Below are positions 1-64,000 of a stretch of 64,000 bases of DNA, in pieces. Every line of letters begins with the position of its first letter. Within the stretch, counting starts at the first letter, position 1. The translations under genes were made by a program, and so were the position numbers. Origin of the DNA: Thiomonas arsenitoxydans. GTDB lineage: Bacteria > Pseudomonadota > Gammaproteobacteria > Burkholderiales > Burkholderiaceae_C. The stretch spans positions 930,001-994,000 of the forward strand of contig NC_014145.1 in the NCBI RefSeq assembly GCF_000253115.1. Reading direction: 5' to 3'. The notes under the pieces are model-generated. The model ran no database searches and was not told the DNA's origin. It was given only the letters and a program-made list of their open reading frames with translations.

Positions 1-295
1 CAACCATCGCAATCTTTGTCCAGTGCGCCACACTGTCTTCACCTGAACGCTGCTCCTCAATGCATTGCCGCGTGAGGTCAGCGGTCACGGGCACGTCCGA
101 ATCCCACTGGTAGTGAGATTGCCCAAGGATGAGGGTGCGACGCCCCCAAAGACCCTCTTCAAAAGCCCCGCCAACCCATGGCTGAAAATACACGGACGCA
201 GGGAATTCGGGATACGTTCCCATCGAGACGCCTCCATAGTCAAACTCGCCGATTCCGCAGCGAGACGTCAGCTTAGCGTTCTGCAACTCTGACAT
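1..295 (-). CDS. Partial hypothetical protein with LILGQSHY motif
   Basis: The gene runs off the left edge, so only the first ~98 residues are seen. The frame is open from ATG at 295 (MSELQNAKLTSRC...) to the edge. It contains the segment RRTLILGQSHYQWD, a hydrophobic strand followed by G-x-S-H-Y, reminiscent of uncharacterised proteins related to the uracil-DNA glycosylase fold. That link is from memory of the motif only. The frame stays open upstream of the ATG, with a possible GTG 15 codons earlier, so the start is uncertain. No strong ribosome binding site is seen. Function unknown. Confidence 0.5.
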   Translation of the reverse strand, partial: MSELQNAKLTSRCGIGEFDYGGVSMGTYPEFPASVYFQPWVGGAFEEGLWGRRTLILGQSHYQWDSDVPVTADLTRQCIEEQRSGEDSVAHWTKIAMV

Positions 296-526
296 GGAAT
301 CCGTGTAGAGGTCGCACAGATGGTGCCCGTCGCAAGCCACCAGTTCCGCGTCGCGGATGCACGGGGTGCGACTGATTGAGGCCCTTCGAGGGTTGGTGCG
401 GGCGCTATCGGCGACTGGTCCAGAGCCAGAACGTCCGGGCTGACGCGCTTCAAGCCATGCCCGCATCACGCGCCCTCTTCCCGGCGCCGTCTGGTGTGCC
501 TACACTCAAAGCCACTGGAGCACGCA

Positions 527-709
527 ATGACCTCGTATGACCGCAAGAACGACGTCATCGACCTGCTCGCAATGAAGTAGGCCAGCGTGGCACGCATGCT
601 CGCGACGGCCAAGGCGCTCCACGACAGGAGCGAGCTGCGGCCTATGCCAATCCCTGCTCACGTCGCGCTACCTACTGCGGAACCTCTTCGAGTGAGGACT
701 AAGAAGTGA
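527..709 (+). pseudogene. Short ORF broken by an in-frame amber codon
   Basis: An ATG at 527 opens a frame (MTSYDRKNDVIDLLAMK) that meets TAG at 578-580 and then continues open to a TGA at 707-709. The TGA overlaps the GTG start of the next ORF as GTGA, the arrangement of translationally coupled genes. It may be a decayed small gene of about 60 codons, or the real start may lie after the stop (GTG at about 590). No family is recognised. Confidence 0.25.
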
Positions 710-906
710 GCGGATTGACCGAATGCGACCAGGATAGCCCCGGCGTCGCGGAGACCATTCGGGCGATGTCGGCAGACGAGGTGCGCAAGCTTCTCGAAGA
801 AGCGCGTGCGTCGGAGCTGCGCCGAACGCTGGAGGATGTGCAGGCAGTTGTCGCCGCTTGGCACGAGTTCGGTAGCCATCCGACTCCTTCGAAGGCTACG
901 GGGTAG
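706..906 (+). CDS. Small hypothetical protein, helical and acidic
   Basis: This 66-residue ORF has a GTG start at 706 that overlaps the stop of the preceding (broken) frame as GTGA. The protein is rich in Glu, Arg and Ala (for example SADEVRKLLEEARASELRR) and should be almost entirely alpha-helical. No Shine-Dalgarno sequence is obvious, so translation would depend on coupling. No family is recognised and it could be a chance ORF. The coupled overlap and helical composition are the only support. Confidence 0.3.
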   Translation: MSGLTECDQDSPGVAETIRAMSADEVRKLLEEARASELRRTLEDVQAVVAAWHEFGSHPTPSKATG

Positions 907-1116
907 CGCTCCCTGTGCATCGCTGAGATGCCGACGGTTACACCGCCGCGGGCACCACGGGAACACGTCCCCTGGCATCACCGTGACCACGGTGGCTGGC
1001 AACTGGCGGCACTCTCACCATCGACACGGACATCATCGAGTGCGCCTGGCCCGATGGCACCACAGGCCATCACCTCGACGGACCCGCGGGCGGACGGCGC
1101 TGCGTCCAGCAGCGTC

Positions 1117-1129
1117 CATCGATGAAACT
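1117..1129 (+). repeat. Half-site copy of the CATCGATGAAACT repeat
   Basis: CATCGATGAAACT occurs here and again at 1304-1316 and 1350-1362. This copy lacks the TT that would complete the palindrome seen in the other two. Confidence 0.6.
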
Positions 1130-1300
1130 GTTGCTGCGAGTAGGGGTCACGCTACACCCAGTCGGTACGTCAGTGAGGAGGCATCTGCCGCGACCGGGCA
1201 CGGCAAGGCGGTGCGAACCGCCGCCGGCCCAGCGCAGCATGCCCTCGTGCGAACAGCTCGGCGCGACCAGCGCCGAGACACTGCAGCGCGGGTCCCGCGA

Positions 1301-1314
1301 TTTCATCGATGAAA
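1301..1314. repeat. Perfect 14-bp palindrome TTTCATCGATGAAA, copy 1
   Basis: The site is identical on both strands and recurs 46 bp downstream. It shares the pattern TTTCA-N4-TGAAA with the palindrome just upstream of the 1797 gene. It resembles the outer part of chromosomal parS (TTTCACGTGAAA) but with a different centre. A dimeric DNA-binding protein site is likely. Confidence 0.65.
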
Positions 1315-1346
1315 CTCCGCGCCTGAGCCCGCCCTCGCCGGACGAA

Positions 1347-1360
1347 TTTCATCGATGAAA
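1347..1360. repeat. Perfect 14-bp palindrome TTTCATCGATGAAA, copy 2
   Basis: This is an exact second copy of the palindrome at 1301-1314, with four further matching bases to the right (CT after GAAA is shared by all three copies in the region). The centre-to-centre distance of 46 bp is a little over four helical turns. Confidence 0.65.
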
Positions 1361-1773
1361 CTGGGGCGACCAGGCGCTCGGCAGCACGGCTGCATGAAAC
1401 CGTGGGCAAGCTGCGACAGCACGGCTGCTGGCAGAACAGTTGGAGCCGACGTCGATAGCACAGTGGCCTTGCAAGTACATCCGGGACGGCGGCGGTTCGC
1501 ACCGGCGCAGCCGGGCGACGGAACAGCCGACCTTGAGAGACGTCGCGACGAAAACGTGAGCGACGCGCGCCCCTGGCGCGCGAGGTTGCCCGCTGGGGAA
1601 AAACCTCCTGCCCCCTGCCAGCGGGCGACCGCTCGGTCAGCCCCTTGAGTCACCCAGATTAAGAACGCGGCGGCGTGGTGCGCAGGACGCTGAGCCTCGG
1701 TTGCGCGGTCGTTGCTATACGCAATAAGCCCCGCCGCATCGCAGGAAGTCTGGTCGATGGGCGGCCCCGAAAA

Positions 1774-1789
1774 CTTTCAGCGCTGAAAG
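1774..1789. promoter_or_regulatory. 16-bp palindrome just upstream of the 1797 start codon
   Basis: CTTTCAGCGCTGAAAG is a perfect palindrome ending 7 bases before the ATG at 1797. Its core TTTCA-GCGC-TGAAA shares the outer half-sites of the palindromes at 1301 and 1347. Its position over the translation start suggests an operator or a hairpin that controls translation of the downstream gene. Confidence 0.55.
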
Positions 1790-1796
1790 ACCGCCT

Positions 1797-3050
1797 ATGT
1801 CGAAACCCAACACCTCCGCAAAGACAGATGCCACAGCCGACTGTGCTCCCGTGTCATCGCCGCCGGTCACACGTCACACCACCGCCGACATCACTGCGGC
1901 AGATGGTGTCATCAACCCTGCGAGCACTCGTAACGGTGTCACTGTCGTGCCCTCCACGAGCGGCTCCGTAACACCCGCCACGGTTACCGGAGCCACCAAG
2001 CCCTCGTGCCGCATGCCGACCCGCGGCATCACGGCAAGGGCTTCCAGCCTGTGGCTGCGCGATGTGATTTATGAACGCTCACTCAAGTTAGTCGACCGAT
2101 TCCGGGTTATCAGGACTATCGACATCGCCGCCTGGTGCTTCCCGGAACGCCCCTTCAAGGCGGCCTTGACCGCCGCCCAGCGCGCCGTGCGCGGCATGGT
2201 CAAACAGGGGCTGTTACGCCGTTACAGGACCGACCGATTTCAGACCGTCTATGGACTGACCCAGCGCGGTGTCGATTGGCTCGGTGAACACGGTTACGCC
2301 GCAGCCTCCTCGGTGCGGCGGGTTAGCGACATGACCAATCCCGAGCACCGCCTCTGGGCCCAGTTTCTGGTCATCTGCGCCCGGGCGCGCGGCCTTCGGG
2401 CGCTGACCGAATCGGAGCTGTTGCAGGAACTGAACGCCGGAGCGAAAAAGCCCGTGCAGGGTTACATCACCGTCTCCGTCAGGCGGGGTAATGGCACCGT
2501 CCTCAAGAACCTGCGGCCCGACGCCGTGGCGTTTGAGAAAGCCGGGCTGGATGCCATCTGGTTTGAGGTGGACCGGAGCAAGCGCGGCTCCGAGCGCCAG
2601 GCCGACCTGGTCGCCCTGATTCATGCGCTTGGCCGCAAAACGGCGGACGGTAAAACCCTGCGCCAGGTCGTGGTGCAGTGCAAAACCGAGCGCATCGAGC
2701 GCGATGCCATTCGTCTCGTCGAACAACTCGCGGCAGCGAGCAATGGCCAGGTGCTCACCGAGGGTCGCAGCCACATCCGCCGCCGGGAGCATGGGGTCTA
2801 CGAAGTCTGGGCTGCGGTTCCCTATAAGTATCGCGATGGCCGTGTCAGCCTGACAGACGACTGCATCGGCCACATCATCGTGCAGATGCTGCCGACCTGG
2901 CTTCCCAAAGTCCGCATCGATGCGACCAATCGTTGGAGCACGGATGGGTGGTTCGAAGCCAATTTCTTGCCCTTCAAATTGCCCCCTGCGCGCGGTCGTT
3001 GGGAGTTGCCCGTATCGCCGTTTTTGCCCAGCGAGGAGGAGACCGAGTGA
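1797..3050 (+). CDS. Replication-relaxation-like protein (winged helix plus nuclease-like domain)
   Basis: The protein has 417 residues. The first ~80 are low-complexity and rich in Thr, Ser and Pro. Residues ~85-180 look like a winged-helix DNA-binding domain ending in a wing (RYRTDRFQTVYGLTQRGVDWL). The C-terminal part has alternating strands and charged positions (RPDAVAFEKAGLDAIWFEVD) that suggest a PD-(D/E)XK-like fold. The layout matches the replication-relaxation family found on plasmids and integrative elements, where a role in DNA replication or mobilisation is suspected. The ATG at 1797 has a weak ribosome binding site, and a palindrome sits just upstream. Assignment by fold pattern only. 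Confidence 0.6.
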   Translation: MSKPNTSAKTDATADCAPVSSPPVTRHTTADITAADGVINPASTRNGVTVVPSTSGSVTPATVTGATKPSCRMPTRGITARASSLWLRDVIYERSLKLVDRFRVIRTIDIAAWCFPERPFKAALTAAQRAVRGMVKQGLLRRYRTDRFQTVYGLTQRGVDWLGEHGYAAASSVRRVSDMTNPEHRLWAQFLVICARARGLRALTESELLQELNAGAKKPVQGYITVSVRRGNGTVLKNLRPDAVAFEKAGLDAIWFEVDRSKRGSERQADLVALIHALGRKTADGKTLRQVVVQCKTERIERDAIRLVEQLAAASNGQVLTEGRSHIRRREHGVYEVWAAVPYKYRDGRVSLTDDCIGHIIVQMLPTWLPKVRIDATNRWSTDGWFEANFLPFKLPPARGRWELPVSPFLPSEEETE

Positions 3051-3351
3051 CGGTAACCCCTGGCCTAGGGAGTCTCTTTTTCGCACCCAGTCATCAACTT
3101 GCGTGCGAGCTCCGCCGCCATATTGGGCGCTCCAAGCCCCAGCCGCGCGTCCGTGAGCACGAGTCGATGTTGTTCCTCTCCTGCCTTGTCGGCTGCTTTA
3201 TACGGTGGCTAATGCCTGAGCTTCCGGCATCAGTGAGATGACTTGGTGAGCTGTTGAATTCGCCATTTCCGCCAACTCGCGCTAGAGGCTCTGGCCCCGG
3301 CGTGCCGGTCCGCTCGGCCCCACCAATCGGCGGAGCCGAGGTCTTCCGTCC
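3051..3351. other. Intergenic stretch, nothing recognised
   Basis: About 300 bases lie between the preceding plus-strand gene and a minus-strand small gene. No convincing ORF, RNA gene or terminator was seen. Confidence 0.4.
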
Positions 3352-3564
3352 TCAGACAGGCACAAAGACGACCCGTCCGCTTAGACGGCAGCTTTGCCGG
3401 ATGTGCCGATGGGCGATGAGCTGTTGAAACACCCCACCGGTCAGAGGCACTGACTGCCCTGCATGCTTCAGGCGGTAGGTAATAGGCGCCCCTGACATCT
3501 GCTCGATGATGGCGCCTTCGTTTAGCAGCGAGAGCGCTGCGAGGTACTGACGATGCCCTTCCAT
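3352..3564 (-). CDS. Small hypothetical protein (70 aa)
   Basis: The start ATG at 3564 is preceded by AAAGGGG at a good distance (eight bases), which supports expression. The sequence begins MEGHRQYLAALSLLNEGAII and contains ITYRLKHAGQSVPLTGGVFQ. It is a soluble small protein with no membrane segment or known motif. It stands alone between the 1797 gene and the SSB-like gene, on the opposite strand. Small orphan genes of this kind are common on integrative elements. Function unknown. Confidence 0.55.
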   Translation of the reverse strand: MEGHRQYLAALSLLNEGAIIEQMSGAPITYRLKHAGQSVPLTGGVFQQLIAHRHIRQSCRLSGRVVFVPV

Positions 3565-3764
3565 GATGAATCCCCTTTCGATGGGCGCACGAACCCTCTG
3601 TCGTGCGTCTTCATTGGGGGTCTTGCAGGCGGGGAGCCCGCGGAGGTGGGTCAGTTCATTTGTGAATCCTACTCCGCTCGTGGCGGCTCAACGCGGTCAT
3701 TTCTGTAGTCGCTATACGTTGTGATGGCGTCCGCCATCGTCATTCGAATGAGGACAACAAACTT

Positions 3765-4103
3765 ATGCAAGTTTTTGGAAACGTGGCCACGGATGCGGCA
3801 CGCAAGGAAAGCAAAACGAGCGGCAAGGCCTACTGGGAGTTCCGTCTCGCCGAAAGCCAGCGCGGTATCGACAAGGAGCCGACCTGGTACACCGTGCGGG
3901 TCATGAAAGATTCCAACCCGGGTCTCGTGAAGGGCGACTTCGTCAAGGTGACGGGCAAGTTGAAAACTGATTTTTATCTTTCCCGCGAGGGCAAGCCAAC
4001 CGGCACGCTGTTGATTCTCGCGTTTGAAGCCACGAAGCTTGCCCGGCGGGCAGCGGTCGAGGAGACAGCGGGCGCCGAGGGAGCCGGAGGTACTGACGAT
4101 TAG
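3765..4103 (+). CDS. SSB-like single-stranded DNA-binding protein
   Basis: The protein has 112 residues and an OB-fold pattern. It opens with VFGNVATDA, then a strand with KAYWEFRLAES, a W-Y-T-V-R-V strand, the turn KGDFVKVTGKLK typical of SSB proteins, and a final strand (LLILAFEATKL). The C-terminus ends in acidic and Gly residues (EGAGGTDD), loosely like an SSB tail but without the canonical phenylalanine end. It is shorter than chromosomal SSB, as is usual for element-encoded versions. It would protect single-stranded DNA during replication or transfer of the element. A strong terminator follows about 100 bases downstream. Confidence 0.75.
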   Translation: MQVFGNVATDAARKESKTSGKAYWEFRLAESQRGIDKEPTWYTVRVMKDSNPGLVKGDFVKVTGKLKTDFYLSREGKPTGTLLILAFEATKLARRAAVEETAGAEGAGGTDD

Positions 4104-4186
4104 GCCAGGCGATGCCAATCACTCATTCACCTTAAATTTAGATTTTTTTCGCCCCCGACCCCGGCTAGCCGTTCTGTTAGGTATTG

Positions 4187-4513
4187 CTAAGCCATCCCGG
4201 TTGATTCAAGCCCCTCCCGCCTCGGCGCGAGGGGCTTTGTTTTGTTGACTGGGGCCCGACGCCTAGCGGGCAGGTCTGGCTGATAGTGGCTGATGTCCTC
4301 CGGAGCGACGGGTCCCCGGGCTAGGCCCAGGTGCATGGTCGGGGTTTTTCCGTCCCGGCCCACCTCGCCGTAGTTGAAGTCAGTGCGGAAGATGGTCAAC
4401 ACCTTGACCAGAACGTCAGGGTTGTAGGCGCTTTTGCCGAACCAGAGCCTCCGGTCGGTGTTGAAGCTGGCCACCGCGCGTTCCGCTAACGTGAGGCCAG
4501 GCCTCACCTGCAT
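4187..4513 (-). pseudogene. Remnant resembling the C-terminus of a DDE transposase
   Basis: The 108-residue frame contains NPDVLVKVLTIFRTDFNYGE and then KTPTMHLGLARGPVAPEDI. This pattern, a helix with FNY followed by a K-T-P-x-M-x-L-G-L-A segment and E-D-I, is typical of the last part of several integrase-core transposases. The catalytic part is absent, and the frame runs on into the terminator at 4208. It is probably a truncated leftover of an insertion sequence. It could also be an unrelated small gene. Confidence 0.4.
4208..4246 (+). terminator. Rho-independent terminator after the SSB-like gene
   Basis: AGCCCCTC (4209-4216) pairs with GAGGGGCT (4229-4236) around a 12-base loop and is followed by the T-rich tract TTGTTTTGTT. 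Confidence 0.8.
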
Positions 4514-4527
4514 ACATGGCGGGGCGG

Positions 4528-4950
4528 CTACGCTGCGTCAGGAATGTCATAGATGGTCACCTCGATGGAGCCATCTTCATGTTCGAAGACCTCCAACGCC
4601 TGATTGACCAGGTCATCCATCGCCGCGAGCTCGTTGAGGGCTATCTGAAATAGGTCGAGCTGCCGCTGCAGGTCGAGGGTGTGCACGGAGTTCAAGCACA
4701 CGAGACCCGCGTGAATCGGCTGCCTCGCGTGCTCCCCGCCGAGATTGCCTGGCCCGCCACCGCGGAAGTCGACAGAGTTGTGGGTCACCAGCGTGAAGTC
4801 ACCGGCAACCACGTGTTCGATGAGTACCCAGTCTTTGGTTCCTGCCAAACCCCGGTCGCGCACGCAAGTGGACTCGACGTGGCCCGCGTCAATAGCCATC
4901 TGTACGAGTTCCGGTGTGAGGCACTCGTCGATGAGGAACCGGAACGTCAT
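4528..4950 (-). CDS. DUF5615-type PIN-like toxin
   Basis: The 140-residue protein begins FRFLIDECLTPELVQMAIDAGH and continues with a Thr-rich T-H-N-S-V-D-F segment. These are the acidic N-terminal D-E-C and later D-F signature of PIN-like (DUF5615) proteins, considered metal-dependent RNases of toxin-antitoxin modules. The gene overlaps the end of the upstream DUF433 gene by ATGA, so the two are translationally coupled with the antitoxin made first. The C-terminal ~40 residues are longer than in minimal family members. Toxicity has not been shown from the sequence. Confidence 0.7.
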   Translation of the reverse strand: MTFRFLIDECLTPELVQMAIDAGHVESTCVRDRGLAGTKDWVLIEHVVAGDFTLVTHNSVDFRGGGPGNLGGEHARQPIHAGLVCLNSVHTLDLQRQLDLFQIALNELAAMDDLVNQALEVFEHEDGSIEVTIYDIPDAA

Positions 4951-5609
4951 GCAGCGGCTACGCGCTTGACGACGCGCGTGACACGACGCGGGAGCCCTGG
5001 ATTCGCCTCTGAGATGCGGCGCGGCCGGCCACGGCGAGGATGGACTTCGTTGTAGACCTTGGCGGACTGGATGTGCGCTTCGGTCAGGAACGGGTACGAC
5101 GCCTTCAGGCGACCCATGTCGATGCCAGCGGCCAGCGAGCCAAGCACGATGTCGACGGGCACCCGAGTGCCTGCGAACACCGCCGCTCCGTCCATGACTT
5201 CTTGGTCAGTGGTCACCAGCGCTTCCGCTTGGTCGACTTCCTTGGCACGGGCTAGCGCGCTCTGAATGTAGGGTTTGACGTCAACGACCAAGGTCTTGCG
5301 CTCGACCTTCCAGCTGACGGCGTCCAGCAGCATCCAGGTGAGGACGCGGTCCTTCACCGCCAGCTGTTCGACCCGCGCTGTGAGTTCCTCGAGCACCTGC
5401 CGACGAGCGCCCGCGAGGAGCAGGTCTTCGTTCGCGAAGTAGAACTTCGCGAAGGCAGCCGCCAAGAGGGTAAACCAGCGGCTGTTGCCTCGCTGTTCGA
5501 AGAGGGTCTCTGGCAACAAGCGTTCGTCCACAACCCGATTCATTTGCCGGTCCGTCAGGTCAGCGATGAACGCAGCTTCTGCGGTGGGGATGAAGAGTTG
5601 AGTGGACAT
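4947..5609 (-). CDS. DUF433 antitoxin-like DNA-binding protein
   Basis: The 220-residue protein ends with a DUF433 domain: VMDGAAVFAGTRVPVDIVLG, then GIDMGRLKASYPFLTEAHIQ, the usual G-T-R-x-P-V and Y-P-x-L-T signature. The N-terminal part (IPTAEAAFIADLTDRQMNRV) looks like a MerR-type helix-turn-helix, followed by a middle helical section. The start was set at ATG 5609, which has GGAGG 11 bases upstream; the frame is open further upstream but without a better start. It should bind the toxin and the promoter. An imperfect inverted repeat overlaps the likely -10 box just upstream. Confidence 0.7.
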   Translation of the reverse strand: MSTQLFIPTAEAAFIADLTDRQMNRVVDERLLPETLFEQRGNSRWFTLLAAAFAKFYFANEDLLLAGARRQVLEELTARVEQLAVKDRVLTWMLLDAVSWKVERKTLVVDVKPYIQSALARAKEVDQAEALVTTDQEVMDGAAVFAGTRVPVDIVLGSLAAGIDMGRLKASYPFLTEAHIQSAKVYNEVHPRRGRPRRISEANPGLPRRVTRVVKRVAAA

Positions 5610-5618
5610 GGTGACTAA

Positions 5619-5640
5619 TACCTCCGGACAGTCGGAAGTA
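5619..5640. promoter_or_regulatory. Putative operator over the toxin-antitoxin promoter
   Basis: TACCTCCG and CGGAAGTA form an inverted repeat with 7 of 8 positions matching and a 6-base spacer. On the minus strand its outer edge overlaps TATACT (5637-5642), a good -10 box for the DUF433 gene. Autoregulation by the antitoxin is the likely use. Confidence 0.45.
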
Positions 5641-5914
5641 TAGTTCAAAGGGCTCCGGCATGCACAGGACTGACGCAACACCTGCTTGTCTACCGGCGCA
5701 TCCATCCCGCCGCAACGGGAGAGGCAGTACAGGCTCAAGTTAATTGGATATGCGCAGGAGCTCCTCGGCAATGGCTAGCCGACCCCGGAGGCGTTTTATT
5801 TAAGGAAAGAGGTGGCTAGACGTGTCAGCTGGAGCCAAAACGAGGCTTCAGCCGGCACGAAGGTCGCGGTCGGTCGACAGGCGTGTCCCCTGAAGACCGG
5901 CCCGCGAGAAAAAA

Positions 5915-6121
5915 ATGAATCATTCGGAAAAACTGCTCACCCTGGAGGACCTGGCGGAAATGCTAGGCCGCAGTGCGCAGACCATCAAAAAAGACCTGCG
6001 CCGCAACCCGGATGCAGTGCCGCCGCGCCTCCAACTGCCCGGCACCCGGCTGCTGCGCTGGAGAGCAACAGATGTCCAAGCCTGGCTAGGCCAATTCGTC
6101 CGCGGAGCTCATCATGACTGA
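5915..6121 (+). CDS. Small helix-turn-helix protein (AlpA/excisionase-like)
   Basis: The 68-residue protein begins with LLTLEDLAEMLGRSAQTIKK, a clear MerR/AlpA-type helix-turn-helix, followed by a wing (PGTRLLRWRATDVQAWL) with the R-W-x-x-x-D-V-x-x-W-L ending typical of excisionase-like proteins. It overlaps the next gene by 8 bases and starts a three-gene operon with the replication proteins. Likely roles are control of the replication genes or of excision. The same three-gene order is known on plasmids and integrative elements. Confidence 0.75.
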   Translation: MNHSEKLLTLEDLAEMLGRSAQTIKKDLRRNPDAVPPRLQLPGTRLLRWRATDVQAWLGQFVRGAHHD

Positions 6122-7103
6122 GCGCTCCAAGACAGCGTCACGCGTGCCTGCATTCTCCGCACCGCTGGACATCCGCACCCTGCTCACCAGCGCACCGCCT
6201 CCGCTGGACCATGTCCTGCCGGGACTGCTCAGCGGCACGGTGGGCATGTTGGCCGGGCCTGGAGGCGTCGGCAAAACCATGCTCGAGCTCCAGCTTGCCG
6301 TAGCGCTGGCCACCGGGACGTCGGCCTGCGCCGGTTTGTTCTCCGGGCTGATGCCAGCGGCCGCGCCCGCCCGTGTGGTGCTGGTCACCGCTGAGGAATC
6401 CGCGGTGGTACTGCAGCACCGGCTGCATGCGATTGCCTGCGCGCTGTTTGAGCAGCGGGAACGCTTTGGTATCACCCGTGACTATGCAGAATTTGTCACG
6501 CAACTGGGGAGCAATCTGCACCTGTTCGCCGGTGCGTCACACCGTTACGCGCTGCTCGACCGCAACATGAAGCGCACCACAGTGTTGCAAGACCTGGCCA
6601 ACGCCAGCGAGGGAGCACGCCTGGTGCTCATCGACCCGCTGCGGCAGTTTCATGAGGGCGACGAGAACGATTCCGCGGCGATGAATCTGGTGGTGCAGAC
6701 CTTGCGTCGCCTGGCCGAGCGCACTGGTGCGGCGGTGGTGTTCGCCCATCACGCCACCAAGGCAGCCACGTTTGCCGGGCAGGGCGATGCCGCAGGGGCG
6801 GCGCGCGGTTCCTCCGCCCTGACCGATGGCGTGCGCTGGCAGCTCAATCTCAGCCGCATGAGCCGGGAACAGGCGCAACAGGCCAGCCTCGCGGAAGACG
6901 CTCGTGGGCAGTTCCTGCTGCTCGATGTCGCGAAATCGAACTACCTGCCGCCGCAACCGACGCAAACGCTGCAGCGCTTGGCAGGCGGGGTTCTGGCGCG
7001 AGTCGTGGCTGCCGATGGGCGCGACGGATTCCAGCTGAGTGCGGATAAGACGCGGCGAGCCCCAAGCCCGCGGCAACTCAAACTCCAGGGGAGTCGGCGA
7101 TGA
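6114..7103 (+). CDS. repA: RepA-like hexameric replicative helicase
   Basis: The 329-residue protein is a RecA-fold ATPase. The Walker A motif GPGGVGKT is at residues 48-55 and a Walker B strand VLIDPLRQF at 171-179, followed by VVFAHHATKA, as in the RepA helicase of IncQ plasmids such as RSF1010 and the AAA_25 group. RepA there unwinds the origin after RepC binding. The gene overlaps both neighbours (upstream HTH gene by 8 bases, downstream repC-like gene by ATGA), so it is part of a tightly coupled replication operon. It is slightly longer than RSF1010 RepA (about 280 residues). Confidence 0.8.
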   Translation: MTERSKTASRVPAFSAPLDIRTLLTSAPPPLDHVLPGLLSGTVGMLAGPGGVGKTMLELQLAVALATGTSACAGLFSGLMPAAAPARVVLVTAEESAVVLQHRLHAIACALFEQRERFGITRDYAEFVTQLGSNLHLFAGASHRYALLDRNMKRTTVLQDLANASEGARLVLIDPLRQFHEGDENDSAAMNLVVQTLRRLAERTGAAVVFAHHATKAATFAGQGDAAGAARGSSALTDGVRWQLNLSRMSREQAQQASLAEDARGQFLLLDVAKSNYLPPQPTQTLQRLAGGVLARVVAADGRDGFQLSADKTRRAPSPRQLKLQGSRR

Positions 7104-8203
7104 AGCAGACCAGCACGTCCCGCATCGTGCGGCTCGACCCGGCGACAGGGCTGAGCTGCTTGTTTCGACCCCTGCCCAAAAGCAAGGTGCGACCCACTCT
7201 GGATGTCGAGTACCGCCCGAAGCACGGCGGGTTGACCCTGCGTTTCAGCGCGCGAGAAGCGCTGGGCATGCCCGAGCAAACGCTGCTGCTGACCCTGCTC
7301 GAGCTCGCGCAGGAGCACTATGCCGTCGCAAGCCGCAGCGCCGTGGTCATCGACCGGTATACCCAGGGCATTGGGCAAGACCTGTGGCGCGCCCTGCATG
7401 AGAGTCAGATAGCGGCCGATGGCGAAACACTGTACATCCGCACTTCCTGGCGTGAGCTTGCCGGACGCTGTGGCAGCCAGGGCGGACGCAGTCAGCAGCT
7501 GCGTGAGGCGCAGTTGCGCCGACTTTGCGAGGTGGTGGTCTGGGAAAAAGCCGACGACGCTCAGCGTTCTTTCCGGCAGTCCCGGCTGGTCAGCGTCGTT
7601 CACGGCAGCGACCTGCGCCTTCACCTCGCGGTGAACTGCCGTTTGGCCGGGGCCGTGATGGGCAGTCTCTACGCGCAGGTCTCGCTGACCGAACGCCAGA
7701 TGCTGGCGACGGACACCGCCCAGGCGATGCATGCCTTTCTGTCGACCACCCTGCGGCCGGGGCGGTCGGTACCTATCGGCATCGACACCTTGATGCACCG
7801 CCTCTGGAGCGATGCCGCCGACGGCATCCCCGAGGGCACGCTGCGGGCGCGCAGAAAAGCGGTGCGTGACAGTCTGGAGGCCATAGGCGCTTTGCCGTCC
7901 TGGACCGTGGCTTGGCTGCGCCCCGGCATTGCGGAAATCCAGCGCAGCAAGGGCAGCGCCGAGGTCCGCGCGCGCCGAAGCCAATCGCCAGCGTCGGCGA
8001 TTCCCGACAAGGGAGGGTCAACGGCACTCGTTCCGGCGACTGCCGAGCACTTCGACGCGACCCGGTTCCTGGTGGGCGTTGCCGATAGTCCACGCGCAGG
8101 GACTATGGACAACGAACCCATGGACTATCGGCAACGGGGGGATGAGCAAAATCCAAGTAAAAACAATGAGATGGCGACTTTGGAGGCTGCTGTACTAATC
8201 TAA
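7100..8203 (+). CDS. repC: RepC-like replication initiator
   Basis: The 367-residue protein follows RepA with an ATGA overlap. It matches the layout of IncQ RepC: a strand LRFSAREALGMPEQTLLLTL near residue 55, a middle segment AVNCRLAGAVMGSLYAQVSL, and a second winged-helix part with GIDTLMHRLW and RARRKAVRDSLEAIGAL. IncQ RepC binds iterons at oriV. The last ~60 residues extend beyond the IncQ proteins, and the DNA encoding them contains three 16-bp repeats at an exact 22-bp period. That placement suggests the origin lies within or just after the gene. No primase gene of the IncQ RepB type is seen. Confidence 0.75.
   Translation: MKQTSTSRIVRLDPATGLSCLFRPLPKSKVRPTLDVEYRPKHGGLTLRFSAREALGMPEQTLLLTLLELAQEHYAVASRSAVVIDRYTQGIGQDLWRALHESQIAADGETLYIRTSWRELAGRCGSQGGRSQQLREAQLRRLCEVVVWEKADDAQRSFRQSRLVSVVHGSDLRLHLAVNCRLAGAVMGSLYAQVSLTERQMLATDTAQAMHAFLSTTLRPGRSVPIGIDTLMHRLWSDAADGIPEGTLRARRKAVRDSLEAIGALPSWTVAWLRPGIAEIQRSKGSAEVRARRSQSPASAIPDKGGSTALVPATAEHFDATRFLVGVADSPRAGTMDNEPMDYRQRGDEQNPSKNNEMATLEAAVLI
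8077..8136. repeat. Iteron-like repeats, candidate replication origin
   Basis: TGGACTATCGGCAACG occurs at 8121-8136, a 13/16 match at 8099-8114, and an exact reverse-complement copy at 8077-8092. All three start exactly 22 bp apart, the period of IncQ oriV iterons. A short A-rich stretch (about 8147-8170) follows. RepC binding is inferred. Confidence 0.6.
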
Positions 8204-8208
8204 ACAAG

Positions 8209-8304
8209 GCGAACCCCGGGGCGATGACCGCCCGGGGTCGCTAACCCCTTCCGCTTGCAGCACGGACAGGGGTTGGGGCATTCCGTCCGGGGCTCGCGCC
8301 CCGG
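8209..8304. other. Two strong hairpins downstream of the iteron-like repeats
   Basis: ACCCCGGG (8213-8220) pairs with CCCGGGGT (8231-8238), extended to GCG/CGC across one bulged base. CCGGGGC (8287-8293) pairs with GCCCCGG (8298-8304). Neither is followed by a T-tract, so they are poor terminators. In IncQ plasmids two hairpins (ssiA, ssiB) near the iterons serve as priming sites; these could be their equivalents, which is speculative. Confidence 0.4.
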
Positions 8305-8501
8305 TAAACCCTCCATGGAAACCCCTGGCATGCAAAGCCCATGGCCTCGCTCATGGTCATGGCGCCTTCGTCCTGCCCAACGCGGCCACGCGGGGACAGA
8401 GCTGCCGAGCATGGCCCCTCAGGGCCAACTGCCGGTTGCTACACAGGATTGAGGTGTGATTTGTGCCTCATCCCAACCAGGACAACTCAAGAAAGGCCAA
8501 G

Positions 8502-9107
8502 ATGTCGAAAGTCATTGAACTGAAAAAAAAGAGCGTCGCGAAAGAGCCCTCCTCTGAGGGCGCGCCCAGCGAATCTGAACAAAGCGTCGGGGTGTGGGCC
8601 GAGGAGGAGATTCCCAAGGGCGGCCCGTTGATGGCGATGCTGATGCAGTCTGCCCGGGAGCGTGCCCAGACCATGGCGGACCTCGCTGCAGAGCTGGATG
8701 TGACGTACGGCTACATCGTGCAGTTGCGCAACGGCACGCGCTCCAGCGCAAACATCAGCGACGCGTTCGCGACCAGGTGTGCGCGCTACCTGGGTCTCCC
8801 AAGGCTCACCGTGCTCATGCTTGCCGGACGCGTGACGAGCGCGGATTTCTTTGAAGAAAACGCGCTGAATTACCTGAGTCTCGCCCGGGCTTATGAGCAC
8901 ATCCGCAGCGACCCCTACTGGGGGCCCAGGGCGCCCGCGCTTTCGGAAGAAGAGGCGAGCCGCCACCCCGGGTTGCTCGCCTTGGCGGTTTGGCTCTATG
9001 AAGGGGTGACCGGAACCACTCTGCTGCCTGGGGTGTCCGACCCGCGGGAGTTGGCGAGAGCCATCGACGCGTTTCGTGGCCCGCAGAAGAAGCAGAAAAA
9101 GTTGTGA
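8502..9107 (+). CDS. XRE-family helix-turn-helix regulator
   Basis: The start was placed at ATG 8502, which has AAAGG five bases upstream; an earlier in-frame GTG at 8463 lacks a binding site. The 201-residue protein has a basic, Lys-rich beginning. Its helix-turn-helix is at residues ~60-95 (MADLAAELDVTYGYIVQLRN). A C-terminal half with VLMLAGRV and NYLSLARAYEH follows and is probably used for dimerisation. It follows the replication operon after a 300-base gap and is closed by a terminator at 9142. Control of replication or copy number is an inference from position. Confidence 0.65.
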   Translation: MSKVIELKKKSVAKEPSSEGAPSESEQSVGVWAEEEIPKGGPLMAMLMQSARERAQTMADLAAELDVTYGYIVQLRNGTRSSANISDAFATRCARYLGLPRLTVLMLAGRVTSADFFEENALNYLSLARAYEHIRSDPYWGPRAPALSEEEASRHPGLLALAVWLYEGVTGTTLLPGVSDPRELARAIDAFRGPQKKQKKL

Positions 9108-9141
9108 CCGCCAGCAGAGTTTTTGAAGCGTGATTTATTTG

Positions 9142-9167
9142 ACCGAGGCTCTGCCTCGGTTTTCTTT
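9142..9167 (+). terminator. Rho-independent terminator
   Basis: ACCGAGGC (9142-9149) pairs with GCCTCGGT (9153-9160) across a 3-base loop and is followed by TTTCTTT. It closes the XRE gene and separates it from the convergent dnaE2. Confidence 0.85.
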
Positions 9168-9220
9168 GGGCCAATTGGCCCTTTACTTCAATCTCGCTCG
9201 GTACCGTGCCGAATCAGGCC

Positions 9221-12200
9221 TCACCGAAACTCCCGCCCCCGCGTCGCCAACCCTCCCAGCAAGGGCGTCAAGTCCTCCAGGTACCCGGCGATGAGGCTGG
9301 CCGTGTCGCCCTCCCGCTGCCAAGTCCCGGCGACAGCCAACAGCCTGGACCGCAGCAACACCGTGCGCTGTCGCTGCCGCAGGCTCTTCCAGCAAATCAC
9401 CTGCACCGTCCCGGTCTCATCCTCCAGCGACACGAAGGTGGTGCCCTTGGCCGTTTCCGGTTGCTGTCGCAAGGTCACGATGCCGCAGGCGCGCACGATG
9501 CGGCCGTCTGGCGCCTGGGCGAGTTCCGCCGCCGTCTGCAGCCGTCGCTTGGCCAGCAGCGGTCGCAGTAACGCCAGCGGATGCCGCCGCAAGCTCAGGC
9601 CGGTCGTGGCGTAGTCAAACACAATGTCCTCGCCTTCCGGCGGCGCGGGAAGCTCCAGCCAATCCTCTTGGGGCGCCGCGTCATCCAGCAACGCCGGCAG
9701 GCGCTCCACCGCCGTGGCCTCCCACACCTGCTGCCGCCGATGCCCGGACAGCGACCGCAAGGCGTCCGCCGCGGCCAGCTGCCGCATCGCCGGGGTGTCC
9801 AGTTGCGCCCGCTTGGCCAGGTCCTCGGCATCGACCGGCGGGCTATGCAGGCGCGCGTTGGCAATACGCCAGCCGACTTCCCTCCCCAGCCCCTTGACCA
9901 AGCGCAAGCCGAGTCGCACGGTGGGGTAGGGCACCCCCTCCTCCAGCGTGCAGTCCCAGTCGCTGTGCAGCACATCGACCGGCCGCACCGTCACCCCATG
10001 GCGCTTGGCATCCTGTACCAATTGCGAGGGGGTGTAAAAACCCATCGGCTGACTGTTGAGCAGCGCCATCAGGAACTCCGCTGGATGATGCCGCTTTATC
10101 CAGGCACTGGCATAGACCAGCAAGGCAAAGGACGCCGCATGGCTCTCCGGGAAGCCATACTCCGAGAACCCCTGCACCTGCTCATAGATGCTTTGGGCGA
10201 AGTCAGGGGGGTAGCCCCGCTCGGCCATGCCCGAGATGAGCCGGTCGCGGTACTTCTCCAATGACCCGGTGCGGCGCCACGCCGCCATCGCCCGCCGCAG
10301 GCCGTCAGCCTCTCCGGCCGAGAAGCCCGCGGCCACCATGGCAATCTGCATCACCTGCTCCTGGAACACCGGCACACCCAGGGTGCGCTGCAAGACGCTC
10401 TCCAGGTCTTTGCTCGGATAGACCACCGTCTCCTTGCCCTGACGCCGGTTGAGATAGGGGTGCACCATCCCGCCCTGAATCGGCCCCGGCCGCACGATGG
10501 CGGTCTCGATGACCAGGTCGTAGAAGCAGCGCGGCTGCAACCGGGGCAGCATGCCCTGCTGTGCGCGGGACTCCACCTGGAACACCCCCACCGAGTCCGC
10601 TTGGCACAGCATGTCGTAGGTCTGCGGGTCTTCACGCGGAATGTCCTGCATCGCGAACACCTGTCCCCGGCTCTGCCCAATGGCGTCCAGCGCCTTGCGG
10701 ATGGCGGTGAGCATGCCCAGCGCCAGAATATCGACCTTGAGCAGCCCGGCGGCATCGAGGTCATCCTTGTCCCACTCGATGACCGTACGCTCGGGCATGG
10801 ACGCATTCTCGATGGGCACCAGCCGCGACAGTGGCCCCTCGGTGAGCACAAAGCCGCCGGTGTGCTGTGACAGATGCCGAGGGAAACCCAGCAACTGCCG
10901 CACCAGCGCCATCCATTGCTGGACTCCCAACGCTTCCGGGTCCAGGCCCACCTCCTCCAGTCGCTCCCGGGCCACCTCGCGGCCGTCCCACCACTGCACG
11001 TTCCGCGCCAGGCGTTCGACCGTCTCCAGGTCAAAGCCCAGTGCCTTGCCGACGTCGCGCAAGGCGCTCTTGGGACGGTAACGGATGACCGCAGCGGTCA
11101 GTGCCGCCCGGTCACGGCCGTACTTGGCATAGAGATACTGAATCACCTCCTCGCGCCGCTCGTGCTCGAAGTCCACATCGATGTCCGGGGGCTCATTGCG
11201 TTCTTTGCTGATGAAGCGCTCGAACAGCACCTGCTGCTGTTCCGGGTCCACCTCAGTGATGCCCAGGGCGTAACAGACCGCGCTGTTCGCCGCCGAACCA
11301 CGGCCCTGACAGAGGATGTGACGCGAGCGGGCGAAAGCGACGATGTCGTCCACCGTGAGGAAGTAATGCGCATAGCCCAGCTCGGCAATCAGGGCGAGCT
11401 CGTGTTCCAGCAAATCCTGCACCCTGGCGTGCAGGCCGTCGGGCCAGCGCCGCCCGGCCCCCTCATAGACCCGGCGACGCAGATAGCCGTCCGCCGTCTC
11501 CCCCGCAGGGATGACCTCCTTCGGGTACCGGTACCGCAGTTCATCGAGCGAGAAGCGACAGCGCGCCGCCACCCGCAAGGTCTCGGCTAGCAGCTCGGGC
11601 GGATAGCTCAGCGCCAGACGCAGTCGGCTGCGCAGATGGCGCTCGGCATTGGGTTGCAGCGCATGACCACACTCGGCAATGGGCAAACCCAGCCGAATGG
11701 CGGTGAGCGTGTCCTGCAAGGGCTTCCTCGAGCGGCGGTGCATGTGCACGTCGCCTGCGGCCACCAGCGGAATGGCCGTGGCCTCGGCCAGGTCCTGCAG
11801 CCGCTCCAGCCAGCGCTCATCATCCAGACGCCGGTGCAACTCCACCGCCAGCCATACCCGGCCCGTGAACCGGGCCAGCAGCCAGGCACCCAGCTCCAGC
11901 AGTTGCTCATCGGTAGCCTGCCGCGAAGGCACCGCTAGCACCACGCAATCGGCCAGCGCCTCACCGGTGATACTTTGCCTATCCAGCCGGTAGCTCCCTT
12001 TGGGCGAAGCCCGTCGCAGTCGGGTGATGAACTCACAGAGGTTGCCGTAACCGTTCAGATTGCAGGCCAGCACGACCAGGGTGAAGGGCGGTGTTCTTGT
12101 CTTCTCATCACCTTCCACCGCGAACTGCGCCCCGACCAGCAAGGGCAGGCCCGCCGCCTTGGCCGCCCCATGCGCCCGGACGATGCCGGCCAGGGAGCAT

Positions 12201-12334
12201 TCGTCGGTGACAGCCAGCCCTGCATAGTGCAGCTCTTGGGCACGCTCGACCAGCTCCTCCGGATGGCTGGCCCCGGTGAGGAAGGAGAAGTTGGAGCGGC
12301 AATGCAGCTCGACATAGTCAGGCAGGGGGTCCAT
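9221..12334 (-). CDS. dnaE2: Error-prone DNA polymerase DnaE2 (ImuC)
   Basis: The 1037-residue protein is a C-family polymerase of the DnaE2 type used for translesion synthesis in the SOS response. The N-terminal PHP domain begins YVELHCRSNFSFLTGASHPE. The catalytic acidic motif PDIDVDFEHERREEVIQYLY is near residue 380, the fingers segment RPGPIQGGMVHPYLNRRQGK near residue 625, and a C-terminal OB fold with VSLEDETGTVQVICW. It lacks the beta-clamp-rich tail of replicative DnaE. The start is ATG 12334, seven bases after the imuB stop. It works with ImuA and ImuB, encoded just upstream. Confidence 0.95.
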   Translation of the reverse strand: MDPLPDYVELHCRSNFSFLTGASHPEELVERAQELHYAGLAVTDECSLAGIVRAHGAAKAAGLPLLVGAQFAVEGDEKTRTPPFTLVVLACNLNGYGNLCEFITRLRRASPKGSYRLDRQSITGEALADCVVLAVPSRQATDEQLLELGAWLLARFTGRVWLAVELHRRLDDERWLERLQDLAEATAIPLVAAGDVHMHRRSRKPLQDTLTAIRLGLPIAECGHALQPNAERHLRSRLRLALSYPPELLAETLRVAARCRFSLDELRYRYPKEVIPAGETADGYLRRRVYEGAGRRWPDGLHARVQDLLEHELALIAELGYAHYFLTVDDIVAFARSRHILCQGRGSAANSAVCYALGITEVDPEQQQVLFERFISKERNEPPDIDVDFEHERREEVIQYLYAKYGRDRAALTAAVIRYRPKSALRDVGKALGFDLETVERLARNVQWWDGREVARERLEEVGLDPEALGVQQWMALVRQLLGFPRHLSQHTGGFVLTEGPLSRLVPIENASMPERTVIEWDKDDLDAAGLLKVDILALGMLTAIRKALDAIGQSRGQVFAMQDIPREDPQTYDMLCQADSVGVFQVESRAQQGMLPRLQPRCFYDLVIETAIVRPGPIQGGMVHPYLNRRQGKETVVYPSKDLESVLQRTLGVPVFQEQVMQIAMVAAGFSAGEADGLRRAMAAWRRTGSLEKYRDRLISGMAERGYPPDFAQSIYEQVQGFSEYGFPESHAASFALLVYASAWIKRHHPAEFLMALLNSQPMGFYTPSQLVQDAKRHGVTVRPVDVLHSDWDCTLEEGVPYPTVRLGLRLVKGLGREVGWRIANARLHSPPVDAEDLAKRAQLDTPAMRQLAAADALRSLSGHRRQQVWEATAVERLPALLDDAAPQEDWLELPAPPEGEDIVFDYATTGLSLRRHPLALLRPLLAKRRLQTAAELAQAPDGRIVRACGIVTLRQQPETAKGTTFVSLEDETGTVQVICWKSLRQRQRTVLLRSRLLAVAGTWQREGDTASLIAGYLEDLTPLLGGLATRGREFR

Positions 12335-12341
12335 GCCGGCC

Positions 12342-13682
12342 TCACGCGAACACGCCGTGCAGAAACCAGGCGGCGTCCTCGCCGGCCACCCGGGTCTGGA
12401 ACACCCAGAGTACGCCGGCATGCGCGCTGAGCGCCACCCAGTAGTCGCGCGCCACCTGGCGGCTTTCGGCGGTGCCGCCAGCCAGCTCCACCCGGTGCCA
12501 CCAGCCGCCTTCGAGCCGGTGGGGGCCGAGCAAGAGCTGCAACTCCCCCTGGTAGAGCGGCCGGTTGCCCCGCACCGCCAGGCGCAAAGGCTCCGGAAGC
12601 AGAAAGGTGGGTTGGGGCAGCCCCTCGCTGCGCACTGTGGCGCTCACCGGCCGGGCGCTCACTGGCCGGGCGCGCACCGGTGCAGACGCCGGCACCCACT
12701 GCTGGGCCCATTCCGGGCGGGCATCCTCCCGCAGAACGGGCCGGACCACCCGCTGGGCGCCCAGGCGGGCGGCAAGGCGTTCCAGCACCCGGTTCAGCGC
12801 GTCGCGGTCTTCCGCGGCATCGGGTAGCAGCGACGCCGTGGGCGGACGGTAATCGCAGACACTGTCCACTTCCAGTATCAGGGTCTCCACCGGCGCCGCC
12901 AGTTGCACCCGTGCCAGCTGCTCGGCCAGCAGCCGCGAGAGATGCGCCATGTCGCGCATCGGCTGGGCGGTGCGGATGACCAGCGCGTCGCCTTCCTCCC
13001 CCGGTTGGGGCCGCAGGCCGTCATGCTGCCAGCGCAGGGTGAAGGCGGTGACCCCGGCGTTACGCGCCACCAGCCAGCCCTGCAACTGCAGCAGCAGGCG
13101 CTTGGCGGCATAGACCAGCGCCATGGCGTTCTCCACCCGGGCCATCAGGTCCAGCCGGGCACAAAAGGTCTGCGGCAGGGTGACCCAGGAGAAGACGGGA
13201 CTGCGCAGCCCATAGGCTTGGTCCAGCGCTTCGACCATGGCGGGACCGAAGCGCCGGGTCAATCCGCCGCGGGGCAGGGCGCGCAGCTCACCCAGGGTGC
13301 GGCAGCCCAGTTGAGCCAGGGTGTCGGCGTGCGGCGCCGTGACGGTCAGGACGGTGAGCGGCAAGGCGTTCAGACGCTCGGCCAGTGGGCTGGTATCAAC
13401 TTCCTCCCTCTGGGCCCGTGCCAGCGCCAAAGCTCCTAGCGCCGTGGCAGCCCAGGCCACCGACACCACGCCCAGGGCCGGGCTGTCAACCCGCACTTGC
13501 GCGGCCAGTTCCCCCGCACCGCCGAACAGCCGCAGACTGGCCTGCACCTCCATCAGCACCGCCTCATCGAGCCGGGTGACCCGGGGCGTGAACTGCAGCG
13601 CCCAGAGGGCCAGACCATGCTGGGCGGCGGCCAAGGACTCAGTGCCGCAGGGGTTCGGCAGACACAGGGCGCACCACAGCAT
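12342..13682 (-). CDS. imuB: ImuB, Y-family polymerase-like clamp adaptor
   Basis: This protein is related to Y-family polymerases (DinP) and acts as a non-catalytic hub linking DnaE2 to the beta clamp. The start at ATG 13682 (MLWCALCLPN) has GGAG six bases upstream and overlaps the 3' end of imuA. The palm/fingers region contains RLDEAVLMEVQASLRLFGG, and a helix-hairpin-helix-like stretch (LAQLGCRTLGELRALPRGGL) is near residue 155. The usual catalytic acidic pairs of active Y-family enzymes are not evident. It is the middle gene of the imuA-imuB-dnaE2 operon. Confidence 0.9.
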   Translation of the reverse strand: MLWCALCLPNPCGTESLAAAQHGLALWALQFTPRVTRLDEAVLMEVQASLRLFGGAGELAAQVRVDSPALGVVSVAWAATALGALALARAQREEVDTSPLAERLNALPLTVLTVTAPHADTLAQLGCRTLGELRALPRGGLTRRFGPAMVEALDQAYGLRSPVFSWVTLPQTFCARLDLMARVENAMALVYAAKRLLLQLQGWLVARNAGVTAFTLRWQHDGLRPQPGEEGDALVIRTAQPMRDMAHLSRLLAEQLARVQLAAPVETLILEVDSVCDYRPPTASLLPDAAEDRDALNRVLERLAARLGAQRVVRPVLREDARPEWAQQWVPASAPVRARPVSARPVSATVRSEGLPQPTFLLPEPLRLAVRGNRPLYQGELQLLLGPHRLEGGWWHRVELAGGTAESRQVARDYWVALSAHAGVLWVFQTRVAGEDAAWFLHGVFA

Positions 13683-14406
13683 GGCGGGCTCCGGCGGGCA
13701 GGGCAATACAACGACTGGGCAGCCGGGTTCGCCGGCTCAGCACCGCCTCCAGCGAGGACGGCACCGACGGCAGGATGAGGGTCTGGTCGTGCAACGGGCC
13801 GCGACGTTTGAGCACCTGCACCCGCAGGGTCCAGTCCGGGCCGGCCTGGGCGAGCAGGCGCAAGCTGGCCGGGGACGATTCGCTGCGCGCGCCTTCAGGC
13901 CGCAAGGCAATGCACAGGGTGCGGCCGCCCTGCAGGCGGCTTTGCAGCCGCCGCAGTGGTTCCGCCCGGGCCTGCGGTAGCCAGGCGAGGACCGCACCGG
14001 CCGTGTCGGCCTGCACCAACTGCTCGGTGACCCACAGACGCTGTGCCGGGGTCTCGGTCTGCACCCAGATGAGCTGCCGGGCCTGCAAGCCCAGCGCCTG
14101 CAGCCCGGGCAGGAAAGGGGGCTTGGGCGGGCCGACGAGCACCACGTTGCCGCCATCCGCCGTCACCTGCCGCAGCGCCTGACCCAGCAGGCGCCATTCC
14201 AGCAGAGAAGGCTGTGGGCTGAGTACCTCGGTGAGACTGCCGCAGGGCCAGCCGCCGCCGGGCAACTCGGCGTCGAGCGCCGCCCAGCCGCTGGACACGA
14301 CCGCCCCCGTCGGGACGGCGAGGTCATCGCCGCGCCACACCGAGGCGGCCACGGCGGGCGGCAGGTCGGCAAGCCTTGAGGAGGACACAAGGGCAGGAGA
14401 GGGCAT
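13639..14406 (-). CDS. imuA: ImuA, RecA/SulA-like SOS mutagenesis protein
   Basis: The first gene of the mutagenesis cassette. It has a RecA-like beginning (TGAVVSSGWAALDAELPGGG) followed by GSLTEVLSP and a central strand NVVLVGPPKPPFLPGLQALG; in the family this protein is thought to modulate RecA. The Walker A loop is degenerate, as is common for ImuA. The start was set at ATG 14406; a TTG at 14448 is possible but leaves almost no leader after the LexA-like box at 14462-14477. The gene overlaps imuB by 44 bases. Confidence 0.85.
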   Translation of the reverse strand: MPSPALVSSSRLADLPPAVAASVWRGDDLAVPTGAVVSSGWAALDAELPGGGWPCGSLTEVLSPQPSLLEWRLLGQALRQVTADGGNVVLVGPPKPPFLPGLQALGLQARQLIWVQTETPAQRLWVTEQLVQADTAGAVLAWLPQARAEPLRRLQSRLQGGRTLCIALRPEGARSESSPASLRLLAQAGPDWTLRVQVLKRRGPLHDQTLILPSVPSSLEAVLSRRTRLPSRCIALPAGARHAVVRPVSAEPLRH

Positions 14407-14461
14407 GGCAGGCAGTCCGGGAAGGCGCTGGAGAGCGCGGGAAGGCAAGCCTACACAAAAA

Positions 14462-14477
14462 CTGGATAAAAAAACAG
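14462..14477. promoter_or_regulatory. LexA-like SOS box between imuA and the SRAP gene
   Basis: CTGGATAAAAAAACAG agrees with the CTG(TA)5CAG consensus at 12 of 16 positions and keeps the outer CTG and ACAG. It lies 55 bases upstream of imuA and 113 bases upstream of the divergent SRAP gene, so one LexA dimer could control both. Confidence 0.65.
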
Positions 14478-14590
14478 TCTTTCAATTCTCAGGGGAATGC
14501 GCGACCCTGTGTCTGCTGTCGCCTGTCTTCTGTCCCCGTCCCCTGTTCTCTATCCCTTCTCACCGACCCCAACCCGCCAACGGAGCTCCC

Positions 14591-15280
14591 ATGTGTGGCC
14601 GCTATGTCCTCAAAAGCTCCCCGCAGCGTTTGCGGGAGGTCTTCGGTATCGAAGGGCCGGATACGGCGCACAGCGAGGAATGGCGGCCACGCTACAACCT
14701 GGCGCCGATGCAAAAGGCGCCCATCGTTCGCCTGCTAGAGGGCCGGCGTCATCTGGATTTGCTGCAGTGGGGGCTTATTCCTTCCTGGGCGCAGGACCCG
14801 GCCCTGGGCAACCGGCTCATCAATGCGCGCAGTGAAACGGCGGCGGAGAAGCCTGCCTTCCGGGCGGCCTTCAGGAGCCGACGCTGCATTGTGCCGGCCG
14901 ATGGGTTTTACGAGTGGCAGCAGCAGCCTTCGGGGAAGCAACCGTTCTACATCCATCGCCCGGACGGGCAACAGCTGGCCATGGCCGGGCTGTGGGAGCA
15001 CTGGATGCCGCCCGGCGCCACCGAGCCCCTGCTGACCTTCACCATTCTGACCACCGAGGCGAACGACGTGATGCGGCCGTTGCATGACCGGATGCCGGTC
15101 GTGCTCCATGAGGAAGATGTTGCGCGATGGTTGGACCCGACAGCGAAGGCGGCTGACCTGCAGGCGCTGATGCGGCCGCTGGGCGACAGTGCGTTGGACG
15201 CCTATCCGGTTGGCAAGGCAGTCGGCAATGTGCGGAATGACGGTCCCGCGTTACTTGAATCAATCGATGGGACGCATTGA
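14591..15280 (+). CDS. yedK: SRAP/YedK family abasic-site processing protein
   Basis: The 229-residue protein belongs to the SRAP family (YedK, human HMCES), which forms a covalent bond between Cys2 and abasic sites in single-stranded DNA. All key positions are visible: MCGRY at the N-terminus (Cys2), the Asn in LINARSETAAEKPAF, the Glu in DGFYEW, and the His in HDRMPVVLHEED. The ATG at 14591 must be the start because Cys2 has to follow the removed Met. It is divergent from the imuA-imuB-dnaE2 operon across a LexA-like box, which places it in the same damage response. Confidence 0.93.
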   Translation: MCGRYVLKSSPQRLREVFGIEGPDTAHSEEWRPRYNLAPMQKAPIVRLLEGRRHLDLLQWGLIPSWAQDPALGNRLINARSETAAEKPAFRAAFRSRRCIVPADGFYEWQQQPSGKQPFYIHRPDGQQLAMAGLWEHWMPPGATEPLLTFTILTTEANDVMRPLHDRMPVVLHEEDVARWLDPTAKAADLQALMRPLGDSALDAYPVGKAVGNVRNDGPALLESIDGTH

Positions 15281-15362
15281 GGCGTAACCGCACCGCCATG
15301 AACGTGAACGAAATGGCGGGCGGGGATGCCAGTCAGCGTTTGAGAAAATTCATAACGTGGGT

Positions 15363-15962
15363 TTATTTATTGGATAGTAATTTGATGCCATAGTGGGTAA
15401 AACTGCTCTGGAGAGAATCCGTGCGTCCGAGGTCATGAAAGATTCGCTCAGCTGCGTCAACCAGTGCCAGACGCTGAAGTGGGGTTAAACGGCAAATTTT
15501 GTTGACAAGCGGCGCAAAAGGCGTTGACTCGTAATCATCTACTTCAATGCCATAATTTTCCAGAATCAGTGAGGGGAGCGCATCAATCTGTTGAATAGAA
15601 AGTGGCCCGCCAATTATACAATTCATCAGAGTCAACAGTTCACTTTCCGTGAATTTATCGCTCAGTTCACTATATGTGGAAGAAACAAGCCATTCGAGTC
15701 TTCCAATTCCAAAAAGCGCCACCTCGGCCTCTGTAAGAAATTTGTTTTTAGCGTGAGCGTCTACGTACGGCCGTGCCAAAGGACGATAACTTTCAATTAC
15801 TGAAGAATATATGGAATCGTCGTTGGGAAGCCGACCTAAAATCATGTTATTTGTATGCTCCTCTGATTGAGTGGAAACTTTCAATTTTCGGGCATCTTTT
15901 ATATCTGAAACGGTATTTTCCATGGTGGTATTCAATGAATTTGTTGCGTTGATGGTTGCCAT
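15363..15962 (-). CDS. Orphan hypothetical protein, A+T-richer than neighbours
   Basis: The 199-residue protein is mostly helical and polar with many Asn, Ser, Thr and Glu residues (for example DDSIYSSVIESYRPLARPY). It shows no membrane segment, signal peptide or known motif. Its codon use (many A/T-ending codons) contrasts with the G+C-rich genes on either side and suggests recent acquisition from another source. An alternative start is the in-frame ATG at about 15923. It sits convergent to the SRAP gene. Defence-associated or cargo functions are possible but nothing in the sequence shows one. Confidence 0.6.
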   Translation of the reverse strand: MATINATNSLNTTMENTVSDIKDARKLKVSTQSEEHTNNMILGRLPNDDSIYSSVIESYRPLARPYVDAHAKNKFLTEAEVALFGIGRLEWLVSSTYSELSDKFTESELLTLMNCIIGGPLSIQQIDALPSLILENYGIEVDDYESTPFAPLVNKICRLTPLQRLALVDAAERIFHDLGRTDSLQSSFTHYGIKLLSNK

Positions 15963-16565
15963 CCAGCTGGAAGTGCTCCATTGCTGATGGGATTTCGCAT
16001 CCGTTCGAACCGAGGAACTTGCGGTCTGATTTGCGGGCAGACGGCGTGCTCTTCTGGTTCAATTAAATTGCGAGGTGTTGAGGCAAACTGCTGATTTGTA
16101 AATCGTCTAGGTCATTGAGGCATCTCCTGCTGTTGGGGATGTCATGTCTAGAAATGCGGTTTACTTAAACATTGCAGTCTTAACCTTAAATTCGCGGCTT
16201 TACCTTAAAAGTGCGGGGTGCGGTGTCATACGAGACCGCGGCGACGAATCTATGGGTGTTGCGAGTAGCGACAGTGGTCTGTCTGTGGGCGCGGAAACGG
16301 CCAAAAGCGAAGCCTCTTGTCAGAGCTCGCGTGCTTTTTGTCCGCTTGGTGCGGGGAAAGCGGTGGCCGGGTCCGCCTAGATAGCAATCTCCTCCCACCT
16401 TTGCGCCATCGTGCGCATCGCTAATGCGGGTTCATTTGCTCCTCTGCGGAAAGGCCGTGACTTCACCGCAGTTCTGCGTCTGCTCGGCGTGCTGCAATTG
16501 CCCGCCAAGCATGGCGTGGCCACCCCGATTAACCGGCACCCGAGCAGCGCAGATGGGCGGCAGGT
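15963..16565. other. 600-base stretch without a clear gene
   Basis: Only short unsupported frames are present. The part from 16160 to 16216 holds three imperfect direct repeats. The region separates the orphan gene from the dehydrogenase gene and may be a junction between acquired segments. Confidence 0.45.
16160..16216 (+). repeat. Three imperfect 18-bp direct repeats at about 20-bp spacing
   Basis: Copies start at 16160, 16180 and 16199 and follow the pattern TTTACCTTAAAnntGCGG. The second and third are the most alike (TTAACCTTAAATTCGCGG and TTTACCTTAAAAGTGCGG). The helical spacing points to a protein-binding array. Confidence 0.5.
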
Positions 16566-17456
16566 TCAGCGCAGCCCGCCCGCCTCGGCGCTGACCAGTT
16601 CAATGCCAGTCCAGTCAAGTGCCTGACGGCCTTTGGCCAAGCTGGCGAGCAGTCGCTCGTGCAACAAATCCGCCAGCGGCATGGGCAAAGTGACCTGTTC
16701 AGCCACGTCGCGCACCAGGCGCACGTCCTTCATGCCCAGCTCCAGCTTGAACCCAGCGGGCTCATACGCCCGTTTGGCCAGGATTTGAGAGTAGTTTTGA
16801 TATATCGGGCAGGCAAAAATGGTTTGTCCCAAAAAGCTGGCCAGGGCGCTGCGGTCAATACCGCTTTTTTCGACCAAAGCCAGCGCTTCGGCCATCGCTT
16901 CGACGGCGGACAGAATCAGAAAATTGCCGCTGAGCTTGACCACATTGGCCGACCCCGGGTCCTCCCCGAAATCATGGATGCCTTGCCCGAGCGCGTCCAG
17001 CACCGGCTTGGCCCGCACCTTCGCTTGCGACGAACCCGATTGCACTATCCACAGCTTCTTGGCCGCCGCTGCTTCCGGACGCCCGAAGACCGGGGCGCTG
17101 AGGAACAGGCTGCCCCGCTGGGCATGCTCGGCCGCCAGCTTGCGCGACGTCTCCGGCGAAACCGTGCTCATCGAGATGTGCAGGCCGCCCTGTCCCAGGG
17201 TATCTGCAACGCCATTCGGACCGAGGGTGACCGCTTCGAGGGCCGCATCATTGGCCACCATGGTGACGGCGATGCCCCCGGGGGAGACTGCTTGTGCTGC
17301 AGAGGCGGTAACCCTTGCGCCCGCTGCGGCCAAGGCCTCTGCACGTGCCGCATTGCGGTTGTAAACGGTCAACGGCATGCCGCTGGACAGCAGGTTCTGC
17401 GCCATTGGGGCCCCCATGCTGCCCAGGCCGATGAAAGCGATGGCGTCTGTGTGCAT
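16566..17456 (-). CDS. NAD(P)-dependent 3-hydroxyisobutyrate dehydrogenase-family oxidoreductase
   Basis: The 296-residue protein is a beta-hydroxyacid dehydrogenase. The N-terminal Rossmann fold begins IAFIGLGSMGAPMAQNLL, with the substrate-binding segment HISMSTVSPETSRKLA near residue 93 and the catalytic Lys in NVVKLSGNFL near residue 168. The C-terminal all-helical domain follows. The ATG at 17456 has GGAGA five bases upstream. Members reduce or oxidise small hydroxyacids such as 3-hydroxyisobutyrate, tartronate semialdehyde or glyoxylate; the substrate here cannot be told. It is divergent from a PaiB-like gene. Confidence 0.85.
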   Translation of the reverse strand: MHTDAIAFIGLGSMGAPMAQNLLSSGMPLTVYNRNAARAEALAAAGARVTASAAQAVSPGGIAVTMVANDAALEAVTLGPNGVADTLGQGGLHISMSTVSPETSRKLAAEHAQRGSLFLSAPVFGRPEAAAAKKLWIVQSGSSQAKVRAKPVLDALGQGIHDFGEDPGSANVVKLSGNFLILSAVEAMAEALALVEKSGIDRSALASFLGQTIFACPIYQNYSQILAKRAYEPAGFKLELGMKDVRLVRDVAEQVTLPMPLADLLHERLLASLAKGRQALDWTGIELVSAEAGGLR

Positions 17457-17611
17457 TGTGTTCTCCAGGAAGATTGAGAGGTAGAGTGCAGCCAGAGGAA
17501 ACAGGCTGCGCCGCGTGCATCGAGAATTGTGCGGCGCAAGAAAAAAACCTGTAGCGCCGCCGCTGTGCTCGGTACCGCTGTGTGACCCGTGACCTCACTA
17601 GAGCCCTGCCC

Positions 17612-18241
17612 ATGTACCTGCCCAAACACTTTGAACAATCCGACCCCGCTGAACTGCACGCCTTGATGCGCGGCCATCCGCTGGCGACCTTGGTCACCCT
17701 GGGCAGTGACGGACTGGACGCCAACCTCATCCCGCTGCTGCTCATTCAAGACGACGACAAAACCTTCCTGCGCGGCCATGTCGCCCGTGCCAATCCCTTA
17801 TGGAAACAAACTCCAGACGGCAGCGATGTGCTCGCCGTCTTTCGCGGGCCTGACGCCTATGTGAGCCCAAGCTGGTATCCGAGCAAAGCCGAGACCGGAA
17901 GAGTCGTGCCGACTTGGGCTTATGTCTCGGTGATGGCGCGAGGAGTGCTTCGCATCAAGGATGATGTGGTCTGGGTACGCGCGCTCGTCGAATCCCTTAC
18001 CACGCAGCACGAAGCCGCACGGGTTTCGCCTTGGGGCATGGCGGACGCGCCTGCCGATTACATCGACGCCATGCTCAAAGCCATTGTGGGCATCGACATC
18101 GAGGTCACCCAACTGCAAGGTAAGTGGAAGCTGTGCCAGGATGACGGTCAGCGGGATTGCGCTGGTGTGGCGGCTGGGCTTCGCGACCTCGGCACCCAGG
18201 ACGCAGTCGACATGGCTGACCTGGTCGAGCGAGGCACGTAA
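17612..18241 (+). CDS. PaiB-like FMN-binding protein, copy 1
   Basis: The 209-residue protein starts MYLPKHFEQSDPAELHALMR, the typical beginning of the PaiB family (FMN-binding split-barrel fold, first described as negative regulators in Bacillus). Conserved stretches are HPLATLVTLGSDGLDANLIP, GHVARANPLWKQ and SPSWYPSKAETGRVVPTWAY. The start at 17612 was chosen over an earlier GTG because family members begin at this Met. A clearly related copy lies at 51525-52163. Whether it regulates or acts as a flavin enzyme is unknown. It diverges from the dehydrogenase gene, with which it may be co-controlled. Confidence 0.88.
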   Translation: MYLPKHFEQSDPAELHALMRGHPLATLVTLGSDGLDANLIPLLLIQDDDKTFLRGHVARANPLWKQTPDGSDVLAVFRGPDAYVSPSWYPSKAETGRVVPTWAYVSVMARGVLRIKDDVVWVRALVESLTTQHEAARVSPWGMADAPADYIDAMLKAIVGIDIEVTQLQGKWKLCQDDGQRDCAGVAAGLRDLGTQDAVDMADLVERGT

Positions 18242-18619
18242 CCGCGTAACCCTGAACGCTGGGGCCGCAGTGGGCGTTACACGGTGACGCCGTTGCGGCA
18301 ATTGCATAGGTTCAAGCAAAGGCCACCTGGGCTGGTGGACAGACGGCGATGCCAGCATCGGAACGTGATGACCGCTTGGCATGGCTATCGAGCCCGTCGC
18401 GAGGTCGATAGTCGGTAGGTGGCTCATAGCATTGCGTCGGTGCTCAGCATGACAACGGCAGCACTCGCCAGCAGACAATCCAAAAGCTGGGTCACATTGC
18501 CGTTCTCATATCTCAACTGTTACCCGTAAACTCAGCTTGGAATTAAATGACCTTGCACGCAAACGGAGCCAACTCTAGTGGTTCCGAGTGGAACGGGGCA
18601 AAACAAATAGAAGGACACG
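18242..18619. other. Intergenic stretch upstream of the restriction operon
   Basis: About 380 bases without a gene. It must hold the promoter of hsdM, but no convincing -35/-10 pair or operator stands out. AGAAGGA just before 18620 is the hsdM ribosome binding site. Confidence 0.4.
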
Positions 18620-20200
18620 GTGTCAGTATCCGGCATGAACCAAGACCTAAAAAAAACCCTCTGGGCCACGGCAGACAAATTGCGTTCCAGCATGGACGCG
18701 GCCGAATACAAGCACATCGTTCTCGGCCTCATCTTCATCAAATACATCTCCGACGCATTCGATGAGCGCCGCGAGCAGCTCAAAGCCCAGTTCAACGACC
18801 CGGCTTCTGACCTCTACCTGCCCGATGCGGCAGACCAAGAGGCAGCGTTGGAGGAGCGCGATTACTACACGATGGCCAACGTCTTCTGGGTGCCCGAAGC
18901 CGCCCGGTGGGAGACACTGCGTGGTCAGGCCAAGTTCTGGGACATCGGCATCCGCATAGACCAGGCACTGGACGCCATCGAGGCCGATAACCCGCGCCTC
19001 AAGGGCATTCTGGACAAGCGCTTTGGTCGCGCCCAACTGGAACCCGGCAAGATGGGAGAGTTGGTGGACCTCGTTTCCACCATCGGCTTCGGCTCGGGCA
19101 CCCATGCCAAAGATGTGCTGGGGGAGGTCTACGAGTATTTCCTTGGACAGTTCGCCAGCGCTGAAGGCAAGAAGGGCGGGCAGTTCTACACCCCAGCCTC
19201 TGTCGTCAAGGTCTTGGTCGAAGTACTCGCGCCGCACAAGGGCAAAGTCTACGACCCCTGCTGCGGTTCGGGCGGCATGTTCGTACAGAGTGAGAAATTC
19301 ATCGAGAGCCACGGCGGACGCTTTGGCGACATCTCTATCTATGGTCAGGAGGCCAACCCCACGACCTGGCGCCTAGTCGCCATGAACTTGGCCATCCGGG
19401 GGATGGACTTCAACCTCGGCAAGGAACCCGCCGACACCTTCCACCGCGACCAGCACCCCGACCTCAAGGCCGACTATGTGTTGGCCAATCCCCCATTCAA
19501 CATCTCCGATTGGGGCGGGGACCGGCTACTGGATGACAAGCGCTGGCTCTATGGCACGCCCAACCCGAGCAATGCGAACTACGCCTGGCTGCAGCACATC
19601 CTCTGGCACCTGAACGCCAGCGGGCAAGCCGGCGTGGTGCTGGCCAATGGCAGCATGTCGTCCAACCAAAATAATGAAGGCGTCATCCGCAAGGCCATGG
19701 TCGAAGCCGACGTCGTGGAGGTAATGGTGGCGCTGCCGCCACAGCTCTTTTTCAACACCCAGATTCCAGCCTGCCTGTGGTTTCTCACCAAGAGCAAAAC
19801 CGCCCATGGCCGTGACCGCAGGGGAGAGGTGTTGTTCATCGATGCCCGCAAGCTGGGGCGCATGGAAGGCCGGGTGTTTCGAGTGTTCGACGATGAGGAT
19901 GTGGCCAAGATTGCCGACACGGTGCATCGCTGGCGGCAGGATGGTCAGCTCGAGGGCCAGGAGCCCTATGCCGATGTGCCAGGCTTCTGCCGCGCGGTGA
20001 AACTGACCGAGATTGCCGAACACGGCCATGTCCTCACGCCGGGGCGTTATGTCGGTGCCGAGGCTGTGGACGATGACGATGAGGCGTTCAGCGAGAAGAT
20101 GGAACGGCTGACGGCACAACTCTCTGAGCAGATGGCGAAAGGCGCGAAGCTGGATGCGGTGATTCGCGAGAAGCTGGGGGGGCTGGGGTATGCGGTCTGA
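18620..20200 (+). CDS. hsdM: Type I restriction-modification methyltransferase subunit HsdM
   Basis: The 526-residue N6-adenine methyltransferase begins with the helical HsdM N-terminal domain ([20 protein letters not shown]). The SAM-binding motif [10 protein letters not shown] is near residue 212 and the catalytic motif NPPFN near residue 291. A GTG start at 18620 has AAGGA four bases upstream; ATG 18635 is the alternative. The stop overlaps hsdS by 11 bases. With HsdS it methylates host DNA and with HsdR it restricts unmodified DNA. The length is typical of the family and the gene appears intact. Confidence 0.95.
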
Positions 20201-21413
20201 TTGGAGGCAATCCAATCTCGGCGAGTTTGTGCGTCTCCAGCGAGGGCATGACCTCACATCTTTAGAACAGCGACCGGGGAATGTGCCAGTCATGGGTTCA
20301 GCTGGCCCCAATGGCACCCACGACGTTGCGCGTGCAACTGGTCCTGGCGTTGTCATCGGTCGCAGCGGTGCATCGATAGGGCGCGTGCACTTCTCCTCAA
20401 GTGACTACTGGCCACACAACACGTGTTTGTATGTCACAGACTTCTGCGGAAACAACCCACGTTTTGCGTATTACCTGTTGAGTACGCTTGACCTCGCGAA
20501 GTACAACTCCGGCAGCGCGCAACCGTCCTTGAATCGGAACTTCATTTATTCAATGCCGGTGGAAATTCCAGGGCGCCGCGAGCAGGACGAAATCGTTGAA
20601 GTGCTGCAGACAATCGACGACCGCATCGACCTCCTGCGCCAAACCAACGCCACCCTTGAAGCCATCGCCCAGGCGCTGTTCAAGAGCTGGTTTGTCGACT
20701 TCGACCCGGTGCGCGCGAAGGCCGAGGGACGAGAGCCCGAAGGCATGGATGCAGAGACGGCGGCGTTGTTTCCGAGTGAGTTTGAGGAATCGGAGCTGGG
20801 GGCGATTCCGAAGGGGTGGCGGGTTGGCGCCTTGGATTCGTTTGCCACGTACCTAAATGGCCTCGCCCTGCAGAAGTACCCGCCAGAAAGTGCGGAGGAG
20901 TACCTGCCGGTCATCAAGATTGCACAGCTTCGCGCCGGGCACACGAACAGTGCCGATAAGGCCAGCGCGCAGCTGAAGCCCGAGTACATCGTTCGGGATG
21001 GCGATGTCCTCTTCTCATGGTCTGGTTCGCTTGAGGTGGAACTATGGTGTGGCGGAGTTGGCGCCTTGAACCAACATTTGTTTAAAGTGACGTCCTGCAA
21101 GGTGCCAAAGTGGTTCTACTACCTGGCAACCAAGCATTTCCTCCCCGGGTTTCGTGACATTGCAGCCCACAAGGCGACGACGATGGGGCATATCCAGCGG
21201 AGGCACTTGGCAGAGGCTCGCTTGGCCATGCCCGCACTGGCAGTCTTGGACGAACTATCGCCGTTAATGGGGCCATTACTGGACCGACGTGTGAATGGAG
21301 GGCTGCAGGCGCGGGAGTTGGTTGCCATCCGCGACTCCCTTCTGCCCCGTCTCATCTCCGGCAAGTTGCCGGTCAAGGAGGCAAGAGACCAAATCGATGA
21401 GGCTTTGCAATGA
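20190..21413 (+). CDS. hsdS: Type I restriction-modification specificity subunit HsdS
   Basis: The 407-residue protein has two target recognition domains (about residues 1-130 and 205-370) separated by a central conserved region. That region contains the family signature [20 protein letters not shown] followed by a LGAIPKGW turn, the usual start of the second half. The end has SGKLPVKEA. Each recognition domain reads one half of a split target; the target itself cannot be read from sequence. The gene overlaps hsdM at its start and the next gene by ATGA at its end. Confidence 0.93.
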
Positions 21414-22024
21414 GCATCGACTGGACAGGTGTATCCGCAATCGCGACGGGCACAGCGGCTCTTGGAACATTCGTGGCGGCGGCGGTAACGGGTTGGATGG
21501 CATTGATGACCCGTAAATCAATACGTCAGACCCAAGAGCACCATCGAGATGTCTTTCGACCGTTGGTCGTCTGGATGCCTTACGACGGCATTGACCCTCA
21601 AGACCGCAAGGGTCTTATCGAATTCAAGGGAGCGGGCGACGGAAATGAAGCCCATGCGCTGTGGTTGCATGGAACGCTTCAGAACGTCGGCGTAGGGCCA
21701 GCACTGAATCTTCGCTTACAACTGGCAGTGATGAACCGTTACGATATTAGAGCAGCCTGTGAGCTCTCCCCAATGAAGGCCAGCGAGCTGAGACAAGGTC
21801 CGAAGAGTAGCCCCGGAGGGCAATGTCCCCTGAAGGTACCGGTGCAACTATCCCAGAGATTCAATGACACCGATTTTCAGATGGCCCCAAATGGTCCCTG
21901 GTCCATCCATCTGGAATATGAAGACGTCTTTGGACAACGCTTCCGCACTTGCCATGCGTCCAGCCGACATGCTCCCTGGACGATGACCGAAGTTTACAGG
22001 GACGAGCACTGGGTGCGGGCATGA
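21410..22024 (+). CDS. Membrane-anchored hypothetical protein inside the hsd operon
   Basis: The 204-residue protein overlaps hsdS and hsdR by ATGA on both sides, so it is translationally coupled within the restriction operon. The N-terminus has one hydrophobic segment ([20 protein letters not shown], residues ~9-28) followed by a basic helix ([11 protein letters not shown]). The rest is predicted soluble: a beta-rich domain with [18 protein letters not shown] and [17 protein letters not shown], a pattern seen in membrane-attached proteins with an Ig-like domain. No known catalytic motif is found. It could localise or regulate the restriction complex, or be a separate defence factor. Confidence 0.75.
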
Positions 22025-25000
22025 GCATCCTCAACGAAGACCACCTCGAACAAGCCACACTCCAGTGGCTCTCTGCCCTTGGCTGGCAAACCGCCCACGG
22101 CCCCGACATCTCTCCACCTGACGCCAAGACCCACGGGACCGAACGCGACACTTACCGCCAAGTCTGCCTGTCGCATCGGATTGAGGCCGCCATTCAACGC
22201 CTCAATCCTGGCATCCCCTCCACGGCGCAAGTCGAGGCCCTCCGCCAAGTCCTGAGCCCGAACACTCCCGGCCTCATCGCCGCCAACCGCCAGTTCCACC
22301 GCTGGCTCGTCGAAGGTGTCCCAGTCGAATATCAGAAGGACGGAGAAACCCGTGGCGACCGTGTACGGCTCATCGACTTCAGCGACGTTGGGCGAAACGA
22401 CTGGCTTGCAGTCAACCAGTTTTCCATCCAGGGTCCAAAACACACCCGCCGTCCCGACGTCATCCTGTTCATCAACGGCCTGCCCCTAGTCACGCTGGAG
22501 CTCAAGAACCCCGGCGACGAGAACGCCGACATCTGGGGCGCATTCAACCAGCTCCAAGCCTACAAAGAGGATATCCCTGACCTGTTTGTCTACAACGAGT
22601 TGCTGGTCATCACCGACGGCATTTCCGCTCGTCTGGGTTCGCTCACCGCGAACCGCGAGCGATTCATGGCCTGGCGCACGATTGATGGTCACGCCACCGA
22701 CCCGCTTGGGCCCATGCGTGAGCTGGAAACCTTGGTCCACGGGGCCTTCGACCGTAAGACGCTGCTCGATTACCTGCAGCACTTCATCCTGTTCGAGGAC
22801 GATGGCGGCCTGGTCAAGAAGGTTGCCGGCTACCACCAATTCCACGCCGTGCGCGCGGTGGTCGAGAGCGTGCTGAAAGCCAGCGCCCCCGGTGGCTCAC
22901 GCAAGGGCGGGGTGGTCTGGCACACCCAGGGGGCGGGCAAAAGCATCGAGATGACCTGTCTGGGGGGCATGCTGATGCAGAACCCGCAGATGGGCAACCC
23001 AACCCTGCTGGTCGTCACCGACCGCAATGACCTGGACAACCAGTTGTTCGGCGTGTTCGCCGGCGCTACCGAGCTCCTCCATGAAACCCCGGTGCAGGCC
23101 GACACCCGCCCCCGCCTGCGAGAACTGCTGGGCAACCGCCCCAGCGGTGGCATCGTGTTCACCACCATCCAAAAGTTCGCACCAGGGGAGGACGAAGACA
23201 CGTTCCCGGTGCTGTCTGAGCGCAGCAATATCGTCGTCGTTTGCGACGAAGCCCACCGCAGCCAGTACGGATTCAGCGCCGATATCAAAAAAGACGGCAA
23301 AGTCACCTATGGCTACGCGCAATATCTGCGCGATGCCTTGCCCCAGGCTACCTTTGTCGCCTTTACCGGCACGCCGGTCTCGCTCGAAGACCGCGACACC
23401 CGTGCGGTGTTCGGCGACTACGTCCACATCTATGACGTCGAGCAGGCGGTCAAGGATGGCGCCACTGTGCCCATTTACTATGAATCCCGCCTTGCCAAGC
23501 TGGAACTCAGCGAGGAGAGCTCCACGCTCCTGGACGGCGACATCGACGAGTTGACCGAGGACGAAGAGGACGATGCCAGCAAGGCGGCCAAGCTGCGCCG
23601 CTGGGCTGCGCTGGAAAAACTCGTTGGCGCACCGCCCCGGATTCAGAAGGTGGCCGCCGATATCGTGGAGCACTTCGAAAACCGCCTTGCCGCCCTGGAC
23701 GGTAAGGCCATGGTGGTCGGCATGAGCCGCGAGATTTGCGTCCATCTCTACGATGCCCTCGTCGCCCTGCGGCCGGAATGGCACGACCCCGACCCTGACA
23801 AGGGCGCCATCAAAATCATCATGACGGGTTCGGCCTCGGATAAACCGATGCTCAAGCCGCACATCTACACCAAAGAGGTCAAGAAACGTCTGGAGCGGCG
23901 GTACAAAGACCCCGCCGACCCGTTCAAGTTGGTCATCGTGCGCGATATGTGGCTCACCGGCTTTGACGCGCCATGTATGCACACGATGTACATCGACAAG
24001 CCCATGCGCGGCCACAGCCTGATGCAGGCCATCGCCCGGGTGAACCGTGTGTTCAAGGACAAGCCCGGCGGCCTGGTGGTCGACTACATCGGCATTGCCA
24101 ACGAACTCAAGGCCGCCCTGAAGGACTACACCTTGGCCCATGGCAAAGGCCGGCCGACCATCGACACGCACGAGGCCCTGCGCTTGCTGCTGGAGAAGAT
24201 GGAGGTCCTTCACGGCATCCTGCACGGCTGCGACTATGCGGACTTCCGCGCCCAGGCTTGGCAGTTGCTGCCCAAGGTAGCCAACCATATCCTGGGCCAG
24301 GATGATGGCAAGAAGCGCTTTGCCGATGCCGTGCTCTCCGCAAGCAAAGCCTTTGCCTTGTGCTGCACGCTCGACGAAGCTCTGGAGCATCGCGACGAGC
24401 TTGCCTTCCTGCAGGCAGTCAAGGCGGCCCTGACCAAGCACACCACCCAGGACAAGAAACTCAGCGACGAGCAGAAGGAACACGCACTCCGGCAAATTCT
24501 CAGCAAGGCCGTGGTCAGCGCCGAGGTCGTCGACATCTTCCAGGCCGCAGGGCTGAACAAGCCAGACATCGGCATTCTGTCGGACGAGTTTCTGGACGAT
24601 GTGCGGCACATGAAGGAGCGCAACCTGGCGGTCGAGCTGCTTGAGCGTCTGCTCAAGGATGACATCAAAACTCGCTTCAAGACCAATGTCGTCAAGGCGG
24701 CCAAGTACTCCGAGCTGTTGCAGGAAAGCCTCAAGCGCTACCAAAACCGCGCGATTGAAACCGCGCAGGTCATCGAAGAACTCATCGCCATGGCCAAGCA
24801 ATTCCACGAGGAGGCCATTAAAGGCGCTGCGTTGGGGCTAAGCCCTGACGAGAGGGCGTTCTACGACGCTTTGGCTGCCAATGAGTCGGCGGTGCGGGAA
24901 CTGGGCGACGAGACTCTGAAGAAGATTGCGGTCGAGTTGACGCTGAAACTGCGTAACTCGGTAACCGTGGACTGGTCGGTGAGAGATTCGGTGCGCGCCA

Positions 25001-25122
25001 GCCTGCGGGTGATGGTCAAGACGTTGTTACGGCGTTACAAGTATCCGCCGGATAAACAGGAAGAGGCGACTGAGACGGTGCTCCGGCAGGCAGAGATGCT
25101 GTCGGCGGAGTGGGTGGCATGA
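22021..25122 (+). CDS. hsdR: Type I restriction endonuclease subunit HsdR
   Basis: The 1033-residue motor-nuclease subunit starts at ATG 22021, overlapping the previous stop by ATGA. An N-terminal PD-(D/E)XK nuclease is shown by [15 protein letters not shown] near residue 160. The superfamily 2 translocase follows, with Walker A (QGAGKS) near residue 303, a DEAH box ([12 protein letters not shown]) near 408, motif III FTGTPV near 447 and late helicase motifs around IARVNRVF. A long helical C-terminus ends the protein. It restricts DNA unmodified at the HsdS target. No frameshift or truncation is seen, so the system should be active. Confidence 0.95.
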
Positions 25123-25361
25123 GACCGGACGGATGAAACCTTGCTAAGACAGGCTTAACTCGCGCGATTTTTAGGACTTCATGACCGGCATCATCATTGA
25201 CCGCCAGGATAGGCTCAAGGCCAACACAGCTGCCTAAAGACGAGCAGGCGCGTTTGGCCACGGATGGGATGTTCGCAAGGCCGGCGGGTCGCCGCTTTCA
25301 GCCGCGCAAGGCGGCTCGACCACTGCTACTAGCCAGAGCGTCAGACGAGGCTGAATTCTGG
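25123..25361. other. Short gene-free stretch after hsdR
   Basis: Nothing is recognised here between hsdR and the terminator of the convergent DUF927 gene. Confidence 0.4.
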
Positions 25362-25393
25362 GCAAAAAAAAGCGCGGTGTTTCCACCGCGCTT
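25362..25393 (-). terminator. Terminator of the original DUF927 gene
   Basis: On the minus strand AAGCGCGGTG pairs with CACCGCGCTT across a 4-base loop, followed by eight T. It lies 38 bases after the stop codon of the separated DUF927 3' end. Confidence 0.85.
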
Positions 25394-25431
25394 CGCTAAC
25401 GTACTTGGCACCCAGACTGCCCCGTGAGACC

Positions 25432-25485
25432 TTATGCTGCGTCAGGTTCCGGAAAATCGTACGAATCCTTTACCGGCTCCAAAAC
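25432..25485 (-). pseudogene. Severed 3' end of the DUF927 gene
   Basis: On the minus strand, the 9 bases GTTTTGGAG next to the IS (VLE in frame) are followed by codons for PVKDSYDFPEPDAA and a TAA. Joining this to the DUF927 gene at 28130 across the IS restores a continuous reading frame of 591 residues, so this is the original end of that gene. Confidence 0.85.
25477..25485. repeat. Left copy of the 9-bp target duplication of the IS21 element
   Basis: CTCCAAAAC immediately precedes the IS end TGTTCG and is repeated exactly at 28130-28138 after the other end. Confidence 0.85.
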
Positions 25486-25682
25486 TGTTCGTGCCGATGG
25501 AATTTTGACCCACCGTGCCGATTCAATTTTGACCCGGGGTCTAAGGCCGACTGCGTCGCAGTCGGGTGTGGATAAGTCTACGGTTTTTGCGTGGGGTTGG
25601 CTCCTGGTGGGTGGGTTTGGATCCTTGGGGCAAGCTGCGTCGGGCGTAGCCCAGAGCGGCTTGCCCCAAGGGCTTGTGGGGG

Positions 25683-26501
25683 TCAAAGCGGTGTCTCGGG
25701 CTCAGCGGGCTGGGGTGCCTGTGCTGTGCCCGAACGCCTTTGCTCCCGCGCCTTGATGCGGGTCTTGGCGGTTTCCGTGCTGTGACGGAAGCGGTAGCTC
25801 TCGTTCCCGGTTTCCAGAATGTGGCAGTGGTGTGTGAGCCGGTCGAGCAAGGCGGTGGTCATCTTCGCATCGATGAACACGCTGGACCACTCGCCGAAGG
25901 CCAGATTGGTCGTGATCAGCACGCTGGTGTGCTCGTAGAGCTTGGACAGCAGATGGAACAACAAAGCCCCGCCCGCCTGACTGAAGGGCAGATACCCCAG
26001 CTCATCGAGAATGACCAAGTCCATACGCAAGAGGCTTGCCGCAATCCGCCCGGCTTTGCCCTGCGCCTTCTCCTGCTCCAGCGCGTTGACCAGATCGACG
26101 GTGGAGTAAAACCGCACCCGCTTGCCGTGCTGCGTGATGCCCGCCACGCCGATGGCCGTGCCCAGATGGCTCTTTCCCGTGCCGGGCCCGCCCACCAGCA
26201 CGACGTTGTGCGCGGCTTCGGTAAAGGCCATGCTGGCGAGTTGCCCCACCAGCGTGCGATCAACCCTTGAGGCATCAAAGTCAAACCCCGCTAGATCGCG
26301 GTGCACCGGGAAGCGGGCCGAGAGGATTTGATGGCGTACCGAGCGCACGGCGCGATCTTCCTGCTCGGCCTGCAGCAAATGCTCGACGAGCCACTGCGCG
26401 GCATCCAGCCTGGCGTTCGTCCCCAGACCTTGCAAATCGGCCCAGGCGCCGGCCATGCCGTGCAGCCGCAACGCCTTGAGTTCCGCAATGACCTCACGCA
26501 T
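25683..26501 (-). CDS. istB: IS21 helper ATPase IstB
   Basis: The 272-residue AAA+ ATPase has Walker [11 protein letters not shown] near residue 105 and Walker [13 protein letters not shown] near residue 165, the standard IstB pattern. It helps the transposase choose and bind target DNA. It overlaps istA by 8 bases (ATGCGTGA). The last ~30 residues are Pro/Ala-rich and differ from shorter IstB proteins. Confidence 0.95.
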
Positions 26502-28014
26502 GATCTCGCTCCTCGTCAGTCACCCGCAGGCGGTCATAGCGGGCCGTGTCGGCGCGGGGTGGATCGGCCATCGTCAAGGCCGTGGTCACTTGGGCGGGCT
26601 GGGGGCCGGTCTGCAAGCGCCCCATCACGTTGACCACATGCTCCACGCTGATGCGCCCGGACGGGGCCGTGGCTTCCAGCACCAGCGCAGCGGCCACCAG
26701 GACCGCCTCCAGCCCGGATGCGGGCACCAGCGCCAGCACCTGGGCCATGAGCCGGTCGCCCCCGTCTTGCCGCAGCAGCGCCTGGCGCAGTTGCTGCAAG
26801 GGCTGGGGCAGATCGGCAAACGGCGCGCCGTTGCGCAACGCCCCGGGTTTGCGTTGAATCAGCGGCACATAGTGCTGCCAGTCGTAGGTGGTCTGTCCCC
26901 GGTTGGCCAGCCGCGCATGGCGGGCCACACACACGCCGTCATGCACCACGACCACCTCGGTGGGATACACCCGGGTGCTCACCCGCCGCCCGGCGAGTTC
27001 ACAGGGCACGGAGTAACGATTGCCAGCCATGGCCACCAGACAGGTGCTGCTGACCTTGACCGTGTTGTCCACATAGCCGTCGAACGCTGTGGGCATGGGC
27101 ATGAGGTGCGGCTGCTCGTGCTCGAGCATCTCGGCCACGGTGAACTGGCTGAACTCGGGATGGAAGATCTCCTGCCACAAGCCACGGCAGCGCATGGCCA
27201 GCCAGGCATTGAGTTCGGCAAAGGAGCGCCAGGGCGTCGACAGGGCCTCAATCCACACACGTCGCCTGCTGTCCTGGACGTTCTTCTCCACCACCCCCTT
27301 CTCCCAACCGGAAGCGACGTTGCAGAAGTCGGGGTCGAACAGGTAGTGGCTGCACATCGCCGCAAAGCGCGCGTTGACGTCGCGCTTCTTGCGCGGGTGC
27401 ACTTTGTCGACGGCTGTCTTCATGTTGTCATAGATGCCGCGATGCGGCACTCCGCCGAAGGCGGCAAACGCCTGGGTATGGGCGTCAAACAGCATCTCGT
27501 GACCTTGGCTGGGATAGGCCCCCAGCCAGAAGGCACGGCTGGCGCACAGCTTGACGTGGGCAACCTGCACGCGGTACGGCACGCCGCCCACCACCATGCT
27601 CTCTTCACTCCAGTCGAACTGGAAGGCTTCGCCCAGCGCAAACGTCAAGGGCACGAAGGCGTGCACAGCGCTCGTGCCATCGGCCTGTCGCCAAGCGCGC
27701 AGTAAATCGGTGACGCGGCTGTAGGCGCCGTCATAGCCTTGTCGCTTCAACTCGGCATGCAATGCCCTGGCCGTGCGCCGCTGCGCTTTAGGACGCTGCG
27801 CATCAATGGCCACGGCCTGCCGGAGCCACTCCACATAGGGCGCGAGCTTGCGCGAGGGTTGTGTTCGCCGCGCCGCGTACCGCGGTACGACATCGCCCGG
27901 CTGGCGTAGCCAGGTACGCACCGTGTTGCGCGACAGCCCCGTACTGCGGGCAATCTCTCGAACGGATTTGTTCTGGCGGAAATGCATCCGCCGGATCTTG
28001 CCAATCATGTCCAT
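26494..28014 (-). CDS. istA: IS21 transposase IstA
   Basis: The 506-residue DDE transposase begins with a helix-turn-helix ([20 protein letters not shown], then [13 protein letters not shown]). The integrase core includes [14 protein letters not shown] for the first Asp and [17 protein letters not shown] for the second. The start was set at ATG 28014 because AGGAG lies eight bases upstream; a GTG at 28023 is weaker. It cuts and joins the IS ends together with IstB. Confidence 0.95.
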
Positions 28015-28072
28015 GGTGATCACTCCTGCTCCCCGTGCCTAAAAAAGCAGCAGGGTAGGTGGAACACCCGGG

Positions 28073-29860
28073 TCAATTTTGCGTCGGCATAACCTTCAAA
28101 AGTGGGTCAATTTTCGTTCGGCACGAACACTCCAAAACCTCTCGGGGCATATCCATCATCACCACGCGGTGGGTCATACCTCCGATGCGCTGGTGGCCGC
28201 TTTCGGCGCCTGGCAGTCGCGCAAGCACGTCCTTCCAGCCACCGAGCGCCCAGTCTGTTCCCATCATGAGCTGCCGCATCCCGTCATGCTGTTCAGAGCT
28301 GGCGATGGCCAGCTTCCAGCGTGCCGGGTCTTTCAACCACATCGGTCGCACTCCAAGTGCCTCCAGTTGCCGCGTGAGCGACTCCCGGTGGGCGGGGGAC
28401 CCATGAACAATCTGAGTTAGCGTCTCCTGAATGGTCAGGTACTTTTTCTCTTTCACGCCATGGGCCATATGGAACACGACCAACTTGCGCCCCAGCACTC
28501 GTCGCAGGCACCGGTCTGCGTCTCGTTCGACCTTGACCTCTTCCGGCTTCTCCAGATTCATCCGCGCGATAAGGCTGCGCAGCTCTTCTGGAGTCGGGAT
28601 TTGGTCTCGCGTCAGCGCGACATAGCCGGCCACGATGGGCGCGTACTTGTCCAGGAAACGCGGCTCATGGCCGAGTCCGAGGAGTAGCGCCCGCGCAGCA
28701 CTCAGCGTGTCACGCATCAAGGCCCAGCGCGCCACCAGGAGCCGGCGTAGCCGGGCCCCAAGCTGCACCGTCTCGATATGGCGCGACGGGTCGAGCAGCG
28801 GCTCATAGACGTGCCGTGAGGACTCCGGCAGCGCGGCCAGATTGAGCTGAACCACTCTCGTTTCCGTCGCACCATTGAACGATGGCAAGCTGATGCCCGC
28901 TATCGCTACACCGGTGGGCGTATTGAAATGCCGCAGTTTCCCGCCAGAGGCCCGGTAATGGCGTGGCGAGCCACTTTGGGTGAACTGACTGCGCACCAAC
29001 TCAAAGAGGCCGTCCACCGCCGTCTTCCTGCCGCCACGGGCTTCGACCTCATCGAGCAGCAGCGTCGCCGAGCTTTTCTCCATGGCGTGCAGAACTTGTG
29101 CCGCCGTAGGAATGCCATCGCGACGCGTCGCCTGCGGGCCGAGTAGATTCGACAAAAGCTCCATTAGCGTGGTCTTCCCCGAGCTCCTTTCTGCCGAGAG
29201 GGCCAGAACGGGGCGATGGGGGAGTGCCGAGCCGAAAAATGCGCTGACGAACCAGCCCAGGACCTTCATCGAATCGCCCTCGCTTTCGAAGCCGAAAGTC
29301 GAGAGCACTTGGACCACGCGCCGCACTTCTTCGTCGGACGCACAAGGCGTATCCAAGTCGAAGCCCAGTGAAGGACCGCCTTGGTAGACGACCTTTGGTT
29401 TTTTGCCGACCAGCGGCACGGGAGCCCCGTCTGTGCGCGTGAGTTGGTGGCCAAAGTTCATTACAAGCTCTTGGCCGTCACAGTACAGTCCCGGCCCCCG
29501 TACCTGATTCAGGTCGATAGGCCCGAGTGCGTCGCACGCTTGCGCGATAGCGTCCGCAGCCGAGCCTTCCTCTTCGACATAGGTCTTGAGGTCGTGGTCG
29601 TACACCATGCTCTGCTGACGCACATCCTGCCCAAACCAGACCTTCAGTTTGGCCAGATTCAAATCCCGCGCGCGCAGAATCACCAGCATGCCCGTTTTTT
29701 GGGAGTGGACGACGTAACTGCCATCCTCTGTGTGTCCGATAGGAACCCAGCCCCCCTCGGGTTTGACAAGCTGCGTGACTGACTCGGTTACCGCGACGCC
29801 CTGGGTCAGCTTTCCACCGTTGTTATTGTGGTCGGCTTGACCGAACTGATTTGACTTCAT
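28073..29860 (-). CDS. DUF927 helicase-like ATPase with IS-altered C-terminus
   Basis: The 595-residue frame encodes a DUF927-type protein, relatives of superfamily 3/D5-like helicases on plasmids and phages. A Walker A-like loop AERSSGKTTLMELL lies near residue 230 and a Walker B strand TLLLDEVEARGG near 275. The ATG at 29860 has AGAGGA eight bases upstream. Residues 1-577 are native; the last 18 are read from the end of the IS21 element, replacing the original 14-residue tail found at 25432-25476. The ATPase core is untouched, so activity may survive. A replication or DNA-processing role for the element is inferred. Confidence 0.8.
   Translation of the reverse strand: MKSNQFGQADHNNNGGKLTQGVAVTESVTQLVKPEGGWVPIGHTEDGSYVVHSQKTGMLVILRARDLNLAKLKVWFGQDVRQQSMVYDHDLKTYVEEEGSAADAIAQACDALGPIDLNQVRGPGLYCDGQELVMNFGHQLTRTDGAPVPLVGKKPKVVYQGGPSLGFDLDTPCASDEEVRRVVQVLSTFGFESEGDSMKVLGWFVSAFFGSALPHRPVLALSAERSSGKTTLMELLSNLLGPQATRRDGIPTAAQVLHAMEKSSATLLLDEVEARGGRKTAVDGLFELVRSQFTQSGSPRHYRASGGKLRHFNTPTGVAIAGISLPSFNGATETRVVQLNLAALPESSRHVYEPLLDPSRHIETVQLGARLRRLLVARWALMRDTLSAARALLLGLGHEPRFLDKYAPIVAGYVALTRDQIPTPEELRSLIARMNLEKPEEVKVERDADRCLRRVLGRKLVVFHMAHGVKEKKYLTIQETLTQIVHGSPAHRESLTRQLEALGVRPMWLKDPARWKLAIASSEQHDGMRQLMMGTDWALGGWKDVLARLPGAESGHQRIGGMTHRVVMMDMPREVLECSCRTKIDPLLKVMPTQN
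28130..28138. repeat. Right copy of the 9-bp IS21 target duplication
   Basis: CTCCAAAAC follows the IS end CGAACA and matches 25477-25485 exactly. Confidence 0.85.
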
Positions 29861-30320
29861 TTAAATTTCCTCTGAAAGGCAGACCAACAGGCGGTCCGCA
29901 GGATCGCCGCCATAGAGAGTTCAAACCCCTGCCTTTTTTGAATACAAAGGCAAGGATGGCGGATGGCATCGCGAGGACAGCGATGCCGGGTACTCGGGCT
30001 GTCGCGTTTGACCGAATCGGCATGGTGCCGTGGTGATGTCGATTGTTAAAGAGCGTGCGAGTGTCAACTCGCCTTTGTAACGCGCCCGGGCGGCGTGACC
30101 GCCCCCGTTGTTACGTTACAGCACCGTCTGGGTGAGAGGGAAGATACCGCGCCAGCCAGGGCCGTGGTAGGGGGGCGCGACTCCCCAAACTAAAACTATT
30201 TCGGCAGTGCGTGAACTTGTTCACGCTTTTTGCGTTTGCGTGCACAGGTAATGGTGTCGATGGCGCGTTTTTTCGGCCGAGCAACCCCGGGTCGTCAACC
30301 AAGCTGGTTGGCCAAGACCT
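29861..30320. other. Leader region upstream of DUF927 with two inverted repeats
   Basis: No gene is supported here. TGTAACG (30076-30082) and CGTTACA (30114-30120) enclose GGGCGG/CCGCCC (30088-30104), giving a nested hairpin. GCGTGAAC-TT-GTTCACGC (30209-30226) is a perfect palindrome followed by TTTTTG. These are candidate operators or a terminator for plus-strand transcription. Confidence 0.5.
30209..30226. promoter_or_regulatory. Perfect palindrome, operator or terminator
   Basis: GCGTGAACTTGTTCACGC has 8-base arms and a 2-base centre. The following TTTTTG allows a plus-strand terminator, but the tight centre fits a repressor site better. Confidence 0.4.
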
Positions 30321-30602
30321 TTACTCCTCTGCGTTCAATTCCCGAAGCAGTGCGTCTTGACGCTGCCTCTGACGCACAACCGGATTCGTGTCTTTTCGGG
30401 TAGCTCGGCTCAAATGGGTGTTGTGAGCGCTTGAGTTCTTCCGTGAGGATAGGGAGGGGTCCGCCCTGGGCAATTCTTCTGTTGTCATCTGGTCTTCTCC
30501 ACCCGCTCCGATAGCCTGACCAAAAGTACGGTCCAGAAAATCCCGGAAGACTCGGGGGTGCCAGTACTCGCGACTGCCAAAGGCAACCGGGGACGGCAAC
30601 AA
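30321..30602 (-). CDS. AlpA-like DNA-binding protein, probably N-terminally broken
   Basis: The 93-residue frame begins LLPSPVAFGSREYWHPRVF, which matches the second half of AlpA-type helix-turn-helix regulators (R-D-G-L-L-P-x-P-V-x-x-G-S-R). The first helix of the motif is missing. In frame upstream lies IIRDG and, further, ATG AAT AAC TGA at 30659, so an older start is cut by a stop codon at position four. Only a TTG start remains at 30602. The C-terminal ~50 residues are polar and low-complexity. It may regulate the integrase or excision, or be decayed. Confidence 0.4.
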   Translation of the reverse strand: MLPSPVAFGSREYWHPRVFRDFLDRTFGQAIGAGGEDQMTTEELPRADPSLSSRKNSSAHNTHLSRATRKDTNPVVRQRQRQDALLRELNAEE

Positions 30603-30659
30603 GCCGTCCCGGATGATGTGTTGATTTCTTTCTTCGTGTTGTAGCTTTCAGTTATTCAT

Positions 30660-30850
30660 AGCTATGCACATGGATTGAGCGAGTACCAAGAAGACGAAGC
30701 TTTATTTTCCTTAGAAAAATAATTCCGTTAGGCGAAAATTCTTAATTGAATTTTAATATTTTTTGATGGATTTTAATAACATCATAAAACATTATTTTAT
30801 ATATAAATCAAGAATATTTGCTTCAATTTAACGATGTCCGGCATAAATTG
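30660..30850. other. Strongly A+T-rich segment next to the integrase gene
   Basis: From about 30700 to 30845 the sequence is mostly A and T with runs such as TTTTTTGATGG and TATATATAAATC, in sharp contrast with the G+C-rich surroundings. No gene lies in it. It follows the 3' end of the integrase gene and could be a silencing or bending region. Confidence 0.5.
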
Positions 30851-30864
30851 CGGGCCGTATCAAT

Positions 30865-32223
30865 CTACTTGGATTGTTCTGGCTTTTTGGATTGCTTTTT
30901 GTGATTTTCACCCCCTTGCGACGGCGCGCGTTTCGTAGGTTGCTCATGAAGAGGGACTCCAGGAAAGTATACGGCACCACTTAGAATTTCAAATTGCTGT
31001 CTCGCCTTAATCTCCATCTGTTCTTGCTTCCGACTTTTCGGATTATCAATTGGCGGATTGGAAGGCACCAACATTTCTGGCGGCATATTACTTTGTGCCG
31101 TCCGGTTAGCGCCGTTGACTACCGAGCCGACCGCCTCGACGACGATATTGTCAAGGGCATTCACAATACCGCGTGAATGCTCGGCCCTTAGGTGCTTGTA
31201 GCGCCAGAGCGCTTGTGCGGTGCGATGTCCCGATACGGCGGCAATCTGGCCATCCGAAAGGTTTGTGCGTTCGAATAAACGCGATACGCCTTCATGCCGG
31301 GCCACGTGTGGAACAATGCCCTTCTGCCTCAGCTGCAGGTCTCTAGCTAAGACGCGCCAGACTCCGGCGTAATTGAACGGTTTCCAAGTACCTTTTTCGC
31401 GTGCTGCAGAGCTGAAGATGTAAGGGGAGCTGGTGTCATCTAATTCGATATAGCGACCAAAGCTGAGAGCCATACTGTTTGGGATGATGATGGCGCGCTC
31501 ATCTTCATTTTTGGTGCGAGGAATTCTTATTTGAGGCGGATTTGCTCGATACCATTCTTTGCGCGCCGTGGCTAGCTCCCCTGGGCGACAAACCGTCGAA
31601 AATAGGAGACGAAAGTACAGGTAGGCGCGTAAATCGTCACGTACCTTGGGGTGGGCCAAGATTTGGCCGATGAGTTCGTCATCAAGACGCACGGTTCGGC
31701 GATTCGAGGTGGGCCGCTTCACTCCCCTTGCTGGATTTGTTTCCATCCAATGTCGCTCGACCGCGAAATTGCACATAGCAGAGAGCGCAGCAACCTCTAG
31801 ACGGATTTGGTCCGGACTCAGGCGGGCCTCTTTATCATCCTTTTTGGCGCGGCTGGGCCGCGTTTTGCGGCGCTTTGCGATGTAGTTTCGAACATCATCG
31901 GCCGACAATTCGGACAGATATCTGGTTCCGAGCGCCTCAATAACTGGGAGTTGCTTGCGCAGTTCTACGCGTCGCGTCACCTCGGCTTTTCTGAGCCAGT
32001 CTTCGGACTGCACATACGCGGCGAACCCGTCCTGGACTGTTTTGCGTGCATCCTCGCGCTTGACGGTCGGAGCGGCCCATCTTCCAGCGCGCATGCGTTT
32101 CTCAGTTGCATCCGCCCAAATCTGGGCTTCCTCGCGCCGCTCAAAGACTTGAGCTGCCTTCATTTCCTTGATGCGGGCGAAGGCGCGAAAGCGCCCGCTT
32201 GGAAGCTGAACTACTGAAGCCAT
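30865..32223 (-). CDS. Tyrosine-type site-specific integrase
   Basis: The 452-residue recombinase starts at ATG 32223, eight bases after AAGGAGG; an in-frame GTG at 32244 lacks a site. An N-terminal arm-binding domain and a SAM-like core-binding domain precede the catalytic domain. The catalytic residues are visible: Arg in TVCRPGELATARKEW, H-x-x-R in HVARHEGVSR (ARH in place of the common LRH), SGHRTAQALWRYKHL with the last His/Trp and the Tyr nucleophile. The Lys/Gln-rich C-terminus extends beyond it. It is adjacent to the 3' end of a tRNA gene, its probable attachment site. Confidence 0.92.
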   Translation of the reverse strand: MASVVQLPSGRFRAFARIKEMKAAQVFERREEAQIWADATEKRMRAGRWAAPTVKREDARKTVQDGFAAYVQSEDWLRKAEVTRRVELRKQLPVIEALGTRYLSELSADDVRNYIAKRRKTRPSRAKKDDKEARLSPDQIRLEVAALSAMCNFAVERHWMETNPARGVKRPTSNRRTVRLDDELIGQILAHPKVRDDLRAYLYFRLLFSTVCRPGELATARKEWYRANPPQIRIPRTKNEDERAIIIPNSMALSFGRYIELDDTSSPYIFSSAAREKGTWKPFNYAGVWRVLARDLQLRQKGIVPHVARHEGVSRLFERTNLSDGQIAAVSGHRTAQALWRYKHLRAEHSRGIVNALDNIVVEAVGSVVNGANRTAQSNMPPEMLVPSNPPIDNPKSRKQEQMEIKARQQFEILSGAVYFPGVPLHEQPTKRAPSQGGENHKKQSKKPEQSK

Positions 32224-32245
32224 GCCGCGGCCCTCCTTGCTCACA

Positions 32246-32275
32246 TTTGCTCACGGCCATCCGTGCGTGAGCAAA
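32246..32275. repeat. Inverted repeat between integrase and tRNA
   Basis: TTTGCTCACG (32246-32255) and CGTGAGCAAA (32266-32275) are perfect 10-base arms with a 10-base spacer. TTGCTCAC (32237-32244) and TGCGTGAG add partial copies. It overlaps the integrase leader and may be an arm site for the integrase or an autoregulatory operator. Confidence 0.55.
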
Positions 32276-32344
32276 TTTTGCGTGAGACTGGACTGAGTTG
32301 GCAAGCGATGTTTGATGTAAGTGCCTGTTATTAAACGGGAAGTT

Positions 32345-32421
32345 TGGTAGGCCGTGCTGGGCTCGAACCAGCGACCAAAGGATTATGAGTCCTCTGCTCT
32401 AACCAACTGAGCTAACGGCCC
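32345..32421 (-). tRNA. tRNA with CAT anticodon (Met or Ile2), CCA encoded
   Basis: The minus strand folds as a cloverleaf: acceptor GGGCCGT/ACGGCCT, D-arm GCTC...GAGC, anticodon stem GAGGA/TCCTT with loop CTCATAA, and T-arm GCTGG/CCAGC with loop TTCGAGC. The discriminator A and CCA are encoded at 32345-32348. The anticodon CAT fits elongator Met or the lysidine-modified Ile2 species; I cannot decide between them. The first acceptor pair is a G-T wobble. The 3' end faces the integrase, as for a tRNA attachment site. Confidence 0.9.
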
Positions 32422-32776
32422 AACTTGTTGGATTGCGCGGGAACGTCTCGCGCAAAAGGCGACATCTTAGCGGGCGAAGGTGGGTGATGTGGGTAAGCGA
32501 GACACCCTCCATCACATCTGGAACGAGCCGCGCGGCTACGCTTGCGCTTTGGTACTTTCCGCAGCCCATAAAACCCTCTGGAAACGCAGCATGAAAGGCG
32601 ATACCAGGGGCATTCAATATCTGAATTAGGCGCTGAAGGGTCTGTGCAAAAGCATGGGTCTGCAGAACGATCTGCAGACCGTGTGCGGCCTGCAAGATCG
32701 GCGGCGATTAGCGTTCACGGGCTAAGCTTGCATTGCGGCCCGACTGGGCCGCGCGTTGTTTTGAGGGATGCTCTGC
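32422..32776. other. Intergenic region between tRNA and MFS gene
   Basis: About 350 bases carry only a TTG-started minus-strand frame that runs into the tRNA. No supported gene was found. Confidence 0.4.
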
Positions 32777-34228
32777 ATGTCGCAAACTGCTGTTTCTTCT
32801 CCCGCCACAGAGTCGGATGATGCTGTCGTCAGCCGAGCCGCGTTTGTGCGCTTGTTCGCTGCGGTCATGCTGCCGATTTTTTTGGCAGCCGTCGATCAGA
32901 CCTTGCTGGCGGCCGCCACACCGGCCATCGCGCGTGATCTGGGCGACTTTGCCGATAGCGCCTGGATCGCAGTGGGCTATTTGCTGGCCTCCACCATCAT
33001 GGCGCCGCTGTATGGACGTCTCGGAGATCGCTATGGCCGCCGCGATGCGCTCATGGCGGCGCTGGGCCTGTTTGCGCTGGGTTCGCTGGCCTGTGCTGCA
33101 GCGCAGGGCATGTGGTGGTTGATTGGCGCGCGGCTGCTGCAGGGTCTGGGCGGTGGCGGTTTGATGGTGATGAGTCAGGCACTCATCGGCGAAGTGGTGC
33201 CGCCGCGCCAAAGGCCGCGCTTTCAGGCGTATTTCGGCGTGGTGTTCGTGCTGGCCAGCGTGACGGGGCCGGTTTTGGGCGGCTTGGTCGTCAGTCACTT
33301 CAGCTGGCGCTGGCTGTTCATCGGCAATCTGCCGCTGGCTGCGCTGGCGGTTTGGCGGGGGTCGCGCCTGCCGGCTAGCGCGCGCTATGCGCAACCGGGG
33401 CAGTCGCACGATGCCCTGGGCGTGTTGTTGTTCGCCGCCTCGGCTTCCACCCTGTTGTTGTGGCTCACACTGGCGGGGCACCGTTTCGCCTGGGCTTCGC
33501 TGCCCAGCGCGCTCATGGCGGGGACGGCATTGGTGCTGGGCATAGTGCTGTTCTGGCGCGAGCGGCGGCATCCCCACCCGTTTCTTCCCCTTGAGTTGCT
33601 TCATCTGCCCGCCATCGGATGGACGGCCGCCACCATGGTGCTGTTCGCGGCGGGCTTGTTCGCTCTGGTGTTCTTTCTGCCGGTTTATCTGCAGGTGGGA
33701 CACGCCACCGGCGCGGCGCACGCGGGCCTGCTGCTGTTGCCGCTCACCGCCGGGCTGGTGCTCGGCTCCAACGCCACAGGCCGCGTGGTGGCGCGCACAG
33801 GCCGTCCCGATGTGCCGGCCCGCTGGGGGTTGAGCGTTGCGGCGATGGCGCTGGGCTTGCTGGGCGTGGCGCCTGCGGCGCCGTGGGTCATCGGTGCGCT
33901 GGGGGTTGCGGCGGGGCTGGGATTCGGCACGGTGATGCCGACGGCGCAACTGGTGGTGCAGACGGTGGCGGGTCGCAGCCGCTTGGGCGCCGCGGCGGCC
34001 ACGGTGTCTCTGGCGCGCTCCACCGGGGCGGCGGTGGGCACCGCGGTGTTTGGTTCGCTAGTGTTCGGCCTGACGTCGAGCGCCGACTTGCAGGCCGCTT
34101 TGCACACGGCAGACCCCGCCGCGGCTCAGTCGGTGATTCGCGCTTTCCATCTGGCGTTTTTCTGCGCTGGCGGGCTGACGCTGCTCGCCGCCTGGACCTC
34201 CACCCGGGTGCCGCGCGTGACGATTTGA
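32777..34228 (+). CDS. MFS multidrug exporter, DHA2-like
   Basis: The protein (483 residues from ATG 32777; GAGGG lies nine bases upstream, and an earlier ATG at 32768 overlaps it) is an inner-membrane major facilitator with about 14 transmembrane segments, the number of the DHA2 (EmrB/QacA) group. The first loop carries DRYGRRDALM and the start of helix 1 is followed by LAAVDQTLLAAATPAIARDL, the typical D-x-T-x-x-x-x-A-x-P pattern. It probably expels drugs or toxic organics by proton antiport. It is the first chromosomal gene to the right of the tRNA. Substrate unknown. Confidence 0.88.
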   Translation: MSQTAVSSPATESDDAVVSRAAFVRLFAAVMLPIFLAAVDQTLLAAATPAIARDLGDFADSAWIAVGYLLASTIMAPLYGRLGDRYGRRDALMAALGLFALGSLACAAAQGMWWLIGARLLQGLGGGGLMVMSQALIGEVVPPRQRPRFQAYFGVVFVLASVTGPVLGGLVVSHFSWRWLFIGNLPLAALAVWRGSRLPASARYAQPGQSHDALGVLLFAASASTLLLWLTLAGHRFAWASLPSALMAGTALVLGIVLFWRERRHPHPFLPLELLHLPAIGWTAATMVLFAAGLFALVFFLPVYLQVGHATGAAHAGLLLLPLTAGLVLGSNATGRVVARTGRPDVPARWGLSVAAMALGLLGVAPAAPWVIGALGVAAGLGFGTVMPTAQLVVQTVAGRSRLGAAAATVSLARSTGAAVGTAVFGSLVFGLTSSADLQAALHTADPAAAQSVIRAFHLAFFCAGGLTLLAAWTSTRVPRVTI

Positions 34229-34289
34229 CGGCGCGCGCCCGGGTCGGTGGAAAATGTCATTTCCCTTCCCACTCGCAAGCTCCACCGCC

Positions 34290-35192
34290 ATGCACAGCCT
34301 CGACTCGCTCAGCCGTTTTTCCATCCCCGGTCAACTTCGGTTCCATGCCCATCCAACCGGGCTGATTTTCGCTGAAATCGACCATGCCGCAGGCGTGGCC
34401 AGCCTCTGTCTGCAGGGCGCTCACCTCACCAGCTTTCGCCCCAAGTCGCAGCCGGAGCCGGTGGTGTGGGTGTCTGAAGCGGCGCGCTATCTGCCGGGCA
34501 AGTCCATTCGTGGCGGCGTGCCGGTGTGCTGGCCCTGGTTCGGGCCGCACGCCAGCGAGAGCAGTTTTCCGGCGCACGGCTTTGCCCGCACCGTGCCCTG
34601 GGCGGTGGTGGACAGCGGGGCATCGCAAGGCGCGACGCACCTCACGCTGCAACTGCAGCCCTCAGACGCCACCCGCGCGCAATGGCCGCATGACACGCCG
34701 GTTTCCCTGCGCATCCGCGTGTCGGAGGTGTTGGAGATGGACCTGATCACGCACAACGCCACCGCGCAACCGCTGCCGCTCAGCGAGGCGCTGCACACTT
34801 ATTTCCAGGTCGGCGATATTGCCGAGGTGCAATTGCTGGGGCTCGATGGCTGCAGCTACCTCGACAAGACCGAGGCCTTCGCCCGCAAGCAGCAACAGGG
34901 CGCGGTGCGCTTCGCCGCCGAAACCGACCGGGTGTATGTGGACACATCAGCGGAGTGCGTCATCGTCGATCCGCTGCTGCAGCGGCGCATTCGCATTGCC
35001 AAGCAGGGATCGGCGTCCACCGTGGTCTGGACGCCGTGGGAGCAGAAAGCCGCCGCCATGGGCGACTTCACCGCGCAGGGCTGGCGCAACATGCTGTGCG
35101 TGGAGTCGGCCAACGCGGCAGACAACGCGCTTACCTTGCAGCCCGGCGAAACCCACACCCTGAGCGTGCGCTACAGCGCCGAAGCGCTGTGA
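34290..35192 (+). CDS. yeaD: D-hexose-6-phosphate mutarotase (aldose 1-epimerase family)
   Basis: This 300-residue protein resembles YeaD: VVWVSEAARYLPGKSIRGGV, then PVCWPWFGPH with the characteristic WPWFG, and later TVVWTPWEQKAAAMGDF. A catalytic His/Glu pair is likely in SEALHTYFQVGD and the late segment. It interconverts alpha and beta forms of phosphorylated hexoses. The start at ATG 34290 is a choice; the frame is open from ATG 34254. It ends one base before the convergent GMC oxidoreductase gene, so the two stop codons abut. Confidence 0.85.
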   Translation: MHSLDSLSRFSIPGQLRFHAHPTGLIFAEIDHAAGVASLCLQGAHLTSFRPKSQPEPVVWVSEAARYLPGKSIRGGVPVCWPWFGPHASESSFPAHGFARTVPWAVVDSGASQGATHLTLQLQPSDATRAQWPHDTPVSLRIRVSEVLEMDLITHNATAQPLPLSEALHTYFQVGDIAEVQLLGLDGCSYLDKTEAFARKQQQGAVRFAAETDRVYVDTSAECVIVDPLLQRRIRIAKQGSASTVVWTPWEQKAAAMGDFTAQGWRNMLCVESANAADNALTLQPGETHTLSVRYSAEAL

Positions 35193-36878
35193 TCAGCTCG
35201 GGGTTTGCGCATCGGCGCGGATCCAGCGTGCGGCTTTCTCGGCGATCATCAGCGTCGGGCTGTTGATGTTGCCGCTGGGAATCCGGGGCATCACCCCGGC
35301 GTCGACCACGCGCAGCCCGGCCACCACGCCGCCGCGGCCATCGCGAAGGCGCAGCCGCGTATCCACCACCGCACCTGCGTCGTCGGCCCGGCCCATGGCC
35401 GTCGTTCCTGCGGGGTGGAAAATGGTGGTGGCGATGTCTCCGGCTAGGCGGGCGAGTTCGGCATCGGTCTGAAATTGCGTACCCGGCTTGAACTCTTCCG
35501 GCGCGTAGCGCGCCAGCGCCGGTTGCGCCACGATGCGGCGGGTCAGGCGCAGGCTGTCGGCCGCCACCTGACGATCCTCGTCGGTGCTGAGATAGTGGGG
35601 AGAAATGGCCGGTGCATCGGCAAAGCGCGGGCTTTTGATCTGCACCGTTCCGCGGCTGCCGGGGTTGAGATTGCAGACGCTGGCGGTGAAGGCATCGAAG
35701 CTGTGCAGCGGTTCGCCGAAAGCGTCCAGGCTGAGCGGCTGGACGTGGTACTGAATGTTGGGGTGGACGTACTGCGCGCTGCTGCGGGTGAACACGCCGA
35801 GCTGGCTGGGCGCCATGCTCATCGGGCCGGTACGCCTGAGAGCGTATTCCAGTCCGATCATCGCCTTGCCCCAGCTTGACGCCGCCCGCGTGTTGAGCGT
35901 GCGAGCGCCCTTCACCTTGAACACGGCGCGGATCTGCAGATGGTCCTGCAGATTGGCGCCCACGCCCGGCAGGTCGATCAGCGGCGTGATGCCGTGTTGC
36001 TGCAGCAGCGCCGCAGGCCCCACGCCCGAGAGCTGCAGGATTTGCGGCGAACCGATGGCGCCCGCGCTGAGCAGCACCTCGCGGGTAGCGTGCGCCGTGA
36101 TTTTTTCCTGGCCCGTCCACACTTCGACGCCGGTGCAGCGTTGGCTACCGTCAGGCGCGGTGTCGAACAGCAGGCGAGTGACGTGGGCGCCATTCCAGAG
36201 TTCGAAGTTCGGGCGGCCATAGCAGGTCGGGCGCAAAAAGGCCTTGGCCGTGTTCCAGCGCCAGCCGCCTTTCTGGTTGACCTCGAAATAGCTCACGCCC
36301 TCGTTGCTGCCGCGGTTGAAGTCGTCGGTGGCGGGAATGCCCGCCTGTTGCGCCGCCTGCGCGAAGGCATCGAGGATGTCCCAGCGCAGACGTTGCTTTT
36401 CCACTCGACATTCGCCGCCGTGGCCGTGCAGCGCGGCGAAGAACGGGTCGTTCGCGCGGTCGGCGCCGGCATCGCGGCGCCAGTGGTTTTCGTGGGCGAT
36501 GAAGTCGGGCAGGCAGGCTTCCCAGCGCCAGGCCTCGTCGCCGGTCAGGGCGGCCCAGGCGTCGTAGTCGCGGGCCTGGCCGCGCATATAGATCATGCCG
36601 TTGATGCTGCTGCACCCGCCCAGCACTTTGCCGCGCGGGTAGCGCAGGGTGCGGCCGTTGAGCCCGGGGTCGGCTTCGGTGTGGTAGAGCCAGTCGGTGC
36701 GCGGGTTGCCGATGCAGTACAGATAGCCCACCGGAATGTGGATCCAGGGGTAGTCGTCTTTGCGCCCGGCCTCGATCAGCAGCACGCGCTTGTCGGCATC
36801 GGCGCTAAGGCGGTTGGCCAGCAGGCTGCCCGCGGTGCCCGCGCCGATGATGATGTAGTCGAAGGGGGTGTCGGCCAC
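35193..36878 (-). CDS. GMC-family FAD-dependent oxidoreductase (choline dehydrogenase-like)
   Basis: The 561-residue protein starts at GTG 36878, seven bases after the mmsA stop. The FAD-binding motif FDYIIIGAGTAGSLLANRL opens the protein. GMC signatures follow: YPRGKVLGGCSSINGMIYMR and LLSAGAIGSPQILQLSGVGP. The catalytic His lies near the end in FHPAGTTAMG. It oxidises an alcohol to an aldehyde. Being in one operon with a methylmalonate-semialdehyde dehydrogenase suggests that the aldehyde is passed on, but the substrate is unknown. Confidence 0.92.
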   Translation of the reverse strand: MADTPFDYIIIGAGTAGSLLANRLSADADKRVLLIEAGRKDDYPWIHIPVGYLYCIGNPRTDWLYHTEADPGLNGRTLRYPRGKVLGGCSSINGMIYMRGQARDYDAWAALTGDEAWRWEACLPDFIAHENHWRRDAGADRANDPFFAALHGHGGECRVEKQRLRWDILDAFAQAAQQAGIPATDDFNRGSNEGVSYFEVNQKGGWRWNTAKAFLRPTCYGRPNFELWNGAHVTRLLFDTAPDGSQRCTGVEVWTGQEKITAHATREVLLSAGAIGSPQILQLSGVGPAALLQQHGITPLIDLPGVGANLQDHLQIRAVFKVKGARTLNTRAASSWGKAMIGLEYALRRTGPMSMAPSQLGVFTRSSAQYVHPNIQYHVQPLSLDAFGEPLHSFDAFTASVCNLNPGSRGTVQIKSPRFADAPAISPHYLSTDEDRQVAADSLRLTRRIVAQPALARYAPEEFKPGTQFQTDAELARLAGDIATTIFHPAGTTAMGRADDAGAVVDTRLRLRDGRGGVVAGLRVVDAGVMPRIPSGNINSPTLMIAEKAARWIRADAQTPS

Positions 36879-36885
36879 GCTGCGC

Positions 36886-38406
36886 TTACTTGGATGTGGG
36901 CATGACGAACTCGGCGCCCTTGGGGGTGCTTTCCGGCCAGCGCTGCATGATGCTCTTCTGCTTGGTGTAGAAGCGCACGCCTTCTTCGCCATAGGCATGC
37001 ATGTCGCCAAACAGGCTGGCTTTCCAGCCGCCGAAGCCGTGCCAGGCCATCGGTACGGGAATGGGCACGTTGATGCCCACCATGCCGGCCTGCACCCGGC
37101 GGCCGAACTCGCGCGCCACGTGGCCGTCACGCGTGAAGCACGCCACGCCGTTGCCGTAGGCGTGCGCGTTCACGAGATCAAGCGCCGAGCTGAAGTCGGG
37201 CACGCGCACGCAGGACAGCACCGGGCCGAAGATTTCTTCCTGATAGATGCGCATGTCGGGCATGACCTGATCGAACACCGTGCCGCCGATCCAGAAGCCT
37301 TTTTCATGTCCGGGCACTGCAAGACCGCGACCGTCCACCAGCAGCTTCGCGCCTTGCTGCACGCCGGAGTCGATCAGGCCGGTGATGCGCTCGCGCGCCG
37401 CCTCGGTGACGATGGGGCCCATTTCGGCATCGAGCTCCATGCCGTTCTTCACCTTCAGCGCCTGCGTACGCTCGACCAGCCGGGGCAGAATTTTTTCGGC
37501 CACATCGCCCACCAGCACGCCTACCGAGATGGCCATGCAGCGTTCGCCCGCCGAGCCGAAGGCACTGCCGATGAGCGCGTCCACGACTTGGTCGAGGTCG
37601 GCGTCGGGCATCACCACCATGTGGTTCTTGGCACCGCCCAGCGCCTGCACGCGCTTGCCCTGGCGTGCGGCCTCTTGTGCAATGTGATGCGCCACCGGGG
37701 TCGAGCCGACAAAGCTGATGGCCTTGACGTCCGGGTTCGCCAGCAGGGCGTCGACCGCCACCTTGTCGCCCTGCACGACGTTGAACACGCCGTCGGGCAG
37801 GCCGGCTAGTTTGAGCAATTCGGCCATGAGCAGGCTGGGAGACGGATCGAGCGGGCTGGGCTTGAGCACAAAGGTATTGCCCGCCGCGATGGCCACCGGG
37901 AACATCCACATCGGCACCATGCAGGGGAAGTTGAACGGGGTGACGCCGGCCACCACGCCCAGCGGCTGGCGCATGGTCCAGTTGTCGATGCCGGTGGACA
38001 CCTGCTCGGTGTAGTCGCCCTTGAGCAGTTGCGCAATGCCGCAGGCGAACTCCACGATTTCGATACCCCGCGTGACCTCGCCCTGCGCGTCGGTGAACAC
38101 CTTGCCGTGCTCGGCGGTGATCATGGCGGCCAGGGTGTCGCGGTGCTGGTTGAGCAGATCGAGAAACTTGAACATCACCCGGGCGCGGCGCACAGGCGGC
38201 ATGTCAGCCCACTTCGGAAACGCGGCGTGTGCGGCGGCGACGGCGGCATTCACCTGCGCCGCGTCGGCCAGTTCCACCTGTCGCGATACCGCACCCGTGG
38301 CCGGGTTGAATATGGCCTGCTTGCGCGCGCCTTCGGCCGAGACGATGCGGCCCGCGATGAAATGCGCCACATCGGCGGCGCCAGTGAACGGGTGAGGTGC
38401 GCCCAT
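36886..38406 (-). CDS. mmsA: Methylmalonate-semialdehyde dehydrogenase (CoA-acylating)
   Basis: The 506-residue aldehyde dehydrogenase starts at ATG 38406 with AGGAGA nine bases upstream. Signatures are [40 protein letters not shown] and the catalytic Cys in [13 protein letters not shown], the sequence typical of MmsA. It converts methylmalonate or malonate semialdehyde to propionyl- or acetyl-CoA in valine and inositol or beta-alanine breakdown. The GMC oxidoreductase follows directly, and a LysR regulator is divergent, so a substrate-induced operon is likely. Confidence 0.92.
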
Positions 38407-38535
38407 GAGCGAGTCTCCTGTGAACGGAAGAATGTGGAATGGCAACAAGTCTATGAGCCGTCAGCCCCTTTGCATAGCGATCTAAACTGACAACATTGTT
38501 TTGAAAATCGAACAATTAGACCGGAGGAGATCGCC

Positions 38536-39477
38536 ATGTCCACCGTTTCGCCCCCGCGTGACGACTTGCTCTGGCAGCAAGTGCACTGGCTGGGCGCCAT
38601 TGCCGCTCAGGGCAGCCTGACGGCTGCCGCACAGCGACTCGGGGTCTCCAAGGCGGCGGTGAGTCAGCAGCTTGCCGCACTGGAGCGCCGTATCGGCGTG
38701 CCGCTGGTGCGCCGAACCACGCGCACCCTGCGTCTGACCGAGGCCGGGCAGCGACTGGTGGACGAGACGGCACCCGCATTCGCCCACATCGTGCGCAGCG
38801 TGGGGGCGGTGCACGATCTGGCGGAAACGCCGAGGGGTCTGGTGCGCGTGACCGCGCCCGTTGCCTTGGGACGCCAGCATGTGGCGCCGCACTTGTTGAG
38901 CTTTCTGCGCAAGTATTCCGATATTCAGGTGGAGCTGGAGTTGTCGGACCGGCTGAGCAATCTGCCGCAGGAAGGCTTCGATCTGGCCGTGCGCCATGTA
39001 GCCGCGCCGCCCGAAAACCATGTGGCCTGGAAACTGTGCGACACGCGCTCGCTGCTGGTGGCCAGTGCCGCGTATCTGCGTCGGCATGGTCAGCCGCAAC
39101 ATCCTGCAGAACTCGCGCAGCATGCCTGTCTGACCTATTTGAGGCCCGGAGCGGCGGTGTGGATGTTCGAGCAGCCAAACGCCAAAGACGCGGAGCCCCA
39201 GCGCGTGCGCGTCACTGTGCAGGGGCCGCTGCGCGCCAATACCAGTGAAGTGCTGCGCGAGGCGGCACGCGCCGGCCTGGGCATCGCCCTGGCACCCGAC
39301 TTCAGCCTCGACTTGGGCGGGCGCTCATCCACGCTGCGAGCGGTATTGCCTCAATGGCGGGCCGTGGGGTTTTTCGGGCAGGCGATCTACGCGATCCGCC
39401 CCTGGAGTCCCAATACGCCCCGCGCCATTCAACTGCTGGTCGAGCACTTGCGGCAGGCGTTGGCAACGGGGTTTTGA
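38536..39477 (+). CDS. LysR-family transcriptional regulator
   Basis: The 313-residue protein has the LysR helix-turn-helix near residues 20-75 (GSLTAAAQRLGVSKAAVSQQ, LAALERRIGVPLVRR) and an effector-binding domain with VRHVAAPPENHVAWKL. The ATG at 38536 follows GGAGGAGATCGCC. It is divergent from mmsA with a 129-base gap, the normal layout for a LysR protein that controls its neighbour. Effector unknown. Confidence 0.92.
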   Translation: MSTVSPPRDDLLWQQVHWLGAIAAQGSLTAAAQRLGVSKAAVSQQLAALERRIGVPLVRRTTRTLRLTEAGQRLVDETAPAFAHIVRSVGAVHDLAETPRGLVRVTAPVALGRQHVAPHLLSFLRKYSDIQVELELSDRLSNLPQEGFDLAVRHVAAPPENHVAWKLCDTRSLLVASAAYLRRHGQPQHPAELAQHACLTYLRPGAAVWMFEQPNAKDAEPQRVRVTVQGPLRANTSEVLREAARAGLGIALAPDFSLDLGGRSSTLRAVLPQWRAVGFFGQAIYAIRPWSPNTPRAIQLLVEHLRQALATGF

Positions 39478-39489
39478 CTGTCGGGGTTC

Positions 39490-40281
39490 TCAGCCGTGGG
39501 GGTGTAGGTCGCCGCAGACCGGACAGTGCGGGTTGCGCGGCAGATTGATGGTCTGGAAATCAGTGTCCAGTGCATCGATCAACAACAGCTTGCCGCGCAA
39601 GGTTTTGCCAGTCTGACTGAGGATTTTCAGCGCTTCAACAGCCTGCAGACTGCCGACCAGACCGACCAGAGGGGCGAGCACGCCCATGGTGGCGCACTGC
39701 ACTTCTTCCATCGGCGCATCCGGCGGAAACAGGCAGGCATAGCAGGGCCCGCGCTCACCCTGCGCATCGCACCGGGTGTCGAACACGCTGACCTGGCCCG
39801 CAAAGCGGATAGCCGCACCGCTGACCAGAGGCACGCCGCGCGCGACGCAGGCGCGGTTCAGCGCCTGACGGGTGGCGAAGTTGTCGCTGCAATCGAGGGC
39901 AACGTCTGCGGCCGAGACGAGTTCGTCGAGCAGGGCTGCGTCGGCACGGCGGGCGATCACATCGACTTCGATATACGGGTTGATCTGTCGCATCGCCTCG
40001 CGCGCGGAATCGACCTTGCGCTGTCCGATGCGCGCCTCGGTATGGGCGATCTGCCGTTGCAGGTTGGTCAGGTCGACCGTATCGTCGTCCACCAGGGTGA
40101 TGCGGCCGACCCCCGCACTGGCCAGGTAGAGCGCTGCGGGCGAACCCAGACCGCCGGCGCCGAGAATGAGGGCGCGGCCCGCGCAGATGCGCTCCTGGCC
40201 TTCGATGCCGATTTCGTCGAGCAGGATGTGCCGTGAATAACGCAGCAGTTGGCGATCGTCGAGAGACATGCCGGGTGCCAT
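39490..40281 (-). CDS. moeB: MoeB/ThiF-family adenylyltransferase
   Basis: The 263-residue E1-like enzyme adenylates the C-terminus of a sulfur-carrier protein (MoaD or ThiS). It has LILGAGGLGSPAALYLASAG, the nucleotide-binding motif, an Arg/Asn/Lys/Asp set around TDNFATRQALN-like CSDNFATRQALNRAC, and two zinc-binding Cys pairs (CYACLFPP and PHCPVCGD). MoeB and ThiF cannot be told apart with certainty. The ATG at 40281 has GAGAGGG upstream; ATG 40269 is possible. It lies downstream of ctpA and gpmA on the same strand. Confidence 0.88.
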   Translation of the reverse strand: MAPGMSLDDRQLLRYSRHILLDEIGIEGQERICAGRALILGAGGLGSPAALYLASAGVGRITLVDDDTVDLTNLQRQIAHTEARIGQRKVDSAREAMRQINPYIEVDVIARRADAALLDELVSAADVALDCSDNFATRQALNRACVARGVPLVSGAAIRFAGQVSVFDTRCDAQGERGPCYACLFPPDAPMEEVQCATMGVLAPLVGLVGSLQAVEALKILSQTGKTLRGKLLLIDALDTDFQTINLPRNPHCPVCGDLHPHG

Positions 40282-40306
40282 CGCCCTCTCGGACGATGGC
40301 TCGTTC

Positions 40307-41809
40307 TTACTTGCTCTTGGTGGCGCCGCTGGCGTCCGCCTTCGGGCCGCTGGCTGCAGCCGACGTGGCTGGGGTTTTCGCCTTGGCCGTGCTGGCCGGC
40401 TGCTTGGCCGTGATGACCGGCTTGCCTTCCAGATAATTCATCGCCTGCGTCACCTGCCAGTCTTCCTTGCTGCCGTACTCGGGCAATTTCGGCAACTTGT
40501 TCGGGTCTTTCTGGAGTTCGGCTTCGAGCAGGCGCCGGGCTTCTTCCTGCTTGCGCACATCTTCTTCGACCCGCTTGGAGTCGGCCGACTCGTTGCCGGT
40601 GCCGATCTGGTTCTTGTAGTCGATCTCGCGCATGCGCAGCGCGGCGTAGGGGTCGCCGCTCTCCAACGGGTCAACCTCGTAATTCGGGGTGATGCCCTTG
40701 CCCTGGATCGACTGGCCGTTGGGGGTGTAGTAGCGCGCCGTGGTGAGCTTGAGCGCGGTATCGGGCCCGAGCGGCAGCACGGTCTGCACCGAGCCCTTGC
40801 CGAAGGACAGCGTGCCCATGACCACTGCACGCTTGTAGTCTTGCAAGGCGCCAGTCACGATTTCGGAGGCCGATGCCGATCCGCCGTTGATGAGCACCAC
40901 CAGTTTCACCGTCTTAACGCCCGCGGGCAGGGTGTCGAGCGGGTTGTCGCCCGGGCGGCTCATGTAGTCACTCGGGGTGTTGCGGTAGGTGGAGTTGGCC
41001 TCGGGCATCTGCCCCTTGGTGCTGACGATCACGGCGTCGTTCGGCAGGAACACCGAAGCCACGCCCACGGCGCTTTCGAGCAGACCGCCCGGATCGTTGC
41101 GCAGATCGAGGATCAGGCCCTTCATGTTCGGGTCTTCCTTATACAGCGCGTCGATTTTTTTGACGAAGCTGCTCAGCGTGTCCGCCTGGAACTGGGTGAT
41201 ACGAATCCAGCCATAGCCCGGGGCGATCATCTTGCCCTTGACGCTCTGTACCTGAATCAGCTCGCGGGTCACGGTGAAGGTGAGGGTGCGGTTTTCCGAC
41301 TTGCGCAGCACGGTGAGGGTGACCTTGGTACCCGGCTTGCCGCGCATGAGCTTGACCGCGTCGCTCAGGCTCAGACCCTTGACGGCGGTATTGTCGATGC
41401 GGGTAATCAGGTCGCCCGCATGAATGCCAGCCCGGGCAGCAGGCGAGCCCTCGATGGGCGAAACCACTTTCACCAAACCATCTTCGGCGGCGATTTCGAT
41501 GCCCACGCCGACGAATTTGCCGCTGGTGCTTTCCTTGAAGTCCTTGAAGTTCTTCTTATCCAAATATTCCGAGTGTGGATCGAGGTTGTTCACCATGCCG
41601 TTGATGGCGTTTTCGATCAGTTTCTTGCCCTCGACCGGCTCAAAGAAGTCGGCCTTGATCAGCCCGTACACGGCGGCGAACTGCTGCAGTTCTTCCAGCG
41701 GTAGCGGCGAAACGGTGTTGCGCGCCAGCGCCTGGACTTGCAGGGTCGCCATGATGCCGGTGATGGCACCAACGACAACCCAGGCTGCGACTCGAAATTT
41801 ACTGGCCAT
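40307..41809 (-). CDS. ctpA: S41-family C-terminal processing peptidase
   Basis: The 500-residue protein has an N-terminal hydrophobic signal anchor (AAWVVVGAITGIMATLQ) and acts in the periplasm. A PDZ domain contains VVSPIEGSPAARAGIHAGDL. The catalytic Ser is in INGGSASASEIVTGAL and the Lys in GTLSFGKGSVQTVLPLG, the standard serine-lysine dyad. The Ala/Lys/Pro-rich C-terminal tail is low complexity. It cleaves proteins from their C-terminus, often in cell-wall maintenance. The gene lies between gpmA and moeB. Confidence 0.95.
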   Translation of the reverse strand: MASKFRVAAWVVVGAITGIMATLQVQALARNTVSPLPLEELQQFAAVYGLIKADFFEPVEGKKLIENAINGMVNNLDPHSEYLDKKNFKDFKESTSGKFVGVGIEIAAEDGLVKVVSPIEGSPAARAGIHAGDLITRIDNTAVKGLSLSDAVKLMRGKPGTKVTLTVLRKSENRTLTFTVTRELIQVQSVKGKMIAPGYGWIRITQFQADTLSSFVKKIDALYKEDPNMKGLILDLRNDPGGLLESAVGVASVFLPNDAVIVSTKGQMPEANSTYRNTPSDYMSRPGDNPLDTLPAGVKTVKLVVLINGGSASASEIVTGALQDYKRAVVMGTLSFGKGSVQTVLPLGPDTALKLTTARYYTPNGQSIQGKGITPNYEVDPLESGDPYAALRMREIDYKNQIGTGNESADSKRVEEDVRKQEEARRLLEAELQKDPNKLPKLPEYGSKEDWQVTQAMNYLEGKPVITAKQPASTAKAKTPATSAAASGPKADASGATKSK

Positions 41810-41966
41810 GGTGGATCAAACGGAGTGTCTGCTAAAGGAGCGGGCAGTATAGGGGTAGCGCTATTTTTGTGACGCGAGCACAGCACATCCCGCAGGGCGT
41901 CTGCGGAATAGCGTCAACAGATAATGGATTAGACACAAGGCACGCGGGCCTAACTCAGACCTTGCC

Positions 41967-42674
41967 TCAGACCTTGCCGCCCGCAGCGTTGAGGTAATAG
42001 CGCTGCAGCGGCTTGAGATCGGCGTCGAGCTCGTACACCAGCGGAATGCCGTTGGGGATGTTCAGCCCGGTGATGTCTTCGTCCGAGATGTTTTCCAGGT
42101 ACTTCATGATGGCGCGCATGGAGTTGCCGTGCGACACCACCAGCGTGCGCTTGCCCGCCTTGATGGCCGGAGCCAGCGACTCGTGCCAGAACGGCAGAAC
42201 CCGCGCGATGGTGTCTTTCAGGCACTCGGTCAGCGGCAGCTCTTCGGGTTTGAGGCGGGCATAGCGCGGATCGGCGGCCAGTTCCAGACGATGGGTTTCG
42301 TCAAGCGGCGGGGGCGGGGTGTCGTAGCTGCGGCGCCAGATGTGCACCTGTTCGTCGCCGTACTTGGCGGCGGTTTCCGCCTTGTTCAAACCTTGCAGCG
42401 CGCCGTAGTGGCGCTCGTTGAGCCGCCAAGTGTGCACCACGGGCAGCCACATGGCGTCGAGCTCGTCGAGCGATAGCCACAGGGTGCGCACGGCGCGCTT
42501 GAGCACCGAGGTATAGGTCAGGTCGAAGCTGTAACCCAGTTCCTTGAGCAGGCGCCCGGCGGCGCGGGCTTCGCGGATGCCTTGCTCGGTCAGATCGACA
42601 TCGGTCCAGCCGGTAAAGCGGTTTTGCTGATTCCAGGTGGATTCACCGTGGCGCAGCATGACGAGTTTGTACAT
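41967..42674 (-). CDS. gpmA: 2,3-bisphosphoglycerate-dependent phosphoglycerate mutase
   Basis: The 235-residue glycolytic enzyme starts [20 protein letters not shown], with the catalytic His in [23 protein letters not shown] and the second His in [18 protein letters not shown] complete the active site. The start was set at ATG 42674 as in all family members; the open frame extends further upstream without support. It interconverts 3- and 2-phosphoglycerate in the cytoplasm. Confidence 0.97.
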
Positions 42675-42863
42675 GGGAGGTCTCGAAGTGCGAAGGAGTG
42701 AAACAATGCGGAGCACAGGCTAATAGTAGTCCAGCTGCAAAATGTCGCTGCACTGCAGCAATCGGTGCCCTACGCATGCCATGCGGCAGATGGAACAAAA
42801 CCATACATCAGCGCAAGCAGATTTGATTTTTTAGAATTTCACCCCCTCAAGGAGAAAACTGAA

Positions 42864-43274
42864 GTGCAGTTCCTCATCGAAAACTGGGCGCTCGTGCTCA
42901 TTGCCCTGACTTCCGGCGGCATGCTGCTGTGGAGTTCCTACGGCGGCGCGTCCGGGTCGGATGGCGTCAGTGCGGCTCAGGCCGTGCTCAAGGTCAACCG
43001 CGAAAAGGGCGTGATCATCGACGTCTGCGAGCCCAATGAATTTCAGGCCGGCCATGCCGTGGGCAGCAAGAGCATTCCGCTGGGCCAGCTCGACAAGCGC
43101 TTGAGTGATCTCCCCAAAGACAAAAACACGCCGGTGCTGATCATGTGCGCATCGGGCATGCGGGCCAAGCGCGCCGCGGCCCAACTTCGCAAGCAGGGTT
43201 TTGTGAACGCTGCGGCGGTGTCGGGCGGGATGCGCTCTTGGCGCGAAGCCGGGCTGCCGGTTGAAAAAGGATGA
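42864..43274 (+). CDS. Membrane-anchored rhodanese-like sulfurtransferase
   Basis: The GTG start at 42864 follows AAGGAG nine bases upstream. The 136-residue protein has an N-terminal transmembrane segment (WALVLIALTSGGMLLWSSY) and one rhodanese domain with DVCEPNEFQAGHAVGSKSIP and the active-site Cys in VLIMCASGMRAKRAA. It carries sulfane sulfur as a persulfide. It is placed just before grxC, a common pairing in this bacterial order. Confidence 0.92.
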   Translation: MQFLIENWALVLIALTSGGMLLWSSYGGASGSDGVSAAQAVLKVNREKGVIIDVCEPNEFQAGHAVGSKSIPLGQLDKRLSDLPKDKNTPVLIMCASGMRAKRAAAQLRKQGFVNAAAVSGGMRSWREAGLPVEKG

Positions 43275-43281
43275 CTTTCGT

Positions 43282-43545
43282 ATGAACAAGGTTCGCATGT
43301 ACACCTCTGCCGTCTGTCCCTATTGCATCCGCGCCAAGGCGCTGTTGCAAAAACGCGGCGTGGTGGACATTGAAGAAATCCGTATCGATCTCGACCCGGG
43401 TCAGCGCCAGCACATGATGGCATCTACCGGGCGCCGCACCGTGCCGCAGATTTTCATTGGCGACATCCATGTGGGCGGCTGCGACGATCTCTACGCCATC
43501 GACGCCCGGGGCGGCCTGATGCCCCTGCTGCGCGACGCCGCCTGA
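43282..43545 (+). CDS. grxC: Glutaredoxin 3
   Basis: The 87-residue protein starts at ATG 43282 and contains the dithiol active site CPYC in TSAVCPYCIRAKALL, the cis-Pro in RRTVPQIFIGDIHVGG and the GGCDDL end. It reduces disulfides with glutathione. It is eight bases after the rhodanese stop and likely co-transcribed. Confidence 0.96.
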   Translation: MNKVRMYTSAVCPYCIRAKALLQKRGVVDIEEIRIDLDPGQRQHMMASTGRRTVPQIFIGDIHVGGCDDLYAIDARGGLMPLLRDAA

Positions 43546-43636
43546 AGCCCGCTCGGCTCATCCAGCAGCCCGGCTGGCCAGTGGGTCTGGCGGGGCTGTC
43601 ATGAGGCGGGCCTAGAATCAGCCACAAGCAATCGAC

Positions 43637-43659
43637 GCCCGCATCCTGCGGGCTTTTTT
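43637..43659 (+). terminator. Rho-independent terminator between grxC and secB
   Basis: GCCCGCA and TGCGGGC pair around TCC and are followed by TTTTTT. The stem lies only 17 bases before the secB start, so it could also attenuate read-through into secB. Confidence 0.85.
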
Positions 43660-43675
43660 CCATGGAGAATTTTTG

Positions 43676-44170
43676 ATGAGCGCCACCCCCGAGAACACGC
43701 AGTCTGCCGATCCGGTTTTCATGCTGCAGCGTTGCTATTTGAAAGACCTGTCGCTGGAGCAGCCCAATTCGCCGCAGATCCTGTTGGAGCAGCAGCAGCC
43801 CAATGTGGACGTGCAAATGAGCGTGGAAGCGCAGCCCGTGGTCGAGGGGCTGTTCGAAATTACCGTGGCGGCGACCATTACAGCCCGCATGCAAGACCGC
43901 GTGCTGTTTCTGGTGGAAGGCAAGCAGGCCGGCATTTTCGAGCTTCGCAATATTCCGCAGGAACATGCCGACATGCTGCTGGGCATTGCCTGTCCGCAGA
44001 CCGTCTATCCGTATCTGCGCGCCAATCTGGCCGACGCCATCACCCGCGCGGGCTTTCCGCCGGTGCATCTGGCCGAAATCAACTTCCAGGCCATGTACGA
44101 GCAGCAACAGGCGCAACAGCAGGCCGCCAATGACGCACCTTCCATCATCACGCCCGACCGCCTGAACTGA
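43676..44170 (+). CDS. secB: Protein-export chaperone SecB
   Basis: The 164-residue cytoplasmic chaperone keeps preproteins unfolded for Sec[21 protein letters not shown] at the start, the repeated [15 protein letters not shown] strand and [14 protein letters not shown] are typical. The ATG at 43676 has GGAGA upstream. It is followed 25 bases later by gpsA, as in many proteobacteria. Confidence 0.95.
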
Positions 44171-44195
44171 TTTGTTCTGATCGTTTTAACGGCTG

Positions 44196-45239
44196 ATGTC
44201 GTCACAACCGCCTCGCTCGCTGACTGTGCTCGGCGCCGGTGCCTGGGGCACGGGCATCGCCTGTCAGATCGCGGCGCATCAGGCCGTCTTGCTCTGGGGC
44301 CGCGACACGGCGCAGATGCAGCGCTTGCAGGCGGAGCGGGTCAATGCCGCCTATCTGCCGGATGTGCCCTTGCCGCCGACTTTGACCGTTACGGCCGACC
44401 TCGACGCGGCGCTGCGCCACGCAGCCGGCCCCCACGGCCTGCTGCTGCTGGCGGTGCCGGTCTCCGGCCTGCGGGCCGCCGCGCAGGCGGTGCGGATTTT
44501 CAACGCCGACAAGCCGCAAGGCGCGCGCGTGCAGCAACTGGTCTGGCTGTGCAAGGGCTTTGAGCAGGGCAGCGGGCTGCTGCCGCATGCGGTGATCGAC
44601 GCCGTGTTCGCTGGCATGGATGCGCCTCCGGCGACCGGTGCGCTCTCCGGCCCGAGTTTTGCGCTGGAGGTCGCTCGCGGTCTGCCCGTGGCGCTCACTC
44701 TGGCTAGCACCGACGCCGCGCTGCGTCAGTCGGCCGTGGCGGCCCTGCATCACGGAGCAATGCGCATCTACGCCACGCCCGATGTCGTGGGCGTGGAGGT
44801 GGGCGGCGCGGTGAAGAATGTGCTGGCCATCGCTACCGGGGTGAGTGACGGCATGGGCCTGGGCAACAACGCGCGCGCGGCGCTCATCACCCGTGGGCTG
44901 GCCGAGCTTTCGCGGCTGGGCGTGGCGCTGGGCGGGCAGGCCGATACCTTCATGGGCCTGAGCGGTCTGGGCGATCTGGTACTGACCGCCACCGGCGATC
45001 TGTCGCGCAACCGCCGCGTCGGCCTGGCGCTGGCGCAGGGGCAGCGGCTCGACCATATCGTGGCCACGCTGGGGCATGTGGCCGAGGGCGTGCATACCGC
45101 GCAGACGGCCTTGCAACTCGCCCGCGCGCACCGCGTGTCCATGCCGATCACCGAAGCGGTGAGCCGTTTGCTCGACGGCAAACTCACGCCGCAGGCCGCG
45201 CTCAGTGGTCTGCTCCAGCGTCAGCCGCGCGGAGAGTGA
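44196..45239 (+). CDS. gpsA: Glycerol-3-phosphate dehydrogenase [NAD(P)+]
   Basis: The 347-residue enzyme makes glycerol-3-phosphate for phospholipid synthesis. The Rossmann motif LTVLGAGAWGTGIA is at the N-terminus, ALSGPSFALEVARGLP near residue 150, and the catalytic Lys in VGGAVKNVLAIATG near 210. It follows secB closely and precedes pth. Confidence 0.95.
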   Translation: MSSQPPRSLTVLGAGAWGTGIACQIAAHQAVLLWGRDTAQMQRLQAERVNAAYLPDVPLPPTLTVTADLDAALRHAAGPHGLLLLAVPVSGLRAAAQAVRIFNADKPQGARVQQLVWLCKGFEQGSGLLPHAVIDAVFAGMDAPPATGALSGPSFALEVARGLPVALTLASTDAALRQSAVAALHHGAMRIYATPDVVGVEVGGAVKNVLAIATGVSDGMGLGNNARAALITRGLAELSRLGVALGGQADTFMGLSGLGDLVLTATGDLSRNRRVGLALAQGQRLDHIVATLGHVAEGVHTAQTALQLARAHRVSMPITEAVSRLLDGKLTPQAALSGLLQRQPRGE

Positions 45240-45266
45240 GTCCCTCTTCATCCCTGTGGATTTCGC

Positions 45267-45887
45267 ATGATTCAGCTTCTCGTCGGCCTGGGCAATCCCG
45301 GGCAGGAACACGCCCTCGATCGCCACAACGCCGGCTTCTGGCTGGTCGATCAGATCGCCACCGCCGCGGGCGTCAGCCTCAAGCCCGAGCGCGGTTTTTT
45401 CGGCGATGTCGCCCGGGTGCGTTTGCAGGGGCATGAGCTTTGGCTGCTCGAGCCCAGCACCTATATGAACCGATCCGGCCAGTCCGTCGGCGCGTTCGCC
45501 CGCTTCTACAAAATCGCGCCGGAGAACATTCTGGTGGCGCATGACGAACTCGATCTGCCGCCGGGTCAGGCCAAGCTCAAACTGGGCGGCGGTCACGCCG
45601 GGCACAACGGCCTGCGCGATCTCATCGCTCATCTGGGCACGCCCAACTTCTGGCGTCTGCGCCTGGGCATCGGCCATCCGGGCGACCGGGACGCGGTGAT
45701 CGGCTTCGTGCTGGGTAAGCCGCCGCAATCCGAGCTGAAGCTGATCGAGCAGGCCATGGAGCAATCGCAGGCGGTGCTGCCGCAACTGCTCAAAGGCGAG
45801 TTCGAAGCGGCGATGATGCAGCTTCATCGCAGCAACCGCAGCGACGGCGGCAAATCGGCCGCTGCGGCCCAGCCGGGGAGGGGCTGA
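45267..45887 (+). CDS. pth: Peptidyl-tRNA hydrolase
   Basis: The 206-residue enzyme releases peptides from stalled peptidyl-tRNAs. It starts [20 protein letters not shown] with the catalytic His in DRHNAGF, followed by [15 protein letters not shown] and [20 protein letters not shown]. The usual Tyr of the G-N-P-G-x-x-Y signature is replaced by His-Ala here. The C-terminus is slightly longer than usual. Confidence 0.95.
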
Positions 45888-45891
45888 AGCC

Positions 45892-46350
45892 ATGCACAAT
45901 CTGGTGCGGTTCGGCGTGGGCATGTTGATGGCGGTGGGCGCCGTATCCGTCGGGGCTCAGACCGCCGAGCACTCCGCCGAAAGCCCCACCGCACCCGTCT
46001 GGCGTTGCGGCAACACCTACTCGCACCAGCCTTGCGCATCGGGCCAGACCGTTCCTACTCAGGACGCCCGCACCCCCGAACAACGCGAACAAGCCCAAGT
46101 GCAACAGCAACGGCTGAATGCGCTGCTCGATGCCCGCGACCAGGAACGCGCGGCGCAGGCGGCGCAAGAGCAGCAGAGAGCGGCAGCGGCCTATCGCGAG
46201 CAAAAGCGCCTACTCGCCTTGCAGCAGCGCGAGGCTAAAAAAGCGAAAAGGGTGGCTGAGAAAGCGCACGCAGCGCGCCACAAACACCGGCTTCAACAAA
46301 CTCGGGGACGCCGCGTAGTCATTCCGCCGAGCCCCGACGCCGCGCCCTGA
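45892..46350 (+). CDS. Secreted DUF4124-type protein with coiled-coil
   Basis: The 152-residue protein has a signal peptide (FGVGMLMAVGAVSVGAQ, cleavage after AQ likely). A short DUF4124-like segment follows with two Cys residues (VWRCGNTYSHQPC), then a long Gln/Arg/Ala-rich coiled coil and a basic end. It begins five bases after pth and should be co-transcribed. Function unknown; the family is periplasmic. Confidence 0.75.
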   Translation: MHNLVRFGVGMLMAVGAVSVGAQTAEHSAESPTAPVWRCGNTYSHQPCASGQTVPTQDARTPEQREQAQVQQQRLNALLDARDQERAAQAAQEQQRAAAAYREQKRLLALQQREAKKAKRVAEKAHAARHKHRLQQTRGRRVVIPPSPDAAP

Positions 46351-46366
46351 CGCAGCAACTGTTCTT

Positions 46367-46630
46367 TCAGGAAACGGGCGCCTGCGCCGCGGTCAGTTGA
46401 CGATACTTTTCCATCAACTGATCTTTGCTTTCCACTCGGTCAGGCCGCACCGGAATGCAGTTCACCGGGCAGATCTGCACGCATTGCGGCGTGTCGAAAT
46501 GCCCCACGCACTCGGTGCAGCGGTCGGGGTTGATTTCATAAATTTCCGGGCCCATGAAAATCGCCTCGTTCGGGCATTCGGGCTCGCACACATCGCAGTT
46601 GATGCAGTCGTCGGTGATCCACAGGGCCAT
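46367..46630 (-). CDS. fdx: 4Fe-4S ferredoxin, YfhL type
   Basis: The 87-residue protein has two Cys clusters: CINCDVCEPECPNEAI and CTECVGHFDTPQCVQICPV, the second with the longer insertion typical of YfhL-type 2[4Fe-4S] ferredoxins. It carries electrons in the cytoplasm; partners unknown. It lies directly after coaD on the minus strand, the usual order. Confidence 0.93.
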   Translation of the reverse strand: MALWITDDCINCDVCEPECPNEAIFMGPEIYEINPDRCTECVGHFDTPQCVQICPVNCIPVRPDRVESKDQLMEKYRQLTAAQAPVS

Positions 46631-46638
46631 GATGATCT

Positions 46639-47819
<1,181 letters not shown>

Positions 47820-47883
47820 GGGCAGGTAAATTGTAGGAGTCTGTCGTGCATCATCTTGTTCTCTTTTCTTCGATCGGCTGTCC

Positions 47884-48993
47884 ATGTTCCGCTTTTTCAA
47901 ACGCAAATCCGCTCCCGAAACCGCCGCGCCCGAGGCGACGGCCGAGGTTGCGCCTGAGGCGATCACCGCGCTTGCCGCGCTGCAACTGGACGCGCCCGCT
48001 GAAGCCGCACCGGCCGTGGAGCCCGCCGTTGCGGCGAGGTCTGAGCCCGAGACATCGCAGGCTGCCGTGCTCGTCGCCGAAGAGCAGCCGACTTCCGGCT
48101 GGTTCAGCCGCCTGCGCTCCGGCCTGCGAAAGACCGGATCGGGCATCAGCGGCCTGTTCGGCGGCAGCAAGATCGACGAAGCGCTGTACGAAGAACTCGA
48201 ATCGGCCCTCATCATGGCCGACGCCGGCATGCCCGCCACCACCGCGCTGCTGGCTGATCTGCGTCGGCGCGTGAAATCGACCCGCGCCGAAACCCCCGCC
48301 CAAGTTCGCGGCCTGCTAGCCGACGCGCTGGCCGATTTGCTCAGCCCCCTGCAAAAACCGCTCGACATCGGTCGTCAGAACCCCACCGTGCTGATGATGG
48401 TGGGCGTGAACGGCGCGGGCAAGACCACCACCATCGGCAAGCTCACCCAGCACCTGCTGCGCGCCGATGAAAAAGTGCTGCTGGCCGCGGGCGACACCTT
48501 CCGCGCGGCGGCGCGCGAGCAACTCGTCGCCTGGGGGCAGCGCAATCAGGTGCAAGTCATCTCGCAAGACGGCGGCGACCCGGCCGCCGTGGCCTTCGAC
48601 GCGGTGAGCGCAGGCAAGGCGCGCGAGATAGACGTGGTGATCGTCGACACCGCCGGGCGCCTGCCCACCCAGCTTCACCTCATGGAGGAGCTGAAAAAGG
48701 TCAAACGCGTGACGGCCAAGGCCATGGACGGCGCGCCGCACGAAATCCTGCTGGTGATCGACGCCAACAACGGCCAGAACGCCCTGGCGCAGGTGCGCGC
48801 TTTCGACGATGCGCTGGGACTTACCGGCCTGGTCATCACCAAGCTCGACGGCAGCGCCAAGGGCGGAGTGATCGCGGCCATCGCCCGCGAGCGTCCGGTG
48901 CCGGTGTATTTCATCGGCGTGGGCGAAAGCCTGGACGATCTGCAAACCTTCGACGCGAAGGCGTTCGCACGGGCGCTGGTGGGGGAGGCGTGA
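47884..48993 (+). CDS. ftsY: Signal recognition particle receptor FtsY
   Basis: The 369-residue GTPase guides ribosomes to the membrane. An acidic, Ala-rich N-terminal A domain is followed by the NG domain: the helical N part (SKIDEALYEELESALIMADA), P-loop GVNGAGKTTTIGKL near residue 175, DTAGRLPTQ and TKLDGSAKGG. An insertion sequence lies 17 bases after its stop codon without affecting the gene. Confidence 0.96.
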   Translation: MFRFFKRKSAPETAAPEATAEVAPEAITALAALQLDAPAEAAPAVEPAVAARSEPETSQAAVLVAEEQPTSGWFSRLRSGLRKTGSGISGLFGGSKIDEALYEELESALIMADAGMPATTALLADLRRRVKSTRAETPAQVRGLLADALADLLSPLQKPLDIGRQNPTVLMMVGVNGAGKTTTIGKLTQHLLRADEKVLLAAGDTFRAAAREQLVAWGQRNQVQVISQDGGDPAAVAFDAVSAGKAREIDVVIVDTAGRLPTQLHLMEELKKVKRVTAKAMDGAPHEILLVIDANNGQNALAQVRAFDDALGLTGLVITKLDGSAKGGVIAAIARERPVPVYFIGVGESLDDLQTFDAKAFARALVGEA

Positions 48994-49006
48994 GGGATGC
49001 TACGGG

Positions 49007-49010
49007 CTAG
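49007..49010. repeat. CTAG flank left of the IS1182-like element
   Basis: CTAG sits directly at the left IS end and again at 50550-50553 at the right end. It is either a 4-bp palindromic target duplication or part of the element ends. Confidence 0.6.
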
Positions 49011-50549
49011 GAGTGTGGGCGGCAGAAGGTTGTTGAGGTCGACGTAGGACGGTGGGCGTGCGTTAATACGGCATGCCCACTAGTTACCGCCCCTATGAGC
49101 CGGACCAGGTGATGCTGCTGCCGGCGGCGCCGCAGGACTGGCTGCCGCCGGGCCACCTGGCTTACTTCATCCACGACACGATTGACACGCTGGACCTGAG
49201 CGCGTTCTACGCGCGCTATGAGGGTGGCGGAGCGCGCAACCAGCCCTTCCATCCGGCGATGATGGTCAAGGTTCTGGTGTACGGCTACGCCACCGGGGTG
49301 TTCAGCTCGCGCAAGATCGAGCGCCGGCTGCACGAGGACCTGGCGTTCCGGATGCTGGCAGCAGGGAACTTCCCCAAGCACCGCACGATCCGGGATTTCC
49401 GTGCGCTGCACCTCCAGGAATTCTCGGACCTGTTCGTGCAGGTCGTGCGCCTGGCGCGCGAGATGGGTCTGGTCAAGCTGGGCACGGTGGCCATCGACGG
49501 CACCAAGGTCAAGGCCAACGCGAGCCGCCACAAGGCCATGAGCTATGCGCGCATGCAGCACACCGAGGTCGAACTGAAAAAGCAGATCGACGCGCTGCTG
49601 GCGCGCGCCAAGGCCACCGACGAGGCCGAGGCGCAGGAGCCCGAACTCGACATCCCGGCCGAGATCGAGCGGCGCGAGGCGCGACTCGATGCGATCCGGC
49701 AGGCGCGCCAGCGGCTGGAACAGCGTCAGCGTGAAGCCGACGCGCAGCGTGGTCGCAGTGACGATGATGATCGCCGTCCCCGGGGGCCGGATGGGAAGCC
49801 GCGGCGCGGTGCGCGGTTCAAGCGCGACTTCGGCGTGCCCGAAGACAAGGCGCAGGAGAACTTCACCGACCCGGACAGCCGCATCATGAAGCGCGCCGGC
49901 GGCGGCTTCGACCCCAGCTACAACGCGCAGACGGCGGTGGACGAGGCTGCGCACATCATCGTGGCTGCGGAACTGGACAACACGGCACCCGATGCCAACT
50001 GGCTGCTGCCGATGATCGATGCGATCCAGGAGAACCTGGGCGCGCTGCCCGCGCTGGGTCTGGCCGACGCGGGCTATCGCAGCGAGGACAACCTGCGCGA
50101 TGCGCCGATCGATCTGGTTGTGGCCTTGGGGCGCGAAGGCAAGCAGCACGCGGCCATCGATGCCGCGCGGCTGCCGCACACCGCGGCCATGGCCGCGAAG
50201 ATGCAGACCGCCGCGGGACGCGCCGCCTATCGCAAGCGCAAGTGGATCGCCGAGCCGCCCAACGGCTGGATCAAGAGCGTGCTGGGGTTCCGCCAGTTCA
50301 GCCTGCGCGGCCTTGAGCGTGTACGCGCCGAGTGGAAACTCGTCTGCGCAGCACTGAACCTCCGGCGGATGGCCTCGTTGGTTCCCGCCTGAACAGAAAT
50401 GGGGGCACAGGCCGCCCCGCACAACACGCCCGCTGCTGCCCTCTCGGGGGCGTGAGACGACCGGCCATGCCGACCGTGCCCGAAAAACAGTCCGCTCGCC
50501 CAGCATCGGCGCTCCGGCACAGGTTCACGGAATTCTGCCGCCCAGACTC
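49011..50549 (+). mobile_element. IS1182-like insertion sequence, about 1.54 kb
   Basis: The ends GAGTGTGGGCGGCAGAA (from 49011) and TTCTGCCGCCCAGACTC (to 50549) are inverted repeats with one mismatch over 17 bases. CTAG abuts both. The single transposase gene is complete. The element sits between ftsY and the NYN-domain gene. Confidence 0.88.
49073..50392 (+). CDS. IS1182-family transposase
   Basis: The 439-residue protein has the DUF772 N-terminal domain (FHPAMMVKVLVYGYATGVFS) and a DDE core: LGTVAIDGTKVKANASRHK holds the first Asp, LGLADAGYRSEDNL the second, and AEPPNGWIKSVLGFRQFSLR the terminal part with the C-terminal basic helix. A long charged coiled segment (residues ~175-245) separates the halves. 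It appears intact. Confidence 0.93.
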   Translation: MPTSYRPYEPDQVMLLPAAPQDWLPPGHLAYFIHDTIDTLDLSAFYARYEGGGARNQPFHPAMMVKVLVYGYATGVFSSRKIERRLHEDLAFRMLAAGNFPKHRTIRDFRALHLQEFSDLFVQVVRLAREMGLVKLGTVAIDGTKVKANASRHKAMSYARMQHTEVELKKQIDALLARAKATDEAEAQEPELDIPAEIERREARLDAIRQARQRLEQRQREADAQRGRSDDDDRRPRGPDGKPRRGARFKRDFGVPEDKAQENFTDPDSRIMKRAGGGFDPSYNAQTAVDEAAHIIVAAELDNTAPDANWLLPMIDAIQENLGALPALGLADAGYRSEDNLRDAPIDLVVALGREGKQHAAIDAARLPHTAAMAAKMQTAAGRAAYRKRKWIAEPPNGWIKSVLGFRQFSLRGLERVRAEWKLVCAALNLRRMASLVPA

Positions 50550-50667
50550 CTAGGTCTGGGCCCGGGTGGTTAGGGCGAATGCTGGTGATTGACCTACGCA
50601 GCGCGTGATCGGAGTCCTCGTGGCACCATCTATGATCTGTGGCCTGAAACAGTGGGAGGCCAGCCAT

Positions 50668-51438
50668 ATGGCAAGCAATCACAGCGCAGACCACGAATCG
50701 CGCGTCGCTGTGCTCGTGGACTGTGACAACACAACTCCGGAGATTCTCGAGTATGCCTTGCGCGTCGTCGCACAGTTCGGGCGCGTTGTGCTGCGCCGTG
50801 GCTACGGCAACCACGCCACACTGGCTAACAAGTGGCAAGAGGCGCTTGTGCGCCTCGCCTTCACACCCTGCTTGCAATTCCAGTACGCGGCAGGCAAAAA
50901 TACGTCTGACATTGCGCTCGCGCTCGACGCCGTCGAGGCATTGTTCGACAAGCGGGCCGACACCTTCTGTCTTGTCACCAGCGATTCCGACTTTGCCTAC
51001 CTCTGCCGCAAGCTGAGGGAGCGAGGCGCCACGGTACATATCGTGGGCGAGGCCAAGAGCCCGGACGCGCTGCGCAACGCGAGCGACCAGTTCTTTGAGT
51101 GGACGAAGCCTGAGCCGGCCGAGGTTGAAACACCGGCACCAAAAACCAGCGCGAAGAAAACCGAGATCAAGCCCGAAACGCCAAGACCTCTACCGAAACT
51201 GCGTCCAAAGTTCGTGGTGGATGCCGTGACTATGTTGGCGAACGATACCTCAGAAGGCAAGGTCAGCATCAGTATGCTGGGCTCCTACTTGAAGCGAGCC
51301 GACCCGTCGTTCACGCCAAAGAAATACGGCCATTCAAGCCTGCTCAACATGCTCAAGACCTATGAGTTGCTCAAGCTCCAGCAAGGTGCAGGTGAACATT
51401 GGTTCGTGCATTTAGCGAGTGGATTGCAGGATGTGTGA
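50668..51438 (+). CDS. NYN-domain (PIN-like) protein with C-terminal LOTUS-like domain
   Basis: The 256-residue protein starts at ATG 50668 with GGGAGG eight bases upstream. Residues 10-150 form a NYN/LabA-like domain with acidic residues in VAVLVDCDNTTPEILEYAL, NTSDIALALDAVEALF and CLVTSDSDFAYLCRKL, as in metal-dependent RNases of the NYN group. A linker rich in Lys and Pro follows, then a winged-helix OST-HTH/LOTUS-like domain (VSISMLGSYLKRADPSFTPK). The RNA target is unknown. It lies between the IS and a PaiB-like gene. Confidence 0.85.
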   Translation: MASNHSADHESRVAVLVDCDNTTPEILEYALRVVAQFGRVVLRRGYGNHATLANKWQEALVRLAFTPCLQFQYAAGKNTSDIALALDAVEALFDKRADTFCLVTSDSDFAYLCRKLRERGATVHIVGEAKSPDALRNASDQFFEWTKPEPAEVETPAPKTSAKKTEIKPETPRPLPKLRPKFVVDAVTMLANDTSEGKVSISMLGSYLKRADPSFTPKKYGHSSLLNMLKTYELLKLQQGAGEHWFVHLASGLQDV

Positions 51439-51524
51439 CTGAAAGTTTGTATGTCAGGATTGCGACGTAGCACGGCCATAATTGGATCAAGAATTTGGCT
51501 CAGCTTTAACTCTAGCCGCAATCT

Positions 51525-52163
51525 TCAGCGCACTGAATCCTCAAGCGACTTTCCCATCGCATCTGCCAATTCGCCATTCCCGCGCCGGCGTAAGGCATCG
51601 ATAGCCCCTTCGCGATCGCGCAATTCCCGGTTTTGGCTGAGTTTGGCTTTGCCCTCCAGCCGCGACACCGTGATTTCGATGCCGACGATGGCTTGCACCA
51701 TGGCGTCGATGTAGTCGGGCGCGGAGTCGCTCATTTTCCAGGGCTTTGGCTCCTGCGCTTCGTGTGTGCGGGTGAGGCGCGCCACCACGCCACGAACGAA
51801 TTTTTCATCGTCGCGGACGGTGAGATGACCGTGGGCATGAACGACTTCATAGTTCCAGGTGGGAACCTGGCGGTGGGTCTCATGTTTGCTCGGGTACCAG
51901 CTCGGCGAGATATAGCCCTCGGCACCGCGGAAGATGACCATCACCTCGGCGCCGTTCCTGCACTGCTGCCACACGGGATTGGCGCGGGCCACATGACCGA
52001 TGAGCGTGCCCAGCAAACCCTGCGTCGGATCGAACTCGAAGGGAAGGTGGTTGGCATCGAGCCCGTCGCCGGTTTGCGTGACCAGAATGCCCAGGGGATG
52101 GGCACGAAGGATGCGGTGCAATTCGCCCGGCTGAGTGATGGCGAAGTGGGAAGGGACGTACAT
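51525..52163 (-). CDS. PaiB-like FMN-binding protein, copy 2
   Basis: The 212-residue protein starts MYVPSHFAITQPGELHRILR at ATG 52163 and shares with the copy at 17612 HPLGILVTQTGDGLDANHLP, GHVARANPVWQQ and SPSWYPSKHETHRQVPTWNY. It has the split-barrel FMN-binding fold of the PaiB family. Function unresolved. It stands alone on the minus strand, downstream of the NYN gene and before chrA. Confidence 0.88.
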   Translation of the reverse strand: MYVPSHFAITQPGELHRILRAHPLGILVTQTGDGLDANHLPFEFDPTQGLLGTLIGHVARANPVWQQCRNGAEVMVIFRGAEGYISPSWYPSKHETHRQVPTWNYEVVHAHGHLTVRDDEKFVRGVVARLTRTHEAQEPKPWKMSDSAPDYIDAMVQAIVGIEITVSRLEGKAKLSQNRELRDREGAIDALRRRGNGELADAMGKSLEDSVR

Positions 52164-52276
52164 GGCGGCAAGTGGCAGCAGTGAGCGGGAAACGCGACTA
52201 TCGCCCAAAACTGGCGCAATCGGCGCCCGGCTTCAAAAAAGTGCACATCGGCGGCGGTGCAATGCGGTGCGGGGAA

Positions 52277-53488
52277 TCACCCCCAGCCCAGCATTGCAGT
52301 GACTGCTGCACCGCCGACCACCACCGCCCACGGCGCAACCTTCCAGACTTGCAGCAGCAACAGCGCGGCCAGCGCCAGGGCGAAGTCGCGTGGGGAGTGA
52401 ATGGCGGCCGTCCAGACCGGGTCGTAGAACGCGGCCAGCAACAGGCCGACGACGGCGGCGTTGATGCCCATCAGGGCGCTGCGCATGGCGGGGTGGTGGC
52501 GCAGGCCGTTCCACAGCGGCAAGGCCCCGGCCACGAGCAGAAAGCTGGGCAGGAAGATGCCCAGCAACGCCACGCCCGCGCCCAGCCAGCCACCCGGCCC
52601 CTGCGCCGAAGCGGCGCCCAGAAACGCGGCAAAGGTGAACAGCGGCCCCGGCACGGCCTGTGCCGCGCCGTAGCCTGCGAGGAAGGTGGAGTTGTCCATG
52701 CCTGCCGGGACGACCTGGGCCCGCAGCAGCGGCAGCACCACATGGCCGCCGCCAAACACCAGCGCGCCAGATTGATAGAAACTGGAAAACAGCGCGAGCG
52801 CGGGCTGATGCAAGGCGGCCGCGAGCAGCGGCAAGCCGACCAGCAGCGCGCCGAACGCTGCGAGCAGCACCACGGCGCTGCGATGACGCAGCGGCACGTG
52901 CAGCGGCGCATGCACCGCTTCTACCGGGGGGCGCAGCAGCCAGCGCCCGACCACCGCGCCGAGAAGAATGACGGCGAGTTGACCACTGACGCCGGGCATC
53001 AGCGCGGCCAGCACCGCGGCGGCCACAGCCAGGCTGGCACGTTCCCGATCCGGGCAGAGGCTGCGGCCCATGCCCCACAGCGCCTGCGCCACCACCGCGA
53101 CGGCCACCAGCTTGAGCCCATGCAGCCAGCCGCCATGCGCCAGCGCGCCGACATGCGTGAGCAGCAGGGCGAAGGCGGTCATCGCCAGCGCCGAAGGCAG
53201 GGTGAAGCCCAGCCAGGCGGCCAGCGCGCCGTGCAGACCCCCGCGCATCAGTCCCAGCCCGATGCCGACCTGCGAACTCGCCGGGCCGGGCAGGAACTGG
53301 CACAGCGCCACCAGATCGCCATACGCCTGCGCCGACAGCCAGCCGCGCCGCTCGACGAACTCGCGGCGGAAATATTCCAGATGCGCAATCGGCCCGCCGA
53401 ACGCGGTGAGTCCCAGACGCAGAAAGGCAAGGAAGATCGCCGCCGTTGCCTCCGGAGGCGGCATGCGAGGGTGTTGATCGTCGGGCAT
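52277..53488 (-). CDS. chrA: Chromate transporter ChrA
   Basis: The 403-residue inner-membrane protein has the duplicated CHR domain: the first begins FLRLGLTAFGGPIAHLEYFR and contains CQFLPGPASSQVGIGLGLM; the second begins FYQSGALVFGGGHVVLPLLR and contains GYGAAQAVPGPLFTFAAFLG. About ten transmembrane segments follow the same antiparallel pattern. It exports chromate. No chrB-like regulator is seen nearby. A cupredoxin gene lies divergently upstream. Confidence 0.93.
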   Translation of the reverse strand: MPDDQHPRMPPPEATAAIFLAFLRLGLTAFGGPIAHLEYFRREFVERRGWLSAQAYGDLVALCQFLPGPASSQVGIGLGLMRGGLHGALAAWLGFTLPSALAMTAFALLLTHVGALAHGGWLHGLKLVAVAVVAQALWGMGRSLCPDRERASLAVAAAVLAALMPGVSGQLAVILLGAVVGRWLLRPPVEAVHAPLHVPLRHRSAVVLLAAFGALLVGLPLLAAALHQPALALFSSFYQSGALVFGGGHVVLPLLRAQVVPAGMDNSTFLAGYGAAQAVPGPLFTFAAFLGAASAQGPGGWLGAGVALLGIFLPSFLLVAGALPLWNGLRHHPAMRSALMGINAAVVGLLLAAFYDPVWTAAIHSPRDFALALAALLLLQVWKVAPWAVVVGGAAVTAMLGWG

Positions 53489-53554
53489 GGGGAATGTCCT
53501 TGTTGCGACGTTGCGGCGGTGCGCCTAATTTGAACGGCTCTACAGGAGCTTGCC

Positions 53555-53869
53555 ATGCGCAGACCGTTCATCAGAACCGCAATTCTCGCCTTGCTCGTCT
53601 GGCCATGCTGCGTGTTGGCGGCCACGGTGCAGATTCAAATCAAGGGCATGAATTTTCATCCCGACACGGTGACGGTCACGCCCGGAACCACGGTGACTTG
53701 GACCAATGACGACAGCTTTGCCCACACTGCGACCAGCGATACCAAACTTTGGGACTCGGGCCTGCTCCAGCCAGGCAGGTCGTTCAGCCACACCTTCGAC
53801 AAGCCCGGCAGTTTTCCCTACCACTGCTCGGTGCACACCTTCATGACCGGGACGGTGACGGTGAAGTAA
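53555..53869 (+). CDS. Periplasmic cupredoxin (plastocyanin/amicyanin-like)
   Basis: The 104-residue protein has a signal peptide (TAILALLVWPCCVLAA) and a type I copper-binding domain. The copper ligands are His in DDSFAHTAT and Cys, His and Met in YHCSVHTFM at the end. It should carry single electrons in the periplasm. It is convergent with the MFS gene, and the two overlap by 29 bases at their ends. Confidence 0.92.
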   Translation: MRRPFIRTAILALLVWPCCVLAATVQIQIKGMNFHPDTVTVTPGTTVTWTNDDSFAHTATSDTKLWDSGLLQPGRSFSHTFDKPGSFPYHCSVHTFMTGTVTVK

Positions 53870-55208
53870 GCCGCGGGTGAGTTTCCTGCGCGCGCAGCAG
53901 CACCCAAAACCCTGATGCGGCCAGCAGCGCCGCGGTAAACCAGAACGCCGGGGCGATCAGCCCGGCAACCTGCGCAATGGCGCCCAGCACCAGCGCGCCC
54001 AGGGCGTAGCCGGTATCGCGCCAGTAGCGGTAGGTGCCCAGCGAGGAACTGCGCCAGTTCGGGTGTGAGATGTCGGCCACTGCGGCGATGAGGTTGGGAT
54101 AGAGCAGCGCCATGCCCACGCCCATCACCACGGCGGCAGCCAGCCAGGCGACTGTGCTCGCGACCAGCGTGACGGAAGCCACGCCCGCCGCCAGCAGCCA
54201 CAGCCCGGAAACGATGGTCGGCATGCGGCCGATGCGGTCCGACAGCGGCCCGGTCCACAGTTGAGACGCGCCCCACGTCAGGCCATAGACCCCCGTGACC
54301 CAACCGATGTCGACCACGCTCAGGCCGTGGCCGTGCAGATACAGCGGAAACAGCACCCACAGCAGGGTGTCGGCCACCTTGTTGGCCACTCCGGCCTGAC
54401 ATAGCGCCGAAAACGTGGCGTGGCGAAACGACACAAAGGCGAACACCTGCAATGAGGACGGATGCGCGGGAAGCCCTTCGGCGAACTTCGGCTTCAAGCC
54501 CTGGTGCTTGCCGTCGGCATGACGCTGGCCTTCGGCGCGCGCCCAGGGCAGGGTCTCGCGCACGAACAGCAGCGCAGTTGCAAGTCCTGCGACAACCACC
54601 AGCAGGGCGAACCCCAGCAGGGCAGGGCGCGGGCCGTAGAGCGAGGCCAGATAGCCGGTGACGATGCCCGCCAGCCCCACCGCGGCATAGCCCGCGAACT
54701 CGTTGATGCCGGTGGCAAGTCCCCGTTGCTCGGCGCAGGTGATGTCCACCTTGCTGGTCACCGTCATGCTCCAGGCGAAACCCTGGTTGATGCCGAGAAA
54801 CAGATTGGCCGCGACCACCCACCACCAGTTGGGCGCAAAGTAGATCAGCAGCGGGATGGGTATGGCTGCCACCCAGCCCATCACCAGCACCGGCTTGCGC
54901 CCGATGCGCTCGGACAGCCGCCCAGCGACGAAATTGAGCATGCCCTTGACCAGCCCGAAGGAGATGACGAAGCTCATCAGGTAGAGAAAGGACGATTTGG
55001 GCACGCCAAAGTCTTGCTGCGCCACCACCGGCAGCACATTGCGTTCCATGCCGATGACCAAGCCGACGAAACCCACCTGCACCGCCTGCCAGATGAACTG
55101 GTGCAGGTTGATGCGGATGCCTTGCAGATAGGGTTCGGCCGGGGCGGGCGCGTTGAGGTCGGCAGCACCCGAGCGGCTTGCAGGCGGAGGGAACATTGCG
55201 CGGCGCAT
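53841..55208 (-). CDS. MFS transporter, in operon with ArsR-rhodanese gene
   Basis: The 455-residue protein has 12 transmembrane segments and the MFS loop motif GRLSERIGRKPVLVMGW, repeated as GPLSDRIGRMPTIVSGL in the second half. It starts at ATG 55208, five bases after the stop of the regulator gene (ATG 55196 is possible). The substrate is unknown. Its operon partner combines a metal-type repressor with a sulfurtransferase domain, which hints at transport of a sulfur compound, metalloid or metal. Confidence 0.88.
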   Translation of the reverse strand: MRRAMFPPPASRSGAADLNAPAPAEPYLQGIRINLHQFIWQAVQVGFVGLVIGMERNVLPVVAQQDFGVPKSSFLYLMSFVISFGLVKGMLNFVAGRLSERIGRKPVLVMGWVAAIPIPLLIYFAPNWWWVVAANLFLGINQGFAWSMTVTSKVDITCAEQRGLATGINEFAGYAAVGLAGIVTGYLASLYGPRPALLGFALLVVVAGLATALLFVRETLPWARAEGQRHADGKHQGLKPKFAEGLPAHPSSLQVFAFVSFRHATFSALCQAGVANKVADTLLWVLFPLYLHGHGLSVVDIGWVTGVYGLTWGASQLWTGPLSDRIGRMPTIVSGLWLLAAGVASVTLVASTVAWLAAAVVMGVGMALLYPNLIAAVADISHPNWRSSSLGTYRYWRDTGYALGALVLGAIAQVAGLIAPAFWFTAALLAASGFWVLLRAQETHPRLTSPSPSRS

Positions 55209-55213
55209 CGCCG

Positions 55214-55885
55214 TCAGGGCGCAGTGTCCTGCTCCAGCGGCAGCCCGGCTGCCTGCCATTCCGGCACGCCCTCGGCGATCTTGCGGGCGCGAAAGCCGCG
55301 CTCGACCAGCAGCTTTACCGCCGTGTCGGACATCACGCAGAACGGCCCGCGGCAATAGGCCACGATCTCCTTGCCGCGTGGCAGTTCGCGCAGACGCGCC
55401 TCCAGTTCTGGTAGCGGGAGCGAGCGTGCCTCGGGTAGATGCACGGTGCGGTATTCGGCTTCCGGGCGCACGTCGATCAGCACCACATCGCCCTTGCGCA
55501 CCTTGTCCAGCAGGGTCTGGCTGCTCTCCAGCGTGAGACGCTCGGGGCCGGAGAACAAGCGCTGCATCACCACCTGCAGATCGGCCACATGCGCCTCGGC
55601 CACGCTGCGCAGCGCCACCCACAGCGCGGCCACGTCGGCGCCACTCAGGCGATAGATGCGGCTCTTGCCGTCTTGGCGCACCTGCACCAGCTGCGCGCCC
55701 TTGAGCACGCGCAAATGCGCGCTGGCGAGCTTGATGTCGATGGCGGCCTCGCGCGCCAGCGCCTCCACCGGCTTTTCGCCCTGCGCCAGAATTTCCAGCA
55801 GCTCCAGCCGCTTAGGGCTGGACACGGCCGCGCCGATTCGGGCGACTTGTTCATACAGATGGTTTTTTAGTTCGCGTGAGTTCAT
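55214..55885 (-). CDS. ArsR-family repressor fused to a rhodanese domain
   Basis: The 223-residue protein has an ArsR-type winged helix in residues 1-100 (SSPKRLELLEILAQGEKPVE, then LASAHLRVLKGAQLVQVRQD) and a rhodanese domain in 125-223 (VLIDVRPEAEYRTVHLPEAR, active-site Cys in EIVAYCRGPFCVMS). No classical ArsR metal-binding Cys cluster is seen in the helix-turn-helix part, so sensing may be by the rhodanese cysteines. It is the first gene of an operon with the MFS transporter and is divergent from moxR. Confidence 0.9.
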   Translation of the reverse strand: MNSRELKNHLYEQVARIGAAVSSPKRLELLEILAQGEKPVEALAREAAIDIKLASAHLRVLKGAQLVQVRQDGKSRIYRLSGADVAALWVALRSVAEAHVADLQVVMQRLFSGPERLTLESSQTLLDKVRKGDVVLIDVRPEAEYRTVHLPEARSLPLPELEARLRELPRGKEIVAYCRGPFCVMSDTAVKLLVERGFRARKIAEGVPEWQAAGLPLEQDTAP

Positions 55886-56041
55886 GAAAAATACTCTAAC
55901 GAACGCGCGAATGTTTGTCCATCAAGAGTTTCCATGAGGCCCGCGTGCCGGGCTTCGGGTTCCTCCGCTACGTCGCGCTTGGTGAGACTCTTATGATCAG
56001 CCCATGCGCATGCGTTCAATGCGTTCAAATCCACAAACACG

Positions 56042-57016
56042 ATGACCTACCCGCACCAGACCGAAGTCGCCGCCTTGCGCGAGCAACTCAGCACCGACAT
56101 CGTCGGCCAGACGGCGCTGCTCGACCGTCTGGTCATCGGCCTGCTCACCGGCGGCCATCTGCTGCTCGAAGGGCTGCCCGGGCTGGCCAAGACCACTGCG
56201 GTCAAGGCGCTCGCCAGCCGGGTGCATGCCAGTTTTCAGCGGGTGCAGTTCACCCCCGATCTGCTGCCGGGCGACCTCACCGGCACCGAGGTGTTCAACC
56301 CCGCCGAAGGCACGGTGCGCTTTGTGCGCGGGCCGCTGTTTCACGACATCGTGCTGGCCGACGAGATCAACCGCGCACCGGCCAAGGTGCAGTCGGCCCT
56401 GCTCGAAGCCATGCAGGAGCGGCAGATCACCGTGGGCGGCGTGAGCTACCCGCTGCCGCCGCTGTTCTTCGTGCTGGCCACGCAGAATCCGCTCGAACAG
56501 GCGGGCACCTATGCGCTGCCCGAGGCGCAGCTCGACCGCTTCCTGCTGCATGTGCGGCTGGACTATCCGGCGGCCGATGAAGAACTGCGCATTCTGCAAC
56601 TGCACCTGCAGGCCAGCGACCCGACGCGCAGCCTGGGCGGTGGCCCGGCGCCAGCGGTGGACGTGCCCACCGTGCTCGCGGCGCGTCAGGAGGTCTTGCA
56701 AGTGCATGTGGCCGAGAGCTTGCAGCGCGCCATCGTCGATCTAGTGCGCGCCACCCGCGCCCCGCAGCAGCGCTTGGCGGGCATGGACGGCGTGGTGGCT
56801 GCGGGGGCTTCTCCGCGCGCGGTGCTGGCGCTGGCGCATGCCGCGCGGGCGTTGGCCTATTTGCGCGGGCGCGACTTCGTGCTGCCCGACGACGTCATGG
56901 CGCTTGCGCCCGATGTGCTGCGTCACCGCATCGTGCTCTCGCTCGACGCCGGGCTGCGCGCGGTGAGCTGCGACGCGCTGATCGCCGATCTGCTGGCCGC
57001 CACCCAGTGGCCTTGA
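56042..57016 (+). CDS. MoxR-type AAA+ ATPase
   Basis: The 324-residue ATPase opens the Bat operon. Walker A is GLPGLAKTTAVKALA near residue 45, Walker B DIVLADEINRAPAKVQSALL near 105 and the sensor segment ATQNPLEQAGTYALPEAQLD near 145. MoxR proteins act as chaperones that help VWA-domain partners assemble or insert metals. The partner VWA genes follow in the operon. Confidence 0.93.
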   Translation: MTYPHQTEVAALREQLSTDIVGQTALLDRLVIGLLTGGHLLLEGLPGLAKTTAVKALASRVHASFQRVQFTPDLLPGDLTGTEVFNPAEGTVRFVRGPLFHDIVLADEINRAPAKVQSALLEAMQERQITVGGVSYPLPPLFFVLATQNPLEQAGTYALPEAQLDRFLLHVRLDYPAADEELRILQLHLQASDPTRSLGGGPAPAVDVPTVLAARQEVLQVHVAESLQRAIVDLVRATRAPQQRLAGMDGVVAAGASPRAVLALAHAARALAYLRGRDFVLPDDVMALAPDVLRHRIVLSLDAGLRAVSCDALIADLLAATQWP

Positions 57017-57029
57017 GCGCTGAACTGAC

Positions 57030-58037
57030 GTGAAGGCGATGTTCGCCATGTGGCGGCGCGAAGCGCGAGACCGCGACGTGCCGCAGGCGTCGCGCCCCTT
57101 GCTGCTGGCGGCGGACGCCGCAGCCCTGATCGCCCGGGCGCGCGGGCTGCGTCTCGCCGCGGCCACTCAGCCGGTATCGCAACGCGCGGCGGGCGACAGT
57201 CTTTCCCGCTGGACGGGGCGCGGGCTCGACTATGCCGAAAGCCGCGCCTATCAGCCCGGCGACGACCTGCGCGATCTGCACTGGCGCCTGCTCGCGCGCA
57301 CTGGCAAACCGTATGTGAAGGTACACCGCGAAGAGCACGCCCCGGCGCTGCATCTGCTGCTCGACCTGCGCCCGGGCATGACCTTTGGCACCCGCGTGCG
57401 CACCAAGGCCGAGCAGGCCGCGCGCATGCTGCTGCTGGCCTGCGCCGCGCAGACCCTCGCGGCCGAAGGCGCCACGGGTGCTGTGGGGCTGAGCCTATGG
57501 CGCGGGCCGGTGCGCAGCGCAGAACTCGGGCGCGGTCTGCTCGCGGTACAGCGCCTTGCCCAGCGTTTGCAGCAGGAACGCATCGAAGCGCTGCAGCCCG
57601 ATCACCTCGCCGAAGCGCCTGAAACCGCAGCCGCAGTTTTCGCCGCCTGGGCGCAGCGCCTGGCGCGCACCCTGCCCGAAGGCGCGCGCGTGCTGCTCGC
57701 CAGCGACGGTGCGGGCTGGGACGCTCCCGACATCGACGCCGCGCTCTGGACGCTGCGCAGCCGCGCCGAGGTACTGCTGCTGCGCGTGACCGATCCGGTC
57801 GAGGCGGGCCTGCCTGCAGACGCTGCGCTGGACGGTGCCGTCTTCGTCGATCTGGCGCGCCAGCAATCCGGCCCCTGGCCCGATGCGGCAGCCCGCGCCG
57901 CTTTTTCGCAGCGCGCTGCGCAGCACCGAACCGCCCTGTTGGCCCGCTGGCGCGCCCGCGGCCTGCGCTGCATAGCCGCCGGAGTCGATCAGAGCGATGC
58001 CGCCGTGCTGCGGGCACTGCGCGTGGCGGGGCTGTGA
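57030..58037 (+). CDS. DUF58-domain protein
   Basis: The 335-residue protein has the DUF58 signature ESRAYQPGDDLRDLHWRL near residue 72 and a VWA-like fold after it (LHLLLDLRPGMTFGT). It starts at GTG 57030 (ATG 57039 possible), 13 bases after moxR. It is cytoplasmic or membrane-peripheral and partners MoxR in this conserved operon. Its stop overlaps the next start as TGATG. Confidence 0.9.
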   Translation: MKAMFAMWRREARDRDVPQASRPLLLAADAAALIARARGLRLAAATQPVSQRAAGDSLSRWTGRGLDYAESRAYQPGDDLRDLHWRLLARTGKPYVKVHREEHAPALHLLLDLRPGMTFGTRVRTKAEQAARMLLLACAAQTLAAEGATGAVGLSLWRGPVRSAELGRGLLAVQRLAQRLQQERIEALQPDHLAEAPETAAAVFAAWAQRLARTLPEGARVLLASDGAGWDAPDIDAALWTLRSRAEVLLLRVTDPVEAGLPADAALDGAVFVDLARQQSGPWPDAAARAAFSQRAAQHRTALLARWRARGLRCIAAGVDQSDAAVLRALRVAGL

Positions 58038-58543
58038 TGGATCGACTAGCCGCACTCGCCGACATTCTTCCCCCGCTGCCGCCAGCGCCCCTGCCGCCCG
58101 CGCCGTGGTGGCAGACGCCGCTGCCGTGGCTGGCGCTGGTCTTTGCGCTGGCGCTGTGTGTCTGGGTGCTGCTGGGCTGGCGGCGTGGTCGGGTGTGGCG
58201 GCTGCTGCGGGCGCAGGCTCGCGCAGTGTTGCAACGCGAAACGCAAGGGCCGCAGACCTCGCAGTTGACGACGGAACTGACAACGCAGTTGGCGACCCAT
58301 CTAGCCGCGCAATTACGCCTCGCCTTGCCGGAGGCCGGTTGGCCGCAGCCCCTGCGCACCGCCTTCGACGCCCTGCGCTTTGCCCCGGCCAGCGCAGAAA
58401 CGTCGATCACCCTGAAAGCCGCCGCGCAGACGCTCGAATCCGCCGCCACCCAAGCCCTGCGCGCCGCCTGGTGGGGCAGAGCGCGCGCCTATGCGGCCTT
58501 CGTCCACAGTTTGCAGCACGCTGCGTTGAAGGCCGTCCAATGA
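58037..58543 (+). CDS. DUF4381-domain membrane protein
   Basis: The 168-residue protein has a Pro-rich start (ILPPLPPAPLPPAP) and one transmembrane segment (LPWLALVFALALCVWVLLGW). An amphipathic cytoplasmic part follows, as is usual for DUF4381 proteins in Bat operons. The start ATG at 58037 shares an A with the previous TGA, and the stop overlaps the next ATG as ATGA. Confidence 0.85.
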   Translation: MDRLAALADILPPLPPAPLPPAPWWQTPLPWLALVFALALCVWVLLGWRRGRVWRLLRAQARAVLQRETQGPQTSQLTTELTTQLATHLAAQLRLALPEAGWPQPLRTAFDALRFAPASAETSITLKAAAQTLESAATQALRAAWWGRARAYAAFVHSLQHAALKAVQ

Positions 58544-59550
58544 GCGCTTGGGTCGACCTCACCTCGGGCCTGGCTGCCGTGCAATGGGCGCAGCCGCTGG
58601 CCTTGTTGCTGCTGCCACTGTCGGTCTTGCCGCTGCTGGCCGCGCGGCAGAGCGAGGCGGCACCCGAGCCCCAATTGCTACACCCCGATCTGCACGGTCT
58701 GCTGCAGGCGTCGCCGCCGCGCCGCAAGCCCCGGCTCGCGCCGGTGCTGCGCGCGCTGGCGCTGCTGGCCTTCGTGCTGGCGCTCGCGCAACCGCAGCGC
58801 GAAGGCGCATGGATCGCCGCCGCGCCCGAAGGCCGCGACATTGTGGTGCTGCTCGACACCTCGCTCACCATGAGCCTGCACGACCTCACCTGGGCGGGCA
58901 AGCCGGCCTCGCGCCTGGCCGTGGCCCAGCGCGTGTTTGCCGACTTCGCCCGCGCGCGCCAGGGCGACCGCTTCGCGCTGGTGGCCTTCGGCAGCCATGC
59001 CGCCACGCTGCTGCCGCCCACCTTCGACGCCCGCGCCGCGGGCCAGATGGCCGGGCTGCTCGCCGTGGGACAGCTCGGCCCCGATACCGCTTTAGGCGAC
59101 GCCATTGCTCTGGCGCTGCGGCAGGCAGGGGCGCTGCACGGCCTCAAACCCGTCCTCATCCTCTACACCGACGGCGGGCAGAGCAATACCGGCGCCATCA
59201 GCCCGGCCGACGCGGTGGCGCTGGCGCGGCATATGGGCGTGCGCATCTACACCGTGGAAGTCGGCACCACCCCCGACCCCGGGCGCCCCTACACCGTGCC
59301 GGCCTACGCCGGGCCGCAGCCCGATCTGCGCCTCATCGCCGAAGCCACTGGCGGACGGTTCTACTTCGCCGCCAGCGGCGGGGCGCAACAGGCGGCGGTG
59401 CGCGACATCGGTGCGCTCAACCCCCGGCTGCATCCGCCGCCCACGCGTCGCGCCGTGCAGGCGCTGTTCCTCTGGCCTTTGCTTGCCGGAGCGGCGTTGT
59501 GGTTGCTGGCGATGTGGGCTGAGGGCGCCGCATCCAGGAGCCGCAAATGA
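58540..59550 (+). CDS. batA: BatA-like VWA-domain membrane protein
   Basis: The 336-residue protein has two N-terminal hydrophobic segments, then a von Willebrand A domain with the metal site DTSLTMSLHDL (D-x-S-x-T, a variant of D-x-S-x-S) and the later ILYTDGGQSNTGAISPADAV. A C-terminal transmembrane segment (FLWPLLAGAALWLLAMW) anchors it. It is linked to aerotolerance and stress in other bacteria. ATGA overlaps join it to both neighbours. Confidence 0.9.
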   Translation: MSAWVDLTSGLAAVQWAQPLALLLLPLSVLPLLAARQSEAAPEPQLLHPDLHGLLQASPPRRKPRLAPVLRALALLAFVLALAQPQREGAWIAAAPEGRDIVVLLDTSLTMSLHDLTWAGKPASRLAVAQRVFADFARARQGDRFALVAFGSHAATLLPPTFDARAAGQMAGLLAVGQLGPDTALGDAIALALRQAGALHGLKPVLILYTDGGQSNTGAISPADAVALARHMGVRIYTVEVGTTPDPGRPYTVPAYAGPQPDLRLIAEATGGRFYFAASGGAQQAAVRDIGALNPRLHPPPTRRAVQALFLWPLLAGAALWLLAMWAEGAASRSRK

Positions 59551-61337
59551 CGACTTGGGATGCGCTCCTCACCCAGCCCTGGTTCTGGGCGCGGCCCTGG
59601 GCCTTTGTCCTGCTGGCCGTGCCGCTGCTGCTGGCCGCGCTGCGGCTGTGGCGCGCGCGCAGTGTGCGCGCTGCGGCGCTGGCCTATGCCGACGCCGCGC
59701 TGCTGCCCTTCGCCACCCGCCTGCCGTCGCCGCAGCGCTTGCGGCGCGCGCTGGCGCTCGACCTGCTGCTGTGGGCGCTGCTCGCCATCGCCTCAGCCGG
59801 GCCGCGCCAGCCGGTGAGCGTCGGCGAGGCGGGCGGCCTGCACCGCATCGCCGTGATGGTGCTGATGGATGCCAGCGCCGACGCCGCCGCAGCGAGCGCG
59901 GCGCCCATTTCCGCGCTGGAGCAGCAGCGCCTGCTGCTGGCTGCGCTGTGCCCGCAACTGCGCGGCGAACGACTCGGCTTGATCGCTTATGGCGCAGCGC
60001 GTCCGGGCGGACCGGTGGGCGCAGCGCAATTGCTGCCGCCTACCGATGACCCCGCGCTGTTCGCGCACGCCACGCAGCAGGCCCGCCCCGAAGTATTTGC
60101 CGATACGCCCGCTTCCACCACGCTGCCCGGTCTGCTCGCCCTCGCGCGCCAGCGCTTGCAACAACAAGCCAAGGGCGAAAGCGGCGCTGTGCTGCTGCTG
60201 GCTGGAGCAGGTGTTCCAGTGCCCGCAGACTTCGACGCCAGCGCGATGGGCGAGTCTTTGCGCCGCGCCCGGTTGCCGCTATTCGTCCTCGCCCTGCCGG
60301 GTCTGCCGCCCGAGAGCGCGGCGCTTTTGCGCGCAGCGGCGCAGATCAGCGGCGGCGGTTTTTCTGCCGTGACCGCAGGCCAGACCGGCGCGGACAACTG
60401 GAACGCGCTCTATGCGCGCGGCATCGCCCGCCTGCCGGTCGGGACAATCGGTCGAGCGCAGCAAATCACCGCTTGGCGCGAGCTTTACGGCCTGTTCCTG
60501 CTGCCCGCGCTGGCGCTACTGTTCTGGCGCGAGCGCCCGCGCCGCGTGCCGCCCGCCGTGGCCCTGCTGGGCTTGGCGCTGGTGCTCGGTCTGCCCCTCG
60601 CACCGCCCGCGCAGGCGCAGCCGCCCGCCTTGGTTTCTAGACCGGCCAAACTGCGCGCCGAACACGCGGCCTGGCAGGCCTGGCGGCAGGGCGACTTCGC
60701 GCGCGCGCAGGCGCTATATGCCGCCTTGCCCGGCCACGCGGCCCGCATGGGCGAAGGCGCGGCGGCCTATCGGCTGCGGCAATTTCAGGTTGCGGCGCAG
60801 GCCTTCCACCGCGCCTTGCTGCAGGCCGACACGCCCCAGCAGCGCTTCGCCGCGTTCTACAACCTGGGCGATGCCAGCCTGCACCTGCCCGGACGTACCT
60901 TGGAGGCGGTGCAAGCGTTCGACGCCGCGCTGCGCATCCGCCCCGGCGATGCCAACGCCCTGCGCAACGCCCGGCTGGCGCAACGGCAGTACGAAATCGA
61001 GCATCCGCCGAGCGATCTGGTGGGTATCGCCAAACGCGCGCCACCCATCCACCATTCACGCTTCGGCCAGCAGGGCTCGAGCACGCCTTCGCAACTGCGC
61101 CGCAAGCCGTCCAAGCAGGCTTCGGCGCCGTTGCAGCAAGCCGCGCCATTGGCGCCCGGCGGACAGCTCGCCACGGCAGGAGCAACCGCCGCCGCCCCCG
61201 CGCCTTGGCAACCGCCCACGCTCGACTGGGCCGGGGCCGACAAGCGTCTGCAACTGCTGCGCGACGCCAGCGCCGAACTGCTCGCCCAGCGCGCCGCCAT
61301 CGACACCCGCGCGGCCGCGCAGGAGGGCGCGCGATGA
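59547..61337 (+). CDS. BatB/BatC-like fusion: VWA domain plus TPR
   Basis: The 596-residue protein starts with two membrane segments and a VWA-like domain in which the metal motif is degenerate (LMDASADAA in place of D-x-S-x-S). A hydrophobic stretch follows (VALLGLALVLGLPLAPPAQA). A TPR region (residues ~440-490, for example YNLGDASLHLPGRTLEAVQA then FDAALRIRPGDANALRNARL) and a Gln/Pro/Ala-rich tail end the protein. This combines the roles of separate BatB and BatC proteins. It overlaps both neighbours by ATGA. Confidence 0.88.
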   Translation: MTTWDALLTQPWFWARPWAFVLLAVPLLLAALRLWRARSVRAAALAYADAALLPFATRLPSPQRLRRALALDLLLWALLAIASAGPRQPVSVGEAGGLHRIAVMVLMDASADAAAASAAPISALEQQRLLLAALCPQLRGERLGLIAYGAARPGGPVGAAQLLPPTDDPALFAHATQQARPEVFADTPASTTLPGLLALARQRLQQQAKGESGAVLLLAGAGVPVPADFDASAMGESLRRARLPLFVLALPGLPPESAALLRAAAQISGGGFSAVTAGQTGADNWNALYARGIARLPVGTIGRAQQITAWRELYGLFLLPALALLFWRERPRRVPPAVALLGLALVLGLPLAPPAQAQPPALVSRPAKLRAEHAAWQAWRQGDFARAQALYAALPGHAARMGEGAAAYRLRQFQVAAQAFHRALLQADTPQQRFAAFYNLGDASLHLPGRTLEAVQAFDAALRIRPGDANALRNARLAQRQYEIEHPPSDLVGIAKRAPPIHHSRFGQQGSSTPSQLRRKPSKQASAPLQQAAPLAPGGQLATAGATAAAPAPWQPPTLDWAGADKRLQLLRDASAELLAQRAAIDTRAAAQEGAR

Positions 61338-62800
61338 CCCTGGCCCGCCCCCTCGCTGCGCTGGCCCTGAGCCTCAGCCTGCTCGCCGCCGCCCGCCCCG
61401 CCGCCGCGCAGGCCAGCCTGCAATGCCGCACCGAGCCCGCCGTCGTCGTGCTCGGCCACCCGTTGCACTGGACGCTCACCGCGCGCGACCTCGCCGCGAC
61501 GCTGCCCAGCTTCACCCCCGCGCAGTTCGCGCCCGACTGGCTGCTGACCGATCAGCAAGGCGCCAGCGGCAGCACGGACGGGCACCGCGAGCAGACCGCC
61601 ACCCTCACGCTCTACCCCCTGCGCAGCGGGCGCTTGTCCCTGCCCGCCGTGCAAGCGGGCGGCGGGCGCTGCCCAGCGCAAACGCTCGATGTCGCCGCAG
61701 CCGCCAACGGCGAAGCCCCGCTGCAATGGCGCACCCGCATGACGCCCGCCCGCCCCTACGCGCTGCAAGCGCTGCGCGTGGAACTATGGGCCATCGGCGG
61801 CGGCAATCTGGCGTGGACGACGCCGCAGCCGCGCAGCGCGCAGGCGCAGATCGCGCCGCTGGCCGACACCGTGCGCACCGAAGTCATCGACGGGGTACAG
61901 CAACTTGTGCAAGTGTTCGCGTGGCGTGTGCTGCCCTTGCAGGCTGGCGAGGTGGCTATGGATTTCGGCCTGCTGCGCGCCCATGCCTTTGGCAGCCTGC
62001 GAGTCTATGCTCCGCCGCCGCTGCGCTTTACCGCGCGGGCGCTGCCGCAGTGGTGGCCGGCCGACGGACTGATCGGCGCGCCGCAGTTGCAGGTGCTCTC
62101 GGCTCCGGCCCAATTGCCCTTGGGCGACACCACCGCGTGGCGGCTGCGCTTGTCTGCCCCCGGCCTCGACCGGGCGCAGGTGCTGCGCGTAGCAAACCGC
62201 TGGAACGCTGCGCTGCCCGCCCGTTTCGGCCCTGCTGGCGTGCAGATAACCCGCGCCCAAGAATCCTCCGCCGAAGCAGGTGACACCTGGGACATCACCC
62301 TTTACCTGCGCCCGCAAAACGCGGGTCGGCTGCAAGCGCCCGCGTTGCGGCTCGACTATTTCGATCCCCGCACCGAACTACCCGCCACCGCGCGCTGGAT
62401 GCCGCCACTGCTCACCGTGATCGATGCCCGCCCGCTGCATCTCGCCATCGGCCTGGGCGGCGCCGCGGCGCTGCTCTTACTGTTGTTTGCGCTGCGTGCA
62501 GTGGGCTGCTGGGCTTGCCGTAGCTGGCGCGAGCGCCGCGCGCTGCAAGCTGTGTGGCAAGCCACCGATGCGGCAGCGCTCAAGCAAGCCTGGCTGGCGC
62601 TGCCGGCCCGGCGCGGGCTGCCGCGCGCCGCCACCCTGGCGCAATGGCTAAGCGATGCAGCCCTGCCGCCGCCGCATCCTTTGCATCTTCTTGCCGAGCG
62701 CCTGCAGCGCCATCTCTACGGGCTGCACGCAATGCCCGACTTCCCCGCACTGCGCCGTGCCATCCACGCGGCGCTGGCAGCGAGGCGGCGAAGGGAATGA
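61334..62800 (+). CDS. batD: BatD-like protein
   Basis: The 488-residue protein has a signal peptide (ALALSLSLLAAARPAAAQA) and several beta-rich extracytoplasmic domains with the early segment VLGHPLHWTLTARDL. A single transmembrane segment near the end (LHLAIGLGGAAALLLLLFAL) is followed by a cytoplasmic tail. It is the last gene of the six-gene operon. It likely forms a membrane complex with the VWA proteins. Confidence 0.87.
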   Translation: MTLARPLAALALSLSLLAAARPAAAQASLQCRTEPAVVVLGHPLHWTLTARDLAATLPSFTPAQFAPDWLLTDQQGASGSTDGHREQTATLTLYPLRSGRLSLPAVQAGGGRCPAQTLDVAAAANGEAPLQWRTRMTPARPYALQALRVELWAIGGGNLAWTTPQPRSAQAQIAPLADTVRTEVIDGVQQLVQVFAWRVLPLQAGEVAMDFGLLRAHAFGSLRVYAPPPLRFTARALPQWWPADGLIGAPQLQVLSAPAQLPLGDTTAWRLRLSAPGLDRAQVLRVANRWNAALPARFGPAGVQITRAQESSAEAGDTWDITLYLRPQNAGRLQAPALRLDYFDPRTELPATARWMPPLLTVIDARPLHLAIGLGGAAALLLLLFALRAVGCWACRSWRERRALQAVWQATDAAALKQAWLALPARRGLPRAATLAQWLSDAALPPPHPLHLLAERLQRHLYGLHAMPDFPALRRAIHAALAARRRRE

Positions 62801-62805
62801 CGCCG

Positions 62806-63090
62806 CTACAGCACCACCTTCACCATCGGATGACTGGTGAGCGCGCGGTACAGATCGTCGAGCTGCGCGCGGCTGGTGGCGCGGATGGTGCAGGTGCAGC
62901 TCAGATAGTTGCGCCCGCTGGAAGGGCGCAGCTCCATCGTCGCCGGATCGAAGTCGGGCGCGTGTTGCAGCACCACGGCGGCAATCGCATCGGCCAGGCC
63001 GTCCACATTCGCGCCCATGATTTTGATGGGGAAGTCGGACGGATATTTGATAAGACTCTCATCGCCGGGCGGGGAGGAAATCGGGTTCAT
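62806..63090 (-). CDS. ybeD: DUF493/YbeD-family protein
   Basis: The 94-residue protein has the ferredoxin-like fold of YbeD: IKYPSDFPIKIMGANVDGLA near the start and YLSCTCTIRATSRAQLDDLY, then LTSHPMVKVVL as the last strand. It is convergent with the Bat operon. In other bacteria ybeD lies next to lipB; no lipB is in the window. Function unknown. Confidence 0.9.
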   Translation of the reverse strand: MNPISSPPGDESLIKYPSDFPIKIMGANVDGLADAIAAVVLQHAPDFDPATMELRPSSGRNYLSCTCTIRATSRAQLDDLYRALTSHPMVKVVL

Positions 63091-63157
63091 GGCAACCTCA
63101 ACAGAAATACGTCTTGCCGTGAATTATCCGGGCTGACGCGGCGCGTATCCGAGACCT

Positions 63158-63385
63158 TCAGTAATGCGGCGGCAACTCGTCCCACAAACTCGTGGACGCT
63201 GATGGCTGATCGTCCGCCCGCTGGCGCTGCAATTGCCCCACCTCCCGCAACAACTGCGCGATCTGGTCTTGCTGCTTCGCCACCAAAGCGTTGAGCGCGT
63301 CGAGCAGGTCTTCCGCATAACCGAATTTTTCTTCCAGCCGGGTCAGGCGGGCGTTGATTTCAGCATCGGTGGGGGAAGGATTCAT
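63158..63385 (-). CDS. slyX: SlyX-family protein
   Basis: The 75-residue protein is a short coiled coil: INARLTRLEEKFGYAEDLLD, then ALVAKQQDQIAQLLREVGQL, ending SLWDELPPHY, with the conserved P-P-H-Y terminus of SlyX. Function unknown in the family. Confidence 0.92.
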   Translation of the reverse strand: MNPSPTDAEINARLTRLEEKFGYAEDLLDALNALVAKQQDQIAQLLREVGQLQRQRADDQPSASTSLWDELPPHY

Positions 63386-63541
63386 GGGAGTTCTTATTCA
63401 ATTCGGCGGATGAGCGAGCAAGACATTTGAGCAAATTCCCGCACGCGGCGATAAGCGCTCATGCCTCGCTCGGGATCGATGAGCGCGCGTAAAACGACCG
63501 ACATCATTCCCGCGCCGAACGCCGTGGGTGCGAAGATCGGC

Positions 63542-63961
63542 TCAAAGCGCCTCGGCGCAGAAGGTGGTCGTCGTGACGATGCGTGTGCGCCCGATGCGGC
63601 CATGTTGCAGCAGCCCGGCCCGCCGGTCGCCCGTCACCAGGTAGTCGGCCTCGCCGGTCAGCGACAGGGCCAACAAGAAGGCATCGTTCGGGTCGTCAGC
63701 CTGGATGCCGTCAGGCAGCGGCGGCAGCGTCTCCAGCACACGGGCGCGCTGCAGGTTGTTGATCATCGTGCCGATGCGGTGGGCGGGCAGAATGGCCTTG
63801 ATCTTGGGGTAGCGGCTCACCCGTCGCAGTTCATCGAATTGCACCGTTCCTGTCACCAGCTCAAAACGTGCCTCCATCCAGGCACGATAAATGGCGTCTG
63901 CTGGACGGTGCGACGAGATCAGTGCTGCCAGCAGCTCATGGGTGTCGAGGACAACCCGCAT
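63542..63961 (-). CDS. PIN-domain toxin (VapC-like)
   Basis: The 139-residue protein is a PIN-type RNase. It begins MRVVLDTHELLAALISSH with the first acidic residue, and later has QADDPNDAFLLALSLTGEAD and YLVTGDRRAGLLQ with the remaining acidic sites. It belongs to the group annotated as putative toxin component. The start overlaps the stop of the upstream gene as TGATG, so antitoxin and toxin are coupled. Confidence 0.85.
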   Translation of the reverse strand: MRVVLDTHELLAALISSHRPADAIYRAWMEARFELVTGTVQFDELRRVSRYPKIKAILPAHRIGTMINNLQRARVLETLPPLPDGIQADDPNDAFLLALSLTGEADYLVTGDRRAGLLQHGRIGRTRIVTTTTFCAEAL

Positions 63962-64000
63962 CAGTGCTCACGCGCCCACTGCACCGCTTCATCGATGAGG
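63961..64000 (-). CDS. 3' end of the cognate antitoxin gene (partial)
   Basis: Only the last 12 codons are in the window, reading LIDEAVQWAREH and TGA at 63961-63963. The stop overlaps the toxin start as TGATG. The family cannot be told from this fragment. Confidence 0.55.
   Translation of the reverse strand, partial: LIDEAVQWAREH

Follow-up and report, generated by a model that had tools for sequence, protein, structure and literature searches.

The window analysed here, a stretch of 64,000 nucleotides of the Thiomonas arsenitoxydans chromosome (G000:C2:930001-994000), contains an operon encoding a small HTH protein, an IncQ-type RepA and an IncQ-type RepC. Together with the repeat-bearing 3′ end of repC, we read this operon as the replication cassette by which a 44.1-kb element, integrative and probably mobilizable, would be copied in an iteron-dependent manner after excision; judging from sequence evidence, we put the probability of this reading at about three in four. 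Excision would come first; RepC would then bind three iterons within the tail of its own gene, open the adjacent A+T-rich stretch and load the RepA helicase. The excised circle would thereby be copied, and hence kept until reintegration or transfer, and the AlpA-like HTH protein, whose gene belongs to this set of overlapping genes, would link replication to excision.

The HTH-RepA-RepC operon and the element that carries it

The three genes, all open and all on the plus strand, encode a 68-aa HTH protein (5915–6121), RepA (6114–7103) and RepC (7100–8203), with overlaps of 8 bases (HTH/RepA) and 4 bases (RepA/RepC), just as the tight operon had been described from the sequence alone. The HTH protein is excisionase/AlpA-like: it scores 25.3 bits against HTH_17, below the cut-off of 27, and matches phrog_66 (‘excisionase and transcriptional regulator’) with an E-value of 3.9e-6. 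RepA, an IncQ-type helicase, matches the solved plasmid RepA structure PDB 1g8y (REPA; E 1.8e-44, 155 bits), which we take to be RSF1010 RepA, and AAA_25 (3.3e-36). RepC, an IncQ-type initiator, matches the Pfam RepC family PF06504 (1e-23, 84 bits, cut-off 22.8), so that profile similarity to RepA and RepC holds for both proteins. Compared with the proteins of the IncQ plasmid pYR11, 105 of 281 RepA positions and 93 of 287 RepC positions (32%) are identical. The predicted RepC model matches the initiators RctB (E 3.2e-6) and RepE54 (E 4.3e-6) among 28 hits at E≤0.001, with TM-scores by query of 0.31 to 0.44, which suggests an initiator fold; most of residues 288–367 are predicted to be disordered, in segments within that range. 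Searching the PDB with either protein profile gave no convincing sequence relatives, and no RepC relatives were confirmed in viral contigs. As NCBI already names a Thiomonas relative (P0010) ‘replication protein C, IncQ-type’, the RepC gene label itself is not new.

The operon lies in an element spanning 44,117 bp. Its right boundary, attR, is a 56-bp perfect repeat (32339–32394) in the 3′ part of a tRNA-Met gene (32345–32421, minus strand), and its partner attL, perfect over 56 bp, is located to the left, outside the window (-11722 to -11667). A tyrosine integrase (30865–32244, minus strand; PF00589 2e-11; phrog_1 integrase 1.2e-41) is encoded beside attR. In related genomes the empty site, where the two flanks meet at one att copy, was found at 6 of the 10 loci examined (L180, L182, L184, L185, L186 and L187); these 10 are the 15 available less the two of the window's own genome, L188, L189 and L191. 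With integrase, att sites, tRNA-Met target and empty sites in place, the suspected integrative element is real, and in its integrase, att sites and empty site it agrees with an integrative mobilizable element.

A simple gene caller gave 29 genes in the element, and 28 of them (all except -406 to 469) were scanned with Pfam. Among them are HipA-like, AbiEii toxin-family, DUF433 and DUF5615 genes, a type I restriction system, a gene resembling DNA polymerase III alpha, one IS21 copy and the integrase; none of these 28 of 29 called genes matched a type IV secretion family. The polymerase-like gene (9221–12421) lies beside RepC within a group at 9221–15277 that also encodes an SRAP-domain protein, and, of 12 other genomes of the genus, 2 had matches over 400 bp to a 3-kb probe covering the polymerase end. 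Two further genes near RepC, at 12342–14448, gave no Pfam match and a weak RecA match, respectively; presumably, they stand where ImuB and ImuA would be expected.

The alternative that survives best is that the cassette is a decayed remnant, passed on as part of a fixed island, and has ceased to replicate. The IS21 copy within the element, a primase-like ORF covering only the C-terminal half of its family and the lack of a secretion apparatus among the 28 of 29 called genes scanned would fit such decay, but all three operon genes are open, the att sites are perfect over 56 bp and the closest relative, L010, keeps every position of the repeats described below. We therefore regard a remnant as unlikely.

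Iteron-like repeats within the 3′ end of repC

At its 3′ end, repC holds three copies of a 16-bp repeat that start exactly 22 bp apart, at 8077, 8099 and 8121, the first of them inverted, as the sequence-only reading had it. Iteron 1 (8077–8092, minus strand) is the exact reverse complement of iteron 3 (16/16), and iteron 2 (8099–8114, plus strand) agrees with iteron 3 (8121–8136, plus strand) at 13/16 positions; the array thus consists of two direct copies and one inverted copy. The pattern GGACTATSGRCAACG, with ≤1 mismatch allowed, occurs 4 times in the 3.79-Mb genome as compared to 2 occurrences of the reversed control pattern. Three of the 4 matches of this 15-mer family form the repC array, which is unique in the genome, and the fourth is a lone copy at 2113. 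None of 300 synonymous-codon shuffles of repC produced three copies within 70 bp (two copies: 43/300), and none of 40 dinucleotide shuffles reached the clustering score of the array. Since 22 is not a multiple of 3, the three copies encode unrelated peptides (GVADSP, GTMDNE and MDYRQR); they sit in the predicted disordered tail of RepC.

Motif matches outside the array were also considered as iterons. The single near-copy at 2113–2127, inside the Replic_Relax gene, was rejected: it is kept in L010 and was not found in the eight other stretches scanned (L168–L173, L197 and L198). Likewise rejected was the motif as an iteron of viral contigs, 114 stretches of which matched, with one match in each.

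The array is kept in relatives. L010, the one locus given by the scan of genome contigs, matches the window colinearly over 12.4 kb at 95.5% identity; the contig is filed as an Acidobacteriota MAG and is probably a mis-binned Thiomonas contig. It keeps each iteron at 16/16. The more distant L007 (15/16, 15/16 and 14/16 for iterons 1 to 3) and L155 (16/16, 13/16 and 14/16), with 64–68% RepC identity, keep the iterons while much of the RepC tail diverges: the stretch 7943–8060 retains only 58/118 positions in L007 and 53/118 in L155. A block just before iteron 1 (8044–8067) is as well conserved as the iterons, with 20/24 positions in both relatives, and its conservation may reflect protein constraint. 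L007 and L155 carry one further copy ~106 bp upstream, which is lacking in the window and L010.

The 22-bp period extends beyond these close relatives. We compared 23 rows: the window, 20 fetched repC loci, oriented, and the two IncQ plasmids pYR11 and pKAM330_7. L154, which gave no tblastn match, was dropped before the repeats were counted. Apart from L010, RepC rows came from 4/100 relatives, 5/399 of the order and 17/399 of the family, the own genome being counted in each. Among lags of 18 to 60, none gave a better self-match than lag 22 near the repC stop in 16 of the 23 rows, both plasmids included, which upholds the earlier claim that the repeats share the IncQ iteron period; the rows are not all independent, as L161/L152 and L163/L153 have identical RepC. 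Lag 22 was not the best in L157, L158, L159, L160, L164, L008 and L166 (7/23), with L008 and L164 showing lag 44, or 43 and 21. In pYR11 (IncQ1) the direct 22-bp copies begin at the stop codon of repC, and in pKAM330_7 (IncQ2) they extend across it.

In the RepC tree, the window groups with L010, L007, L155, L156, L157, L158 and L159 (support 99/97), apart from the clade holding both IncQ plasmids (100/98); the deep forks are unsure because rows L166 and L167 are long. The inverted-direct-direct order is seen in 6 of the 8 rows of the window clade: with the same motif in the window, L010, L007 and L155, and with a different motif in L157, where a fourth copy is present, and, by eye, in L158. 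It is weak by eye in L156 and missing from L159. In the clustering test the L007 array was matched by 1/40 shuffles and L158 picked another motif, and nothing was found in L156 (20/40 shuffles as good) or L159 (32/40).

Iterons 1 and 2 also form an inverted repeat (8077–8091/8100–8114, 87% over 15 bp, gap 8). This shape is typical of dimer operators, and L157 has a similar inverted pair, so RepC or an HTH protein could bind here to regulate transcription near the operon end, with no origin involved. However, these copies lie where the operon ends and not at its promoter, the motif was not found at 5600–5930, where only other repeats occur, and IncQ plasmids have their repeats at the same place and with the same 22-bp period, which makes a purely regulatory role improbable. 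That the repeats, lying as they do in coding sequence, are constrained by the protein, or that they are a dispersed genomic repeat, is most improbable given the different frames and peptides, the 0/300 codon shuffles, the disordered tail and the absence of the array elsewhere in the genome.

Downstream features and priming

The repeats are followed by an A+T-rich stretch (8143–8172, plus strand; 70% A+T in an element of 60% G+C), a candidate opening region; the sequence-only reading had likewise picked out an A-rich stretch here. Directly 3′ of the repC stop lies a conserved stem-loop (8209–8241, plus strand) with 11/11 pairs kept in 4/4 sequences; two pairs are changed on both sides, and 24/500 shuffles reached its covariation score, which is based on four sequences. 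This stem-loop may be a single-strand initiation site or, equally, a transcript end. Folding of the DNA at 8200–8310 (z -4.1) predicts three hairpins without a T-tract, at 8209–8241, 8243–8274 and 8287–8304; hairpins of this kind had been noted from the sequence alone, two in number rather than three. All three are kept in the near-identical L010 and only the first in L007 and L155. The further proposal of paired hairpin priming sites fares poorly, with just the first hairpin kept beyond the closest relative and with weak covariation. IncQ oriV regions are described as comprising direct iterons, an A+T-rich region, palindromes and a conserved 15-bp motif (PMC7557826). The 22-bp period and the A+T-rich stretch are present here, one iteron is inverted, and the 15-bp motif was not found in the element (best match 4 mismatches), nor in pYR11 (best 3).

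As proposed earlier, the IncQ primase gene repB is absent: the RepB primase family PF16793 had no match in 7 genomes, nor in 14 control genomes (positive control pYR11, E 7.7e-34), and the whole RepB-bearing protein of pYR11 had no tblastn match in the element at E≤0.01. Host primase is therefore the likeliest source of primers. A 595-aa ORF (28073–29860), adjoining the IS21 copy (25683–28023), resembles the C-terminal half of the phage primase family phrog_35358. Its DUF927 label was rejected, as no Pfam family matched at E≤0.01, and the suggested DUF927-linked priming is not supported; 13 other stretches, mostly 20-kb slices, hold no homologue, and the ORF thus looks like no common part of the system. 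It is perhaps a second, broken replication module.

Known relatives and an apparently exchangeable slot

The two IncQ plasmids examined, pYR11 and pKAM330_7, share with the element homologous RepA and RepC in the same order and 22-bp iterons at the repC 3′ end. They differ in that RepB primase is usually fused to MobA in IncQ plasmids, whereas the element lacks RepB; in that the element is integrated in the chromosome, with RepC 32% identical to that of pYR11 and outside the clade of both plasmids; and in that repA of pYR11 is preceded by a 68-aa F gene with no similarity to the element’s HTH gene. An F-like repressor role for the HTH protein was rejected (no BLASTP alignment; 280/500 shuffles as good). 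The idea of an IncQ-like replicon hence stands for RepA, RepC and the 22-bp iteron-like repeats, but membership of the IncQ plasmid family fails because RepB is lacking.

GIsul2-type islands (int-alpA-repA-repC at guaA) are a parallel in being integrative and encoding an AlpA-like HTH, RepA and RepC in that order. The two such loci checked, L175 and L176, run GuaA, integrase, AlpA/HTH, RepA, RepC, and L161 and L163 have 22-bp iterons at the repC end. Their RepC lies within the IncQ plasmid clade, whereas that of the element belongs to a separate one; their iterons are all direct and at or across the stop codon, whereas here the first is inverted; and their integrase is close by and targets guaA, whereas here it is ~23 kb from RepC and the target is tRNA-Met, so the integrase-AlpA-RepA-RepC block at guaA is not found in the element. 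Two 20-kb slices of these islands had no match to the element’s Replic_Relax or SSB genes. The genomes that share identical RepC rows (L161/L152 and L163/L153) belong to different families of the order, a sign that islands of the GIsul2 type may have spread recently. RepA and RepC of GIsul2 have been listed as possible maintenance factors (PMC5704250), and GIsul2 provides the published precedent for a mobilizable island with RepA-RepC. SGI1, for which plasmid-like replication of the excised form is described (PMC7826253), resembles the element as proposed here, but its initiator is of the Rep_3 superfamily (PMC5704250), unlike RepA-RepC.

The element shares a core with six related loci (L168 to L173; five slices of 20 kb and one of 12.7 kb). 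All six have the 68-aa HTH protein, its gene preceding RepA, as well as RepC and a 214-aa HTH protein (8463–9107, plus strand; HTH_3 16.1 bits, below the cut-off of 23). A single-strand binding protein (3765–4103, plus strand; PF00436 26.3 bits, cut-off 26) and a replication-relaxation protein (1797–3050, plus strand) are each encoded in 5/6, and a 209-aa protein in 4/6; the relaxase-like gene missing from L170 may lie outside the slice, since one protein of this family is from a contig that has the same length (27,973). The replication-relaxation protein, a candidate MobC-type relaxase, scores 22.0 bits against Replic_Relax, below the cut-off of 25.3; its relatives are named ‘replication-relaxation family protein’, and its predicted model had no fold match at E≤0.001. 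Since PF13814 is listed as a MobC relaxase (PMC5357655), mobilization is plausible, with the match here below the Pfam cut-off. In L168 (6576–11317) and L169 (8652–13321), RepC is directly followed by a phosphoesterase resembling SbcD (Pfam Metallophos; NCBIfam SbcD below cut-off) and by a large gene whose ATPase matches are all weak; cargo seems variable at this spot.

Two islands of the window's own genome carry Replic_Relax, SSB and HTH genes and, after the HTH gene, at the place of RepA-RepC, a DUF5906 protein (54.7 bits, cut-off 27.6). DUF5906 proteins are helicase-like. Being 100% identical over the 5.2 kb compared, the two islands count as one observation. In L197 the protein followed by DUF5906 is a homologue of the 68-aa HTH protein (73%). 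We take this pattern to reflect an apparent exchange of replication cassettes.

What is new here is the RepC lineage, an iteron array within repC whose first copy is inverted, and the apparently exchangeable slot. No title or abstract found in the literature searched, which took in few subscription journals, describes an inverted-first iteron array in repC, nor did the term ‘inverted iteron’ turn up in any of 12 papers found on the subject. The paper on Thiomonas sp. 3As describes 19 genomic islands, and its main text does not contain the word RepC (PMC2829063). According to a 2017 review, no study had ever addressed how mobilizable elements replicate once excised (PMC5704250); plasmid-like replication of SGI1 has been reported since (PMC7826253). 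We give even odds to a wider view, in which a family of integrating elements would use a separate RepA-RepC lineage as an exchangeable replication cassette, the latter with its origin wholly within the repC coding tail, inverted-first iterons, no dedicated primase and a slot behind the AlpA-like HTH gene that alternatively holds the DUF5906 protein. The locus raises the question of how an IncQ-type origin is primed without RepB, and it offers a compact candidate origin served by a single initiator gene, natural relatives for comparison and an island in the same genome with a different gene in the slot.
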